Below are positions 1-64,000 of a stretch of 64,000 bases of DNA, in pieces (positions within the stretch are counted from its first letter, which is position 1; each line of letters opens with the position of its first letter). A model generated the notes under the pieces. That model saw nothing but the letters and a program-made list of their open reading frames with translations. It was not told where the DNA came from and ran no database searches. Source of the DNA: Paramacrobiotus metropolitanus. Taxonomy: Eukaryota; Tardigrada; Eutardigrada; Parachela; Macrobiotidae. A program made the translations under genes and the position numbers. The stretch is taken from assembly GCF_019649055.1 (NCBI RefSeq), contig NW_026570307.1, positions 310,001-374,000 on the forward strand, given 5' to 3'.

Positions 1-9
1 ATCGTAATA

Positions 10-568
10 CTGTAGTGGCTCGCACATCTTGAACCACAGAGTTGGTGTACGGGAAAAATGTGCATCCGATATACACACTCTAACCGGGCAAAATTCACGG
101 CTGCGAAATAATGCTTGATTTGATTTTAAGATGAATACTCTTTCTGGAGTCTGCCCAATAAATCAAACCTTTTCATTTTTCATTAAAATTGCTATTCACC
201 CTAGAAAACGATCTGTATCTGAGAGCTCGAATTGTTCTGCATAATATGTAGAATGTTGTCGCTGAATGTGCCCCTACCCCCACCAGGGCACCCCAAAAAC
301 CACAACAAATCAGTTTTTGAATTCGAGCTGACTGCAAAGCTCTAAGTTATTGGCTGCTTTGGAGCATAAATATAATTAATAATTATTAGAGCTCTAATTT
401 TTCTTAGTATTCAAGAAGGTTTTCCAGACCAGTTATTGTGAGACATCAGAAACTTATCAGTGCACACCAACTGGGAATCGTGCGTTTGGCCCTGTTAGAG
501 TGTGTATATTGGATGCGCGTTTTTCCCGTACACCAACTGTGTGGTTCAAGATGTGCGAGCCACTACAG
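10..568. mobile_element. TIR element with ~80-bp ends and TA flanks
   Basis: The first ~80 bases, from CTGTAGTGGCTCGCACATC, return as their reverse complement at about 492-568, with only scattered mismatches. TA dinucleotides lie immediately outside both ends (8-9 and 569-570). The middle is A/T-rich with no usable reading frame. Long TIRs plus TA flanks suit a non-autonomous Tc1/mariner-type element. The structure is seen directly; the superfamily is inferred. Confidence 0.75.
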
Positions 569-572
569 TATA

Positions 573-1920
573 CTTTTACAAATTTGTGCTACTAGATAAT
601 TAGGTAAAAAATATCTGTACATTTACTGCTACGCTTCGGTCAAGCAGTGCCCGCCTAAAGCGAGTGCACTTTCCTAGTTAGAGTTTACGTTTAAACTTCA
701 CAGAAATTTGACGAGCACGTTTCAGTACAGGACAAAGCTTCAAAAAGAATTGCTTTCAAAAATTTCAGTAATTCAAAGTTTCCTAAAATTATTATCTTCT
801 GAAAATTTATAGCAGTTCTTAAACTAATACCCTGTGTTGCAATCGTTTGTTACGCGCCAGTTGACCTTTGTAGATAAATTTTCCACTACTGTACAAGCCG
901 GCCCGGATGATGAGCGCGATTAAATACAGCGGAAAATGTAACTTCGTGGGCTACGCCAAATTACAGAATCCGGCGCGCGACGCCACAATGTTTACGCTTT
1001 ACATGCGTTTGGCATGGTTAGTGACTGCCAAATATAATGTAAAACTAAATCTTGGAGGCATATAAATCTATCTATCTATCTATCTATATAAAAGAATAAG
1101 AAGGTGCACAATATTTGTGTGTGTCAGGGTCTAAGTCATAGACACGTTCAACCAAACTTGAATATCTTAGTACCGTTCGATAGCCCTGAATGTGTTGATT
1201 TGTACAAAGTTATCAGATTTCAGAAGAACAAAAACAGTTTTGAGAAAAAATTCAAAACTCTAACATGGAAAGTCTATGGGACGTCAAAAATTAGTTAACG
1301 GAGCAGAGTTAAGTAAGTAGCTGCCACCTGGCGCAGGTTGTGGGGATCTGCTGACTTTACCGTAACGGCCAAAAAGTATGGCTGAGCCGCTGCAGCTTGC
1401 AACACATTTATCCCGTTTGTTACGGTTTGTAGTCGAGTTCGTTTTAATTTGCGTTTAAATTTTTGAGAGTAAAAGGCACACGTTTAAACTTTAAAGTAAG
1501 TTTAAACTTCCAGGTGTCATTTCTGCAGATTTTTGTAAAACGTACTGTAAAAAACTTCACATAGTAAGCTAACAGCTATTCCCGTTACGAAAATTGTTGC
1601 AGTTACTGCAATAATTTGTACACTTGCTACACGCAGAAACTATAAAAAACCGGGAAATTTTGCGTATGCTGTGTTTAGTTTTTGTGAGTGTGGAAACTTC
1701 TTGCGAGCTAGGCCGCGTTCGGGTTTCAAACCTCATGTTACCCTATTTGTTAGTTTCACGGGCAGGTGACACGGAGCGACACGACACGAGCGGCTCTCGA
1801 GGAACAACGAGCAAGCATTCTGCGTAGTGCTTCACAATTCCGTGGCACAGTAAAGGCCAAATGGTTCACGATTCACGAATGATCGTTTCGTTTGGTTCAC
1901 GACCGATCTCACTACGTTCC
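573..1920. other. Intergenic, no gene seen
   Basis: No convincing gene. A short (TCTA)n microsatellite lies near 1066-1090. The short open frames at 1104-1298 and 1624-1827 have ordinary random composition and no recognisable motif. Confidence 0.5.
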
Positions 1921-2595
1921 GGCCCGCGCTCGCGCTCAATCTCTGACTCTGACTGCAAAAAGTCTGACTACTCAAAGTCGGACTCTAACCGCTCAAAGAA
2001 GCTAAACGCTATTAGGTCCTAATAAAACCTAAAAGTGACGTAAGAAACCTAAAAACAACCTCAAAAACGTAGGTTATTCTTAGGTTTCTTAGGTTATTCT
2101 GAGGTTAACGTTTCTTAGGTTTCTCAGGTTATTCTTAGATTTTTGAGTTTTTTTAAGTTTTTTAGGTGATTCTTAAGAAACCTAAGAAAACCTAAGAAAC
2201 CTAGGAACCTAAGAGTAACCTTAGAATAACAGAATAAACCTAATAACCTGTTTGTATTAGGTTGGATCAGAGTTTCGGGGCCTAGACTCTAACTCTGACT
2301 CTGACTCTGATTCTGACCACTCAAACTCTGACTCTGACTACTCAAAGTCTGACTCTGACCGCTCAAAGTCTGACTCTGACTCTGAAGGTTTCTTAGGTTT
2401 CTTAGGTTTCTTAGGTTTCTTAGGTTTCTTAGGTTTCTTAGGTTTCTTAAGTTTCTTAGGTTTTTTAAGTTATTCTTAGGTTATTCAGTCAGAGTCAGAG
2501 TCAGAGTTTGGACAGTCAGAGTCAGACTTTGAGTAGTCAGAGTCAGAGTTTGAGCGGTCAGAGACTGAGTCAGAGTCAGAGCTTGAGCGCGGGCC
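1921..2595. mobile_element. Fold-back element with CTGACT arms and TTAGGTTTC core
   Basis: The ends are inverted: GGCCCGCGCTC at 1921 and GAGCGCGGGCC ending at 2595. Inside each end are arms of degenerate GACTCTGACTCTGACT repeats, plus orientation at 1945-2000 and 2283-2385 and inverted at 2488-2580. The core alternates CCTAAGAAA with its complement TTAGGTTTC, including about eight near-perfect tandem TTAGGTTTC units around 2388-2460. No protein is encoded. The same core recurs at 14.6, 24.8, 27.0 and 35.6 kb with different arms. Confidence 0.65.
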
Positions 2596-2649
2596 ATTAG
2601 GTGGTGGTGACCGACAGACACCACATTTGCAAGCGGCTTGAGTATATAC

Positions 2650-3224
2650 TAGTGTTGCTTTACTGTCAGTTTTGGAACTTTACTTACTGTTTACTGTCGC
2701 ATACTTTTGTTTTACTTTACTGTTACTGTTTTTCTGCCCAAACCTTTACTGTTTATTTACTGTTTACTGTTCGCCTCAAAATTTACTTTTACTAAGTAAA
2801 CCAGTAATACTCAGTAATACTTTTTGCCAGCCAAAAATCTCAATCAAGAAAATTGTTTTGCCAAGGAAAGTTACACGGGGCACGGCATGAGTGCACACTG
2901 CGCAGTGCACCAACTGCACGTCAGTCTTGCTCATTTGGATTTTGGCAATGAATTTCGCTACAAGAAGACAAATTTCGCGCGAAGCGCGAAGGTAAGCAAG
3001 CAATTTTCGCTTGAAATCTCTGTAAATTCCAATAAAAATCGTAGTAACAAAACTAGCAATTTTCCTTTACTGTTTACTTACTGTTTACTGTCAGCCCGAA
3101 ATCTTTACTTACTTTTACTTTTACTGTTACTGTTCTCAAAAAACTTTACTGTTTATTTACTGTTTAATATTAGGCTACTGTTTACTGCCGGTTTACTTAC
3201 TGTTTACTAAGTAAAGCAACATTG
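2650..3224. mobile_element. hAT-like non-autonomous element, TTTACTGTT arms
   Basis: An exact 8-bp direct repeat GTATATAC flanks it (2642-2649 and 3225-3232). The ends are inverted: TAGTGTTGCTTTAC on the left, complement of CAATGTTGCTTTAC on the right. An 8-bp duplication with such ends is typical of hAT transposons. The arms are degenerate TTTACTGTT repeats. The centre holds CGCGCGAAGCGCGAAGG followed by CCAATAAAAATCG, a core shared with the elements at 5798 and 20437. No transposase, so it must depend on an enzyme encoded elsewhere. Confidence 0.85.
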
Positions 3225-3232
3225 GTATATAC

Positions 3233-3790
3233 GGCCAGCGCGCATATGCGCATTTGGTTATAGGAAGGCCGCGCATATGTGCAAAAGATGGCGGTGACCG
3301 GCAGACACCCCAATTTTCATGAACGCTGAACATAGAGGACCTTCGTTACGCTTCGGTCGACCAGGGCACATTTTCCGGGCGTAAATTCAGAAAAGTTTGA
3401 TTTTTTGGAAAAAGATATTACCATAGCATGCTTCAAGAAATAATTCCATCTGCTGTGGTCCACTGGGCGTGGCAATACAGAAATTATATGGTTCCATAGT
3501 AGGTACTGCATGCTGCTTTGCGAGTATTACTGTGTTGTATACAATGTTACTGCAGTACGGGCTTTTTTCTGCTGTAACTTTTTTCTGATGTTGTAACTTG
3601 TGCATGCTGCTTTATCCGGCTTTAGCCCGGGCTGTACACCCTTCCAGTTTTCGTCCACCGACGTAAGTAAGTGAAACAGACCTTCTCATGCCATTCCTGC
3701 CGGATTAGAAATTTCTAAAAATTGTCGAGGTCTCCTATCTGTTGACAGTATACGAATTATTAGGTATACGAGTACTGTTGAATTTCTAAC
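3233..3790. other. Intergenic, no gene seen
   Basis: No repeat end, gene or motif that I could support. Confidence 0.4.
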
Positions 3791-3792
3791 TA

Positions 3793-3960
3793 CAAGCCCG
3801 TTTTCAAATCTGTAGACCGCTGTAAGCGCGACGCAGTGAATAGCGCACAGTAAGGCTAGATTTTATCTACTCTACACTGGATGCATCGAATGCACTGGCT
3901 CAAGCTCACGTTTCTCAAATATCCCGCTTATAGCGGTCTACAGGTTTGAAAACGGGCTTG
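3793..3960. mobile_element. 168-bp TIR element with TA flanks
   Basis: The left end CAAGCCCGTTTTCAAA reappears inverted at the right end; the arms match over about 38 bp with one or two mismatches. TA lies immediately outside both ends (3791-3792, 3961-3962). Non-coding. Size, TIR and TA flanks fit a Tc1/mariner-type miniature element. Confidence 0.75.
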
Positions 3961-4146
3961 TATTTAAATTTTAACAACAGCCGCAGGGCATAAGCCATTA
4001 CTTTTGATCCAATTAAATCAGAATAATTTTAGTAATTTGTTTTAGTTTCTATCGCCAACTCTTGCGGCAGAATGGCTTCGCCGACTTTGCGCAAGAATTG
4101 CTCTTTTAATGTGATCTGTAACTTCTACTGGCACTTTGCTCCAGTG

Positions 4147-4194
4147 AATTATTTCTAATCATGACACTATTAAATGTCATGATTAGAAATAATT
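4147..4194. repeat. Perfect 20-bp hairpin
   Basis: AATTATTTCTAATCATGACA is followed after an 8-base spacer by its exact reverse complement. It would form a stem of 20 pairs. No element boundary beyond it was found, so it may be the remnant of a fold-back element. Confidence 0.8.
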
Positions 4195-5370
4195 TGAAAT
4201 CAAGAATAAAACAATATCATGTGTACAGTAACATTCATAACAAACGCAAGATAAGTAAGATTACATACATAACAAGTGTAACACAAATAACATGACAATC
4301 ATAACAAGTATAACCTAAGTAACGTAACATACATAAAACCTTTTTGCACGAACGGCTCGTCATACTATACGAGTAGTGATACAATAGTTTTTATCTTATA
4401 GACTTGGAGGATCCTAGTGAATTGCGCTTTGATGATCTTTACGTAAATTTGCGCATCGTGGTGCTGTCCTTTTTGGACGTGTTTACTCAACATCAACTGC
4501 GCAGGTAAGATGTCGGCATCTACAGACGGTACGGTTGTTAAAACGGTTAAAAAATGGAGGATTATTGGCGCAACAATAGTTATCTGTACAAGACGGAACG
4601 CTTCACACTTGTGCTGTGTACAGTACTGGCTTATTATACTGCCATTATATCATGTGCTTTGCACTTACGATTAGAATTTTGAGGAAATGGACCCGAAGCC
4701 AGTAGTACATGGTGCCTAATTCGAGTACGACAGTCCTGGTACGCCAAGTTGAGAACTTGGGACAATATCAAGAAATTAACTCTAAAAGTTTCGGTTTTAT
4801 GTACCAACAGTATACATTTTCACTTTTTCAGCGAGCTCGACCGACAAGGTGACAATCATGCACATAGTGCAAACGCGTTCCTATAGTGCAATCGAACGCT
4901 AACTATCCACGGATGACTGTCACCTGTAGCACAGACAGTAACAGTAGCACGCATACAGTGCCAATGATGCTTCCCTTCCTCGGGGTGGCTGTTATTTGAA
5001 AAATAATCTGCCTGTGCGCGTGGCTGTCGGTTGTTCTCGCACAACAAATTCACTGTCGGTTCGACTGCGCGCATCCTCGTAGTTGAATTTTTTCATATTT
5101 CTGTCACTTTAAGTTTAAGCATACGATTTTATATTTTGATCACCGGTGACTTACACAACCCCCATGTAACGCGCTACATGAATGGTGGCTGATCACACAA
5201 CGTGCTTTTTGGTTTATTTTTCATTGGTAAGCCAACTCATCGAAACAAAATTGAATTTGTTGGAGATTTAATCTGGACTTGAATTGTTCGGATTTGAAAT
5301 TTCTGAAATTTGTGAACGTGGCAGAGCGATTCTGTTATATTGCACCCGGTCCAATTTCTGGTTCTTCGTG
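4195..5370. other. Intergenic, no gene seen
   Basis: A/T-rich DNA with short imperfect repeats of CATAACA near 4200-4330. No gene supported. Confidence 0.4.
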
Positions 5371-5783
5371 TAACAGAGAAGTACCGCACGATGAAGCTTT
5401 ATTGACAAATAAAGACTGAACAAATACCGCGTGATATGCGGGAAGAGAACAAAGATGTCAGTCTGGCATATTATTATCTAAAAAGTGCAATGTGTTCGCG
5501 AAGTCAGTTCTTGAGCGTCTGTAAATGCGTGAAAGAATGCTGGCGGCATGTCGGACTGGCCAGACGTAGCTACGTGATGCGCAGACTGGACTCCATCCAA
5601 CGCGAGCGTATGACCGCTGAGTGGTGCTGCGAGAGAGGGACGAGAGAGCAAGTACAGCTCACCTCAGTGTGTGCGCACGCGGTATATCCGCTTTAGCGGA
5701 GAGTGCAGTGCAGCAGCGCACGTACGTACAAGAGAGAGGCGAATACGGCATGTGCGTGAGTGCAAGTACATTTAGTATGGGCG
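5371..5783 (-). repeat. 0.4-kb direct repeat, copy 1 (possible LTR)
   Basis: It matches 13220-13624 in the same orientation over its whole length at high identity, from TAACAGAGAAG to AGTATGGGCG, with small indels such as a CTCA insertion near 5662. Read on the minus strand it contains CAATAAAGC close to one end and finishes in CTCTGTTA, which suits an LTR R/U5 boundary. The copies lie 7.4 kb apart with a decayed interior. Against an LTR pair: no clear TG...CA ends and no matching target duplication. It could be a simple dispersed repeat. Confidence 0.55.
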
Positions 5784-5797
5784 AAGGATGCTCAGAC

Positions 5798-7039
5798 TAG
5801 TGCCCTGCAACGGAGTACAAAATTGCGTCCAGTCCGATCCAAACTTAAAAAATTTTATCCGAACCCAGTCCGACTCCGAATTCAAAAAATCGTACTCCGA
5901 CCAATCCGATCCGAAAATATTTTTGGCCAATCCGAACCCACTCCGATCCGATCCGAAAAATTTTCCAAAAGAATATTGCTTAATTTTATTACACATCCCC
6001 ACATCAAAAAAATTTTAATGCCGAAGTAGTTAAAAATTTTAATGCCGAAGTACCGTAACATGGCATTCAAAAAAATTTTTGCCATGTTGTCGGTAGCCAA
6101 AAGACTTCAGAATTCACAGGTACAAGTTTCTTGGGCATAATAAAGGTTAAGCTAGAGGATTTATATATGTATACAAAATTTTTTAGGTGAATTTAGTTTT
6201 TTAGCACTACAGTGTTGAAGCAATTGGAGAGGTTAGTTACCTATCCTCACTGTTAGAATATCTATCCTCACTGTCAGAAATCTATATCAGATCATTTTGT
6301 TGTATACGGTTCGGGCCACGGATTACCCACGTATTAGCCAGGTTCAAAAATAGGGACAGAAATTTAGAGGGAGGGATGTTTCCAAACGTCCGGAACTAAA
6401 ATAAATGGTAGGTGGATATTATTATATATATGATTATATATAATAATAGTATATATAATTAGAATATATTATTATTGTTATCTTAATCTCCAGTATTAAT
6501 CCAATTACAAGTGCTGCAAATAAAAATGGGAAGCCGGTGCCTAGTGAAACTGACTGAGTTGTACAACACATGTGGTCCGTTTAAACTTTAACCGTACTGT
6601 AGTAGTTATACTAAAATTATTTGATAAGACAATAACAAATAACGACATCATAACAATCGTAAAACACTCTAAATATTAAAAAGTGTCAGGAGAACTAATA
6701 AAAGGAAGTGAAAGAGAATTAACAACAGTCAACTAAACAAAAGCAGATACTTCGGTGCAAATTAATTAAGCGCAAATGGAAGCATCGCGCGAAGCGCGAA
6801 GCTGACGAAAATTTTTGTTTTGAAGGCCGGTGAAATCCAATAAAATTTAATTAATAAAATTTATTTAATTACGGATTATTCGGAGTCTTGATTGCATCCG
6901 AACCCGATCCGATCAGGTGCACATAAACTCCGAAACCACTCCGACTCCGAATTTTCCAGATTGAAATCCGTCCAATCCGGTCCGAAAATCGGAGTGAGTT
7001 CGGAGTGGATCGGATTTCCCAGTCCGTTGCAGGGCTCTA
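5798..7039. mobile_element. hAT-like non-autonomous element, CCGATCCGAA arms
   Basis: An exact 8-bp duplication GCTCAGAC flanks it (5790-5797 and 7040-7047). The TIRs are TAGTGCCCTGCAACGGA and the complement of TAGAGCCCTGCAACGGA. Subterminal arms consist of degenerate TCCGATCCGAA units: about 200 bp on the left, about 160 bp inverted on the right. An internal GCGCGAAGCGCGAAG lies at about 6787, followed by CCAATAAAATT. No transposase. The insertion sits seven bases after the 0.4-kb direct repeat ends, so it entered DNA next to that repeat. Confidence 0.85.
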
Positions 7040-7047
7040 GCTCAGAC

Positions 7048-8550
7048 TCGGTACCGCACCACTGTTCTGCACAACTCTCCGGTTGGACCCAGGTGGGGTC
7101 GCCGTTACGCGTTACGGGAGTCCGGTATCCGGTTGACCGTCCCATCGTTCACTTCTAGACCCATAAGAGGCATGCACCTCACGGCCGAAAAATCCGGAAG
7201 TCGCTCGAACGTTTTGTTGGACCGGTGATGCGTCTGTTGGCCGGCTTCTTGCTTCTCTTGGCATCGGAGTAAAATGTAAAGAAGAAAAAAGTGTTATGAA
7301 AGTTACGCAGCGCGAAAGAAAAATGTGCGATAAAATTTAATCACAGTTCCAGTGAGCAAAAAAGAGTTAAACAAAACAGATCTGTTAAAGAGATCTAACT
7401 AGAAAAATACAATTCCGTTTGTTAGGAAAATTGCTCAAAAAATTACAAAAATCTGTCCGGGGGCTTTATTCCGACTAGAATGACGTGCACGGGGACTTGA
7501 ATCTCCACGGGGTCTCCTATCTAAATGTTGGCCGGTGTACTGGGTCCGGGGCGTCGGTTCCCGCGTTACCCGTTGTAACCGGGTAAGTTCACCGAGGCCG
7601 GATGAGCACGGCTGAACGCTTACTTCCGACTCGTATCCTTTCGTTGCGATTGGAGACTGGATAGGCACTAGTGCTGATCAGACCTGGCTAAACATTTGGC
7701 AGATGTTTTTGCTGAAGTAGGGCACAACGCTCTCTTGCGCGCCCGTGAAAGATAACGCGAGTTAGTCACCACAACATTCTCAAGCCGAAAGCTAACGGCT
7801 GCGCTCATTGGTCCGCTACGTGATCCACAGATGAATTACAAAACGCAGCTTCGAAGCTGCGTTTTCAATTTCACATACACATTCACCTCCGTTGTTGTGC
7901 ATAGCCAACCGAGCTTTACACGGTGGTCACCGGAACCCGTAACATATAGTAAATATTAAAGCATTCTAATTGCTAATTTGCTAATAAAATGTGGTCAGGT
8001 ATTAATCCGCATTAATAATTTAGCCTCACTTAGATTGAAAAGTTGTTACTAGTTGTTGTTACCAGACTATTAGTGATTGTTAATTTAGTAATTACGATTA
8101 GTAATTAAAGTAATTATTATTAGTGATTACAGTTATCAATGGACATTTGTAATATTGTGCAGGTTGCGTTACTGTAATTAAGTCTAATTACATTAATTAA
8201 TAACGCGTATTAATTAGCTAAGTTACATTGAGTAAATGGATACATTCTTTTCCTCAGTTAAGTTGTAAATTATTGCATTAATTAATGACACCTCAAGCAT
8301 GCGGATTAAAACGCGCCTGCGGCCCTGCTGACAATTCGTTTGTGTGTACGCAGCACGATTCATTTAACAGTCAGTACTTGCGTTTTCTGTGGTGATCCAC
8401 TGCTTATTACTGGTCCAACGCATTTGTATTTTTTGCTGTGTGTCATCAATCGGTGACGCATTCTGCTTTCACATTTTATTTCGCGATATCTTTCTTGAGA
8501 AGATTAGCTAGGATTGATCGGGCCTACTGTCGCAATTGCGAATGCCAAGG
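7048..8550. other. Intergenic with a perfect 26-bp palindrome
   Basis: No gene seen. A perfect palindrome AAAACGCAGCTTCGAAGCTG (first 20 bases) spans 7840-7865. An A/T-rich tract of TAATTA motifs covers about 8020-8290. Confidence 0.5.
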
Positions 8551-10050
8551 CATCCTCTGTAAATGGGAAGTTGGACCGATGTCGGTTGACCAAGCTCGGC
8601 CTGCTGGTAAGTCGACCGACGGCATGGAAATCCGGCTAAGTTCCGAATTCCAAAGTTCAGTTCAGGTCGGAAATACCATATTTCCATTGTGCGAGTTCTG
8701 TAGTCGGCCAGTACGGTAATCCAGTTCAGAATTGGTCGGTTAAAACCGTTCAATTTGCTACCACGAGCCTGGTTATGACTTTATCCGAGGCAAACTGGCT
8801 CGAACATCCGGTCGTAAATTTAAGTTTTTGCGGTGGAAATGGTCGGTCGACTACTACCTTACGCTTCTGTGGCCATTAGTAGTATTTTCATCCGATAGCA
8901 TGTTGGTCGGCATCCAGTTATGCCGAGTGTTCCGCTGTTAGCCGACCTGTGGTCGGTCATAATGGTATACGACGAGTGGTCGGCCATTCCGTGCGCCGGT
9001 GGTCGACCAAGGCTGCTTGTGATGTTTCGGGTCTAAGTAGGGCCAAAACAGTTCCTTTCAGATGGATTCATCCATCGAGAGATTGTTCTCCATCTCCTGG
9101 TTTACCCGATGTCCTTCGGGGGAGCTTCGGTTTGGGCTCCGGGTACAGGTTTCTAGTTGAAAGCCAGTAGGTCTGGGTTCAAACGGAGAATTCGGCCAGA
9201 CTTTAGACGGTAGCAGTAGTGGTTCCGATCTGGGACTTCTGCCCCTTCTTCCGTCGAGTCGACATCGGTTGGTCGTTATGGTCGAGTTTTGTGGTCGGCC
9301 ATACCATAAGTTTCTCTGGTCCACTACCGTTAACAAAGTCGACTTCTGGGTCGACTTAGGCAGCGAAATCGTGGTTTCCACCGCGGTTTGCGGAGATTAA
9401 GCCTCTGGGCAGGAATCCGTTTGTTTGCTCCCACCGTCCTAGTAGTCGACATTTCTTTTACGGCTACCTCGGAAGTGGTCGACTTCTGTGGTCGACTGAG
9501 GTAGTTTTGTCAGGGTGGACATTCTGCGCTGTTGGTAGCCTAGCCGAATGGAATGGGCCACTGCCTGCGGTGACGAAGGTTACTGGCCAACCACTCGGTT
9601 CCAAAGTCTGCTACGGGTGCCAGGCAAACACCGCAGGGAATACGCGCAGTTCCGTATTCCGCACGATGTTAGCGTAATTCTTATGGGTCTATACTCCGGA
9701 GTCGGTTGGCCGGAGTAATCTACATGCTAAGATCACCGTGTAATGTAGACTTTTGTATTTGATGGTAGCAGATGTGGTTCCACGACTTGTGTTGTTAGCC
9801 AGCCGGGCATATCTGTTGGCTCCAACTGTGGCAGATGTGGTTAGAGCGATCTGCTCATGCCGTGCTAGGGAACTGGGTCGGTTTGCACAGTTCTGTCCAG
9901 GGGATTTTTGGAGGACGTACCCGTACGGTGAAAATACCGAACTACCCAGGTATGACCACGCGTTTACGAATCCGGCCGACTCATGTGGTCGAGTGACATG
10001 CTCGTGGTTCTTCTTCACGGTCTATCGGTGGGATCTGTAAAAAAACAAGC
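8551..10050. other. GGTCGG/GTCGAC-dense stretch without a gene
   Basis: The hexamers GGTCGG and GTCGAC recur many times on the plus strand, for example near 8734, 8840, 8906, 8953, 8980, 9292, 9480 and 9500. No reading frame of credible length accompanies them. The enrichment continues through 11.0-11.7 kb over the gag-like frame. If the 0.4-kb repeats are LTRs, this would be the eroded body of a minus-strand retroelement. Confidence 0.4.
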
Positions 10051-10857
10051 TGAGCACGGATGAATATTGGCTTATGACTGGACAAATACACTAGTTTAAA
10101 ATTCAGAAGTTGCAGTGTGTTCGAGGAGACAGTTATGATTTCATAGTAAGCAGTTATGCCTGTATTCGAGGAAGCAGTAGTTATTAATAGCAGTTATGAA
10201 TTTGTTTGAATCCAGTTAATTTCAATACGAGTATAAGACAACAGATCGCCTTCGGTTTATTAAATTTAACTGGTGACAGGGAATGCTTTGCGGTCAACTT
10301 GCGTTTGTATCAGCTGAAATTTTTCCAGTTTCTGCATTTAGATTGGTGACCTGTCAACAAGCGGACGTTTATGTACTGGCGTTATATATTACGTTAGCAG
10401 TTTGCACTTTTTCTTATGAGTTGAGGTCGTTTAGCCAATATCTGATGCGAGGTTCTTCGAATGTTGACTTTTCGCCATTAAAGTTTCTTTCGTTTGTGCC
10501 TCGGCTGCTTGTTTTCGTTTTATTTTAAAACTACCTGAATCATTCGTTCACTCGGTATGTGGTCCACAAAAAACGCAGAAGCGAAGCCAAAGCTGTTTGC
10601 TGTTAAACACTGATTTGCCCGTGGTGAAAAACAAGCGCATGTTAGCCCTATGGCATCCATGGCAACAAGCTTTTGAGTGACCACTGGGCTTATCCTACTT
10701 GTGAGAGTAAAAAACCCACTAGCTTTGTGTTACTCTACGTTTTGAAAAGATTCTGTGAAAATTTAAAGCTGCAAAATCGGCCCAGTGGAAGCCGAGAACA
10801 TAGGTAACAAAGAGTAGAGGCAGAAAACCTGCAAGAGATGTACAGTATTCATATAAC
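10051..10857. repeat. Dispersed repeat family A, copy 1
   Basis: It begins TGAGCACGGATGAATATTGG and ends GCAAGAGATGTACAGTATTC then ATATAAC. Those ends, and the internal order of motifs (CGCAGAAGCGAAGCC, then CCATGGCAACAAGC, then GAGTGACCACTGGGCTT), recur at 26206-26784 and 27464-28225. I find no inverted ends and no protein, so the class is unknown; a solo LTR or a non-autonomous DNA element are both possible. Confidence 0.7.
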
Positions 10858-11026
10858 AAAAGAAAGGTGTCTATTCCAAGTTCCGTGTCGTTTCTCGAGG
10901 ATGCTGTTTCTCGGCGTAAAGTTCCCTTGGGTGTTCCGGATGGGAGACTAGGTTCCATTGCGGGAACCAGTCCTTATCCCAAGTTAGCAAGAACCGGCAG
11001 ATCTCCACAGAAGTAGTCTTCTTCGC

Positions 11027-11707
11027 CTACGTCCGGTTTTGGTCGGCGATGAGGACGTCGGAGGACCTCTTTCGGTTTGCTGTCGCCGGACCACTTCGTT
11101 GAGATGTGCTGTCGTGTTCTGTTTCCTGAACCGAATGTTCCGCTTGGGACTTCTTTGCTTTGGCTGCCTGTTTCTTCAGTTTCTGCGCATGCGGTCGTGC
11201 ACCAGGTGCCAGGTCGTCTGACACCAGGTGCCAGGTCGTCTGGGTCAGGACCGCTTCGTGGCGGCGCCTCAGTTTCTTCCACTCGGACCGTTGGTTTGGT
11301 CGGCTCGACTCCAATTTCAGACCTGTTGACGGTTGTTTTCTGTTCCAGACTGGTCGGTTGGGTTTGACCGATTCCTTCTGACCGGCTTCTGTGGTCGGTT
11401 GCTGTTGACCGACCATTTGGGTCAGCTGGTGTTGGCCGACCTCTTTAGTCGCCATATCCATGTGCGGCGAGGTCGACTCCTGCGCTTCATCCGTCTGGTT
11501 GTGTGATTTGCGTCCGACCACGGTGGCTGTCGTAGCCGTTACCGGGTCTTGAGCTTTATGTGAGCTCCTCTGAGTTCCTTCGGTTGGATCTGAAGTGGTT
11601 AGTGCACCATGTGGGCACTCCTGACCGGCATGAGACAATGTCGTCTCAGCCTGCGGCTGTGCCGCACACCCCCCCTCGGTCGGGTGCGACGCGGCTGCCG
11701 AGTCCAA
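11027..11707 (-). CDS. Gag-like low-complexity open frame (minus strand)
   Basis: A 226-codon open frame starting with ATG, rich in Q, T, S, K and E. It is repetitive in the middle (VGQHQLTQMVGQQQPTT) and has a basic C-terminal third with KKLRRRHE and KKQAAKAKK. There is no zinc knuckle, protease or polymerase signature. It lies inside the interval bounded by the two 0.4-kb direct repeats and on the strand expected if those are LTRs, so a degenerate gag is a reasonable guess. Its codons overlap the GGTCGG-rich plus-strand pattern, so some of its composition may reflect that repeat. It could also be non-coding. Confidence 0.35.
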   Translation of the reverse strand: MDSAAASHPTEGGCAAQPQAETTLSHAGQECPHGALTTSDPTEGTQRSSHKAQDPVTATTATVVGRKSHNQTDEAQESTSPHMDMATKEVGQHQLTQMVGQQQPTTEAGQKESVKPNRPVWNRKQPSTGLKLESSRPNQRSEWKKLRRRHEAVLTQTTWHLVSDDLAPGARPHAQKLKKQAAKAKKSQAEHSVQETEHDSTSQRSGPATANRKRSSDVLIADQNRT

Positions 11708-12163
11708 GCTGTCGTCCGATGTGGGGTTGGAGTCGGCGAGGAGGATCCGCTCGTTTCGCTTCTCCCTTGCCTCAGCCGACTTAATTGCCGTCCGGACCGG
11801 CGTACCGGAGTACGGCGCTATCGTTGTTGCACACCGGGAGTAATCGGGTTTGTATTACTTGGCATATTCGTTCTTCTTCGGATTCGACATTGTTATCGAA
11901 TCAAGTCGGTTCAGGTGGAGCCTATAAAGACTTGTTGCTTTTAACCGTAAAATCGAACTATCCCTTCTATGGGGACGTTCGATGAAATCAGCTTCTTTTA
12001 GTTCAGGATCTTTCGAGGGTCAGGATCGTCCGACGAGATGTTGTTGCTGTTGTTGTGTCTGTGTGTGACTCAGTACACAAGGTTATTATACAGTACTATG
12101 GTACAGTACAGTATGCTATAGTAGTACAGTGGGGTACGTCCTATGCTGCTGTGCTGACCAGTA

Positions 12164-12360
12164 TGACGTCACAGGGTTAAGTGGTCTTGCACTTTATTGC
12201 CTACGTCACAGATAGCAAGCCGCGTGCAAAAGTCTTGAAAAATGATGATTCACGCCTATGTTAAGCCACGCCTATGCTCCCTGCACGCATTCACGCCTAT
12301 GTTCCCTGCACGCTGATTGGCTGCCCTCTGAGTACTGAAAATCGGGCTTTCTAACGTCAC
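12164..12360. promoter_or_regulatory. Promoter-like block: CRE and CCAAT motifs
   Basis: A full palindromic TGACGTCA lies at 12164. Further ACGTCA motifs lie near 12200 and 12352. An inverted CCAAT (GATTGGCT) lies at 12314, and CACGCCTATG occurs three times at 12251, 12267 and 12292. A similar mix precedes the minus-strand coiled-coil frame at 42.4-42.65 kb. A regulatory role is inferred from motif content only. Confidence 0.3.
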
Positions 12361-13219
12361 GAGGAAGTTTGAGAATTTTTGCGTTATTTTCCGCGAGAAA
12401 AACAAATTATTTTTGGTCGGCTAAAAAGTTTATTTGGTCAAGATTTTATATCCTGCCCGTTAGAAATAGGTTTTAATAATTTTAAAATGTTTCTGAAGGT
12501 TGAAGCTCCGTTAGAAATAAAAATCAGAACAATTGCCGACCTGTTGTCGGTTAGCCTTTGTTAAGTTAACAAACTCCGGTTTCTCCGGTAAAAGTAAAGT
12601 TTTTATGTCGGTTTCTCCGACAAAAAAATTTACTTTTCGTCCGTTGAAAAACTAAAATTAGTAGTTAGAAATGAATTTCAGCCGTTAGAGAGCTGAAATT
12701 CGATCGAATTTCGACGAATGTCGATTTATAAAAGCGACTTTACAGGTTTTTTACGGTTTCGGTGTCGGTAGAGATCGGCTATCCGCTGTTGTGGGTCGAA
12801 ATCCGTCGTTTCCTGGTCGAAATCCGCGAGTAAAGTTGCGGGTCGCTGTTCAAAACGAAGGTCCCCGTATGATAGGAGAAATTTTTTCGCGCTGCAGGCT
12901 CTCGTTCGAGCCTGATCCGTCAGTTGGGGGTGGGAAGGGAATTCCGCACGTGCGGGAATGAGTGCTTTTCTTCTGTGGAAGATTGAGGAACTGTGCTCAG
13001 TGCTCACCAGCTGTGGCAGGGATCGCTTCAGCGGTCAACCTGTTTACCCTCAGCTGTAAGACGGCAAGATGAGTCCGATCAACGGTTGAAGCAGAGGCTG
13101 CTTTAGCAGTCAATCCGACAACAACCGTGTGGGTTCCTCTCGAGTTCTCCGAAATAAAGCCTGTACCGTCTCCTCAGACGGTTCGTGAGATCGAAAACCA
13201 ATATGAATCTGCTACTATC
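12361..13219. other. No gene seen
   Basis: Short GGTTTCTCCGGTAAAA-type near-repeats near 12570-12640. Nothing else that I could support. If the direct repeats are LTRs this would be the 5' leader of the minus-strand element. Confidence 0.3.
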
Positions 13220-13624
13220 TAACAGAGAAGTGCCGAGGACTCACTACGAAGCTTTATTGACAAATAAAGACCATACAAATACCGCGTGATCTGCGGGAGA
13301 GAACAAAGAAGCCAATCTGGCCTAATATCTAAAAAGTGCAATGTGTTCGCGAAGTCAGTTTTTGAGCGTCTGTAAATGCGTGAAAGAATGCTGACGGCAT
13401 GTCGGACTGGCCAGACGTAAGCTACGTGATGCGCAGACTGGACTCCATCCAACGCGAGCGTATGACCGCTGAGTGGTGCTGCGAGAGAGGGACGAGAGAG
13501 CAAGTACAGCTCAGTGTGTGCGGTATATCCGCTTCAGCGGAGAGTGCAGTGCAGCAGCGCACGTACGTACAAGAGGGAGGCGAATACGGCATGTGCGTAA
13601 ATGCAAGTACGCCAAGTATGGGCG
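13220..13624 (-). repeat. 0.4-kb direct repeat, copy 2 (possible LTR)
   Basis: Partner of 5371-5783 (see there), in the same orientation and colinear throughout. Differences include GTGCCGAGGACTCACTACG against GTACCGCACGATG near the start, and loss of a few bases near 13515. In the minus-strand reading it would be the 5' LTR upstream of the gag-like frame. The flanking sequence diverges immediately at both ends. Confidence 0.55.
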
Positions 13625-14509
13625 GAGCACCACGCGCAGGCTCGTCCGCCTGATATTCGTTTGGTTTTTCATGGAAATTTTATAAAGTTTATGCTTCAAA
13701 ATTCTTGAGCGAAGTTTTTTACTATGAAAACTACTTATTTCTGGTTTTATTTGCCAGGTAATTTTGTTTGTCACTAATCACATATTGTCAAGAAATTTTA
13801 ACACCAGGTGACCGAAACAAGCAGACGTACACGAAGTTTTTGAAGTGACCGAAATATGAGGAAAACCGAAGGCAATTTACTGCGAATCGAAATCTTTTGG
13901 CGTGTCTTTTGATGTCTGTAATGTCATTCAAGTCTCACTCAGTCTCAGGAGGGGGGAGTTGTAGTGGTCATTTTAAAATTATTCAACTTTCACATGACCA
14001 GGTGGTATTTTGTCGTAAACCTTTGTCGAAAATATTGAGCGCCACAAAAGGTATCTGCTACGGGTAGACAAAAGGATCTTAAGCGATCTGTGAACGCATG
14101 CGGCCGCAATGTAACAATACCTGATTTGCGATAAGCGACCGGACTAGTACGCTTGCCCGAAAATCGCGAGCAAAAGTCAAAAAAAGTAATTAAAAAGTAA
14201 TTAAGACTGTGCTAACTAGGAACAGGCATGGTCACAGAGACGGGCCCGACTACCAAAAGTGACAACTGGTAGGCGGTAAGTGCACATGCACATGCGAGAG
14301 GTAAAACGATGGATGAATCACAGGAGAAGGGAGAATTTGGTCTGCCCTGTGTCTGCCCGTGGCCGGTCCATCGCGCGTGCAGTTTTTCGCAAGGCGAAAG
14401 AGGCAAGCATCCCTTTCAAACGCATGACGCGGTGCCTCCGAGTCATAGTATCTATAGCATGGGTACTAGCCGCTTGCTTATCGCAAATTCCGAAATGTAA
14501 CCGGCTCCC
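13625..14509. other. Intergenic, no gene seen
   Basis: Overlapping short open frames around 14210-14515 on both strands show no family motif. Confidence 0.4.
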
Positions 14510-14683
14510 TGACACGTCGGCTGCCCGAAACTTCGGCCGCCCGACAATTCGCCCGCCTCTTCGATTCGGCCGTAAGAAAACCTACGAAACCTAAGAAACC
14601 CTATGAAAACCTAAGAAAAACAAAAACATATCAGGCAGCCGAAGTGTCTGGCATCGGAAGTGTCATGCGGCCGAAATGCCAGG
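14510..14683. mobile_element. Fold-back element with TTCGGCCG arms and CCTAAGAAA core
   Basis: The left arm carries CTTCGGCCG and ATTCGGCCG units; the right arm carries the inverted forms GCCGAAGTG and GCGGCCGAAATG. The core is CCTAAGAAA/CCTATGAAA. It is a compact relative of the element at 24580-25322 and shares its core with 1921-2595. Confidence 0.55.
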
Positions 14684-15854
14684 ATACCGTTGTGAACAGC
14701 ATTGCCGTTATTTTGTCAGTGAACCAGTTTGAACGTAACTCTGGGCCACGGGTGCTTGCAAGCAGACTTAGGGCAGTTTCGCGTTCTTTGTACTTGTGAA
14801 AGTATAAGTAGTACAAAGGACGTACCAAAAGTAAGTTTCCCGATTTTGCCTCTCTGCCATCTGAAGTAATACACAACTGATACAATTTTTGTTAAATAAG
14901 CAGTTATGTAAAATACCCCGGAAAATTAGAATTAAATGGTTTGATGAGGAACGGAAGAAAGGAGAAATAGAATGACTTGTACCACTTTTTCAGCTATTCC
15001 ACGGACCTTTTAAAAACCTGTTAATTCTTTTGTGTCACTTTCGCTTCCCCAGTCCAATTTTTGGCAATAAAATAAAAGTGTTAATTGTAAATAATATCCT
15101 TAATATTTCTGTGGTGGCAGATCTTTTTGGGAAGTTCAGGGGTTTGAGTAAAAATTTCCTTCCTCATGACACCAAATTTTATCTTATTCAGCCTTCTCGC
15201 TCATATGAATTCAAGGTTCTTTGCATCAATGAAAAGAACTTTTTATGCGCAGTTATGCGCATCTAAGTAACTGCGCATCTAAGATACCAGTGAAGTTAAA
15301 GTTACAGCGAGGACAATAAATTTTTTCATGAAATTTTTATTTTTTCACCGTCTAGAAGTAGGGCAATTTCGTGGTTTTTGCACCTAGTCACCGATAGTTT
15401 CTGTTTTTCCGGCAAACCAATATGAACAAGTTGGTTTTGTTTAGTAATTGAGATTAGAAGAGAGAAGAATACTGTACTTAACTTGAAGACGCTTTGATTG
15501 TTACAAAAAGTTAACAGGATGTTTGAGAAAAATTGCAAAAACTGTCCTGGTAAAATCCGTGGCAAAGTGCGAAAAAGTGGTCGACGAATATTTAGGCATT
15601 TCTTCTCGATTTGAATCATTTGATTGCTCTTTGACCAAGGTATATTTTACTTCTTTTCCTTAGTGAAGGACATTCATATCTGTAGGGATAATAAGAGCTA
15701 AAAGCATTTGCGCTGGGAGAGTCAAAATAGAGAAACTTACTTTTGGTACGTCCTTTGTAAGTACCATAAAATATTCCCATTTGCCGCTAATTTCCGCTTT
15801 CTGCAAAATAATAACATTGCAAAATTTACAGTACTTTACTTTCTTTACTTTTAG
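14684..15854. other. Intergenic, no gene seen
   Basis: A/T-rich. GTACAAAGGACGTACCAAAA at 14811-14830 reappears inverted at about 15742-15761 (TTTTGGTACGTCCTTTGTA). This could mark the ends of an undefined ~0.95-kb element. Confidence 0.4.
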
Positions 15855-16612
15855 GACGTGTAAGTGGTTCAATCACTTACTTTGCTGTGATACCATTCAG
15901 CAGAGCCTATGTTTACCACTGAATTCTACGAATGTGCTCAAAACTCTACAACTGTATTCAGTGCAGCAATTGGACGAACACCAAACGACTGTAACTCACG
16001 TACTGTGCACTACTGTAACGAAAAAAGTCAGATTTGTTCATCTCATTGGTAACTGGAAAAAATGCCTGCACACAGTGGTACTGCTGTTGCGATTTCTGCG
16101 TGTGGAACTCCATTGGCTAATCATCGCTGAAAATTCCGCACTAATGTTTAACGAGTTCTTTGATTTTCCGAACCGATGGCCGATGCTGCACACCAATGAC
16201 AACTTCATAACGTTTCAGGGAACATATCGGCGGGCGCCTGATTATGCCGCAGTCTGCCATAACATTCTATTTCAAAGATGCCGCTTTGACAGCCAACCAT
16301 CCATATGTTTCAAATCGATATCTTTTTTGAACGATTACAATGGAATAAGCTATGCGAGCCCGGCCGCACGTTCCTGTCTGGCTTGCTGTCAGAAGCCATT
16401 CCGTGTTAAACTTCCTTATTGGCATTACAACTTTGCGAAATCAACTACGTGTACATTGTCAGCATCCTTGCGAGCAGCGCTGGAACAGTTCTGTCCCGAT
16501 CTTCCGGACAGTGATGCCACTTCCCTCTTGAACTGGATGAGTTCTCTAACAGCAGATGATCTAAGAAGGGAATCATGTATTTGGCCCTTCATTTCGTTGT
16601 GCTATGAACTGT
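15855..16612 (+). CDS. Unrecognised long open exon candidate
   Basis: The frame stays open for about 277 codons from 15781, unusual for this region. It has no ATG until residue ~122, but a consensus acceptor (TTACTTTTAG) precedes 15855 and a consensus donor (GTGAGT) follows 16612. It would therefore read as an internal exon. The deduced peptide is fairly rich in Cys, Leu and Ser, for example SCLACCQKPF, and shows no known domain. No partner exons were found, though a Cys-rich frame at 16604-16800 could hold one. It may be an orphan gene or chance. Confidence 0.3.
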
Positions 16613-17027
16613 GAGTTTGATTCCTGTACATATTCGAGTTTACGACAGCATCTCCCTTCTGACCAGGCGAACAAACAGCTCAGAAAATGGGATAGAGACA
16701 GTTGTTGTTTTGTCTGCTCTCGGAAAACGGTAGTGGGCTGCGCTGACCCACATGCACACATTCGGTTTGTCGAACCACGAACAATGAACACTGATGGCCT
16801 AATAATTCGAACGTCCACAATAATTCGAAATTTTTCAACAAACTGCAGCCTCGAAATGGGAACTATGACTACAACGCGTCAATCGCGTCAATCACGCGTA
16901 GTCGTAGCCACCGGGTTGTTGACTGCATTGTAGTACTATGTAATACCGCGTACGCATACACGAGTAATTTTGCTTGGCTGCGACCTTTTCCCCATGCTTT
17001 TGAAGTGTATCATGGTAGTCTACTACA

Positions 17028-17942
17028 CAGAGCCTAAAATAGTGTCAATTATTAGACACAAGTGTCAATCTTTAAAACTGTATGTCAAGCTTTACGGGAA
17101 AAACTGTCAATCTTTGATAGACGAAAAAAAGAGGGGGTCTGCGATTTAAAAAAATAATCTATAAACGTGGATTATAAGATTATTTGTTACACGTTTATAG
17201 ATTATTTGTTACATTTAATTGCCCGAAAGTCGAAACGCACTGCCAGCTTAATCATTAGTCTGTACATCAGCATAAGGCGCTCAGTTTCTAAGAGCATATC
17301 ACAACACAGAGCCATATTATTGTTTCGAACGAACGGCAGTATTGAATGCTGGTCGGGAGTGCTGACTGCTGAGTCGTCGCCGGCTCGAGCTGTAGCGGGA
17401 GGCAACCCCGCATTCGTGTATGTACCGTAGCGCCTTGTATCAGTGTGCAAGCTTTTCAAAGACTCGTTTCGCTATAGAAGTACCGTGAGTAACAAAACGC
17501 AGCGGAACTACTTAGACGTCCAGATTAACATGCCGCCTTTAGCTGAGTTCGGTTTGCGTCCTGCTGTTAGGCTTTGGGCCACTAATTGGCTAAGAGAAAA
17601 ACCCGCGCCCAAAGACCAAACCACCGATTAAAGATACTGGTTATTCTATTGGTGTGCATCGTTAATTTTCTTGTTCCATCAGATTTTTCTTGTTCCATCA
17701 GTACTACAGAATTATGTTTTCTTAGGCTATCTAGTAGGCCATTTTTTATACAGGGGATTATGCTATGATTTCAAGTTACGAAAATTAACAGCAATACGCA
17801 ACGCGCATCGTTGCGATAACCTTATGTACAGCGTTTGGCATTCACAATACACACAAAAATATTTGTACATGCTTTTCGAAGTTTACAAAATCTGCGCCCC
17901 CAGGGGGTGTCAATCTTTAAAATTCCACTATTTCAGGCTCTG
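17028..17942. mobile_element. hAT-like non-autonomous element, 915 bp
   Basis: An exact 8-bp direct repeat CTACTACA lies at 17020-17027 and 17943-17950. The TIRs are CAGAGCCTAAAATAGTG and the complement of CAGAGCCTGAAATAGTG. GTGTCAATCTTTAAAA occurs near both ends. No transposase frame inside. Starting with CAGAG and making an 8-bp duplication is characteristic of hAT elements. Confidence 0.88.
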
Positions 17943-17950
17943 CTACTACA

Positions 17951-19449
17951 GCCTGGCCACGCCAAGCTTGGACAGTTGCATAAAATAAATTAAAAAATAC
18001 TTTTGTTCGTCATTATGTTTCTCTTTTAACACTTTTCTAGTGTGACTTTTTATTGCGGATCTAGTAATACCAAAACTGGGATCTTCTGATATATCGCTAA
18101 GCAGGTAGGCGGTGATTAAGTGGGCGGGGCAGTGGTCGTTTTTAGGGCGCTTTTAACCGTCCCTCTAGAAACTCCACGAAACTGAATTTTTCAGTGCATT
18201 TTTTTGAAAACTATATAACTGCTCAAAGGGTGTCCTTTACGGTTCAGCAAATCAGCCCTGCGCGATCGGCCTTAGTGGTAAGTCTGGTGACCTCACCTCA
18301 AAGGTTGTCTCCCATAGACTTGTATGTTATAACACACCTGCCAACGAACGCGGTTGCCTAGCGCACAAATGTGGGAGATTTGAAGTTGTCCATGAAACAT
18401 GGGTCCAGTAACAAGATTTTAATGAATTGACAGCTATCTATCACATGCGGGATGATGCAAGTGCCGGACAACTGGAAGAAGAATCTAACAAAGCGGTGAC
18501 TAAAAATGTTATGATTGATATCATAATTCGTTGGTACGAAACGCATCGGGTTTTTTGTGGGAATGGAAAACATAGATTAGACGGATAGTCATCCATAAAC
18601 AAGATTTTATCAAGATTGGATAGATACGACCTCTCACGGCTGTACGCCGAGCGCCCGAAAAAGGTCATCACACATTTTGGAGGTCCTCACAGAAAGGCTG
18701 CAAAGGTCATGTAGTCTTGGTAGAAATCGGGCTGTGCTAGGCGCCGTCTGGAAGAGAATTGGTTGGCCAATACCATGAAATTAATCAGTCTAGACTAGGA
18801 AAGGTGTGGAATTTATAAACGATTTGTGAAATGGGAGCTGCATCCCCGGGCAGATGGGTAGAGTTACATTTCGAAGCTGGTCCGTTCTAGTTTCGATCTT
18901 ACTGTAATTCTGGACATGCTTTCAGCGCAAAAACTATAAATGCAACAGTTGCTGGACACATACGCTGATAATAAAAAATTGTAATTCGATTTTAAAAGGG
19001 ATAAAAGGTGGCCACTGGCCAGTAAATGGCACAGAACATGTTACTTCTTTTATTTCGTGTAACTATCTGCCTTTTTTAAAATTTATTTTGAACTGCAATT
19101 ACTGCATACACTTCGATTGTTTTACAGAAGTCTGACTTGCTACCGCAAAATAAAGCTTAAGTCGCAAAAGCAAAATACTAAGTACTCTGTAGTTACAGGT
19201 TAATAATAAAAGTTAACATCAAATTAACCCTCCCGGATCAGAGCTTCATTCTTATTAATTATGAGCACGGACTTTTTTAGACGACACCCCACACGCCATT
19301 CGGTTTTTTGAATAAACCGATTGCAGATTCGGAAACAGCAAATTTTTTCGACCTAGAAAAACTATCCCACCTTGAAAAATAAAATGTCGCCCCTGAGGGG
19401 TCCAGCGCCCCACACAATACCGCCACCTCCGGCGGTCGTAATAGCGCCC
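17951..19449. other. Intergenic, no gene seen
   Basis: No gene supported. CCCATAGACTTGTATGTT near 18311 resembles CCCATAGACTTTGTATGTT at 29766 and CCCGTAGACTTTGTATGTT at 23609, so a further dispersed repeat touches this region. Confidence 0.4.
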
Positions 19450-19716
19450 CAAGGGGAAATGTTGTTTTTTGGGTTTCAACCACATATTCTAGTCAAAGCA
19501 AGTGCGCTGATTCTGAATCCATCATCAGTGAAATTATAAAGCGACTCGGTCACAAGTTTCGGGGACCTCGACACACTTAGTTTAGACCTGTCTCCAAAAC
19601 TTAAAAATCTGGTAAATGAGTGGTTTTTCAATTTTTCTAATGGGAGATTTTGAATCAGCGCACCTGGTTTGACTAGAATCAGTGGTTGAAATCCGAAAAA
19701 CAACATTTCCCCTGGG
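19450..19716. repeat. Long inverted repeat, ~70-bp arms
   Basis: The left arm starts AAGGGGAAATGTTGTTTTTT and continues through GGGTTTCAACCAC, TTCTAGTCAAA and GTGCGCTGATTC. The right arm carries the same segments in reverse complement at about 19645-19715. The spacer is about 120 bp. No target duplication identified; probably a fold-back element. Confidence 0.7.
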
Positions 19717-19792
19717 GTGCTCATAATTTATGAGCAACAATTTCATTTTTTTATAAAGGTTACTCCATTGGGTACGAAACTTAATAGACAAT

Positions 19793-20297
19793 GGTATAGG
19801 TCAATTGCATTTGGGTAACCGATGCGCGTCGGGTAAAGGAGGAACGCGTAAAAATCTATCCATGACTCAGCGAAAAAATTATCGTCCAATCGTGAGTCGA
19901 GTACGCTTCCGTGTCAAGAAAGAAATTGAACAACTGAAAATTTGAAGTGAAACTGAAAAATTTATTTTTGATACTTTAGTGTGGTACTACGTCCAAAAAA
20001 TGTTTATTCTGAGTTTAGAAGTGTGAATCTGGGTCGCTGGATGCACTTTTGGTTCAAACAAACAAAACTTTTGTTGATCTGTGCAGGAGAGGTGCGAGTT
20101 ACTCGTAGTTTGGGTAACGGTTGCGCTTCGACGTCGAAGCGCAACGGTTACACGGACGGGTAAACTGAAAACCCATCCCAGAATTCTCTTTCACCAATCA
20201 AATCGTTTACCTGCTTACGCGCCGTGACGTCATGTTTTTTTACCCGACCGCCGCTTGCGCGTCGCGTAAGGCTTACACAGAGCAATTGACCTATGCC
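19793..20297. mobile_element. TIR element, GGTATAGGTCAATTGC ends, 3-bp flanks
   Basis: The ends are inverted with one mismatch (GGTATAGGTCAATTGC; complement of GGCATAGGTCAATTGC). AAT lies directly outside both ends (19790-19792 and 20298-20300). A GG start and a 3-bp duplication would suit PIF/Harbinger, but AAT is not its usual target. A perfect 24-bp palindrome centred on GACGTC lies inside at 20121-20144. Confidence 0.55.
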
Positions 20298-20436
20298 AAT
20301 ATGTTAAAACATTTTTCATGCTGCTTTTAAGAGTGAGTCTGTGTTCTTTAGTACATACCTGATCGTCGGTGGACCTTTAGCCTTCAGTTTAAAATTTTAT
20401 CAGCACGCTGCTACATGAAATTTAATATGATGTGAC

Positions 20437-20886
20437 CAGTGATGGGTTACTGAGTAGACATTAAGTAAAAGAAAGTTAACTCAGTAATCAGTAGCCTGCC
20501 TAATATTAAGCATTCAGTAACGAGTAACGTTTTAGACCTGTAGTAACAGTAACAGTAACAGCAAGTAAGATTTTCAAACTAACAGTAAAAGTAAGTTAAA
20601 AGTAGGGAAAAATTCTGACTGGCAATATTTTTACTGACAATACGATTTTTATTGGAATTTCTTACGATTTCGCAATAAATTTTCTCGTCACCTTCGCGCT
20701 TCGCGCAAAATTTGCTTCCTTACATAAGCTTTAGTTATTAGTACTTGGCTTACTGATTGTGAGTAAGTAACAGGAAGTAAAAGTAGCGTTTGCGGCAGCG
20801 AAAAAGTAACAGTAATGTAAGTCAGAAGTAAACAACAATAAAAGTAAGCAGGTGGTCCAAAAAGCTCATGCAGTAACCCATCACTG
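20437..20886. mobile_element. TIR element with (GTAACA)n arms and CGCG core
   Basis: The exact 15-bp TIR CAGTGATGGGTTACT pairs with AGTAACCCATCACTG. Arms are degenerate AGTAACAGTAAC. Internally, in the opposite orientation to 2650-3224, lie CGATTTTTATTGGAATTT and CCTTCGCGCTTCGCGC, the shared core. The CAGTG start is hAT-like, but the 8 bases outside the ends (GATGTGAC and AATTGATT) do not match, so the duplication is lost or the ends are recombinant. Confidence 0.7.
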
Positions 20887-21094
20887 AATTGATTTCCACG
20901 TCGCCTGATTAAGTGCTCCCGAATAAAAAGGTTTCCGTATTAATTTTCGTAACGAAAACGAAACACCCAAAGTTTTCGTTTTCGTTACGAAAACGAAAAG
21001 TACCCGATTTTCAGTTTTCGTTACGATAACGATAATCATACGAAATCGTATATGAAAAGGTGTTGTCGTAGCGAACGGCATTGATTTCAGTAAT

Positions 21095-21215
21095 CCCCTG
21101 TATTGCTGCCGTCACCCGGCTGGAGTATGACATTACGGCAATACATATGGCGCGGTATATAAACACCATTTTTAGCCACAACGTCAAACTCCAGCCGGCT
21201 GACGGCAGCAAGTAA
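21095..21215. mobile_element. Short fold-back element, copy 1 (CCCCTGTA family)
   Basis: The left part CCCCTGTATTGCTGCCGTCA then CCCGGCTGGAGT, and the right part ACTCCAGCCGGCTGACGGCA, are inverted copies. The same element occurs in opposite orientation at 48957-49149, where the arms extend further outward. Non-coding. Confidence 0.75.
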
Positions 21216-21952
21216 AGCGAGTGCTGAAATGCGCAACCGTCATTCCATAGTGTACATATCTGTACTGATCTCACCAGTCAGTCAACTGACTGCTACACTT
21301 AGAGGCAGTTTATCGGACCTGACTACTTGCTACTTGCTACCATTTTCGCAGGCGTGGTCTCCCGTAGCCGTTTTGGTAGCAAGTAGTTCCACAAAATGAG
21401 TTTATGCTGGCTGACTACTGCTACGTAGCTGGCTATGTAGCACCGCCTACGTAGCGCAACTGTCTGCATAAACAGACGATGCTATTGGTAGTCGTGACTA
21501 GATTGCTAGCTCGTAAGGACTATGGTTAAGCCATGTAGTATCCTCTCGAGGTTGCTAATCCATATAACAACTTCGCAGATAATGCGGAAAAATTCGATAC
21601 AGTACACAATAACCATTAAAAAGTTTGAAACCAAGTTCGAATTAACAAACACAATCATGTAATGAAACTTTTTAAATTTAAAATTCAATTTTTTTAACTT
21701 TTAAATTAAATTTTAAAGTTAAACTTTTTTTTTTTAAAATTCAAGTTCAAATTGGAACTTAAATTTTTTTAAATTTAAACTTACAACTAAACTTGAAATT
21801 TCAAAATTAAAATTTTCAAAGATTTCAATTTAGATTTTGAGGATGAAATCTTGAAACAAATCAAATAAATAAAAAATGTTTCACATGTACAATAAATTAA
21901 AAAGTTAAAAGCGGATTAAAATAATTTCCAGAAAATAGCAATATTACGAGTA

Positions 21953-22044
21953 CGCCTAATATCGGCTTGCCATAATGTATTTAATGTCGGCTTGCCATAT
22001 ACCTAATGTCGGCTTGCCATAAGCCTAATATCGGCTTGCCATAG
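21953..22044. repeat. Four tandem ~22-bp units
   Basis: GCCTAATATCGGCTTGCCAT repeats four times with 1-3 mismatches and slightly variable spacing. Confidence 0.8.
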
Positions 22045-24534
22045 TCAAGTAACCCGCCACCATAAGAGGTTGTCCGCTGCCGTAGCGGTGGGCGGGCGCT
22101 GCTGTTGCTACCTGCCGTTACTGTGGGCGGTTGCCTTCTACGGTCACACCGGGCGGGTGCCGCCTAGTCGTAGCAAGCCGCTGTGAACTGGCTACTTTCT
22201 TGCTATCAACTAGAAGGGTAGCAAGCTGGCGACGAGTTTATGCGAACAGACTAGCATTTGTGCATCGGGGGAAGGGATAGCACGTAGCCACAAAGTTGTA
22301 GCAACCGCTATAAACTCCCTCTTATACTGTAAATACTAGTAGACCCCGCGCAAACTGCGCGGAATAAATCGGCGATAAAATGCTATTTAAGAAAACCACA
22401 AACCCACGACTACAAATTTAGATTTATTGAGCGGAACGTATAACAATAATAATATACTGTAGTTTCACTGCCGGGTACACATAGTACATATTTGCCAAAA
22501 TATATCTATTTGGTTGATTACTGTAAACTATTCTTTTAATTTTGCCCATAGTTCACTGACAGATTAGTAACAGTTAGCCGGTATCCAGTTTACTAATTAA
22601 AAAAAGTTTTGAAAAAACATTGTCCCGTCCCGCTGACTTAAGTAATAACCTTAAATGAAACCCGAAAATTTGAAATTTTCCAGAAACATGCCCTTTTTAT
22701 TTGCAGTTATAAACCAAACTTTTCAAGCTTTTCCCAAACCAATCAGCAGCAAATGCCGGTCGGTTGCCCAGAACTACGAATAAGAAACACCTCAATAATT
22801 ACTGGAATTTTCATAGTCGTATTACTTCTGCTGGTTAAGATACCATTCGGAGCTTCGTTAAATTTTAGTCTGTCCGTTGTGACCGATACAATAATGATCC
22901 AGTGATACGACGGCGGACGGTACGACCACCTATGTAACCCTTTTGACCACTTACAAAGATAAATCAGAAAGCGGATATGTTTGGCTTTTTGAATCTTCTG
23001 TATTTTAGATTTTTCAAAACTGAATATGCGTTTTAAATTTTCATAAAACCGTCTCTTCTACGTTCCTTTGATTTTCTTTCGGAAAAATATCTTAACCTCC
23101 CCTCCCGTGCGAAGTGCGGACGCCTTCCTCCGGGCGTGTTCAGACTCAAATCCGTGCGTCCGGACTATGAGTTAGGACTCGTTGTTTTGCTCAAACAGTC
23201 CACAACATTTCCAGTCGAACACCAAAATTTCCAAAAATCGACTTTCAGTCTCTCACAAAATAATGTTTATTGGCAAGTTTCACATGAGCTAGTACAATAT
23301 TCCCAAAGCCAACCGCCCCGTGGAAGCAGTTTCAATACAACCCGTTGCGGACGGGAACTACAATACTTGATACTTGGAGTTGCTCCCTTCACTTCCCAAG
23401 AGATTTCGCGTGTTCAGTCTTTAAGAAGTATTGCTTTCAAAGCCTACGTTTTTTAAAAATTAACCCTTAGTAAAAATCTTATGAACTAAAGGCGGTCGGA
23501 TAACTTGGACACCAAAATGCCACCAAGTGTACAACAGATGGATGCGTTTCCTATACTGTTCGTGACAGTGGTGGAGTGGGCGGGTTTGCAGTGGTGGGTT
23601 CTCCACTCTTCCCGTAGACTTTGTATGTTCTGTTCTTTTAAGATTTTCTCTGAAATTTTACATACTTTCAAAAAACTGACTGGTTTCTGCAAATCTGCAA
23701 ACTCGCCGCTATTAAATGACATATAGACATCCAAGATTGGTTCAATGGCTCGCTCACAAAAGGGAGACAGAATGGAATTCGCTAAGGCTTAGAGAATTAA
23801 TATACAGGATGGTTTTAAAAGTATGTCCGCTGCGCCATAAAAATTTAAAACCGTGCTTAGTATTCTATCTGGTGTGCGTACTCGTATTGATCTTATTATT
23901 AAATTCTAAAATGGGTAATAAGACCGTTTACTGTGTTCAGGTGTCTTCGCTTTCGAATCTTGTTCGCTTGGTCAGTAGACGTACAGCACAAATCACTTCG
24001 TCACCATGTTTACGCCACAAAATAAGATTTGTCCGAATTATGCACAGTTGTTATGACACCGTTCGTCGATAAACTGGATATAAAATTAAACTGTTTCGTG
24101 CAAAATTGTTGTGTAGATGGAGCAAAGAAACGCCCAAGCTGCTGGACGACGTCAAGAAAGATGTCTCCACAAGGTTTCCTACCAAGTGCCTGCTCATGCA
24201 AACTCTGGCCTTATTGGTGCCCGGCTAGGCACATTCTGTGCAAAAAAAATTACTGTACTGTGGTGTCAGTAATGTTATACCTCATTTCTTACTTTGCCAG
24301 GCATTTTCTTATCATCCTGTAACTTCAGAATCAATCAAAATCATTTCTTCAAGCAAGAAAATCTAAATAAATGTTTACTGTAAATCGACGTTGGCCGCCA
24401 AAAAAGATCCTGTAGAGCGGGCGTGAAGATAGCTAGCGAAACGGGGCGGTAAGTTGTAACAATTAACTGAAACTTCAGATGGTTGTTATTGTCATCTTCT
24501 TACCGAACTTAAGAAAACAAAATTATTTCATAAC
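22045..24534. other. Intergenic, no gene seen
   Basis: A near-palindromic CCCCGCGCAAACTGCGCGGA at about 22345-22364 is repeated almost exactly at 24542-24561. Open frames at 23136-23456 and 23716-24322 carry no recognisable motif and lack convincing splice contexts. Confidence 0.4.
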
Positions 24535-24579
24535 TAGCTGACCCCGCGCAAATTGCGCGGAATAATTAATGCGCAGGAC

Positions 24580-25322
24580 AAATCCGCGTCCGATCACTTC
24601 GGCCGCGTTACATTTCGGTAGCCATTTCGGCCGCACAGGTTCACTTCGGGCAACACTCAATTCGGCCAACGCTCACTCGGCAACTTGACATTTCGGCCAT
24701 CATAGGTTTTCTTGGGTTTATTACGTTTTCTAGGATTTTTAGGTTTATTATGGTTTTTTGGGTTTCTTAGGTTTTTTAGGTTTCTTAGGTTTCTTAGGTT
24801 TCTTAGGTTTCTTAGGTTTCTTAGGTTTCTTAGGTTTTCTTTGGTTTTCTTAAAATTGTTATAGTTTCTTAAGTTTTCTTTGATTTTGTTATGTGTTCAT
24901 AGGTGTACTTAGGTTATCCTTAGGTGATTTATGATACATTCATTTTTTATGTTTTCCTAGATGTCTTACGGTTAGATTTTCAGTACCCTCCCGGTAGGCT
25001 TCGTGTTTTCGAAAGTGAGACATGATGGTGACACTAACGCTTCAAGAACTGATCAAACAAATTGCGCGTGCAGAACGATATGAATGCGGCCCTATTGCTA
25101 TCACTTTTGATTCGACGGTTTAAAGTTTCCGACAAATTTATATCGAAAGTAACGTTTTAATGAAAGTAATGAAAACAAAATGAGCGTCGGCCGAAATGTA
25201 CTGTGGCCGAAGTGATCGGCGGCCGAACTGAATGACGGCCGAAGTGAATGGCGGCCGAAAAACTTTGGCCGAAATGAACGCGGCCGAAATGAAAACGGCT
25301 GAAGTGATCGGTAGCCGGACAA
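24580..25322. mobile_element. Large fold-back element: TTCGGCCG arms, TTAGGTTTC core
   Basis: The left arm (24592-24710) repeats CACTTCGGCCG and CATTTCGGCC units. The right arm (25185-25320) repeats the inverted units CGGCCGAAGTG and GGCCGAAATG. Between them TTAGGTTTC runs in tandem at about 24765-24835 and then decays to TTAGGTTTTC. A unique tail (24890-25180) precedes the right arm. No coding. Same architecture as 14510-14683 and the same core as 1921-2595. Confidence 0.65.
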
Positions 25323-26205
25323 ATCATAACCTAATGCAAAAATTAAAACCCATGACTGCAGCCTGCAGGTAGAGTGTAGGTTTTTGGACGAAGTGTAAAA
25401 TTTTACAACATACCCAAGTCCACAGATGGCGATAATGTCTACCGAAAAATTTGGCCTGTCGCTTTAATTGACTGCAGAGATGACCTAGAAAATTGAAATG
25501 CGAAATTTTGCGCCTTAAGGCGGAGACATTTCATTAGTTTCCCGTCCTATTTCTTAATTTCAAGATCAGTTATAAATTTCAAGATCAGTTATATTTTAAG
25601 ATCAGTTATCAGTTAATCATTTAAATTTCGTACACCTGCAGCATAGGGACTTCGTAATTTATTAGAAGGTACTTGAAATCCCAATTTAAATTTTAACACT
25701 AACACTGTTGGTGCCCTTTATATTCCAGTTTAACAAACCAGTACACTAACAGGTTAATTGTTCCTACTTGCTTTCACTGTTCCTTTTTTACTATTGCTTT
25801 GACCACAGAACACATCCAAACATTTTGAATTAAATGCGCGCTGTCTGTTACTGCGCCCATCCACGGTTGAGAGTTAAGTTAAATGAAAAGTGGCAACCTA
25901 CCACGTTTGGCTGTTAAGTTAATGGTGTCAGTCGAGACAGTGTTCAAAGAGTCTCGACTTTGCGAACGCGCTACCGAAGATACTGTACCAGGAAATTTGT
26001 ACGCTATGAGCGACACGGTGCTGTATAGCCGGATAAACATTCAACCAATTCACGTTTAAACACGCGCTAGCTGCAAGCCGCGTATGTGAATGGCGAATAG
26101 GCTCGTACAAGTGCATGTGGCTGCACTGTACAAATTTCCTTCAAGTGCAGGGTTAGGATACAGTACTTGTTCTGTCCTCGTCCATCAGATGTTCTTTATT
26201 CAAGA
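25323..26205. other. Intergenic, no gene seen
   Basis: No supportable gene. AAGATCAGTTATA-type short tandem copies lie near 25563-25610. Confidence 0.4.
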
Positions 26206-26784
26206 TGAGCATGGATGAATATTGGCTTACGACTATTTAAAATTACGTCGTATCTTCATGTGTTGGATTGTGTTGCAAAGTCAGAATGGCAAAGCCAGAC
26301 AGCTACGTATTCAGGATGGTTGCCTGCGGTGAGAATCGTGGAGTATTGACCTTTTGCCCCTAAAGTTTTTTGATTCATGGCACAGCTGCTAAGCTTCTGC
26401 TTTTTCTACTAAAATCTACTGAATCTGAAAAGCAACGGTAGTGGCTTATCAGTGGGCGAAGTGATTTGTTAAGTGTTCCTCAGCCAGGGGAGCACAAGAA
26501 ACGCAGAGGCGAAGCCAAAACTTTTTCTTGTTCAAATTTATCATGCCTGTGGCAACAGAGCTGCCCATCTTAGCACTATGGCATACATGGTAACAAGCTT
26601 TTAAGTGACCACTGGGCCTACCGCGATCGCAAAGGCGAAAGGTCAAGAGCCTAAGAACACTCCCCGCACTGGGAGGATTCTTGTGCAATTTAAAGCAGAA
26701 AAATCGATTGAGCAGAAGCGGAGATCACGCGTTACAATCAGCAGAGTCCAAAGGTCTGCAAGAGATGTTTAGTATTCATATAAC
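26206..26784. repeat. Dispersed repeat family A, copy 2 (internally deleted)
   Basis: It starts TGAGCATGGATGAATATTGG and ends GTTTAGTATTCATATAAC. It shares the CGCAGAGGCGAAGCC and GAGTGACC...GGGCC-type internal blocks with copies 1 and 3, but is about 200 bp shorter because the segment after the start has been lost or replaced. Confidence 0.65.
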
Positions 26785-26884
26785 CAGTTTACGGGATCTA
26801 CATCCGTACACAAACTTTTGCGGCGCAAGTTTATTACGCAATGCACACTTCGCAACGGTTGATCGCATTGGTCCCAGCCGCTAA

Positions 26885-27085
26885 GAAAACTACGAAAAGT
26901 AAGAAAGAGAAAATCTATGAAAACTTGAGAAACCCTAAGAAAGCCTAAGAAAACTAAGAAACCAAAGAAATCTAAGAAACCTGAGAAACCTAAGAATACC
27001 TAAGAATACCTAAGAAACCTGAGAATACCTAAGAAAACCTAAGAAACCTAAGAAACCTAAGAAACCTAAGAAACCTAAGAAATAT
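26885..27085. repeat. CCTAAGAAA nonamer array
   Basis: About twenty units of CCTAAGAAA and variants (CCTAAGAATA, CCTGAGAAA), most regular at the distal end. It is the complement of the TTAGGTTTC core seen in the fold-back elements. I could not identify inverted arms here. Confidence 0.85.
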
Positions 27086-27463
27086 CGTATATGAAAGAAT
27101 ACGAGGTATACCGATCACGCTGGTGGGATTGACTGCGATTAATTTTTGCACATGTTTCTTAAATTTTCAATACTTTGTAACGTGCCGATGCCGAAGGCCG
27201 CGGTCTGTCTCGGTTTTTCCGAACGGTCCGCAAACAGACAATGTATTTACCATGTATGTCTATGGGGGCCCATGGCTACAATTTGTTTTTTGGGGCTACT
27301 CCTTCCCTTTTGGGGCGTATCGATGGCGCAATAGCGTAAGAACATTCGTGCCGTTGAGACGAATTTATCGCACTTGGCCGCGTCGAAATCGGTTCAGCCG
27401 TTCGCCCAAACATTGGCTACATTATCAATCGTGTATACGTGGTTACGGATGTAGATAACAAGA

Positions 27464-28225
27464 TGAGCACGGATGAATATTGGCTTACGACTGGGCAAAT
27501 AAATTAGTTTAAAATTCATACGTTGCAGCCCATTCGAGAAAGCAGTAACAGTCATTTTTTTTGTTTGAAAATAGTTGGTTTTTGTATAAGAAAACAGATT
27601 TTGTTAAGTTTATCGGATTTAACAAAAGACAGGGAATGCTCTGCGGTGGTTGTATCAGCTGAATTTTTCCTTTTCTTGTCGTTTGGCTTAGTGATTACTG
27701 ATTAGGCAACCTGTGGACGCTTGCTGTCATTGTCGGGTATAACTTTAGCAAACGGGGTCTCTCAGTCCATTTGCTACTAATGTTCAGTTCTTAGATTATT
27801 GTCCTTTGTTTATAGAGTTTGTGTCGTTTTGTGGCTCGGCTGCTGTTTTTCTGTTTATTCTGCTAAACTCGCGAAACTGTAATAGCAACGAAGTGTCGTA
27901 CAGTCAGCCCACGGAACATAGGAAACGCAGAGGCGCAGCCGAAGCTGTTTTATGTTTGAGCTAACTGAGTAAGTACAGTGTAATGTGACCGTGGTAACAG
28001 ACCAGCCATGTTAGCGCTATGGCCTCCATGGTAACAAGCCTTCGAGTGACCACTGGGCTTGAGGTTCTGCATTTAGCAAACAACGATTAGCCTTAGATCA
28101 CCCGCTAGACCGAGCGGTTTTCAGAACATTTTAAAGCGAGAAAATTGGATGAGTGGGAGCTGAGATCATTGAGAACAAAGAGGAGAGGCAGATAACCTGC
28201 AAGAGATGTATAGTATTCATATAAC
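27464..28225. repeat. Dispersed repeat family A, copy 3
   Basis: It starts TGAGCACGGATGAATATTGG and ends GATGTATAGTATTCATATAA. It is colinear with copy 1 through CGCAGAGGCGCAGCC, CCATGGTAACAAGC and GAGTGACCACTGGGCTT. Only ~680 bp separate copies 2 and 3, in the same orientation, with the CCTAAGAAA array between them. Confidence 0.7.
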
Positions 28226-28678
28226 TAAACACCACGTAACACGCGAAGCAAACAGCTTGCTGTTCCTCGGAGCAAATCTTGAAATTCCAAGTTGCTCCGT
28301 TTGCCTTTCTCGAACACCACCTTGCCTTATCTATCGAAAACGGAAGCGTAGCAAGTTTGCTTTAAGGCAGTTGTGCAAGAAAGGCAATCGCGCCCGTCAG
28401 GGAAAAGTTTACAGCGTAGTTAACGCGAAGTGGCTAGCAACTCGGTCCTGCTGCGGAAACGGGCATACCGTCGACGCGTTACACTTTTAGGCAAAACAGT
28501 AGTATATGACACATACAGAAATGATTTTTGTACTTTAAAATGGGTTCAGTAATAGTAACGCATTTGTTGTTGCTGAGAAATCAGCTTTTAAAGTGAAAAA
28601 TTTGAAGTCGATTTTTACAGAGTACAGATGTGAAAAAAAATATTCTGAAACGGCAGTTTTGTAGAGTGAAGTATTAGA

Positions 28679-28835
28679 AGCTTATTATACGGACAGAATT
28701 TTGATTGATAAAAAACAGAAAAAGAAAAAAAATCGGGGGTGCCAAAGAAGTGCTTGGGGCACTTTACCCCTGGATATTTCTGACCATATCTGCCGAACAA
28801 AACCCTAAACTGAGATTCTGTCCGTATAATAAGCT
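28679..28835. repeat. Inverted repeat with perfect 21-bp arms
   Basis: AGCTTATTATACGGACAGAA (first 20 bases) at 28679 is exactly inverted at 28815-28835. The 115-bp spacer is unique. Probably a miniature element. Confidence 0.75.
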
Positions 28836-31094
28836 CAGCCTGCGGTATTTTATTTAATGCGATTTTATTCGTAATTTTTGGCAAACAGATGTATTCACAG
28901 CTGATTTTCAAAGTTTTTTTACGTTTTGTTCACTGTTAGCTTGCAAAACGTACACCTCTTTCACGGCTTTGGTGCCGGTACCGAGAGGTGCTGGCTGCCG
29001 CACACAAAAGCACATGCACATGTGGAGCAACGCAGAACAGGCAGGCAGCCATATAACATTCATGCAGACTGATGCAGTCATAGACACTAAAACAAAAGAC
29101 CGCAATCAGACGGCAGATTTGCGTTTATGGCGTCTTTTATTTCTCTTTCTTGTCAACAAGCTCAACAAAGCTGGATGGGGCAGTTGCAGATTTTGATCGC
29201 ACCTAATTGCGATTACTTCAGAGTTCAGTGCCAACCAATGATGTTGGTGGCGATTGAAGGAATATGCCATCACTCACAATAAGTGCGGCGCAACCCATTA
29301 TTTTGCGGTTCACCTTACGTGCCCCCCTCTACCACCCGTACAACTTTAATTTTTTGCTTGTTAACGAAAGAAGATATACTCACTACAATTATCGCTTTAT
29401 GTAGTATAAAAAACGCTCTATAAGATGAGCAAAGGTAATTTTTGGGAATTATTTTGAAAATTCGCTAGCCACTTCGCGTTAAGCGGAAGCTAAATAAACC
29501 ACTGCGGGGTTCAGGTACGTTCTTAAAATCAGGCTTCAGAACCGTCCTACAGTTGCAGAATCTTCGCGGCCATTTTGTTTTCTTTTTTTCGTTTTATTTT
29601 CTTTCTCAAAACCAAATTTTGAGGAGAAATATACATTAAGACGATGGAATATTATCTGTTATTGAACGAATAGTTCCATCCATCTGCAGCGAAACTGTCA
29701 GTAAAGCGTGTTGGCTGTTGAGACAGTGATGGTTGGTCAGTTTAGCAGTGGTGAGTTCTCAGCTTTTCCCATAGACTTTGTATGTTAAAGTATCTCTTTT
29801 TAAAACTGATTAGTGATGGCAAATCTACACTTTAAGGGCTCTTGAATGATACATAGTCACGACAGTTTGAATCAGTGGGTCGAGCTGACGGACTCAACAA
29901 AGATTAAAGCTTACGCGATTATTATTTAGAGATAATATTCCGAGTTTTCCGACTCATATTTTATTTTTACGCTGATTTTACATTTCTCCAACCCAATTTT
30001 TACATTTCTCCAACCCAATTCCATCAAGTTCCAGTGCAACTTTTCTTCCGTTTCCATTAGGTCGAACGAGTACGAAGTACTTACGAAAAGAAGGGAAATG
30101 GGTAACTGGAGGGTTAGCAACTTAGTTGGTCAGCAGTTGTCCCCTGTGACAGGGGACCAATAATTCAAAACTCAAGTATGTCAATCGTGTGTGATCGCCA
30201 TGTGACAGTGATACTATTCGGGCCCTCAGTGGAGTTACTTAGGGGGAACTTACATGAACCCCAAGTAATGTGGGTATGTCGTTACCACGATACTCAGTCG
30301 CGTTCTTATATTTCCTAGAGCTCTTGTTCTGCTTTTTTGCTTCGATTTGTAGTGTTTACATGCCACCGCGATTGTTCTCTTGCTCGCGATGTGGCAAAGA
30401 GCTACATGGATGGGGGGCTACAAGAATGTGTGCCCAAAAACGCTGTCTTCGACTATGGAGACCATTCCTGTCGCTCCTACCTCGAGCCACAACCGCGCCT
30501 TACCAGCGCCCGCGCCCCCAGTAATAGCAGAACGTTTGTCCGTTTATCAAAAGAGCGCATCATGCGGCGCACCCAAACGGTGCAAGGCCCGCTTCCGGGG
30601 CGTCTATGCCGAGGGTCTCCACCAATAACGACAGTAAGGTCTTATGTATGGCGAAACGAAAGTGCAGTACCAAGAATAATTAAGTATTGTGAAGCACAGA
30701 GTACTAGTATGTAAAAAATACATACGGTACTGTAACCGTGGATATGGATCTGTAAGTACACTTTGGTCAGTACAGTAATAAGGTAAGGGTGGATTTTTAA
30801 GTAATTCAATTTTTAAACTGCAGGACGACTGCCGGAGCAGTCCATAAATTCATACCTGACCATTCCAATACACACGTGCCGAGCGAAAGCGCGAGGCTTA
30901 CCTTGTACGTACACAGGCCAGTAACCGATCTGACTGCCAGTCAATGTTGAAAATTTGTCGAATATAATTGTCAGTTTTTGATTTCATTTGAAGCAGTAAG
31001 TTCCCGGTGTTTAAATCTGATTCTCGGTCATCTTAACTCGGTCATCTGAAATCTTTAGGTTGTGGTGTAGTTCTGGACTTTTTATCTCCAAAGT
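28836..31094. other. Mostly empty intergenic; weak Cys-rich frames near 30.3-30.7 kb
   Basis: Three overlapping plus-strand frames (30270-30524, 30337-30714, 30380-30628) stay open together. One encodes a Cys-rich start after an ATG at 30360 (FSCSRCGKELHGWG), which resembles the start of a zinc finger. Open frames in all three registers make a real gene uncertain. The rest shows nothing. Confidence 0.25.
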
Positions 31095-31945
31095 ATGCGA
31101 TCTGAGCTGTGTGATCAGCAGAGAAGCTCTGGTCGGCGGATTCAGAATGGTGTTCATTCCACCGCAGCGTGTCGCGTTTGTCCGTACGTTTTGATACGGC
31201 CAGCGTTTCGTGAGATACAACGGGTAAGTTTATTCAAAAAATATTTCTGTGTTTCGAAGACTGGATTCCGAAATGACTGGTGTCCGAAATGACTGGTTTC
31301 CGAAATGAATTTTTTCGGTTATCGTACAGTGCTTTGCACATACTTGCTTTTGCACTTGCTTTTCCGTTGATATCGAGACTCTCATGCAGGAGTGGAATAT
31401 GTCCGACAACAAAGCAGAGGCTTTTAAAAAAGTGGAATTAGGTAAGACTTGGTTTAACCTGTGCCTGTATCGTGTTTGCGTTAATGATAAAAACTTGTGG
31501 TTCAGCTTTCAAGCGGATGGCTGCAGCGAACGCCGATGTTATTCCGGCTGGAGCAGAAAGCGAAGAGGAAGAGACGCCGAATGAGCGCGCAAAGCCTGGC
31601 ATTCCGGCTGAGCCAGGATATCCGGCTGTGCAACGAGGTACGAAATTATTAGAAGTTACTAACTTTTTGGCGTAATTCTTCCTATTGTAGAAACTCAATA
31701 CGTGTGCTTCAACTGCCGAAAGCCGGACACGGGGCACACTACTAGTCAGTGCCGCCGTTGGAACAGTCGCCGATTTCAGCCCCGTGACGGGGAACGAGCA
31801 GAAAAATTCAAGGAATCTTTGGAGGTAATAATTAGTTTCAATACACAATGCAGCCCGGATATCCGGCGATACTGCAGAAGCAAAGTTGAAAATTAAAACA
31901 ATTGATTGATTGCTGCTGTTTCAGGAAAAAGAACGCTCTGATTAA
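31095..31945 (+). CDS. Five-exon gene, zinc-knuckle-like protein (159 aa)
   Basis: I infer exons at 31095-31223, 31378-31441, 31506-31637, 31691-31824 and 31925-31945. All junctions are GT-AG, phases agree (0,1,1,0), and the model runs from ATG to TAA. Introns are 53-154 bp. The protein has an N-terminal Cys pair (CRVCP), a Lys/Glu-rich stretch, an acidic-proline linker (ESEEEETP) and a Cys-His cluster C-x2-C-x6-H-x4-C (CFNCRKPDTGHTTSQC), followed by an Arg-rich tail. That spacing is two residues longer than the classic CCHC knuckle, so RNA or nucleic-acid binding is likely but not certain. An AATAAA lies at 32032. An alternative start is the ATG at 31399. I do not recognise the family. Confidence 0.65.
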
Positions 31946-32087
31946 GGGTGTACGGATTCACGTACACTGACGTTGTATCGGTTTTTACAAAAAGTAAACT
32001 TCTGAACGATAAATTTGTTTGTAAATTTATTAATAAATTTTTTTGATTGGGTACGCGTTCAAGAGATTATTAAAACTTTACTGAAAA

Positions 32088-32358
32088 ATGGATAAAGAAT
32101 TAGCGGAGCGCATTTTAAAAATTATCGTGGCACTGTGTATGCTGGTTTTAGTTAATGTGTTCGTATATTTTAGTTTTTGTGAAGCAGAGGGTAGGTGATA
32201 TTCACCTCAAAGCATCGAAAGATCTAACTACCGCGCTATTCTCTACTATGATGGCTGATGCCAGTAACTTAAGCGCAGTCATGGCTACAACCACTAGCAT
32301 TACCAGTATGCTGGACGGTGATAATAATTTTACTGTTACCACACCAACGTTAACTTAA
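32088..32358 (+). CDS. Small membrane or secreted protein candidate
   Basis: ATG at 32088 is followed by MDKELAERILK and a strongly hydrophobic run (IIVALCMLVLVNVFVYFSF) that could be a signal anchor. The frame then meets a donor-like GTAGGT at 32191. An acceptor at 32276-32277 keeps the frame and gives a Thr/Ser-rich tail ending TTPTLT at the TAA at 32356. That model yields a protein of about 60 aa. The intron is unproven; nearer acceptors give the same frame with an implausibly short intron. No family recognised. Confidence 0.35.
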
Positions 32359-32527
32359 TCACCATTTATCCGGGAGCTGAGTAGTGAGAACATGCTCAGC
32401 TTTTCTGCTCGCTGTCCATTTCATTTAACACTGACACAGACCCATTGACTGAACATGGCCAAGTATCATTAAGGATAGAACTGGAACAAGAGAGAAATCA
32501 GTTTTCTGACTGATTTATTTTTAAACA

Positions 32528-32893
32528 ATGTCTGACGATGTTGTCGTGTACCAGACCGAAGACATCCTTGCCACGTTTGACAGCCGGACCCGAGGACTCA
32601 CGTTCACAGACCTGCAAACTGACCCTGACAACTCTGTGGATATACCAGAGAAAAAGTTTTTATTGATGATTCGCGAACGCGGAGTACTTGACATTATTAA
32701 ACGCCTGACTGTGCAAGGTTTAAAAGCGGAAAACCGATTGAAAGAAGGAACTGTATTGGAAATATTTTCGGACGATGGAGTTATTACCATTAAAAGCCCA
32801 AGATATTCTACGCTAATAAAGATGTATTATGATGACTTTACAACACTAACGTATCGCGTTATGTCTACCAGATGGGGCAGAGCCTCCCTTTGA
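32528..32893 (+). CDS. Unknown 121-aa protein
   Basis: ATG with a good context (AACAATG) opens a 121-codon frame ending TGA. The peptide mixes acidic and hydrophobic residues with alternating beta-type stretches, for example GTVLEIFSDDGVITIKS. It has no signal peptide or membrane segment. An AATAAA follows at 33071. It lies in the same orientation as the two small genes upstream. No family recognised. The single-exon structure in an intron-rich genome and GTGAGT shortly after the stop leave room for a different 3' end. Confidence 0.5.
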   Translation: MSDDVVVYQTEDILATFDSRTRGLTFTDLQTDPDNSVDIPEKKFLLMIRERGVLDIIKRLTVQGLKAENRLKEGTVLEIFSDDGVITIKSPRYSTLIKMYYDDFTTLTYRVMSTRWGRASL

Positions 32894-33086
32894 ATGCTAC
32901 TGTGGGTGAGTGTGTGTGTATGTGTGTGTTCTCCCGCTGATTATTTTATTCATACTTATTAACATATTCGCTCAAACATGCAATATTGATACACATCAAA
33001 CAAATAGTTAACAATTGAAACAGTAACATGTTACTGTTACTGTTCACCTTTAAGACCCATATACTACTTGAATAAAACATGAACGC

Positions 33087-33922
33087 TTAAAAATGGCTAC
33101 ATCCCACGCCACGCAGAACCAGTTTACGCACACCATGCATCTTGGTTTGGTCTAGGACGACCCTCCAGATCTTCGGCTGAATTTGATTGCATGCGCTTAT
33201 TGCCGCCCCCATAGGGGCCCTGCCTGCGCCAACCTGAAACATAAATTATTTTTTATCAAAATTTATTTATGAATATTAAAAATATCTTGTAATAATTGAA
33301 TTATTTTATATATAATATAATGTAATATAACATAATATTTTGTTATAAATAAACTTAATATAATATAATATTATAATATGATATAATGTTACATAATGTA
33401 GTACAACATAGTATTAATGATACATAATGCAATATTACAGGATAACATAACACAGAATAATAGATCAATAGATCATAATATAATAGATCATAAATGCGTA
33501 ACATAATATATAATGTACAATTTTAACTTATAACCTTTATATTATAATTTATAATATAATAATATGTAATATAATAATATATAAAATAGTAATATATAAT
33601 ATAATAATAATAATAATATATAATAAAATGATATATAATATAATATAATATAATATAATATAATATAATATAATATAATATAATATAATATAATATAATA
33701 TAATATAATATAATATAATATAATATAAGAATATATAATATAATAATATATAATATAATACAGTATATAATATAATGTGTAACATTAATATAATAATAAT
33801 AATATATAATAAAATAATATATAATATAATATTATATAATGTAATAATATATAATATAATAATATATAATATAATAATTTATAATATTATCTAATATAAT
33901 AATATATAATATAATATGTGTA

Positions 33923-33967
<45 letters not shown>

Positions 33968-34875
33968 CATAATGAGATTATATTTACCATTTTATGGAAT
34001 TCATGAATGTACCATCGTGTAAAGACAGAACACGATCCTTTCAGCATGTTGTGCCCCATTTGCAGATTCATGCTGTTGAGGGAGCATAGAATGGCTCGAT
34101 CGAAGACCCATCCGGCTCTCCACTTCTCGAACAATTGCAGGTCTACAACGCTGGTTGTGTATCGGCGCACTCGCTCTATAAGGTTGAGAATGGCCGTGTA
34201 GCACACGTTGGTCCAATCGGGATTAATCGACAGGAGTGTGCCGTTACTGCAGAAGTGGCAGAAGTGCGTAGCATTCTCTGAAATTATTTAACTTTTGTAT
34301 AAAAGATATAATTCGTGCAACATATATAATTCTTTCGTAAAGAATAAAATTGATAATAATATAACATTGTATTAATATATAAAATAATAATAGCAATAGT
34401 GATAATAATGATTTCATTCATACCGCGTTTGATAACGATCAATACGGAAAGGTGTTCGTATTCTTTATGCGTCTGCGGTTAAGTAGTCTTGAGCGGGATG
34501 ACACATACAGGCGAGTCCAGAAGCAGCCAGAGATGGTAAATCCCAATCGTTAACCCAGAAGTTGTCACTGGCAATATTGTACTTATGACAGTACAACACT
34601 TTTGCCGTAGCAATGCTGTTCAATCCGGCAATGGCATCGGTAACGGTATCTTGGAGGTTGGTCACAACGGCTCCCGGATACGTAAGTTGGCGCAGTAACT
34701 AAGGCCCTTCACAAAATGCTCCTTCGTCTTCTTGTCCGCGCGGACGTTCTTACACGCAACTCGAAACAGTTGACATTTCGATTCGAAGTGTGTGAACATG
34801 CTCCCTTTAACACGTTTTTTTACACTGACTGCACTGGGAGAATACACGGTTGGTGCGATTGTGCTTACGCCCCAT
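33087..34875 (-). CDS. Multi-exon Cys-rich gene broken by single-base shifts
   Basis: The last two exons are clean: 34277-33988 and 33233-33087 (stop TAA), joined phase 0 across an intron that contains the TA-rich microsatellite. The first contains HFCHFCSNGTLLSINPDWTN; the last begins VGAGRAPMGAAISACNQ. Upstream the protein-like sequence continues to an ATG at 34875 (MGRKHNRTNRVFSQCSQCKK), but it changes frame three times: around a run of seven A near 34815, near 34680, and near 34470. Each shift is repaired by one base. The family is unknown; the paired cysteines near the start and in HFCHFC suggest metal binding. Either a recent pseudogene or indel errors. Confidence 0.5.
33550..33962. repeat. 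TAATA microsatellite and (AT)n tract
   Basis: Nearly pure (TAATA)n with a regular TAATATAATA block at 33640-33726, then (CA)n and (TA)n at 33920-33962. It lies inside the intron of the minus-strand gene above. Long open frames on the minus strand here are repeat artefacts. Confidence 0.95.
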
Positions 34876-35171
34876 TGTATACGATTTTTGAAAATAACGG
34901 CTCAACGTGAAGCGATTGTAAGACTACTACTAATAATAATGAGCGTATCGCACAATGGAATTACTATAATGAGTGTATCGGCATTTTGTGAAGTGATGCC
35001 GCGTGTGTTAAGAATAATTCAGGTCACTTGGGCACGAGCCGATGGTCACTCATGTCCAGCCGAACTATAGAAATCGGCGGGCAATAAACCCCGCCGCGCT
35101 ATACAGCTCAGGCAGTCAGCCGTTAGCTCGTTTAAATTTTAAACATGTACAATTATTACACGCACAAGCAG

Positions 35172-35208
35172 CGTGTGTGTGTAAGTGTGTGTGTGTGTGT
35201 GTGTGTGC
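35172..35208. repeat. (GT)n microsatellite
   Basis: GTGTGTGTGT interrupted once by AA. Confidence 0.95.
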
Positions 35209-35589
35209 TAGCGCGGCAGGCGATTGACTAGTTTATTGTTTACACTGGTCACTTGTCAGTGTTTAGACTGGCCAGTGTCTGTGTGGTGTTGCTGGCTATA
35301 AATGACCAGCGGAGTTGCCGGCTAATGCCAGTGTTGCCGGCCAGCGTGGTTGTGTACAGAGGTAGTGTGGTGACTCAGCCGGTCAACCGTTGTTTGTGCA
35401 AACCGGTTGTTCCCCATGAGCCGGTGTGTGTATGTGTGAGTGCATGAGTCACTCAGTATGACAGATGGGTGTACTGATAAGATTACAATATAATAATAAT
35501 TATTATTAAATAATATTAATAAATTTTAAGTTTCGCAGCGGGGGCTTGCCATTGAAAAACGCACAGCCGGTTCTGTCTTTCTTCTTACC

Positions 35590-35670
35590 ATATTAAGGCT
35601 GGGAAGCCTAAGAATACATAAGAAAACCTAAGAAACCTGAAAATACATAAGAAAACCTAAGAAACTGGCA
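35590..35670. repeat. CCTAAGAAA nonamer patch
   Basis: Several units of CCTAAGAAA with variants CCTAAGAATACATAAGAAAA. It is the smallest block of the nonamer found in the window. Confidence 0.7.
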
Positions 35671-36506
35671 ACATCTCCCAGGAATATTATCCAGGAATAT
35701 AATAACGTAAGAAGGCCAATGAGACGGCGCATGTTTTGGAAGGCGAAGGCGAATGCGTACCGCTCAAAAGGCGAAGGCGAAGACCACTCATACCTAGCCA
35801 TTTTTGAAAAACATTGTACAGTAGTTCTTCCTATTATATATACGTCTGGCCACGCCGACTTTACCTTGGCAGATAACATTTTAAGCATGCGCTATGGTTA
35901 CTCGGTGTTAAACAGAAATATACTAATTTTTCCCAACTTGTAGCTTGATATTTTTAGGGATGGACATAAAATATCGGAATAACAGAAAATACCTAAAATT
36001 ACTGACTGGCGAATCCCGACGTTGTCCAATTTATGCGGCAGATCGTCAAAAGCTTTGTGAGTGTCAAAGTGGATTTAATTAAGTTTGGTATTGATCAATC
36101 AAGACACACAGTACCCTGAAGTAAAAAAATCGGAGCAGCAAAGATAGCTTTTTTTTACTGGGAACAGGTTACCGTCCATGGGAATCGACCCACTGAATAA
36201 AAAATAGAATTAATAATTCGATGAAAAAATGAATTTCCAGCGTGAAAAAATAATTTCGATAATTCGACGAGAAAAATCGTGATTGGCTGGTTGCGGATAA
36301 GCCCCGCCCCCAAGCCGAACAATCGAATATTAAAATTCAAAATTTAAAATTACGTAATTGGTCCAGTGGCTAACGGAAAATGGCACCGTTGGTACCGGGT
36401 GCAAACACCTGCAACCTTGCTCTTCTTCAACTTCCAAATCAGTGTGTGTGAGTAAATCGAATTTTCAATTTCTGTTCTTGTGTGGACGATAATTTTATTT
36501 CTTACA
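35671..36506. other. Upstream region of the zinc-finger gene
   Basis: No gene seen. GGCGAAGGCGAA-type short repeats lie near 35739-35780. Confidence 0.4.
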
Positions 36507-37298
36507 ATGAATTCCGCCAAGTACCAATGCGGAGAGTGTAAAAAATTTTTTCAACGCGTGGATAACATGCGGCGTCATATGAAGGAAGCTCATGCGGACA
36601 TGGATCGCGTCACATGCCTTTTTTGCAAGAACGAAATGGTGCGACGGGGCCTACGCCGCCACCTCCGAGAAAATTGCAATCCGGAAAAGAAACCACGAAA
36701 GCCGCATCTGAGAGCGCCTCGATCGATTCCGTTGGCACCGGAGCCGCCGGCTGGGAAAAGACCAAGAAAGTCTTCGCACCCGCGGAAGGTGGTCCGTGCG
36801 ACAGAAGGATCTGCAACGCCTGCACCAACGACGGCTGCACCGGTAACACAGCGGACTATCATCAAAGTTAAAGCTGTTAATGCTGTCCTTGTTGGCAATT
36901 TTAAGCGAGCTGTGTGTCAATGTGGGAGAATTGTTGGCTTTGTGGACGGCTCTCATACAATCGTTTGCTGTGTATGTGGTGCTTGCCGCCGTCCGGCGGC
37001 CAATTTGTTATTTTTTTGTGAAAAACAATTAGTCCAATCTCTTGTAATAAGACAACAAGGAATGAAACAACTGACTACAGAAGATTGTTGGTTATTCGTT
37101 GGTAAATATAGTATACCGAGGCATTACGAAAGCTACAGGCATAAAATCGACTGCGACGGTGTCAGGATAGTGGAGACGATGTACTGTGTCGCCCGTAGAC
37201 TTACATTCAACTTTGAAATTCTAGAATTCCTTGTACCTTTGTTTATAAGTCTCCAGGGACATCTCAAAAGAAAGAGAATAATTTGTTGTTTCTTCTGA
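36507..37298 (+). CDS. C2H2 zinc-finger protein (~263 aa)
   Basis: ATG at 36507 follows CTTACA. Residues ~7-30 form a classic C2H2 finger (YQCGECKKFFQRVDNMRRHM, then KEAH). Residues ~36-58 form a second with a Cys as last ligand (VTCLFCKNEMVRRGLRRH, then LRENC). A basic, Pro-rich and Ala/Thr-rich linker follows with nuclear-localisation-like KRPRKSSHPRK. Then comes a Cys cluster (CQCGRIV ... CCVCGACRRP). The C-terminal ~70 residues are hydrophobic and may be read-through of a missed intron. Probably a nuclear DNA- or RNA-binding protein; target unknown. Confidence 0.6.
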   Translation: MNSAKYQCGECKKFFQRVDNMRRHMKEAHADMDRVTCLFCKNEMVRRGLRRHLRENCNPEKKPRKPHLRAPRSIPLAPEPPAGKRPRKSSHPRKVVRATEGSATPAPTTAAPVTQRTIIKVKAVNAVLVGNFKRAVCQCGRIVGFVDGSHTIVCCVCGACRRPAANLLFFCEKQLVQSLVIRQQGMKQLTTEDCWLFVGKYSIPRHYESYRHKIDCDGVRIVETMYCVARRLTFNFEILEFLVPLFISLQGHLKRKRIICCFF

Positions 37299-38173
37299 TA
37301 CTAAGTTAGCGCGGATCCGCTGCAAATTAGATGCGATATGAGTGTTTTATTTAACATGGAAGTCTATGGAAGAAGCCTGCACTTGTGGCTATGCTTGTGG
37401 TGCGGATTTACTGTGGACGGCTGCAGTCTTCCGACTAAGTTGCTGACTATCTGTCACTATCAGTATGTGAACACTTTCTGAAATACGAGTCCAGAAATTT
37501 ATGTTTTCACTTGACTTTGTTTCCTGGACTTTAATCATTAAGAAAACGGCCATGGTTGCAGCTTAACCACTCTTTGAAGACACACCAGTACCTTGGCTCT
37601 TGGATCCACCATGTGCGAGGCCAAACTGCTTTTAACTCAACTTTTACCGCTAGAATTTTCGGGGACAGTGACGAAACATCATGTTTTTCAGTTTTAAACA
37701 AAAACAAACCATTTAGACGCAAGGAAATTTCGTTCTGCTGGAACGCAAAGAGCGTGCAAGCCTATGGAGTTCGCAAGATCGGTCTCCTCCACCGTGACGT
37801 CATCGTACAGGCTGCCAGTTCGATTTTATGCCTTAGAGCTTTCGTAATGCCTCGAGTGTACATATAGTTAACCATAAATTAGACGCAACCCTAAAAAACC
37901 CTGTAGACAAGAAAAAATTGAGTGCCTGGTGCACTCCTTTGTCACAAACTAGAGAATGTTTGCAACTAGAGCAGTGAAAAAATGCAACGCCGGTATTCAC
38001 TTGACTTTTATTTCACAAGATTTTTAAATTTTAGATTTTTAGATTTTGTTCCCTGTTTTATTGGTATTCATTCTTGGTAAGTCGCGTGCGATTCTGTTAA
38101 TTGAATAGCGTTGAATAACTAAAATTTCACATACGTAAAAAGAACATGAATTTCATACAGAATATAAACAGCG
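37299..38173. other. Intergenic, no gene seen
   Basis: The open frame at 37556-37867 has no recognisable motif. Confidence 0.35.
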
Positions 38174-38939
38174 ATGGATTTTCGGTCTCCGATACCTGTC
38201 GACGATGTCGAAGAGGACCTCATGCGTGTCTTGCTGGCTATCCGCGAACTGCAGCGTCCAGTCACCTGGGAGAGCCTTGCTACGGATAAGCGGAAACAGG
38301 TTGAACAGTGGCTGGCTTCGGTAATGGTGAAGTATCGCGCACTCTACTACAAAGAGTGGGAGCAGTCTGGCGATCTGGAAGACGCCTGGCGGGATGCTGC
38401 CGAAAAGGACAAGGCGCTGGCTAGTGTTCGTCACTAGATGCAGGTTAGTTGCCAAAAAAATAGTTTTGAAATATTTTGTTAGTGACTGTGTTTTCTGTCT
38501 GTGCTCAGTACCGGCCTGTGCAGTTATGGAAAATTCATTCAGAGTTAAAGTTAGGAGTTATAGGCAGCGTGCGAGTTACGCTACGAGTTCCGCTATTCAA
38601 GCAAATAAACCGAGTTTCGAATTATTGAGATGTTACGCTGCAATAGACAATACATACAATTTCTCTGTGTATTTCAAAAGAGCTAAGCTTTTTGGGTAAG
38701 CGAGTTACGCTTCAGAGTTGCGCTGTAATTCGATAACTCGAAAATAACTCGTGTAAGTTAAATAGTTAAATAACGGGTGGGTTACTGCTATTACTTGTAA
38801 CAATTTTTAGAAATATTGGAGAGTTCCGTAATTCTGGTGTATTTCCCGTACAGGTAAAAGATGCGGAAATCGCGCGACTGCGGCAACAAATCCAGCTGCT
38901 ACAGCACGGCCAGCAAGATCCGGTTGACCAGTTTAACTG
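38174..38939 (+). CDS. Candidate small coiled-coil gene, at least two exons
   Basis: ATG at 38174 opens an 87-codon frame (MDFRSPIPVDDVEEDLMRVL) that is helical and charged. A second exon candidate (38854-38939) follows an acceptor CCCGTACAG, reads VKDAEIARLRQQIQLLQHG and ends at a donor GTATGA. Joined in phase 0 through a weak donor at about 38423, they form one continuous amphipathic heptad pattern. A possible last exon near 39100-39163 repeats the phrase GQQNPG and ends in TAG. No family recognised; splice sites are partly weak. Confidence 0.35.
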
Positions 38940-39163
38940 GTATGAGCTACTGCTTAAAATATTTTCTGTTGCTTAAATTTTAACTATCAAGTAGTATACC
39001 AGCAATTTTGCCACATTTCGGTAAACAGAGTTTACGAAGAAAATCAAAGATTGAAATAACTGGTTGGTTATTGCTGTTAAATTTTTATCAAATTTTACTC
39101 GACTGTCACTACACGGGCCAGCAGAATCCCGGACCACACGGGGAGGCCAACGAGGAATTTTAG

Positions 39164-39842
39164 TTACCTTTTACGGAGATTGGATTGCGCAGACGATGAC
39201 ACTGCTGGTTTTTCCCAAGAACAACACACCTCAGCGCAGTGATTATTTCCGTATCTTACCGTTGGCATTAAGTTTGAATTGTCATGCCTTTGTATTCAGG
39301 CAGTTTTCTAGTTTCGTATATTCTTATTATTTTTTTGTTTTTTTAACAGTATTCAGTCGAAAGTATTCAGCTCTTTACGGATGGTTCGACATTAATCTTT
39401 TGAGCCTGATTTGTTGTATTTCGCAACGATGCAATGTATTGTAGCTTGCGGATGGTAATGCATTGTGCTTTGGTAATTATGTAGAGAATTTTGTTTTTGG
39501 TGGAGATTAAAATGTTCAGGCATATTCCACGATTCTACCGGATGCGTCTGTGGTTTGAGACGTTTGAGAAATAAATGTAGTAGTAATTACAAGAGCGAAA
39601 CAAATTACTAACGAATATCAATATTCGAAAACAAAGAGCACTATTAAAAAAACAAGAAAAATACAACGGAAAAAATCGTAATTTTGTATTCTATTTTATT
39701 TAGATTCCAGTGATCGGTGTGCTGTAATTTAATGTGGTAAGAGTACCACGGCACTGTTAAGCCGTTTTTCTGGACAATCATACGGTGCATAATCACGGGC
39801 ACGAGCATGTGATTTGAAACAGTTTTGTCATCTCCAAGCATG
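39164..39842. other. No gene seen
   Basis: The open frame at 39064-39444 is mostly hydrophobic with no family motif. Confidence 0.35.
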
Positions 39843-41831
39843 TGGGTTTCAGACAAGTTAATACCAATCGAAACTTCCGAATACCGTATTCGGGTGGCGG
39901 AGATTCGATTCGTTCTGGCCGCTTGTGCGAACGTTGAGCTTTTTCTTCTTTCTGTTTCGCCAAACTGTTAAGGGTTTTGATTTCCTCATCTTTCTGTTTA
40001 ATTGCTTTTTGTAATTGTTTTACTGTTTCGTTTGCGTCCTTCCGCAACTTCTCGTAATCTTTGTTTGATTCGGTGACCTTTTTCATCTGCTCCATGATTG
40101 TGGCCGCCCTTTGATCGAGAGTCTTGTCAAGTTCTTTCTTTGCTGCCTTCATAATCTCGAGTTCTCCTTCGAGTCGGGTTACTTGGTCAGCCCTGCGTTG
40201 GAGGTCTTTCCTCTCGCGTCGCATTCTTCAACTACCGTTTTTAGTTCAGCTTCCTTTTCAGATGTCTTATCATCATTTTCCATCACTGAGTGGTCATTCC
40301 CAGAAGTTCGTTGCTTAATTTCACGATTTCTTGCTTCTGCCTTTCGATCTCCGTTTGCCCTTCCTTGTTCAAGATCTCTAAGGCCGTGATGCGTACATCA
40401 ATTCGTTTTGCTTCAGTCATCCATTTATGAGCCTCTTTTTCATGACCTTCGACTGCATCGTTTATTCGCTTGCTCTCGCTTTTCGTCGTTTCTGCCAGTT
40501 CAAAGAGCTTCTGTGCTGCTTGATCCCTCTGGCTTTCTGCTTCGTGTTGTTTTTTCTTCCCTTCTCGAATTTTGCCTGCAGCGTTGTTATGTTTTCGTCT
40601 CGCGACTTGAGGTCATCTTTCAACTTTGAGATCTCCGCTGTCAAGTTCGAAACCTTTCCCGTAAACTTCGTTGCGTTTGCCAAGCATTCATCACGCTGAG
40701 TTTCAGCTTCCTTGACCTTGTTCTTCAAAAGGTCACGTTCTGCTTTCAATTCGTTTATCTCCCGTGACCTTTCCACGGTTTCCTCGGACATACTTTTGTT
40801 GAGGTCATCTACTGCGAGTAAGCCTTCCATATTCTTATCGTCAACAAGTTTCTTCAGTACTTCTGCAACTTGTTTTTGCACTTCGTATCTGCCCTTCCAT
40901 TGTCGCGCTTCGTCTTCAACCGTGACTTTTTCCTGTTCCATAGCATAAATTTTTGCTTCGGCTTCAAAGGTTTTATTCCTCTGTTCCCGTATTGCAGCGA
41001 ATGCTTGCCCTTCTTTCTCATCGAGTAGCTGTTAGAGCTCTCTGACTCGCTGCTTCGCTCCACTTGATACGGGAGTTTCGAGAGTTGGTGACCTTTCGTT
41101 ATCAGCCTTTCCTGACGCCATTCCCTCGAAGGTCTCCTCCAACTTCTCGTTAAAGGTCATCTTGATCATTCCACCCGCTAGATTAGCTTCTTTCATTGCG
41201 GTATGAAACGACATCTTTATCGTTTCGTCCTCATCATCAGTGTAGTATTTCTCGTCGCCTGATGCGAAGCTGGTACCATTCTCATCCAGCTACTCCTTTG
41301 AGTCCATAGAATTATTTAAAAGGTCATCAACGTTGACCTTTCCTTGGTTTAACAGCTCGTTGCTGACCTCGTCACCCCTTCGGTGACCTTTTGACTGACT
41401 TCGTCTTCACCTTTCTTTGACTGATCCGCGGTTTCCTCCTTGACCTTTTTAGCCGACCGTGACATTCCTCCGGTCTCGGCCGTTAGGTCTGATTGATTCT
41501 GTTCGATAACTGCCGTTCTCTCATCGGTGACCTTTGACTGGTCTACCGTGCCGCCTCCGACCTGACGTCCGGGGTTTTCGCTTCCATCACTCGAGCTCTC
41601 TTTGTTCTGAGTTTCTTTCAGAGCCTTTTGATATGTGGCTTTTGAGCCTTTAGAGTCCTTCCTTCCAAAGGTCTTCGGAGCTCGAGTTGCTCGATCGTGT
41701 TCTACTGGCCGTGTAAACGGCTGCAGTTCCCTTCTATAGGGATCACTCGCACCTTGCGAGGCGTTCTTTGACCGTTTTCCCTGTGAGCTGCCGGAGGAGA
41801 TCGGTTCATTACCGTCTCTGTCTTGATCCAT
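39843..41831 (-). pseudogene. Decayed coiled-coil (gag-like?) reading frame
   Basis: Minus-strand open segments follow each other with frame changes and stops: 41831-41349, 41336-41038 (with an internal TAG near 41290), 41027-40462 and 40224-39843. Start: ATG MDQDRDGNEPISSGSSQGKR. The first third is polar and Ser/Lys/Glu-rich. The remainder is a long heptad coiled coil (for example VERSREINELKAERDLLKNK). It ends in a basic, Pro-rich tail. There is no zinc knuckle, protease or polymerase. Position and polarity parallel the gag-like frame at 11.0-11.7 kb: both are preceded by a CRE/CCAAT block. A host coiled-coil pseudogene is the alternative. Confidence 0.5.
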
Positions 41832-41958
41832 GTCTTTGCTTGATTTAGGTGATCGCCTGATCGGATAACTTGGACGATGCTGTCAAGGTTTCTCACACGT
41901 GTGTTAGATTACGTTTATGCAAACGTTTACAAGTGAACAGAAACAAGCGCTGTCCTGA

Positions 41959-42326
41959 AGGTCACGAGCTCGGTTGCTAAAGGTCACTCTGCCTTTTACA
42001 GATCTGTCTTTTCTAAAGGTCACCCTTTTCTTCAGAAATTACACCAAGTTCTCTCAAAAGTCACTTCCTTCAGCAAAACTCAACTCATAAAGGTCATCAG
42101 CTGTTTCAGCTTAACATTTACTCCGATTTAATAAAGGTCATTTTTCGGTTTAGGAACTTTTTCTAGTTAAAGGTCACAAACAACCTATGTCAAAAACTGA
42201 ATACTTCGACGAATTTTTGGATTTTATTATGAACTTAACTCAACTCAACGTAAAACTTGCGTCTTATCATCAACTATCCATTTTCGGTAAAGGTCATCCT
42301 TCTGGTCAAATTTTTGGTAAAGGTCA
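41959..42326 (+). promoter_or_regulatory. Cluster of eight AGGTCA half-sites
   Basis: Exact AGGTCA on the plus strand at 41959, 41981, 42017, 42091, 42135, 42171, 42291 and 42321, plus AAGTCA near 42058. Seven of the eight read TAAAGGTCA. AAAGGTCA is the known NR4A-type monomer site, and AGGTCA is the general nuclear-receptor half-site. The cluster lies immediately upstream of the ATG of the minus-strand coiled-coil frame. Binding is inferred from motif only. Confidence 0.5.
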
Positions 42327-42414
42327 CAATTTCATCAGTCGACTCAGTAAAAATTTCCAGCTACCTACGTCAGATTCTTGTGCGCCGTGCGCAAAATCTC
42401 CGCCTCGTCTCAAA

Positions 42415-42655
42415 ATTTCAGCTTCTAATTGGCTGAATTCTAAGCTAACTTTAGCTTTATCGCTGCGCCAATCACAGCACGGATAACCGACCAATCAGAA
42501 TCGTTGTTTTTCGAATTATAAGGCAGAGTGACGTCACGTCCAAAACCGGAAATTTTTGCTAGCGCGCCGTGCGCAAAAGTACCGCCTTCTTTCTTGCTCA
42601 GCTCATTACCGACCAATCAAAACTGCTACTTCTACCTTTCAGCCAATGGCGTAAT
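42415..42655. promoter_or_regulatory. CCAAT/CRE-rich promoter-like block
   Basis: CCAAT boxes in both orientations near 42425, 42467, 42490, 42611 and 42643. A palindromic GTGACGTCAC lies at about 42527-42536. GCGCCGTGCGCAAAA occurs twice, near 42386 and 42566. Such a concentration is typical of a core promoter or an LTR U3 region. It would serve the minus-strand frame at 41.8 kb. Confidence 0.4.
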
Positions 42656-42739
42656 TAACAAACGAAATTCTGACCTGCTCGTCTTCCGAATCCAGAAATC
42701 GATCCTGCGCGTCCTTCCGCGAATCCTCCAAATCTTCCA

Positions 42740-42831
42740 GCGATTATACTGCCTTCTCCTGGGCCAGTCGCTAACCCCTATACTGCCTTCTGCGATTATA
42801 CTGCCTTCTCCTGGGCCAGTCGCTAACCCCT
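42740..42831. repeat. 52-bp tandem duplication
   Basis: GCGATTATACTGCCTTCTCC and the following 20 bases are repeated exactly 52 bp further on. Confidence 0.9.
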
Positions 42832-43674
42832 TCCGTCTCGGATCGACGGGACGCAGCGGTGCGTCGACCAGAAGACTTGCTGGCTGCGGGTCTTCTGCCG
42901 TGCCTTGACGTTGGCAAACGGCAGGGGCGCTCGACCACCCTTTTGGGGGAACGCGTATTGTGTGTACGCTCTAAGCAGTAGAGTCGCGCCTGAACTCCAC
43001 ACCCGATAGACCAAAAGTGGCTTGCCCACTCGTGCCCCCCTTCGGGCTCCTGCCTCTTCTGGCGTTCTTTTTCGCGCTTGTGCTTTCGACGCTGGTGCCC
43101 CTCCGAACAGAGCTACTGCCGTAACCCTGCTCGCGTCAGGACAGATACAGTGCACTCTACGCAGTAGAGATGCACCGTTGTCTGATCTGCTGTCGAGATC
43201 CAACGTCCTTCCTTCTCCGACTGCTTCGTCAGCGAGCCCTTCCTCGCACACTTCACACACTCCGTCAGTTAGACGGGGAAACACTTCAGATAATCCGGGA
43301 GAACACGCAATCTGCTACCATATGAGACGGGAACTTGGCAAGGTTCACGTCGTAGAATCGGAGTTGACGTAACTCAGTCTACCAAACAAATCTGGCAATG
43401 CTATAAGGGCCTACGCTATGGAAAGCGAAAAATGGGCTGATTGCTAGAGATTTATTACCAAGACTAAATTCGATAGAATTTCAGAATGTGCAACTCCGCA
43501 TTGCTGACTACAGCAAGCGCACGTAACAATCACACTGTGTGGTGGCACAAAGAACACCAAGGCACTGCCACGCGTAAGGCGGGCGTGCAGCAAAACACAA
43601 CAGACTGCCAAGCGAGGGTGTACGCTGAGTACGCCTGCGCTCACACAGGTATACATACCATCGTCATCGTTGAG
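42832..43674. other. G/C-rich stretch, no gene supported
   Basis: 42830-43300 is richer in G/C than its surroundings and open on both strands, with peptides that look like composition artefacts. It may be the far 5' part of the minus-strand element. Confidence 0.3.
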
Positions 43675-43825
43675 GGAGATTGCTCTTTTGAAACAGCTGC
43701 GCCATAAAAATATCGTGCAGCTTTTGGACGTGCTGCACAATGAGAAAAAGCTGACGCTCGTTTTTGAGTACTGCGATCAAGGATTTGAAGATTTTGATTC
43801 ACTGAATGGAATAATTGAACCAAAA
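43675..43825 (+). CDS. Isolated exon of a CDK5-type protein kinase
   Basis: After an acceptor (CGTTGAG) the frame reads REIALLKQLRHKNIVQLLDV, then LHNEKKLTLVFEYCDQ, FDSLNG, and meets a donor GTACGT. This matches the region after the PSTAIRE-like helix up to the hinge of cyclin-dependent kinases, and LHxxKKLTLVFE plus DSLNG point to CDK5. Two residues of the usual CDQDLKKYFDSLNG stretch are lost (GFEDFDSLNG). I find no exon for the glycine loop, the HRDLKPQN catalytic loop or the DFG motif nearby. It is either one exon of a gene with very large introns or a captured or duplicated fragment. Confidence 0.7.
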
Positions 43826-44417
43826 GTACGTGTCCCGTTCCTCTTTCTTTTGGATGTTGGATAGCTTCCTATGAAATTACACGTTAACAAATTTCCGATA
43901 ATGGTTGTTGGTGAAAAAGTAAGATTCACCCGACGTATGCGTTGGAATAAAAAGAATTTAATTTGAACCGATTAGTTTCGAATAAGTATGTTGCACTGCG
44001 ATACTACGACTCTACGAGCGCAATTCTTTATGCACCAATTAGTAAATTGCAGATTAATATATTTCTGATTTGTGTTGCGAAAAACTGTTGTTATTAATAA
44101 TTTTTTTACTATTTTGCTTTTTTGGCAGATTGTTCGTTAATTCGCTGTTCTACCAGCTGCTGTGTGGATTAGCGTACATATTTGGTACTTACTGTATTAA
44201 ATAAATACGTTATGCGAAATTCCGTTTTAATGGTTTCAAGGCAACAAAAGAAATTGATGTTTTGAGTGTATGAAGAACTCAGAATGCAGACATTCAACAA
44301 TGCAGACATCCATTTCTGTGTTTCTCTTCTGTGATCGTTCTGCTGGTTTGAACTGTAAGTAAATTAAACTACAACAAAGTAACCACGATCGACATATTGA
44401 CCTGCACCACATTCGCA
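43826..44417. other. Spacer before the LanC-like gene
   Basis: No coding exon recognised. It probably contains the promoter of the downstream gene, although no clear element is visible. Confidence 0.4.
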
Positions 44418-46716
44418 ATGGACCTACACCACCGATCCGAGGTCAAAGATGCCGGTCAGCGATACTTCAACAACCAGTTCGCCGAATACTCCAATCAGCT
44501 TCTGACCGACCAGTCCAAATATATGGACCAGGCCCTGGGTCTCATGCAGGACATTTACACATACTATACATCTAATCCCAGTCGGAAGCGCCGTGACCTT
44601 TACGCCGTTGGCGCCGGTATCGCCTACGCCTGAGTGCGATTACTTCAGCATTTGCCGGATGATAATCAGGACCAAGAAAACATCCAGCGCCTGTGTTCTA
44701 ACATTATTGATTCAATATTAACGGAACACCGCGCAACACTGGGCCGGGACAAATCCCTGAAGAACGGGGATGCCGGAGTATGGGTGGCGGCAGCCCTGGT
44801 CTATGCGGAATTAGACCGGATGACCGACGCATGCAGAAAAGGCCCTGAAGGAGTTTGTGGGGTGCTGTGCCGGGGTGGAGCGGATGACCTTAACCGGATC
44901 GAGTGGTGATGAACTGTTTACGGGACGGTGTGGGTTTTTAATTGGGTTTCTGGAATTATGGAAACGTTTCCCAGAACATCCGGTAAATTAAAAGTACGAA
45001 ATAATTTTAATATGTAGAACAGAAAGGAAGTATTTTATATAGATTTTGTTTGAAGTGCCGGTTGCGGAAATTATCAAAGCCATATTGGCGTCTGAACGAG
45101 AGGATAGCAATATGCGAGGGTTTCATACGCTAAGTCCACTGATGTTCCTCCATTATGAAGCTGAATACATATGTAGGTATGCGTAACAGGAAGAATTTTT
45201 CTCAGTTATTTTATGGTGGGGTATCGGTTTATCGAACCACAGTTCAATAAACACAGAAATATCGTTTTGGAAAGGATTTCTTGTAAAAATAGATTATAAT
45301 CAGGGCGACGTAAATATTTTGTTTTTATTTACAGTAAAATTTTATATTGCATGGTTTGACATTAAAACTTGATCGTGTATGGTTGGTTACGAATGTGCTA
45401 GACACAGTAATCTACATTTGCGCTGATGATTAGTTTTCCGAATTCTGACCATACTATTTTTAAATCTACGCTGATACACTTTACGTAATCAATTTTGATA
45501 GGTGCGGCTCATGGAATTTCGACAATACTGCAGTCACTTCTTGGATTTCCAACAATTTTAGCTGAAATTCCAGGAGCGATTAATGAAATCAAGGCGACGT
45601 ACGAGCATCTACTATCTAGCCAACGTGACAGCGGAAATTTTCCGAATATATTTGGAGCAGTTGAGGATGAAACATCGGAACTCGTGCAGTGGTGTCATGG
45701 CGCTGCCGGTAAGCCTGCAACTGCGCTTATATTGCTTGATTTGCTTCCCATCGTTGCTAGTGCGGCGAAGAATGCAAGCTGCAACTGCAATACTTTTGTA
45801 CTACGAGTACCATTCATTTACCTTGAACAAAACAACAAGTTTGGCATCGTTCTGCAGGTGTGATATATTCCCTCGCAAAGGCATATTTATTTTGGAAAGA
45901 AGACAAATATCTGAATGCTTGTAAAAAGTGCGCGCGCAGACATACTGTGGAAAAAAGGCTTGTTAAAAAAGGGTTAGTAAAATTCTGTTAGGATATTGCA
46001 TGAGCAACACGGGATATAATTTATTTCACGTCGATAAGCTAAATCACTACTTGTTGCCGATTATTACAGGACCGGGTTTATGTCACGGAATTTCCGGTAG
46101 CGGTTACGCGTTTCTACTTATCTACAGAATTACAGAAGATGCGGAATATCTCTATCGCGCCAACTGTTTTGCTGATATAATGTTTCAGCCATCCATTCGG
46201 GAATCATCGCGGTTGCCGGATCATCCATACTCGTAAGAATTCTTACTATTTGTAAAACAGCATAATACTTATTCTGAGGTAGCAATATACTTATATGGAT
46301 GGGATGTACAGTAAAATACATCCTTGTGAGTTGTGACCTTGTTCAATTATAGCAGTAGAAAAAACCTGGCAAAAGCAGTGACGATTATAAAAGCTTAAAG
46401 TTACTGAGTAACCGAAAAATTCTGTAAAACAACATGCAGTTTGCGCGCCAAGAAATATATATTTTATGCGTACACCGACCGACAGTGATAGATTCAATTT
46501 TGTTTTAAAAAATAAACACCCATAGATTTAAAAACTTCACTTTTCAGATTATACGAAGGAATAGCCAGCACACTGTGCTATTACGTGGATTTAGCCGACC
46601 CGATGCAGAGTGCGTTTCCATTATTTGACGTGTTGGTGGAATGTAAATCGACTTTAAAAAGACGCGTAACAGGAGACAATAATTTACCAAGCATGTACCT
46701 GACCTCGGTTTCTTAG
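44418..46716 (+). CDS. LANCL: LanC-like protein, interrupted gene
   Basis: Exons inferred: 44418-44982, 45043-45172 (or 45176), 45502-45708, 45858-~45971, 46070-46232 and 46548-46716 (stop TAG). The order of motifs is that of eukaryotic LanC-like proteins: GAGIAY, NGDAGVWVAAALVY, DELFTGRCGFLIGFLELW, SPLMFLHYEAEY, AAHGISTILQSLLG, WCHGAAG, GPGLCHGISGSGYAFLLIY and LYEGIAS. The zinc ligands (Cys of WCHG, Cys-His of LCHG) are intact. Family members bind zinc and glutathione, and add glutathione to dehydroamino acids in proteins. Defects: an in-frame TGA at 44631-44633 after GIAYA, a one-base frameshift near 44830, and a junction after exon 4 that is one base out of phase. Hence a pseudogene, indel errors, or wrong models. 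Confidence 0.8.
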
Positions 46717-47587
46717 AAACACCACGTAAAAAACCGTATTACGTGTGTAGAATTCCAAATGTTCAAGTGTGTGCTTTTTTGTTTTTTTGGTTACGCGCAC
46801 ACACTGGCGCTGTACCTAATACTTATGTTACTCTGTACTGCGCTTGGCTAATGCAATGACATCAATTATAATTAACGAATTTTACTGGAGTCTGGATTTG
46901 TGATAATAATTTCGCTTACGTGTTACATCAAAATTACACAACATCCCGTGTGTGGCATGTAAAATTTGCAGTCTGGGTACACAGTACTCGTAGTTTTGTT
47001 GCATTGTGTGACGTTTCTGATCGGATATATATATTTACAAGCTCAACCTCGGCCTCCGGCCTCGGTTGAGAATTTTTAGAATTGAAGAAAGTAATGGGGT
47101 AGTTTTATAAATATTTAGGAAAAGGAATTTAACAGGATTGGAAATGTGGTTTGTTTTGAATTTGTCATTGTCGTCATTAAGTACACAATGCTATAGAATT
47201 TAGCTAAGTCCGTTAATTATTTCGGTAGACGGTTGAAAATGTAAATTTTTTTTGCTTTACTGCGTTTTCCCGTTATGGTACAACCACGTTGCAAGGCGTA
47301 AAGCAAAATTGCGCTTCGCATTAGTAACCTTGTGTTGCGCAATAAAGAGTATGTTGTGTAAATCAATAACTGAATTGCGTTAATATCTTATTATAAATAT
47401 AATAAACAGAGCTTTAAATATAAAGAGGCAACCATAAATATTAAACATATACATGTACTAATGGAAGTGCCATCGTTAAATCGTCGTCTACAAAGAAGGT
47501 TGAGCCAAATAACCCATCGGCCAAAAATATTATTAATAACATATCGAGCGAATCCTGATGTCTGACCGAAAAAATTCGTTTTTGTTT
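46717..47587. other. Intergenic with a CCTCGGCC palindrome
   Basis: AACCTCGGCCTCCGGCCTCG at 47044 is nearly palindromic and recurs at 49443 (AACCTCGGCCTTCGGCCTCG), each time shortly before a minisatellite array. Otherwise A/T-rich without a gene. Confidence 0.5.
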
Positions 47588-48236
47588 GTAAGACCGGCGA
47601 AAATCCTTACACCTCCGTTTAACCGCCAAAAAACCCATCCTCTCTGTCTAACCGACGAAAATCCTGGCCCCTGTGTCTGACTCGCGAAAATCCCTACCCC
47701 TCCAATCTAACCGGTGAAAATCCCTGTATTTCTCTCTGACCGGCGAAAGTCTTGTCTTTCTATCTGACCGGCAAAAATCCATGTACTTCTATCTGACCGG
47801 GGAAAATCCCTGTATTTCTATCTGACCGGCAAAAATCCCTGTCTTTTTATCTGACCGGCAAAAATCCCTGTACTTCTCTCTGACCGGCGAAACTCCCTGT
47901 AAGTACTTCTATCTGACCGTCAAAAATCCCTGTACTTCTATTTGATCGGGGAAAATCCCTGTATTTCTATCTGACTGGCAAAAATCCCTGTCTTTCTATC
48001 TGACCGGCAAAAATCCCTGTACTTCTATCTGACCGGCGAAAACCCCTGTACTTCTTTCTAACCGGCGAAACTCCCTGTAAGTACTTCTATCTGACCGGCA
48101 AAAATCCCTGTCTTTTTATCTGACCGGCAAAAATCCCTGTACTTCTATCTGACCGGCAAAAATCCCTGTACTTCTATTTGACCGGCGAAAATCCCTGTAT
48201 TTCTTTCTGACCGGCGAAAATTCCTTCCCCTATGTC
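47588..48236. repeat. ~30-bp minisatellite, array 1
   Basis: About 22 units of TCTGACCGGCAAAAATCCCTGTACTTCTA-type sequence (29-bp consensus split here: TCTGACCGGCAAAAATCCCT then GTACTTCTA). Variation is GGCGAAA versus GGCAAAA and CTTCTA versus TTTCTA. Units are mostly 29-30 bp, so no single reading frame runs through. Non-coding tandem repeat. Confidence 0.95.
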
Positions 48237-48269
48237 TCACCAATTATACATTTTCGCCAAACAGCTATT

Positions 48270-48425
48270 AGTTACCTTATGTTAAGCCAATCAGCGAAAT
48301 TCGTTTTTGGTCATGTTTTGTAATTGAAATGACGAGAGGATTGAAAAACCGAGCTGTAAGGACAAATAACTCGATTTAAGCGTTTTTAAGCTATCGTGGG
48401 GGAATCAACGCCGAAAGGATAGGAG
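48270..48425. repeat. ~150-bp dispersed repeat B, copy 1
   Basis: It carries GCCAATCAGCGAAATTCGTT, then GAGAGGATTGAAAAACCGA, then AAGCTATCG, and ends at CGCCGAAAGG. Three further copies lie at 48665, 49240 and 50775. Confidence 0.75.
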
Positions 48426-48664
48426 AAACATAAAGAAAGACGGCCAAGTTCGCTCTGTATATAAATAATAAATAATACTAATTGCAAAAATATGTACATG
48501 ACTACATGTACAGAACCAGGCTACCCCCCACGGTAGTGTCACATTAATCAGTCTGTTTTACGTTACGCCTTTCGCGTTTCTGTGTTTTCACTATATCCAC
48601 AATATTAACAGTGTTAACTCGTAACTAACGGTATAGTGCTCTTTGGCTCATGAATTTCTAACGA

Positions 48665-48782
48665 TAAGCCAATCAGCGAAATTTGTTTCGAACGCGTTTT
48701 GTCAATCGGAGGACGAAAAGATCGAAAAACAAAAGTCGTTGACGCAAACTACACGCTTTTAAGCGCTTTTCGAGCTATCAAG
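48665..48782. repeat. ~150-bp dispersed repeat B, copy 2
   Basis: GCCAATCAGCGAAATTTGTT ... AAAAGATCGAAAAACAAAAG ... GAGCTATCAAG. Same orientation as copy 1; lacks the final CGCCGAACGG block. Confidence 0.7.
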
Positions 48783-48956
48783 TTATATATATATACGAGT
48801 ATATATGTTTCAAAATAATAATTATTTTTATCTGCTGCATTCAAAATTTGCATTCCCGTAAAATGAGACAAACGAGTGGACAAACCGAGTACGTATGTGT
48901 GTGTCAGTATATGTTTGCTAAATCTATGCCCTTTGGTTTAACAATATGCATATATA

Positions 48957-49149
48957 GGGGGCAAAAGTAGGCATCTTCCACCGTTCCCCTGTACTGCTGC
49001 CGTCACCCGGCTGGAGTCTGACGTTGTGGCTGAACAAGGCGCTTATGTACCGCGCCTGATTTAACCATATGTATTGCCGTAACGTCACACTCCAGGCTGG
49101 TGACGGCAGCAGTACAGGGGAACGGTGGAACGCGTTTACTTTTGCCCCT
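48957..49149. mobile_element. Fold-back element, copy 2 (CCCCTGTA family)
   Basis: Outer arms GGGGCAAAAGTA and TACTTTTGCCCC are inverted, as are the inner arms CCACCGTTCCCCTGTACTGC and TGACGGCAGCAGTACAGGGG. The centre resembles that of 21095-21215 in reverse orientation. It lies inside the satellite district between two copies of repeat B. Confidence 0.85.
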
Positions 49150-49239
49150 TATAGTACCTATACATATGCTCGTACAAATGCCATGAGTCAGCGGCTAGGT
49201 TCGAAAGTTACGCATTTCCGCCAATCCTCTGTTACTTTT

Positions 49240-49400
49240 TAATGATCGACCTATCAGCGAAATTCGCTTTGGAGCCGTTTCGTAAATCGGAGAATGAAAA
49301 GATCGAAAAACGAAAGTCGTTGCCGCAAACTACATGATTTAGGGATTTTTTGAGCTATCTCGTAAAAATTAGTGTCGAACGGTGTAGGAGGAGATGTTGG
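49240..49400. repeat. ~150-bp dispersed repeat B, copy 3
   Basis: CCTATCAGCGAAATTCGCTT ... AAAAGATCGAAAAACGAAAG ... GAGCTATCTCG ... GTGTCGAACGGTGTAGG. Same orientation as copies 1 and 2. Confidence 0.75.
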
Positions 49401-49576
49401 CCGAAAAAACGGCTCAGTTAGCTTTGTATATACAACAAGCCCAACCTCGGCCTTCGGCCTCGGTCGGGAAAATGTAGGATTGAATTTTGATTATTGTTTT
49501 ATTCTATAACTGTTGATAATGATTATGGAATTATTGATTAGCAAACTTTACTGTAAAGCCTGTAATATGACAAACT

Positions 49577-50092
49577 GCTACCCTTCTGCATACCGGCAAA
49601 AATCCCTACCCTCGGTCTAACCGGAGGAAATTCCTACCCGTGTGTCTAACCGACGAAAATCCCTGCCCTTTGTCTGACCGGCGAAAATTCCTACCCCTCT
49701 GTCTAACCGGCGAAAATCCCTGTCTCTTTGTCTAACCGGCGCAAATCGCTATCCCTCTGTCTAACCGCCGAAAACCCCTACCCCTCTGTCTAACCGGCGG
49801 AAATCCATACCCCTCTGTCTATCCGGCGAAAATCCCTGCCTCTTTGTTTAACCGTAAAAATTCTTACCCCTCTGTCTATCTGGCGGAAATCCTTACCTTT
49901 GTGTCTGTCCGGCGAAAACCCCTACGCCTGTCTAACCGGCGAAAATCCATGCCCCTTTGTCTAACCGGCGAATTCTCTACCCTTTGTTTAATTCTCTACC
50001 CTCTGTCTCACGGGGGAAAACCCTTACCCCTATCTGACCGGCGAAAATCCCTAACTCTCTCCATTAACCGGCCAAAAATCTTTGTTGCAGTT
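49577..50092. repeat. ~30-bp minisatellite, array 2
   Basis: About 18 units of CTGTCTAACCGGCGAAAATC then CCTACCC. It is related to array 1 (shared ACCGGCGAAAATCCCT) but uses ACCCCTCTGTCTA where array 1 has GTACTTCTATCTG, so the arrays have homogenised separately. Confidence 0.95.
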
Positions 50093-50774
50093 TCCGCATG
50101 CTAAACTTTGTGCTAAACTAAACTTTAGTTTGCGGAACCGTATAAGTAACAATGGTATGGCGAAAGTCCAGCCTGATGCAGCGAGTGAATGTCAGCATAA
50201 TGAAATTTATTTCTTGTGCTGAAATAAATTTATGAAAAAATGGAAGAGCACCGAAACACCACTCTTCTAATAATCAGTAGTATAATTAATTATCTAATTA
50301 ATAATCTATAAGAATAGTAATTCACTCGAACAATAATTCTTCCTCTACTAATAATCTCTAGCATACCGCGAATTGTTAAAAATCAGAATGTCACGTGCAA
50401 AAATCGAAGCCACTGTACAAATAAGCAGGAAAATTACGCAATTAATTTTATGAAATTTGGTGTCTGGAACTTCGAAGTAACTTTCTACCACAATCTAATA
50501 CGCAGTAACGATTTTTGCGATTATACGTAAGTTACCCGTTGCCATACAGATAATCACGTTATAATGTTGCCCTTTCCTTTTTCCGCCAAAAAAATTATAA
50601 TGTACTATCTACCGATTCCGATCGCTCTACCGATTCCAAAATTTCGACAAACAGGAGTATTAAATTTTACTGATTACTAATGTGCCGCAGTTTTTATGCC
50701 CCAGTTATACAGCTATGCTGTGTCAGCAGTTTCCGGTCAAAAATATACGCATTTCCGCCAATCCGCCAGTAATT
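50093..50774. other. A/T-rich spacer, no gene seen
   Basis: TAATAATCT-type short repeats near 50265-50355. Nothing else. Confidence 0.4.
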
Positions 50775-50930
50775 ATTTTAGGATTAGCCAATCAGGAAAA
50801 TTCGTTGTAGTCATGTTTCGTAATTCGAAGAAAGAGAAGATCGAAAAACTAAAGTTGTAGGGACAAACTACAGGACTTTAGCCGTTTTTTAAGCTATCGA
50901 GCGAAATTCAGCGCCGAACGGTGTGTTGCT
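50775..50930. repeat. ~150-bp dispersed repeat B, copy 4
   Basis: GCCAATCAGGAAAATTCGTT ... GAGAAGATCGAAAAACTAAA ... AAGCTATCGAG ... GCGCCGAACGGTGTG. Same orientation as the other three. Confidence 0.75.
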
Positions 50931-51087
50931 AAATTCGTCATAACGTTTACATTCGAACTCTCCACAAAGTTGCATAGTTGGCAAAGGTATTCGGGAACTC
51001 CGTTAGCCGTTGTATCTGTTTGTTAAATCATGTCCAAGAAATTAACCGGATTCCGACCTATCTTGAACTTTAATCTGTTTGTTGCAG

Positions 51088-51371
51088 AATTTGATGGGAA
51101 AAAGCTGGGAAATGATTCGTTCAAAAGCCCTACACATAATCAACAGTCCCGATTTCGAGAAGGTGACGGTGGGATTTCTCAAGAATTTCATGCAGCAAGA
51201 CGAACTCAAAGGCTTATCGGAATCTCTGCTATTTGACCGCGTACTGGCGTGGGCAAAAGAAAAACTCGGACAGTTACCGCCGTCGGAAATGCTCGCCGTA
51301 ATGTTCCCCAACGGTCTCTCGTGGGAGGCGGTTCTGCAGTCAACCAACGCCTACGAGCAGTGCTGGACCAG
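51088..51371 (+). CDS. Isolated BACK-domain exon (BTB/kelch-type protein)
   Basis: The exon follows an acceptor GTTTGTTGCAG and ends at a donor GTACTG. The frame encodes SWEMIRSKALHIINSPDFEK, then FLKNFMQQDELKGLSESLLF and DRVLAWAKEKL. This is the characteristic order of a BACK domain (helices with F..L....L..LL..D.L...SE..LF..VL.W.K), which follows the BTB domain in substrate adaptors of Cullin-3 ubiquitin ligases. No BTB exon, kelch repeat or PHR exon is visible in the surrounding DNA. Part of a long-intron gene or a relict duplicated exon. Confidence 0.65.
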
Positions 51372-52411
51372 GTACTGTTTATCCAAATTTTATTTATTAT
51401 TTTATTTATTTATTTATAAACCGAATTTTATTTTACTGTTTATCTAAAATTCTAACGCATGTTAAACCGTATCTGTGAACCGCAGTATTGGCTGTATTGC
51501 TGATTAGAGATTAATTAAAATAGGTAGCTGCCGCATTTAACCAGATTAGAAGACGGACACGTACCATACAATGAGGAAAATGGAACTCAATTAAAAAGAA
51601 TATGGAAAGCAAAACCCTTCACCGCCACTAAATCTTCCAGTATATTAAAGCAGAACTCTCTGTTCGGAACACCGACCACCTCCAAACCTTTCTGATTGGC
51701 CGGAATCAGCCTTGCTTTCCTGATTGGCCGGAACCAGTCTTTCGTTTCTGATTGGCCAAAACCGCCTGCAATTTCTAAGCGTTCGCAGCCCTTCGAACTT
51801 ATTGCTTTAACGACATGGTATTCACTAAGCTTTTCAAACCTTAGAACAGTACCGTAACAAACTTTCCTTATTCAGCTGAATCTACCTGTACACCTAAGAT
51901 TACCAAATCAGCCAAAACAACCTGATCAACCAGAACTACCAGATCAGCCAAAGCTAACAGATCTGCCAGATAAGTTAGAAAAACCAGATCATTCAGAACT
52001 ACCAGATCACTAAGAACCAGTAGAAGTTTCGATTTCAAACTGATTAAGCTTTGGAAAACTTAGTAAAATTAGTAATTTTACTAGGTTTTTAAAGGTTTAT
52101 TTCGATTACTAAGGAATGCATAGCAATCGTGCTGAGCTTTGGAAGGCTTACTCTGGTAAACGGTTTACCCAACCACGATTTTTGTAACCGCGTGCGCGAT
52201 CAACTGGTTTAGCTTTTGTATCCGAAAGGTGCGTGTGCCGGATAAAACCTTTTGGCTGAAAGCAGCCGAACGACTTTTTGGACTGGAAATCTTAAAAAAG
52301 CTGTAGCCTACACGCATTAGTCTTTACTAAGCTTTCCAAAGCTTAGTATCGGATTTGGTAGATCCCACCAAAAGCCACGGGTGCGGGGCCCACTGTATTA
52401 AGCTTTTATCA
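51372..52411. other. Short degenerate tandem repeats, no gene
   Basis: CTGATTGGCCGGAA occurs three times at 51692-51765, with CCAAT boxes on the reverse strand. Degenerate ACCAGATCAGCCA units fill 51900-52015. No coding exon recognised. Confidence 0.5.
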
Positions 52412-52999
52412 CCCCAGAAGGCCTGTTAAGATTTTTGTCACTGAAGGCATTTCAAGCCTTTGGTCATTGAAGGCAGTTTAAGCTTCTGGTTACCGAAGGC
52501 CTTTTAAGCTTTTGGCCACCGAAGGCAATCCAAGCCTTTGATCACCGAATGCCTGTTGGGCCTTTAGCCACCGAAGGCTTTTAAGCCATTGGTCAGCGAA
52601 GGCTACGCGTGCGGTACCCGCCTTATTAAGCCACTGGTCACCGTAGGCATTTTAAGCTTTTGGCCACCGAAGGCGTTTCAAGCCTTCGTTAACCAAAAGC
52701 CATTCAAGCCTTTGGTCAACTAATGCCTATAGGGCCTTTAGCCACCGAAGGCCTTTTAAGATTTTGGTCACTAAAGGCATTTTAAGTCTTTGGTAATCGA
52801 AGCCTTTTGGGCCTATAGCCACCGGAAGCCTTTCAAGCCTTTCTCACCGAAGGTTTTTTAAGCCTCCGGTCCCCGAAGACCACGCGTGCGGTACCTACTT
52901 TTTAAACTTTTAGTAACCAAGGCTTTTTGAGGCTTCGGTCACCCATGGCCTTTTAGACCTTTGGTCATCAAAGGCCACGCTTGCGGTACCTTCACTTTT
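52412..52999. repeat. ~30-bp minisatellite, array 3 (different sequence)
   Basis: About 20 units of AAGCCTTTGGTCACCGAAGG then CCTTTT, with GCCACCGAAGGC variants. Three units are replaced by a CACGCGTGCGGTACC block (near 52610, 52882 and 52975, the last one degenerate). The unit length resembles arrays 1 and 2, but the sequence is unrelated. Confidence 0.9.
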
Positions 53000-53057
53000 A
53001 AGCCGTTTTATGACCAATGACTGCATTGCATGGTCAGCGAAATCACAACAGGAAATT

Positions 53058-53296
53058 TCAAGAAGTGCGAATGTCACCTGCTAAACACTTACAACTGGGT
53101 TCTGGAGCGCGACCGGCATCAGCAGTTTTCTCATTCTGATAGCGCTTGAGCCAATAAGACATCTCATAGATCATAAGGAGAGCGGTCGAAGGAATCAAAA
53201 CTACCCCGCTCACCCAAGCCGGCTCCACACCGGCCAATGGAGCTTCCTGCGACTCGTTGGAATATTTCCAGGTCATATATTCATACGCACGCTGTC
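53058..53296 (-). CDS. Candidate terminal exon with one membrane helix
   Basis: After an acceptor (GGTGTAG) the minus strand encodes QRAYEYMTWKYSNESQEAPL, then AGVEPAWVSGVVLIPSTALL, MIYEMSYWLKRYQ and a polar tail ending in TGA. The pattern (aromatic/Pro before a hydrophobic helix, then a basic end) weakly resembles the last transmembrane segment of SLC6 neurotransmitter transporters, but I would not rely on it. Upstream exons were not found. It may be part of a larger minus-strand gene or chance. Confidence 0.3.
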
Positions 53297-54748
53297 CTAC
53301 ACCAAATCCGATATATTATTGTAGTAAAACTAGGAAAATGCACCGAACTATGTTAGTAAAACTAGGAAATTATTCTGATGAAAAACCAGCAAGCTAACCA
53401 TAAGTAGCTGGTCGGAGTAGGAAATCTGTAAATAATTATAAATCATCTCTTTACAACAAAAAGTATTATTATTCTATAAAGTCAAGAACTTCGTAGTTAT
53501 AACAATTTATATTCCAGTATAAAACAGTTACACCAAAATTTCTAAATAGAATCAAACAAAAGTCAGCACTATTGCTTGGAAACAATACTTCTCTCGTAAC
53601 ATTTGTTTTTAAAAGTGAAATGCAAAACCCGATATCAGCAGAAACACTGTAAAGAGGGAGTGCAACACAGAATTCAGAATCCTCAAATAATCTGGGCATA
53701 TAATAACAAAAAAGAACCAAGTTTCAGCAGCAAGAAAAAGGGAAACACAAGTCCAAGCCCATAATAATCCAGTCGGCAAACTGTGTCAAAAGTAGCATAT
53801 TTTGCCACAACTGCCAACTAACCCATACAATGAAAACGCGACGTCGATATGATCGATCCATCCATTAAAGGCGATATAAATTCCGGAAAATCCGAAACGC
53901 TAATGAAGTGCATGTTCATAATCATCCACGATTCGACAGCTGAAATGCAAAAAATTACCGTTATAACAGATTTAACACATTTGTTTGCTACACTGAAAAA
54001 GAAACAGTCATGGTCGTGTCCACTATTTAGCAAAAACTGCTTCGTTTGCTGCTGGACTGATGAGAACCAAACAAACTTGCACAAAATGCGAACAAACATT
54101 GCAGGAACTTGAACAAAGTGGAAATAAGCGATGAAAATACGATTTTCATTTAGCAACGTTTACCGTTTGCAACTAGAAGTTCCCGTTTCAGATGGGAACG
54201 AACGACTATTTTTTAGGGCAAGTCAATCTCACCTTATTGTTTATAGCTGGTGGTCGCGTATTTCTCCTGTTTCAGAAAAGCCGTAGGGTTTTCATTAGAG
54301 GCCTGCGTGGATCTCCCCGTCGATACATCGAATCCCAGAATCGCGGTTTCTTGTCCTGGTACAACCTATAAAAAGCGAAAGTCTGCAAACATTTTTGGAT
54401 GTGTTATAAAGGTGGCAGGCTGCTTCTAGCATACTAGGTAAGTGCACTCGCTTTTGTGGGCACTGCATGACTGAAGCGTAGTAGGAATATGTGTCTAAAT
54501 TGGAATGGTTTGGGCAAAGCCTCTAATGGTGCAATTTGAGCTATTTTCAAGACAACAGCACTACCAGATTGCCAATGTAATCGTCGCGAAATTCTGTCGT
54601 CTCTCGGGTTAAAAGGTAAAGTACGAGTACTCAAAAGTGCCGTAGCATTTCTTTTAACAACAGCCAGACTAAAACGCAGCTTGTGAAAAGCAGTAGAACG
54701 CGTTTCGCCAGTTTAATCCCGAATTTTGCGACCAATAAAATGTACCAG
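53297..54748. other. Weak exon candidates only
   Basis: A plus-strand frame at 53849-54112 starts with a real ATG and reads MIDPSIKGDINSGKSETLMK, possibly an early exon of the frame at 54749. A minus-strand segment after an acceptor at about 54366 is open in two registers. Neither is secure. Confidence 0.25.
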
Positions 54749-55113
54749 TTCACTTGAAACCACAAAGTTATGCAAACACCAGTCTTGGCCAAAGGAGCAA
54801 TCTGCACTTCCCGGTACGGTCGCGACAGACAGTAGGGCGAACCAGCACTGAATGGGACTCACATCTGGAGAAAAAACCCCGGTCGCGCATCAAGAACCAT
54901 CCCCCTGAATCCGTCAACAATCCCCTTAATGTTGTCCAGAGTAAAAATAATAAGTATCGTTGGTCAGCTGACTACGCGGGTATTCACCACATCGACAACA
55001 GTCTAAATCATCGTAAGTCCATTTGTCGTGAGCTTCACAGAGTGTTGAATTTAATCTGGGAAAAAAACGAAAACACTGACAAATCAGCTCGCTCTAAGCG
55101 CAAAATCTGTTAA
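54749..55113 (+). CDS. Candidate last exon, basic polar protein
   Basis: After an acceptor TGTACCAG, 120 codons stay open to TAA. The sequence is polar and basic with many R, K, N, S and H (for example RSRQTVGRTSTEWDSHLEKK) and ends in a Lys/Arg cluster. No ATG at its start, hence an exon model. No family recognised. It ends 135 bp before the stop of the minus-strand gene at 55249, a tail-to-tail arrangement. Confidence 0.35.
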
Positions 55114-55248
55114 AGCGCCGAAGTAAACTAGAAATAATCGGTGTGAATCAAACGAAAACAAGGTCACGGGCATAATTTTTTTTAAGTATATACGTATTGC
55201 GTAGTATTTTAAGTATGTACGACAATAATAAACGAAATCTGTAAATTG

Positions 55249-55990
55249 TTACATTTTATTTTCAATGTCCAAGAGAAACGCGTCAGGAATTTTCTTCTGA
55301 TGTCCAAACAGACAGAACCACCACCGCTGTTGATCTGCTACTAAAGTAGTATCCCAACTGCACAGGACGCGGTGTTCCTGTAGACATCCAACTAAACGGC
55401 TGGGATAAACTGCAAAAAATACAACAGAATAAGGCAATATACCAGACTGTCAGATAATAACCTAGTCAATAATTTTGGAACAAGTACTTACATGCTGACG
55501 GGTATCTCGACTGGTCACGTACGACAATACAAATCAAATGATATCCAAATCAATTGTTCCCTATATTAAAGTAAAAACCATCAATTTCATTCAATGCAGA
55601 AAGGTTAACTGCGAAAAATACTGGTGAAAAGCAACTATGTGTGCCGAGATTAGCTGTAAATAAAATTAGAAGTCGGGATACGATACTGCAGAATTGAGAT
55701 TCTAATTACAGTACACGTACTGACCTTTCCCTTGGCTACCGTCACCACGTACACGCAAACTGACGGGAATCGGAACGTGTCTTTTGTTTTGGGACCTGTT
55801 GTGGCGGGTTTCTTCCGAAGATCATCACGCTCCGTTGGCCGTTCTGGAGGAACGTAGTTCACTGGTCGTGGGCGAGATTCTGTAACAGAATTGTAACATC
55901 TACAGTATAACAAAAAGTATTTTACCAGTATTGGAGGTGCTCTTGGTTTCTCTTGCTCTTGATGGGATGCTTTTTTCATTCCTTTTCCTG
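55249..55990 (-). CDS. Spliced minus-strand gene, 3' end, unknown family
   Basis: Three exons fit together: about 55990-55926 (TVRKRNEKSIPSRARETKS), 55879-55715 (ESRPRPVNYVPPERPTERDD ... FRFPSVCVYVVTVAKGK) and 55409-55249 (YPSRLVGCLQEHRVLCSWDT ... FLLDIENKM, stop TAA). Introns have GT-AG ends; the last junction keeps phase only with the donor at 55714. The first exon part is basic and disordered, the rest more globular with several Trp and Cys. Upstream exons are not defined; the open frame at 56457-57128 on the same strand could be one. No family recognised. Confidence 0.45.
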
Positions 55991-56456
55991 ACGGTATCAA
56001 AATTAGTAAAGTAAATCACTCCATCTATTTTGCAGGCACTCAAAATCCAACCCGCTGCAAATGCGCAAATTATTGTAATAAAGGTAATGAAAACGTTCCA
56101 TAATATAATATGTGATAACGGATATAAAAACTATACTGTAACAGTGGCCTATCTGGCTACTGTTCTAGTGGGGTGGCGATCAGCCTTTACCACGATTAAA
56201 CGGCTGTTGGTGTGAAAGGTGGCACGGCCGGCAACGATGCTGGCCGAGGACGCTCTTACAGATGTAACGCAATTACACAGGTGGCTCCGATTGGGATGAC
56301 GCTAGTTCATCCCAAGCGGTCAAACACAACAACGTAACTCAAGGCATGTTTAATGACAAGGCGTTCAAGAAACGGAGCAAGGTTGTTAGCAAGGGTTTCA
56401 GCAAGAGGAACAATCAAGTAAATGCAAGCTGTAGCAAGCTGAGCACAAGCTGAATT

Positions 56457-57128
56457 CTAGAAATTCATGAGAAAGGAAACTAGCCGGTAAAGTGGACACA
56501 AATTCATAACGCGATGGAATGAATCATAACTAGGCGGTCTTATCGTTCGTACAAATACTATCGCTACAATACAATGCAAGCTTACGAGACAGCTGGGCAG
56601 TTTCAAAAGGCGAAGACATGATGCTATCCGAATGTCCGCGCCAACAAACGATTTCCGACCTGCGATGAAACTAATACTAACAAACACCATTTGCAACAAG
56701 TTGAAGTCACATGCAAGTGCGCAATCCAAATGCGAACCTGAATGCCAGAAATTCTTGTGAGTGCTGGCAAATCCAGGTAAGGAGGTGATCACTAAGAGGT
56801 TTTCTCGGTGTGAAAGATTCGTATAGTTATCATCCAACGGCATCGACAGACCCTGAATAACAGCGTTTTTTGGTCCGCGCCGGTGCAGCTGTGATATGCA
56901 GCGGCGATCGTTGTGGTACTTCCGCCGGTGCTGATGGGGATCATCTTCATCGGCTGTCAGCGAAAAATAACCCACTTCAGCTGGCGGCTCCATACTGCAG
57001 TGTGCATTTTCCAAATCTTCCAGTGTTATCCAAACATGGAGTGTCCATTCAGATTCTCCGGACAGCGCATTCTCATGATCTGCATCTGGTTCCGGTTGTT
57101 GCTGCATGACGTCATTAATATTAATCAT
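56457..57128 (-). CDS. Unknown 223-aa open frame
   Basis: ATG at 57128 lies in ATTAATATTAATGACGTCAT, overlapping a CRE-like palindrome. The first ~100 residues are acidic and His-rich (MQQQPEPDADHENALSGESE ... ADEDDPHQHRRKYHN) and look protein-like. The second half is hydrophobic and may be read-through past a missed donor. No domain recognised. It could supply the 5' exon of the gene ending at 55249. Confidence 0.4.
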   Translation of the reverse strand: MININDVMQQQPEPDADHENALSGESEWTLHVWITLEDLENAHCSMEPPAEVGYFSLTADEDDPHQHRRKYHNDRRCISQLHRRGPKNAVIQGLSMPLDDNYTNLSHRENLLVITSLPGFASTHKNFWHSGSHLDCALACDFNLLQMVFVSISFIAGRKSFVGADIRIASCLRLLKLPSCLVSLHCIVAIVFVRTIRPPSYDSFHRVMNLCPLYRLVSFLMNF

Positions 57129-57368
57129 GTCACGACATTAGGAGCCCCCATATTTCCTCTCCTTCACCCCTCCCCCTACCTTGGCCCCATATTTCGCCAA
57201 TAGGAGAAAATTAAGAGTCCCGAATTTGTATAAACTGATTTAACTCCAAGCCTAACTAAACCAGCCAACTTGCAGGGTCCTGTAATGTCAAAAGCAGCGT
57301 CTGTGTAAATAAGTATGTGTACGAGACTACGAGTACATACAGTCATACTGTATTTTACGGCATATATT

Positions 57369-57567
57369 TTACATCGGACCCTGCCTGTCAAATGCACCAG
57401 CGAGGGAACCGGCCATTGCCGCGATACCCAGGAAAGAAGAGGATAACTGACAATACCCAACAGAAGTTATAGAACAAAACAAAAAGGTTACTCTGCGGCG
57501 TCTGCGCATAGCCGGCATAAATGGTATGTAAGTATCTTCAACTGTTATGGTCCCGCTTCCCACTTCG
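57369..57567 (-). CDS. Weak small-gene candidate beside the hAT insertion
   Basis: The minus strand reads SEVGSGTITVEDTYIPFMPA then MRRRRR, a donor GTAACC, a 45-base intron ending TTGTCAG, and LSSSFLGIAAMAGSLAGAFD. The Gly/Ala-rich helix could be a membrane segment. The 5' end abuts the transposon at 57578, so the start cannot be read. Low support. Confidence 0.25.
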
Positions 57568-57577
57568 CTGTTCACAG

Positions 57578-58037
57578 TAGGGTTGAAATTCAAACGACTT
57601 TTGGCCGTTTTTGAAATGATTTGAAATGAAATTGATTTGAAATGAAATGATTTGAAATTTGAAATTTAAAAATGAATTATTTTATTAATTTTTTATTCGG
57701 ATATTTCGAAAAATTTTTCCTGGTATAAACAGGGATATTAACTAAATGGTTAACAATAACAGTTTTTTCACAGATTTTATCAACAATTTCACTTTATTGT
57801 AAGAACTTTTAAGCAGATTTCATGGTTTTCTCCACTCAAAAGTAATTAAATAACGCTTTAAAGGAAATTTTTTCCATTTCAAGTCGTTTCAAACGCATTT
57901 CAGGTGGTTTCATAATTTCAAATTTTCACATTTCAAATCATTTCAAATCACATTTCAAACGGACCCTCGTTTGAATTTGAAATGATTTGATTTGAAGCTT
58001 GAAATGTGAAATGTTTGAAATTGTGATTTCAACCCTA
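57578..58037. mobile_element. hAT-like element, TTTGAAATGA arms, upstream of CSN2
   Basis: An exact 8-bp duplication GTTCACAG flanks it (57570-57577 and 58038-58045). The TIRs are TAGGGTTGAAATTCA and the complement of TAGGGTTGAAATCAC. The arms are degenerate TTTGAAATGA on the left and TCATTTCAAA on the right, with an A/T-rich centre. No transposase. It ends 286 bp before the CSN2 start codon. Confidence 0.88.
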
Positions 58038-58323
58038 GTTCACAGTTCACACTTCAGATTTCGAATTTCAAAAATTTATTGGCCCAATCGCCCGCGCACT
58101 TGGCGCTTTTGCATGGTCATGGTAAGCCGCCCGTGCCAGAAAATTGTTGGCTCCTTCGTTTTTGCCTTTTGGCAGGCTTCGCAGTGTTGTGCTGTTGTGA
58201 CTGTTGTCTTTTAGTTTTCAATTATTTTGATTAGGTACGACCACGATCCACGTAGCTAATTTTAAACGATCTGAGCAGTTCTGCACTAGTTTTATTTAAA
58301 AAAATATTCACAGAACCGACGCC

Positions 58324-60964
58324 ATGGCTGACGATGATGATTTCATGATGGAGAACGAAGACTTCGACTATCAGGAGGAAGAAGAGGAAGAACCGGACGT
58401 GGATCTGGAGAACACTTACTACAACGCGAAAGCCATGAAGGAAGAAGATCCTCGTGTGGCACTGGAGCAATTCCAATCGGTATGTGCAAATCAAATCGCA
58501 TCGCTTTCGCACTTAAAAATCCTCTGCATCGTTTTCTTCTGACAGGTTGTGGTGCTGGAAGGCGACAACAAGGGCGACTGGGGCTTCAAAGCCCTCAAGC
58601 AGATGATCAAGATCCATTTCCGTATGAACAATCAGCAGGAGATGATGCGCCGCTATCATCAGCTGTTGACGTACACAAAAAGCGCCGTCACCCGCAACTA
58701 CTCGGAAAAGTCCATAAATGGCATCTTGGATTATGTATCCACATCCAACAACATGGATTTGCTGCAGGAATTCTATCAGACAACGCTGGAGGCCCTGAAG
58801 ATCTCTAAGAACGAACGATTATGGCATAAGACCCTCATGAAGCTGGGCAAACTGTACTTTGAACGCGGAGAGTATGTCAAGTGTCAGAAGATTATTAAAC
58901 AGCTGCGGGCTAGCTGCTTGAATGAGTCCGGCGAGGATGATCTCAAAAAAGGTTCGTGCAGCGAGTTTGTTGATTTTTTTCGGTTTTTGCAGTAGTTTTT
59001 TTCATGGTATTTCGATTGCTGTTAAATTCTTCATCAATAAAGGCAAACCGTTTTTTTTCAACTTTTTCGCTTAAGATTTCGTGCTGAAAAGTGAATGCAT
59101 TGTGCTCGTTCCAATTTTAGTGTCAAAGGGTGCAATATGAAGTCTGTTTTTCTATGATTTATTTTTTATTAAGGTACGAGCATCGTCAGTATACTAGTTG
59201 TTTGTTTGCAAAATATTTTCCAGAAACTAATAATTTTTCTGGCGATTCTGCGATTTTTTTTGTTTTTTCCGAGTGTTCTGAAAATTAAAAGCGTCACGTG
59301 ACTACTTCATGTTAAAATTCGCATCGTGAAAGTGATTTTGACTGTGATACCTCCTGTGGAGTGTGGAACGTTAACAAAATCACCTTCAAAATGAATAAAT
59401 GGATGAGTTACTTAACTATTAAGGGTAAGTTACTTAACTTAAGTAATATAATTTGGAGTTCTTTTTTTATCGTCCGGGTTTGACCGTTCATGTTTTGTGA
59501 CATGCCAGACATTGCCAGTACTGTACATGTTCTGTGATACTGTACTTATGCAGGTAATGTCAGGTATCGTGTTAATAAATTCGTTTTCATTTACATCTGC
59601 TTTTCTGTCAGGAACTCAGCTGCTGGAGATTTACGCCCTCGAAATCCAGATGCACACCGCGCAGAAGAACAACAAAGCTCTGAAGACATTGTACGAACAG
59701 TCTCTACGTGTTAAATCCGCTATTCCCCATCCGAACATTATGGGTGTCATTCGCGAATGTGGCGGTAAAATGCATCTGCGTGAAGGGGCTTTCGATGAAG
59801 CGCACACTGACTTCTTTGAGGCATTCAAAAATTACGATGAGTCAGGAAGTCCACGACGTATTACGTGTCTGAAATACTTGGTCCTGGCATCCATGTTAAT
59901 GAAGAGTGCTATCAATCCCTTTGAATCACAGGAAGCTAAGGCTTACCGCAATGATAAGGAGGTTTTGGCGATGACGGAACTTATTGAGTGAGTTTCGGTT
60001 CTCATATATTAATTACTCCGTGGAGATTTTCAGTTTTTATTTTTGACAATTTAGCTCAGTCTATTTGGTTTGGTATTTTTAACTTTTTGGCTGTTCTTCA
60101 AACTTCTTAATTGACCGAAAAAAATTTATCGTAGTGGAATGTATTATTCAGTCTGTTTCTAAATTCTGTCTTTCAATTTTGCTACTCATACTATGTTTCT
60201 GATTGATCCATATATCTGATTCAGTGATTTGCAACCGCATCTGCGGTTATATTTCCAGAGCTTATCAGGCGCACAATATCAATGGATTTGAAAAAATTTT
60301 GAAGACATCGGGAAATCACCTAATGGAGGATGAGTTCATACGGGAACATATTGAGAGTGTGTATACTAAAACGTGTTCCTCATTTCTGTTCATTTTGGAA
60401 GGATAACTGATTATCCGGACATGTGCATGCTGCTGATTGCCGTGAGAGTGTTAAAATGTTTGTGCTGTAATTTGTCTCGTTTTTTAGTGCTTTTGCGCAA
60501 CATTCGCACCGAAATCCTTAAGAAATTGATACTGCCCTACGAGCGCTTATCGTTGGATTACATTGCTAAAGAGCTCAATTCACCCATTGAGGAAGTGGAG
60601 AATCTGCTCAAAACCTGTATTTTGGACGGGTTAGTAGTTTTAAATATTTCCGTTTATCATATTATTGCAACCTGATTTAATATTAATATGCCTCTTATTT
60701 GAGTTCAATGGTTAATTCTTATTTCAGTTTTCGAGCAGCAGTAGTTTAACTGCGTCTTGGCATGGTGACTGCGTGTCTTAATTTTCTTCATGGTTTGTTT
60801 GCAGTGTTGTCAAGGGGTTGATTCATAAACCTTCGCAGACATTGATCTTAGAAACCGAGGATCCTGAGCAAAAGGAAGCTTTGAGTGTTCCTCTGTCGAA
60901 TTGGCTTACATGTGCCAAGCGTTTGCACGATGACACTGTTGAGCGGCTGATCAAAAGTTTTTGA
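58324..60964 (+). CDS. CSN2 (COPS2): COP9 signalosome complex subunit 2
   Basis: Six exons: 58324-58479, 58546-58951, 59612-59987, 60259-60356, 60488-60629 and 60805-60964. GT-AG introns, consistent phases (0,1,2,1,2), 445 codons plus stop; human CSN2 is 443 aa. Landmarks: acidic N-terminus then [117 protein letters not shown] and [12 protein letters not shown]-like helical repeats precede the PCI domain (about residues 250-415). CSN2 is the scaffold through which the signalosome binds cullin-RING ligases for removal of NEDD8. Oddity: the last ~50 residues (after CILDG) are unlike the highly conserved family C-terminus. Confidence 0.97.
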
Positions 60965-61161
60965 TCCCTTAGTTCATCTGGTCAGTTCTGCACAGATTCT
61001 GTAGATTTTTTCCGATCTTTGTTTGACAGATATGTGACTATGCTGAAGTCGGAGAATGTGAGATGACTAGCTTGAACTTACTAGTATGTTCTTTGATTTC
61101 TTCTTCGTTTTATTAGTGAAAAGCGGCATATTTAAATTCCATTTTATTTCTTTCGGTTCTG

Positions 61162-61167
61162 AATAAA
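61162..61167 (+). terminator. AATAAA polyadenylation signal
   Basis: Located 198 bases after the CSN2 stop codon and before the convergent gene; the plausible 3' end signal of CSN2. Confidence 0.5.
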
Positions 61168-61277
61168 TTACGGCACATGTACCAATACAACACTTCGTTG
61201 ACGATACGAATTTAAGAGGCATAACAGTTCACACGAAATTAAAGCATCTACATTACTCGTTTCATTCCAAGAAAACT

Positions 61278-61283
61278 TTATTT
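61278..61283 (-). terminator. AATAAA polyadenylation signal (minus strand)
   Basis: TTTATT on the plus strand, 138 bases beyond the stop of the minus-strand gene at 61421. The two convergent genes' signals lie about 110 bp apart. Confidence 0.5.
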
Positions 61284-61420
61284 TGAGAAGACAACTGGGA
61301 TCATATGAATGAAGATAAGAGCCATTAATTAAGTAAACATCATAACGAAAGTTTTTGGTTCAAAAACTTCACCGAACTCTCACTCGTGCTCCCATAAGCC
61401 TCAAATTTTAACTCTTTACA

Positions 61421-64000
61421 TCAATCCTCCTGCGCAAACCCCGGTCGAGCATTATGAATTTCCCGAATCATGTCCACCACCTCCGCTCTTCGCTTTATCA
61501 AACCAGAGTTCAGTGCTTCGCAACTACGCTTCAAAAATGCTGCTCGATGTCGTAAGACTTCAGGTGACCGGAGACGTCCAATCGGGCCTTTCAGAACATC
61601 CTCAAAATCCTCTTCCAGCAGTGCACGATCGATTACAAAGCTGAAACTGGGAGACGAGGATGATGTTGAGTACATTGTCGCAAGCCAGTCAACCTGAAAA
61701 AATTTAATCATATCCGAATCCAGCAAATACCTACTCAAGTAAGACTCCCCTTCGCTCTTTGTAATGTTGAAAATAAACTCGTACTCTTTCATACAGCATC
61801 AAAACTAAAATAATTAAAACGTTCGAGGTCCATTTGAATGTTAAATTTTCGAAGCCGATTATCGTTCAATCGTCGTATCGTTAAATTTTCGAAGTCAAAA
61901 AATCTGAAAATCCGAACAACTTTAATAGAAAAAAAAGTGAATGTCAGAAAAAAATGTACAACTGAGCAATTTTTCCTTACAGCTTCGCCGACCGAGCCAC
62001 TGTTGATTAGCAGCGCATATATAATGATCTTTGGAGATACACCATGCTGACTAGCCAGATCAACAACCATCTTAGTATCCGTACGCAGGCCATCCGGGCT
62101 CTCTGACGGAGAGACAATCTCGCTGTCCACGCATTTTCCTGGCAAAGCAGACTTCGCTGCAGCTGCCTCCGATCCGGATGCATCGTTGGTGACAGCCGTA
62201 AGCTGGCACAGCTCTGCAGGCAATAATTCCGTCGCATCACTACCTTCCGTGGTAATTTTAGCCGGAGAGTCTCGCAGTGAGGTGGATAGCGCAGAATCGT
62301 GTCGTGGAGACAGGGGTAAATAAAGGGAATCTGGAGTTTCGCTGACTGAAGAGCATCCAGCAGTTAAGGAACTCTCACCCAATGGTAATCCAGAATTCGG
62401 AGATTTCGAAGACATATCAGGAGATTCGACACCTGCAAAAGAAACAGCTGGTATCAGCGTTTACGCTGTTTTCAACAAATTACAGTGTGTGCAGGATGGA
62501 CATAACAAAAATATATATCTGTAAAAGTATCCCTTGCAGCAGCTGTAAAAAGGCGGCATACGTACTTTCGCTAGGAATTATTTCTGGGTCGTCCCTTTTG
62601 GATTCGATGTCCGCTGTTGGACTTCTTAATATTCCACGCACCGTTTCCGAGCCACCACTCAGGCCATTCTGATTCGACACCACCCTTTTCCTTTTCACAA
62701 GAAAACCCGAAACAGGAACCGGTAGCTCTGTTAACAACAACCAAGTTATTTCTTTCTTTGTGTCCACCCATCAATTTTACTAACGTTATTCACCATCATC
62801 CGAAACAGTATCTGGAATGGGAGCGAATGTAACCCTTTTCAATTTCTGCTGAGGAAACCGCACCGGCGAGCATCCTCGATCGACCTTGATAACCGGTATC
62901 AGACTTAGGAAGGTTTGCGTAGCCTGATCAACCATCCCAAGGCAGGACTGATCCGTCTGAACTGTTCCATTCTCCGTGGACTCCTGCATTCGCACCTGGC
63001 ACGCCTGATCGTTACTAGCGGGCTTCTCGTTTTGGCCGTCCTGTCCGGATGATCCTGCCTGGCCCCTCTTTTGGTTTGCGAGTAACCACGCGATGTTCGC
63101 CTGACAGGCCACAGTTCTCGTCGAGAACTGTACGGGTACCGCCACTTCTACTGGTTGTGGCTCTGCATGCAAACGCAGTTCTTCGTTTACAGCACTAATA
63201 AAGCATTGCTATAAAACAGCATACCTGAACCGGTTATATTCGGCTGGCATTCCGGAATTTCTTCGGAATCTGGACGAGTAATGGGCGCACTAACTTCAGT
63301 GGGCGGAAGAGCATTACTGGTATTGCTAGCCATTTCTCCGGGTGGCGCATTCGAAGGGGCGGGATCGTTCAGTTCTAAAAAGATACTTAACTAACAATAA
63401 ACAACCACTTCAGTTAACTGGCTAAAATACGGTAGTGTAACTTTCTCACCATACGTCGTCAACCGTTTTTTCGACTTAGCCACAATATCAATATCTACGA
63501 ACAATCGGCATAATAAAATAATGGACATCAAACATTTTTAATAAGAAACAAATTTATCATTCTACCTGGAACAGGCCCCGCGATTCTTTTCTTGGGATTG
63601 TCAGGTTTTCTCCGCCTTTTCTCTTGGCTGCTAAAAGGATGTTCGCCATTTGGTGGCTTCTTGTGGAATATGGCTAAACAGCAAAGCAAAGAATCAATAA
63701 GTGCATGGAAACTATGCAAAATACAATATTTCGGCTTCTTACCTTCCGGATCGAATTCATGTAGGTATGTTACAAAGACGATTAAAACGTATTTCACCAA
63801 GCAAAATTTGGTGGCTGACCAAACAAATTACAGAAATTGTGGGTTTCGAAAAACTGTAGATAAAATGTGTGCTTATGACTTACGAGTAGGCAACAACGCA
63901 TCATGAGAAGGCTAGAGAACATCAACTGATAACTTACTCTTTTCCACTTCACCAGCAATCAGTCCATTCGATGGTTTCGAAACTATAAAGCAAAGCATAA
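61421..64000 (-). CDS. Many-exon gene, possible Rap1/TERF2IP-like C-terminus
   Basis: Minus-strand exons that join in frame: 63978-63939, a weaker piece near 63820-63743, 63673-63566, 63494-63450, 63374-63225, 63180-62794, 62727-62566, 62432-61981 and 61783-61421 (stop). Introns are as short as 44 bp. The 5' end lies outside the window. Most of the protein looks disordered (Ser, Pro, Glu, Gln) with basic clusters (EKRRRKPDNPKKR, VKRKR). Near the C-terminus, VVDLASQHGVSPKIIIYALL then INSGSVGEA resembles the helix-helix-LxxNSG pattern of the Rap1 C-terminal domain, and DRALLEEDFEDVLKGPIGRL then RSPEVLRHRAAFLKR resembles its last part. Rap1 binds TRF2 at telomeres. The resemblance is by eye; no BRCT or Myb domain is visible. 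Confidence 0.6.

Follow-up and report, generated by a model that had tools for sequence, protein, structure and literature searches.

Three elements in the window, that is, the whole 64-kb stretch of DNA analysed here, are hAT-type MITEs that have a core of about 70 bp in common, and the best reading of this two-box core appears to be that of a DNA-level cis module spread between hAT lineages. Box A follows the pattern TTTC(GCGCGAA)nG, box B reads AGAAATTCnATAAAAAT, and the linker between them mostly comprises 29-30 bp. We assign a probability of about one half to the view that this module was captured by many hAT MITE families, became part of them and acts in cis. Comparison of the families suggests a putative portable part that aids the multiplication of small hAT elements.

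Core-bearing elements in the window

By terminal inverted repeats (TIR), by target-site duplication (TSD) in elements 1 and 2 and by ends shared with an autonomous hAT in element 2, the window elements belong to the non-autonomous elements (MITEs) of the hAT type. All three lie exactly where the original prediction had placed TIR elements (Table 1), and the exact 8-bp duplications that it had given for two of them were found again, GTATATAC for element 1 and GCTCAGAC for element 2; element 3 has no exact 8-bp duplication (flanks GATGTGAC and AATTGATT). Within the outer 20 bases, 13, 17 and 17 positions of the TIRs pair in elements 1, 2 and 3, respectively. The sequence GCGCGAAGCGCGAAG occurs in all three elements (at 2977 and 6787 on the plus strand and at 20692 on the minus strand) and is followed on the same strand by CCAATAAAA, as had been noted before, the third copy being exact and not slightly altered as first thought. 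The core of element 1 reached 1.1e-17 in nhmmer with a model built with this very copy included. Taken by itself, the 64-kb window does not make a compelling case for non-chance sharing: at up to three mismatches the 15-mer has three matches in it, the shuffle mean is 0.95 and 5 of 100 shuffles reach three.

Table 1. Positions of the three elements and their parts in the window
Feature	Position	Strand	Remarks
Element 1 TSD, left copy	2642..2649	.	GTATATAC; identical to 3225-3232
Element 1 (W1)	2650..3224	+	575-bp hAT-type MITE; TIR TAGTGTTGCTTTACTG; TTACTGTT subterminal repeats
Element 1 core	2973..3041	+	box A 2973-2991, linker 2992-3021 (30 bp), box B 3022-3041
Element 1 TSD, right copy	3225..3232	.	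GTATATAC
Element 2 TSD, left copy	5790..5797	.	GCTCAGAC
Element 2 (W2)	5798..7039	+	1242-bp hAT MITE; TIR TAGTGCCCTGCAACGG; TCCGA subterminal repeats
Element 2 left arm	5798..5964	-	3' end of autonomous hAT L115; 83% over 168 bp
Element 2 core	6783..6850	+	box A 6783-6801, linker 6802-6830 (29 bp), box B 6831-6850
Element 2 right arm	6866..7039	-	5' end of same autonomous hAT (L128); 78% over 174 bp
Element 2 TSD, right copy	7040..7047	.	GCTCAGAC
Element 3 (W3)	20437..20886	-	450-bp hAT-type MITE; TIR CAGTGATGGGTTACTG; TTACTGTT repeats as in element 1
Element 3 core	20643..20710	-	box A 20692-20710, linker 20663-20691 (29 bp), box B 20643-20662

Judging from their alignments, elements 1 and 3 are related, though diverged, and element 2 is unrelated to them. 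When read in core orientation, elements 1 and 3 match at 74% over 268 bp (core included) and, within the left arm, at 77% over 87 bp; they share the TTACTGTT unit, with 17 and 7 copies of TTACTG, respectively, compared with at most two in shuffles. Element 2 is similar to both in the core only and features 17 copies of TCCGA, a motif found at most four times in shuffles. The statement that ends and arms differ completely is incorrect for elements 1 and 3, the supposedly separate arm units of which are one unit read on opposite strands (GTAACA on the plus strand in element 3). Apart from this point and the alleged alteration of the third core copy, the initial observation stood with respect to the shared core, the TIR elements and two duplications. 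The TIR type of element 1 is also present at three further loci (L062, L085 and L091), and an autonomous parent of elements 1 and 3 was not found.

Occurrence of the core throughout the genome

The genome has a size of 170 million bases. With up to three mismatches, TTTCGCGCGAAGCGCGAAG yields 522 genome matches versus 38 for the reversed pattern, and the exact two-box pattern GCGCGAAGN{28,32}GAAATTC yields at least 179 versus a single one for its reversal. Box B is kept (up to two mismatches) in 104 of 119 cores compared with 25 of 121 in shuffled sequence; the loci for this count were picked via box A alone, and box B was therefore not a target of ascertainment. In 87 of the 104 cores with box B the boxes are spaced 28-31 bp apart. 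When one core was aligned to loci from other arm clusters, the similarity had sharp borders, extended over about 80 bp and mostly amounted to 79-88%. Across families the linker varies while box B and its distance stay.

The 82 core entries, derived from 100 early loci (L001-L100; 79 after removal of overlaps) plus the window, fall into 15 arm clusters formed by single linkage, in which several TIR types are lumped together; about 12 TIR families contain the core, and these are partly non-independent (elements 1 and 3; the TAGnGCCC group). A combined TIR and TSD score of at least 27 was reached by 39 of the 82 entries versus none of 199 mismatched controls (240 minus skipped same-cluster draws), and the duplications of these 39 agree in eight of eight letters in 37 and in seven of eight in two cases. 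The search thus bears out for the whole genome that one core goes with different arms. Core-bearing elements are small (about 290-1240 bp) and non-coding and have CAG/TAG-type ends. Some hold several cores in tandem, and in several arm clusters such arrays run in one direction.

Could the core be a neutral passenger, an easily recombining stretch without any role that is copied among MITEs by template switching? The number of box A units (one, two and three in 16, 100 and 3 of 119 cores, respectively) is what slippage predicts, and close copies give no sign of excess core conservation, since among pairs with arms more than 90% identical the core is the more conserved part in just 20 of 37. Where arm identity is 70-90%, however, the arms are less conserved than the core in 12 of 13 pairs. 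As a passenger should neither keep box B and its distance across families with a changing linker nor occupy a non-random position (see below), we regard this explanation as unlikely.

Autonomous parents, core position and core-less relatives

In three TIR families, namely that of element 2 and those with CAGTGATGTCCC and TAGAGCCCTGCACG, the arms are the ends of autonomous hAT transposons. Because the repetitive arms of these families are such ends, the idea that arms are renewed by local repeat expansion finds no support. Of the earlier interpretation, one core with different arms and the lack of strict co-variation between them hold up, as does a binding site as the best guess for the role of the core; template switching may have served to join the core to hAT ends rather than to renew repeats. 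The core is absent from all four fully covered autonomous copies (L106, L107, L128+L115, L129+L126), and the core score in their 5' 700 bp is within shuffle range. In the families with a known parent, the core lies on the side of the hAT 5' arm, at a distance of no more than about 15 bp in two families, and has the same orientation in three of three TIR families. In element 2, about 15 bp separate box B from the point where the right arm ends inside the element. For the families with CAGTGATGTCCC and TAGTGCCC, the parental 5' match ends 172-189 bp from the TIR, about 15 bp or less from box B. A gap of roughly 55 bp keeps core and 5' arm apart in the family with TAGAGCCCTGCACG.

The family-median distance of the core to the 5'-arm (right-TIR) end is 174-193 bp in seven of 12 families; the other five are found at 145-148 (two), 208, 276 and 390. 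Seven families within 25 bp compare with a null mean of 3.5 (P=0.0023; left side three of 12), with family merging, 25-bp window and 130-bp margin set after the data had been seen. The test comprised 38 elements with scores of at least 28 plus W2 and W3, which were added by hand; the 12 families were merged by hand and medians were rounded.

Elements of the W3 type with the same arms and no core in the stretches examined are present at L131, L133 and L136, confirming that arms and core do not always co-vary. As such elements exist, the core is not needed for every insertion. Together with the sharp borders of the roughly 80-bp similarity, the existence of same-arm elements with and without core might recall a minute mobile element inserting into hAT MITEs. 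We consider this very unlikely: neither TSD nor inverted ends were noticed around the core when aligned copies were inspected by eye, random insertion would not give a common distance to one TIR, and the three core-less loci have a different interior instead of an empty site.

It is possible, albeit doubtful, that common descent accounts for the pattern, with one old core-bearing MITE lineage whose ends were serially replaced by active hATs and to which the core brings no gain. The unidirectional arrays, the uniform orientation to the parent in the three families and the relatedness of elements 1 and 3 agree with this explanation, as do the first-position cores of groups A and B, which are 0.87 identical versus 0.74-0.77 at other positions. 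Overall, however, the effect of array position is weak (0.762 for the same and 0.744 for different positions), and common descent alone leaves the retention of boxes and spacing amid changing surroundings unexplained.

Structured RNA and other identities

That the elements give rise to a conserved structured RNA or a ribozyme by transcription is most improbable. Two-unit box A can fold (TTCGCGC-GAA-GCGCGAA), and a few families offer a good second hairpin (L008, z -3.9; L004, z -3.1), but the first hairpin is lost in one-unit cores and the second has a mean z of -0.44 over the 35 of 75 cores that passed the filters. RNAalifold returned four pairs and no compensatory change for 47 cores, i.e. 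42 of the 51 listed cores plus five others, with three cores with an insertion or three units, four one-unit cores and two diverged cores excluded. In Rfam, the sole match above cut-off for 16 core loci was to 5S rRNA and located outside the core; five further, weak matches stayed below the cut-off. A self-cleaving or other structured RNA is thus not supported, as no covarying secondary structure was found. Hammerhead-like ribozymes show a CTGACGA...GAAA pattern; required letters are absent in many families, and neither Rfam nor covariation supports this identity.

Donor- and acceptor-like sequences reside beside some cores (L042, L054, L055, L089). An introner reading was nevertheless dropped because comparable cores sit inside TIR elements with target duplications. 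A SINE with a central domain is likewise rejected, as the elements are TIR-bounded and the 16 core loci matched neither tRNAs nor SINEs in Rfam.

Proposed mode of capture and action

With near-fixed box spacing, a varying linker and no RNA covariation found, a putative binding site is our best guess for the role of the core. Each MITE family would then combine the ends of one particular autonomous hAT, its parent, with a core foreign to this parent. The parent's subterminal repeats in the arms would be the expected binding place of the transposase, and the core would follow on the parental 5' arm, directly at its inner edge or close to it, in one orientation and at times in tandem. It may have entered during formation of internally deleted elements, by gap repair with template switching or by exchange between MITEs. 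Core-bearing MITEs would have out-multiplied others through cis action of the core, which is most likely bound by a host or shared protein that aids transposition or replication-coupled amplification. Function, capture route and binder of the core are what we infer. A source locus was not found, and a viral origin is not supported, TTTCGCGCGAAGCGCGAAGNNNAC having no exact match in viral_contigs.

A far-reaching and rather improbable extension would make the core a parasite of parasites, riding on many hAT lineages as an amplification cassette that can be transferred. It would be recognised by one host or shared protein at a fixed spacing from the 5' end and would determine which deletion derivatives become high-copy MITEs, such that the cassette persists and transposon ends are interchangeable.

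Comparison with known systems

Ordinary internally deleted (Ds-like) hAT MITEs have autonomous hAT ends, are non-coding and are flanked by 8-bp duplications. They have their own interiors, whereas many of the families described here have one interior module in common. SINEs are retroposons, in contrast to the DNA elements with TIRs and target duplications described here. Central domains of SINEs (CORE, V, Deu, Ceph) form a conserved segment across distinct families, 62 bp long in Helicoverpa, and are proposed there to help retroposition (PMC3272025). In rice, an internal sequence of the Stowaway MITE Ost35 enhances transposition by the related Osmar transposase, which speaks for the cis action proposed here; sharing by unrelated families is not described in the relevant passages (PMC3660474).

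The closest and only near precedent that we found in the literature are the piggyBac CMITEs of the coral Acropora, in which families with different TIRs have one conserved 75-bp internal region, left without explanation of its origin in the passages concerned (Wang et al. 2010, PMC2872659). Most of it is described as lacking obvious similarity to the presumed autonomous parent AmiPB1, and a role in transposition is likewise proposed (PMC2872659). Both systems thus have an internal region that is conserved across differing TIRs and that the autonomous parent lacks, a likeness by description and not by sequence letters (PMC2872659). As described there, CMITEs measure about 100 bp, are flanked by TTAA duplications, comprise six families that keep a CC[C/T]T end motif and form tandem arrays of whole elements, whereas here several cores reside within one element (PMC2872659). 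Our elements cannot be assigned to the CMITE group: they have 8-bp duplications and CAG/TAG-type ends instead of TTAA and CC[C/T]T, belong to hAT, measure about 290-1240 bp, represent about 12 TIR families with parents for three and, in most families, have the core at a common distance to one end.

The coral piggyBac MITE phenomenon is herewith extended to hAT. It has long been asked why only some deletion derivatives of DNA transposons, few in number, rise to abundance as MITEs. A module shared by about a dozen hAT families, parents in the same genome for some of these and core-less same-arm elements as natural controls render a cis-acting amplification determinant directly testable.

As a lead only, box A resembles what we take to be a candidate E2F-type site (TTTCGCGC, going by the presumed E2F/DP consensus). 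Amplification of E2F sites by MITEs has reportedly been described for Brassica; our literature search found no report of it. The hexamers counted in box B (TATAAA 31, ATTAAA 12, AATAAA 11, plus rarer ones) fit a polyadenylation signal or a TATA box alike.

A common core within several hAT MITE families

A module of about 70 bp, consisting of box A, a linker and box B and referred to here as the core, is surrounded in Paramacrobiotus metropolitanus by the ends of several parental hAT elements that do not contain it. The three elements of the window with terminal inverted repeats (TIRs) lie where they had been predicted, and exact 8-bp target-site duplications (TSDs) are present at elements 1 and 2; element 3 is without one. 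GCGCGAAGCGCGAAG occurs in all three as an exact match, including element 3, for which a slightly altered core had been proposed, and is accompanied on the same strand by CCAATAAAA, as anticipated. The latter is found five times in the window against 1.38 expected, and a core profile search of the whole window detected the three element cores and no further one. The original prediction also held the arms to be entirely different. This is true of element 2, which resembles elements 1 and 3 in the core alone; elements 1 and 3 are related but diverged, with 74% over 268 bp including the core and 77% over 87 bp, and have a TTACTGTT repeat in common.

Positions and terminal sequences of the elements and other features (L-numbers denote stretches fetched from the genome)
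Feature	Located in	Positions	Strand	TIR	TSD
Element 1	window	2650-3224	+		
Element 2	window	5798-7039	+		
Element 3	window	20437-20886	-		
Core match of nested MITE	L103	585-665			
Autonomous hAT	L106			CAGTGATGTCCCGTTT	CCTTATAC
Autonomous hAT	L107			CAGTGATGTCCCGTTT	GTCGGCGG
hAT	L125			TAGAGCCCTGCACG	
Autonomous hAT	L126+L129			TAGAGCCCTGCACG	ACAAGGAT
Element of the element 3 type	L131	1-542			
Interior repeat	L133	205-426			
5S rRNA match	L049	2689-2807			
9-mer arrays	window	2386-2482, 24703-24852, 26881-27082	both		
Minisatellites	window	47593-48225, 49578-50060			
Open frame	window	36480-37298			
Other foldbacks	window	2287-2587, 19448-19717, 48953-49153			

Throughout the genome (169.8 Mb, 533 contigs), TTTCGCGCGAAGCGCGAAG with up to three mismatches has 522 matches versus 38 for the reversed pattern. 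Of 100 loci fetched at exact 15-mer or 19-mer matches, 79 were left once overlaps had been removed, and a profile built from 100 seeds, which are not independent of these loci, recognized 122 cores in them and the window. When the core was masked, the arms of 82 entries (loci plus window elements) formed 15 single-linkage BLAST clusters with 22, 21, 12, 5, 5, 4, 3 and 3 members and seven singletons; the core recurs genome-wide with differing arms. TSDs were looked for around the entries by a script that scored a 16-bp TIR together with an 8-bp duplication, with mismatched left/right pairs as controls. A score of at least 27 was reached by 39 of the 82 entries (37 with all eight TSD letters, two with seven) and by 0 of 199 controls. 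The same families of TIRs are represented in at least 12 more entries for which the script found no clean TSD; element 3 is among them, and so is element 2, which has an exact one. Several of the other 31 run past the edge of the fetched stretch. About 12 TIR families with CAG-, TAG- or CAT-type ends were counted.

Structure of the core

Box A reads TTTC(GCGCGAA)nG; of 119 cores, 100 have two units (n=2), 16 have one and three have three. Its conservation is partly due to ascertainment because loci were chosen by it. Box A is a candidate E2F-like site. Box B, AGAAATTCnATAAAAAT, played no part in the choice and is present with up to two mismatches in 104/119 cores versus 25/121 in letter-shuffled sequence. 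The distance between the boxes is 28-31 bp in 87 of the 104 cores with box B, the linker sequence is variable, and exact GCGCGAAGN{28,32}GAAATTC has 179 genomic matches versus one for the reversed pattern. Since the boxes are conserved at near-fixed spacing while the linker is free, the pattern points to a core that would act through DNA binding. RNAalifold on 47 cores gave four pairs, all in box A and none with compensatory changes, a second hairpin had a mean z of -0.44 (35 cores), and Rfam found nothing in the core above a cut-off in 16 loci. A 5S rRNA match (E 4.8e-24) lies about 1.1 kb from a core in L049.

At least two same-strand cores are present in 29 of the 82 entries. Among the 39 spacings, seven measure 74-87 bp and 18 measure 141-173 bp (arrays for example in L054, L061, L065 and L021), the latter being near the length of a nucleosome repeat. 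The order of cores in arrays is only weakly conserved across families, and L075 has one weak core match on the opposite strand.

Autonomous hAT elements and the origin of the arms

The genome contains at least 53 matches to the hAT dimerisation domain. L106 and L107, about 3.9 kb each and with hAT frames, share their ends with MITEs L063, L066, L007, L052 and L104, which contain 5' 180-190 bp and 3' 130-140 bp of them at about 90-93%. L112, L114 and L115 have the TIR of element 2 next to the dimerisation domain, and L127 and L119 have it there with one or two differences. With the element spanning L128 and L115, which has an imperfect TSD, as reference parent, element 2 is composed of a 3' arm (168 bp, 83%), interior, core and a 5' arm (174 bp, 78%). 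For one exon pair each, BLASTP revealed no similarity between the CAGTGATGTCCCGTTT and element 2 groups and 38% identity over 138 aa between the element 2 and TAGAGCCCTGCACG groups. None of the four autonomous copies with full coverage (L106, L107, L128+L115, L129+L126) has a core inside; weak matches in L129 are external to the element, and the best score in the first 700 bp of the four copies, 3.7 bits, lies within the range of shuffles (up to 7.3). In L103, a core-bearing MITE with its own TIRs is nested between hAT transposase gene frames, and a clean TSD was not seen there. Similarity between its core and loci in other arm clusters spans about 80 bp, mostly at 79-88%, and similarity to its own cluster extends into the arms too. 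It is conceivable that the core was captured repeatedly at deletion junctions, or else that ends were exchanged repeatedly around an old core. The coral CMITE group is the nearest published case we found (PMC2872659).

Position of the core and elements without it

In all three families with known parent, the core is oriented with the hAT 3' arm to its left and the 5' arm to its right. Homology to the 5' arm ends 172-189 bp from the TIR and about 15 bp or less from box B in the CAGTGATGTCCCGTTT and element 2 families; in the TAGAGCCCTGCACG family it ends at about 136-143 bp, and a gap of about 55 bp remains. Over 40 elements with 16 TIR labels, the core is 145-390 bp (median 177.5) from the right TIR and 131-985 bp from the left. 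After merging into 12 families, seven right distances fall within one 25-bp span (174-193), against a null mean of 3.5 (P=0.0023), with the others at 145, 148, 208, 276 and 390 bp, and the same holds for 7/9 single-core families (equalled in 0/20,000 simulations), versus 3/12 families for the left distance; merging, span and margin were set after seeing the data, and some families are related. Because of its spread, spacing and position, we infer that the core may aid amplification.

An absolute requirement is spoken against by same-arm elements without the core and by close copies that show no extra core conservation. When two elements of one family type are compared, conservation of the core exceeds that of the arms in 12/13 pairs with arms 70-90% identical but in only 20/37 with arms more than 90% identical. 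Six further sites with TIRs of the element 3 type contain the core in one case (L132); it was not found within the fetched stretches of L131, L133, L134, L135 and L136, those of L132-L136 being about 420 bp each, such that a core deeper inside may lie beyond them. L131 has both TIRs and a different interior. L133 and L136 share about 200 bp of arm followed by a common interior that starts at the expected core position and is repeated elsewhere, and similarity in L134 and L135 is limited to 60 and 31 bp. At CAGAGGTTGCCC sites, the core is present in 5/6 and was not found in the 391 bp of L142. The L131 interior carries AGTGCGCTAAGCA...TGCTTAGCGCACT as an inverted repeat, which may be a foldback element nested there. 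That of L133 has at least 41 matches on several contigs, with same-strand pairs about 10-19 kb apart, and perhaps represents long terminal repeats.

Other repeats and frames in the window

The 9-mer arrays, AGGTTTCTT / CCTAAGAAA, pair as long inverted repeats, and the other foldbacks have arms of 78-112 bp with 79-90% complementarity and no core. The open frame has a BED zinc-finger match barely above cut-off and a C2H2 finger below it. Both minisatellites repeat a unit of 27-29 bp around ACCGGCGAAAATCCCT; in the first, longer periods (149 and 178 bp) are present as well.
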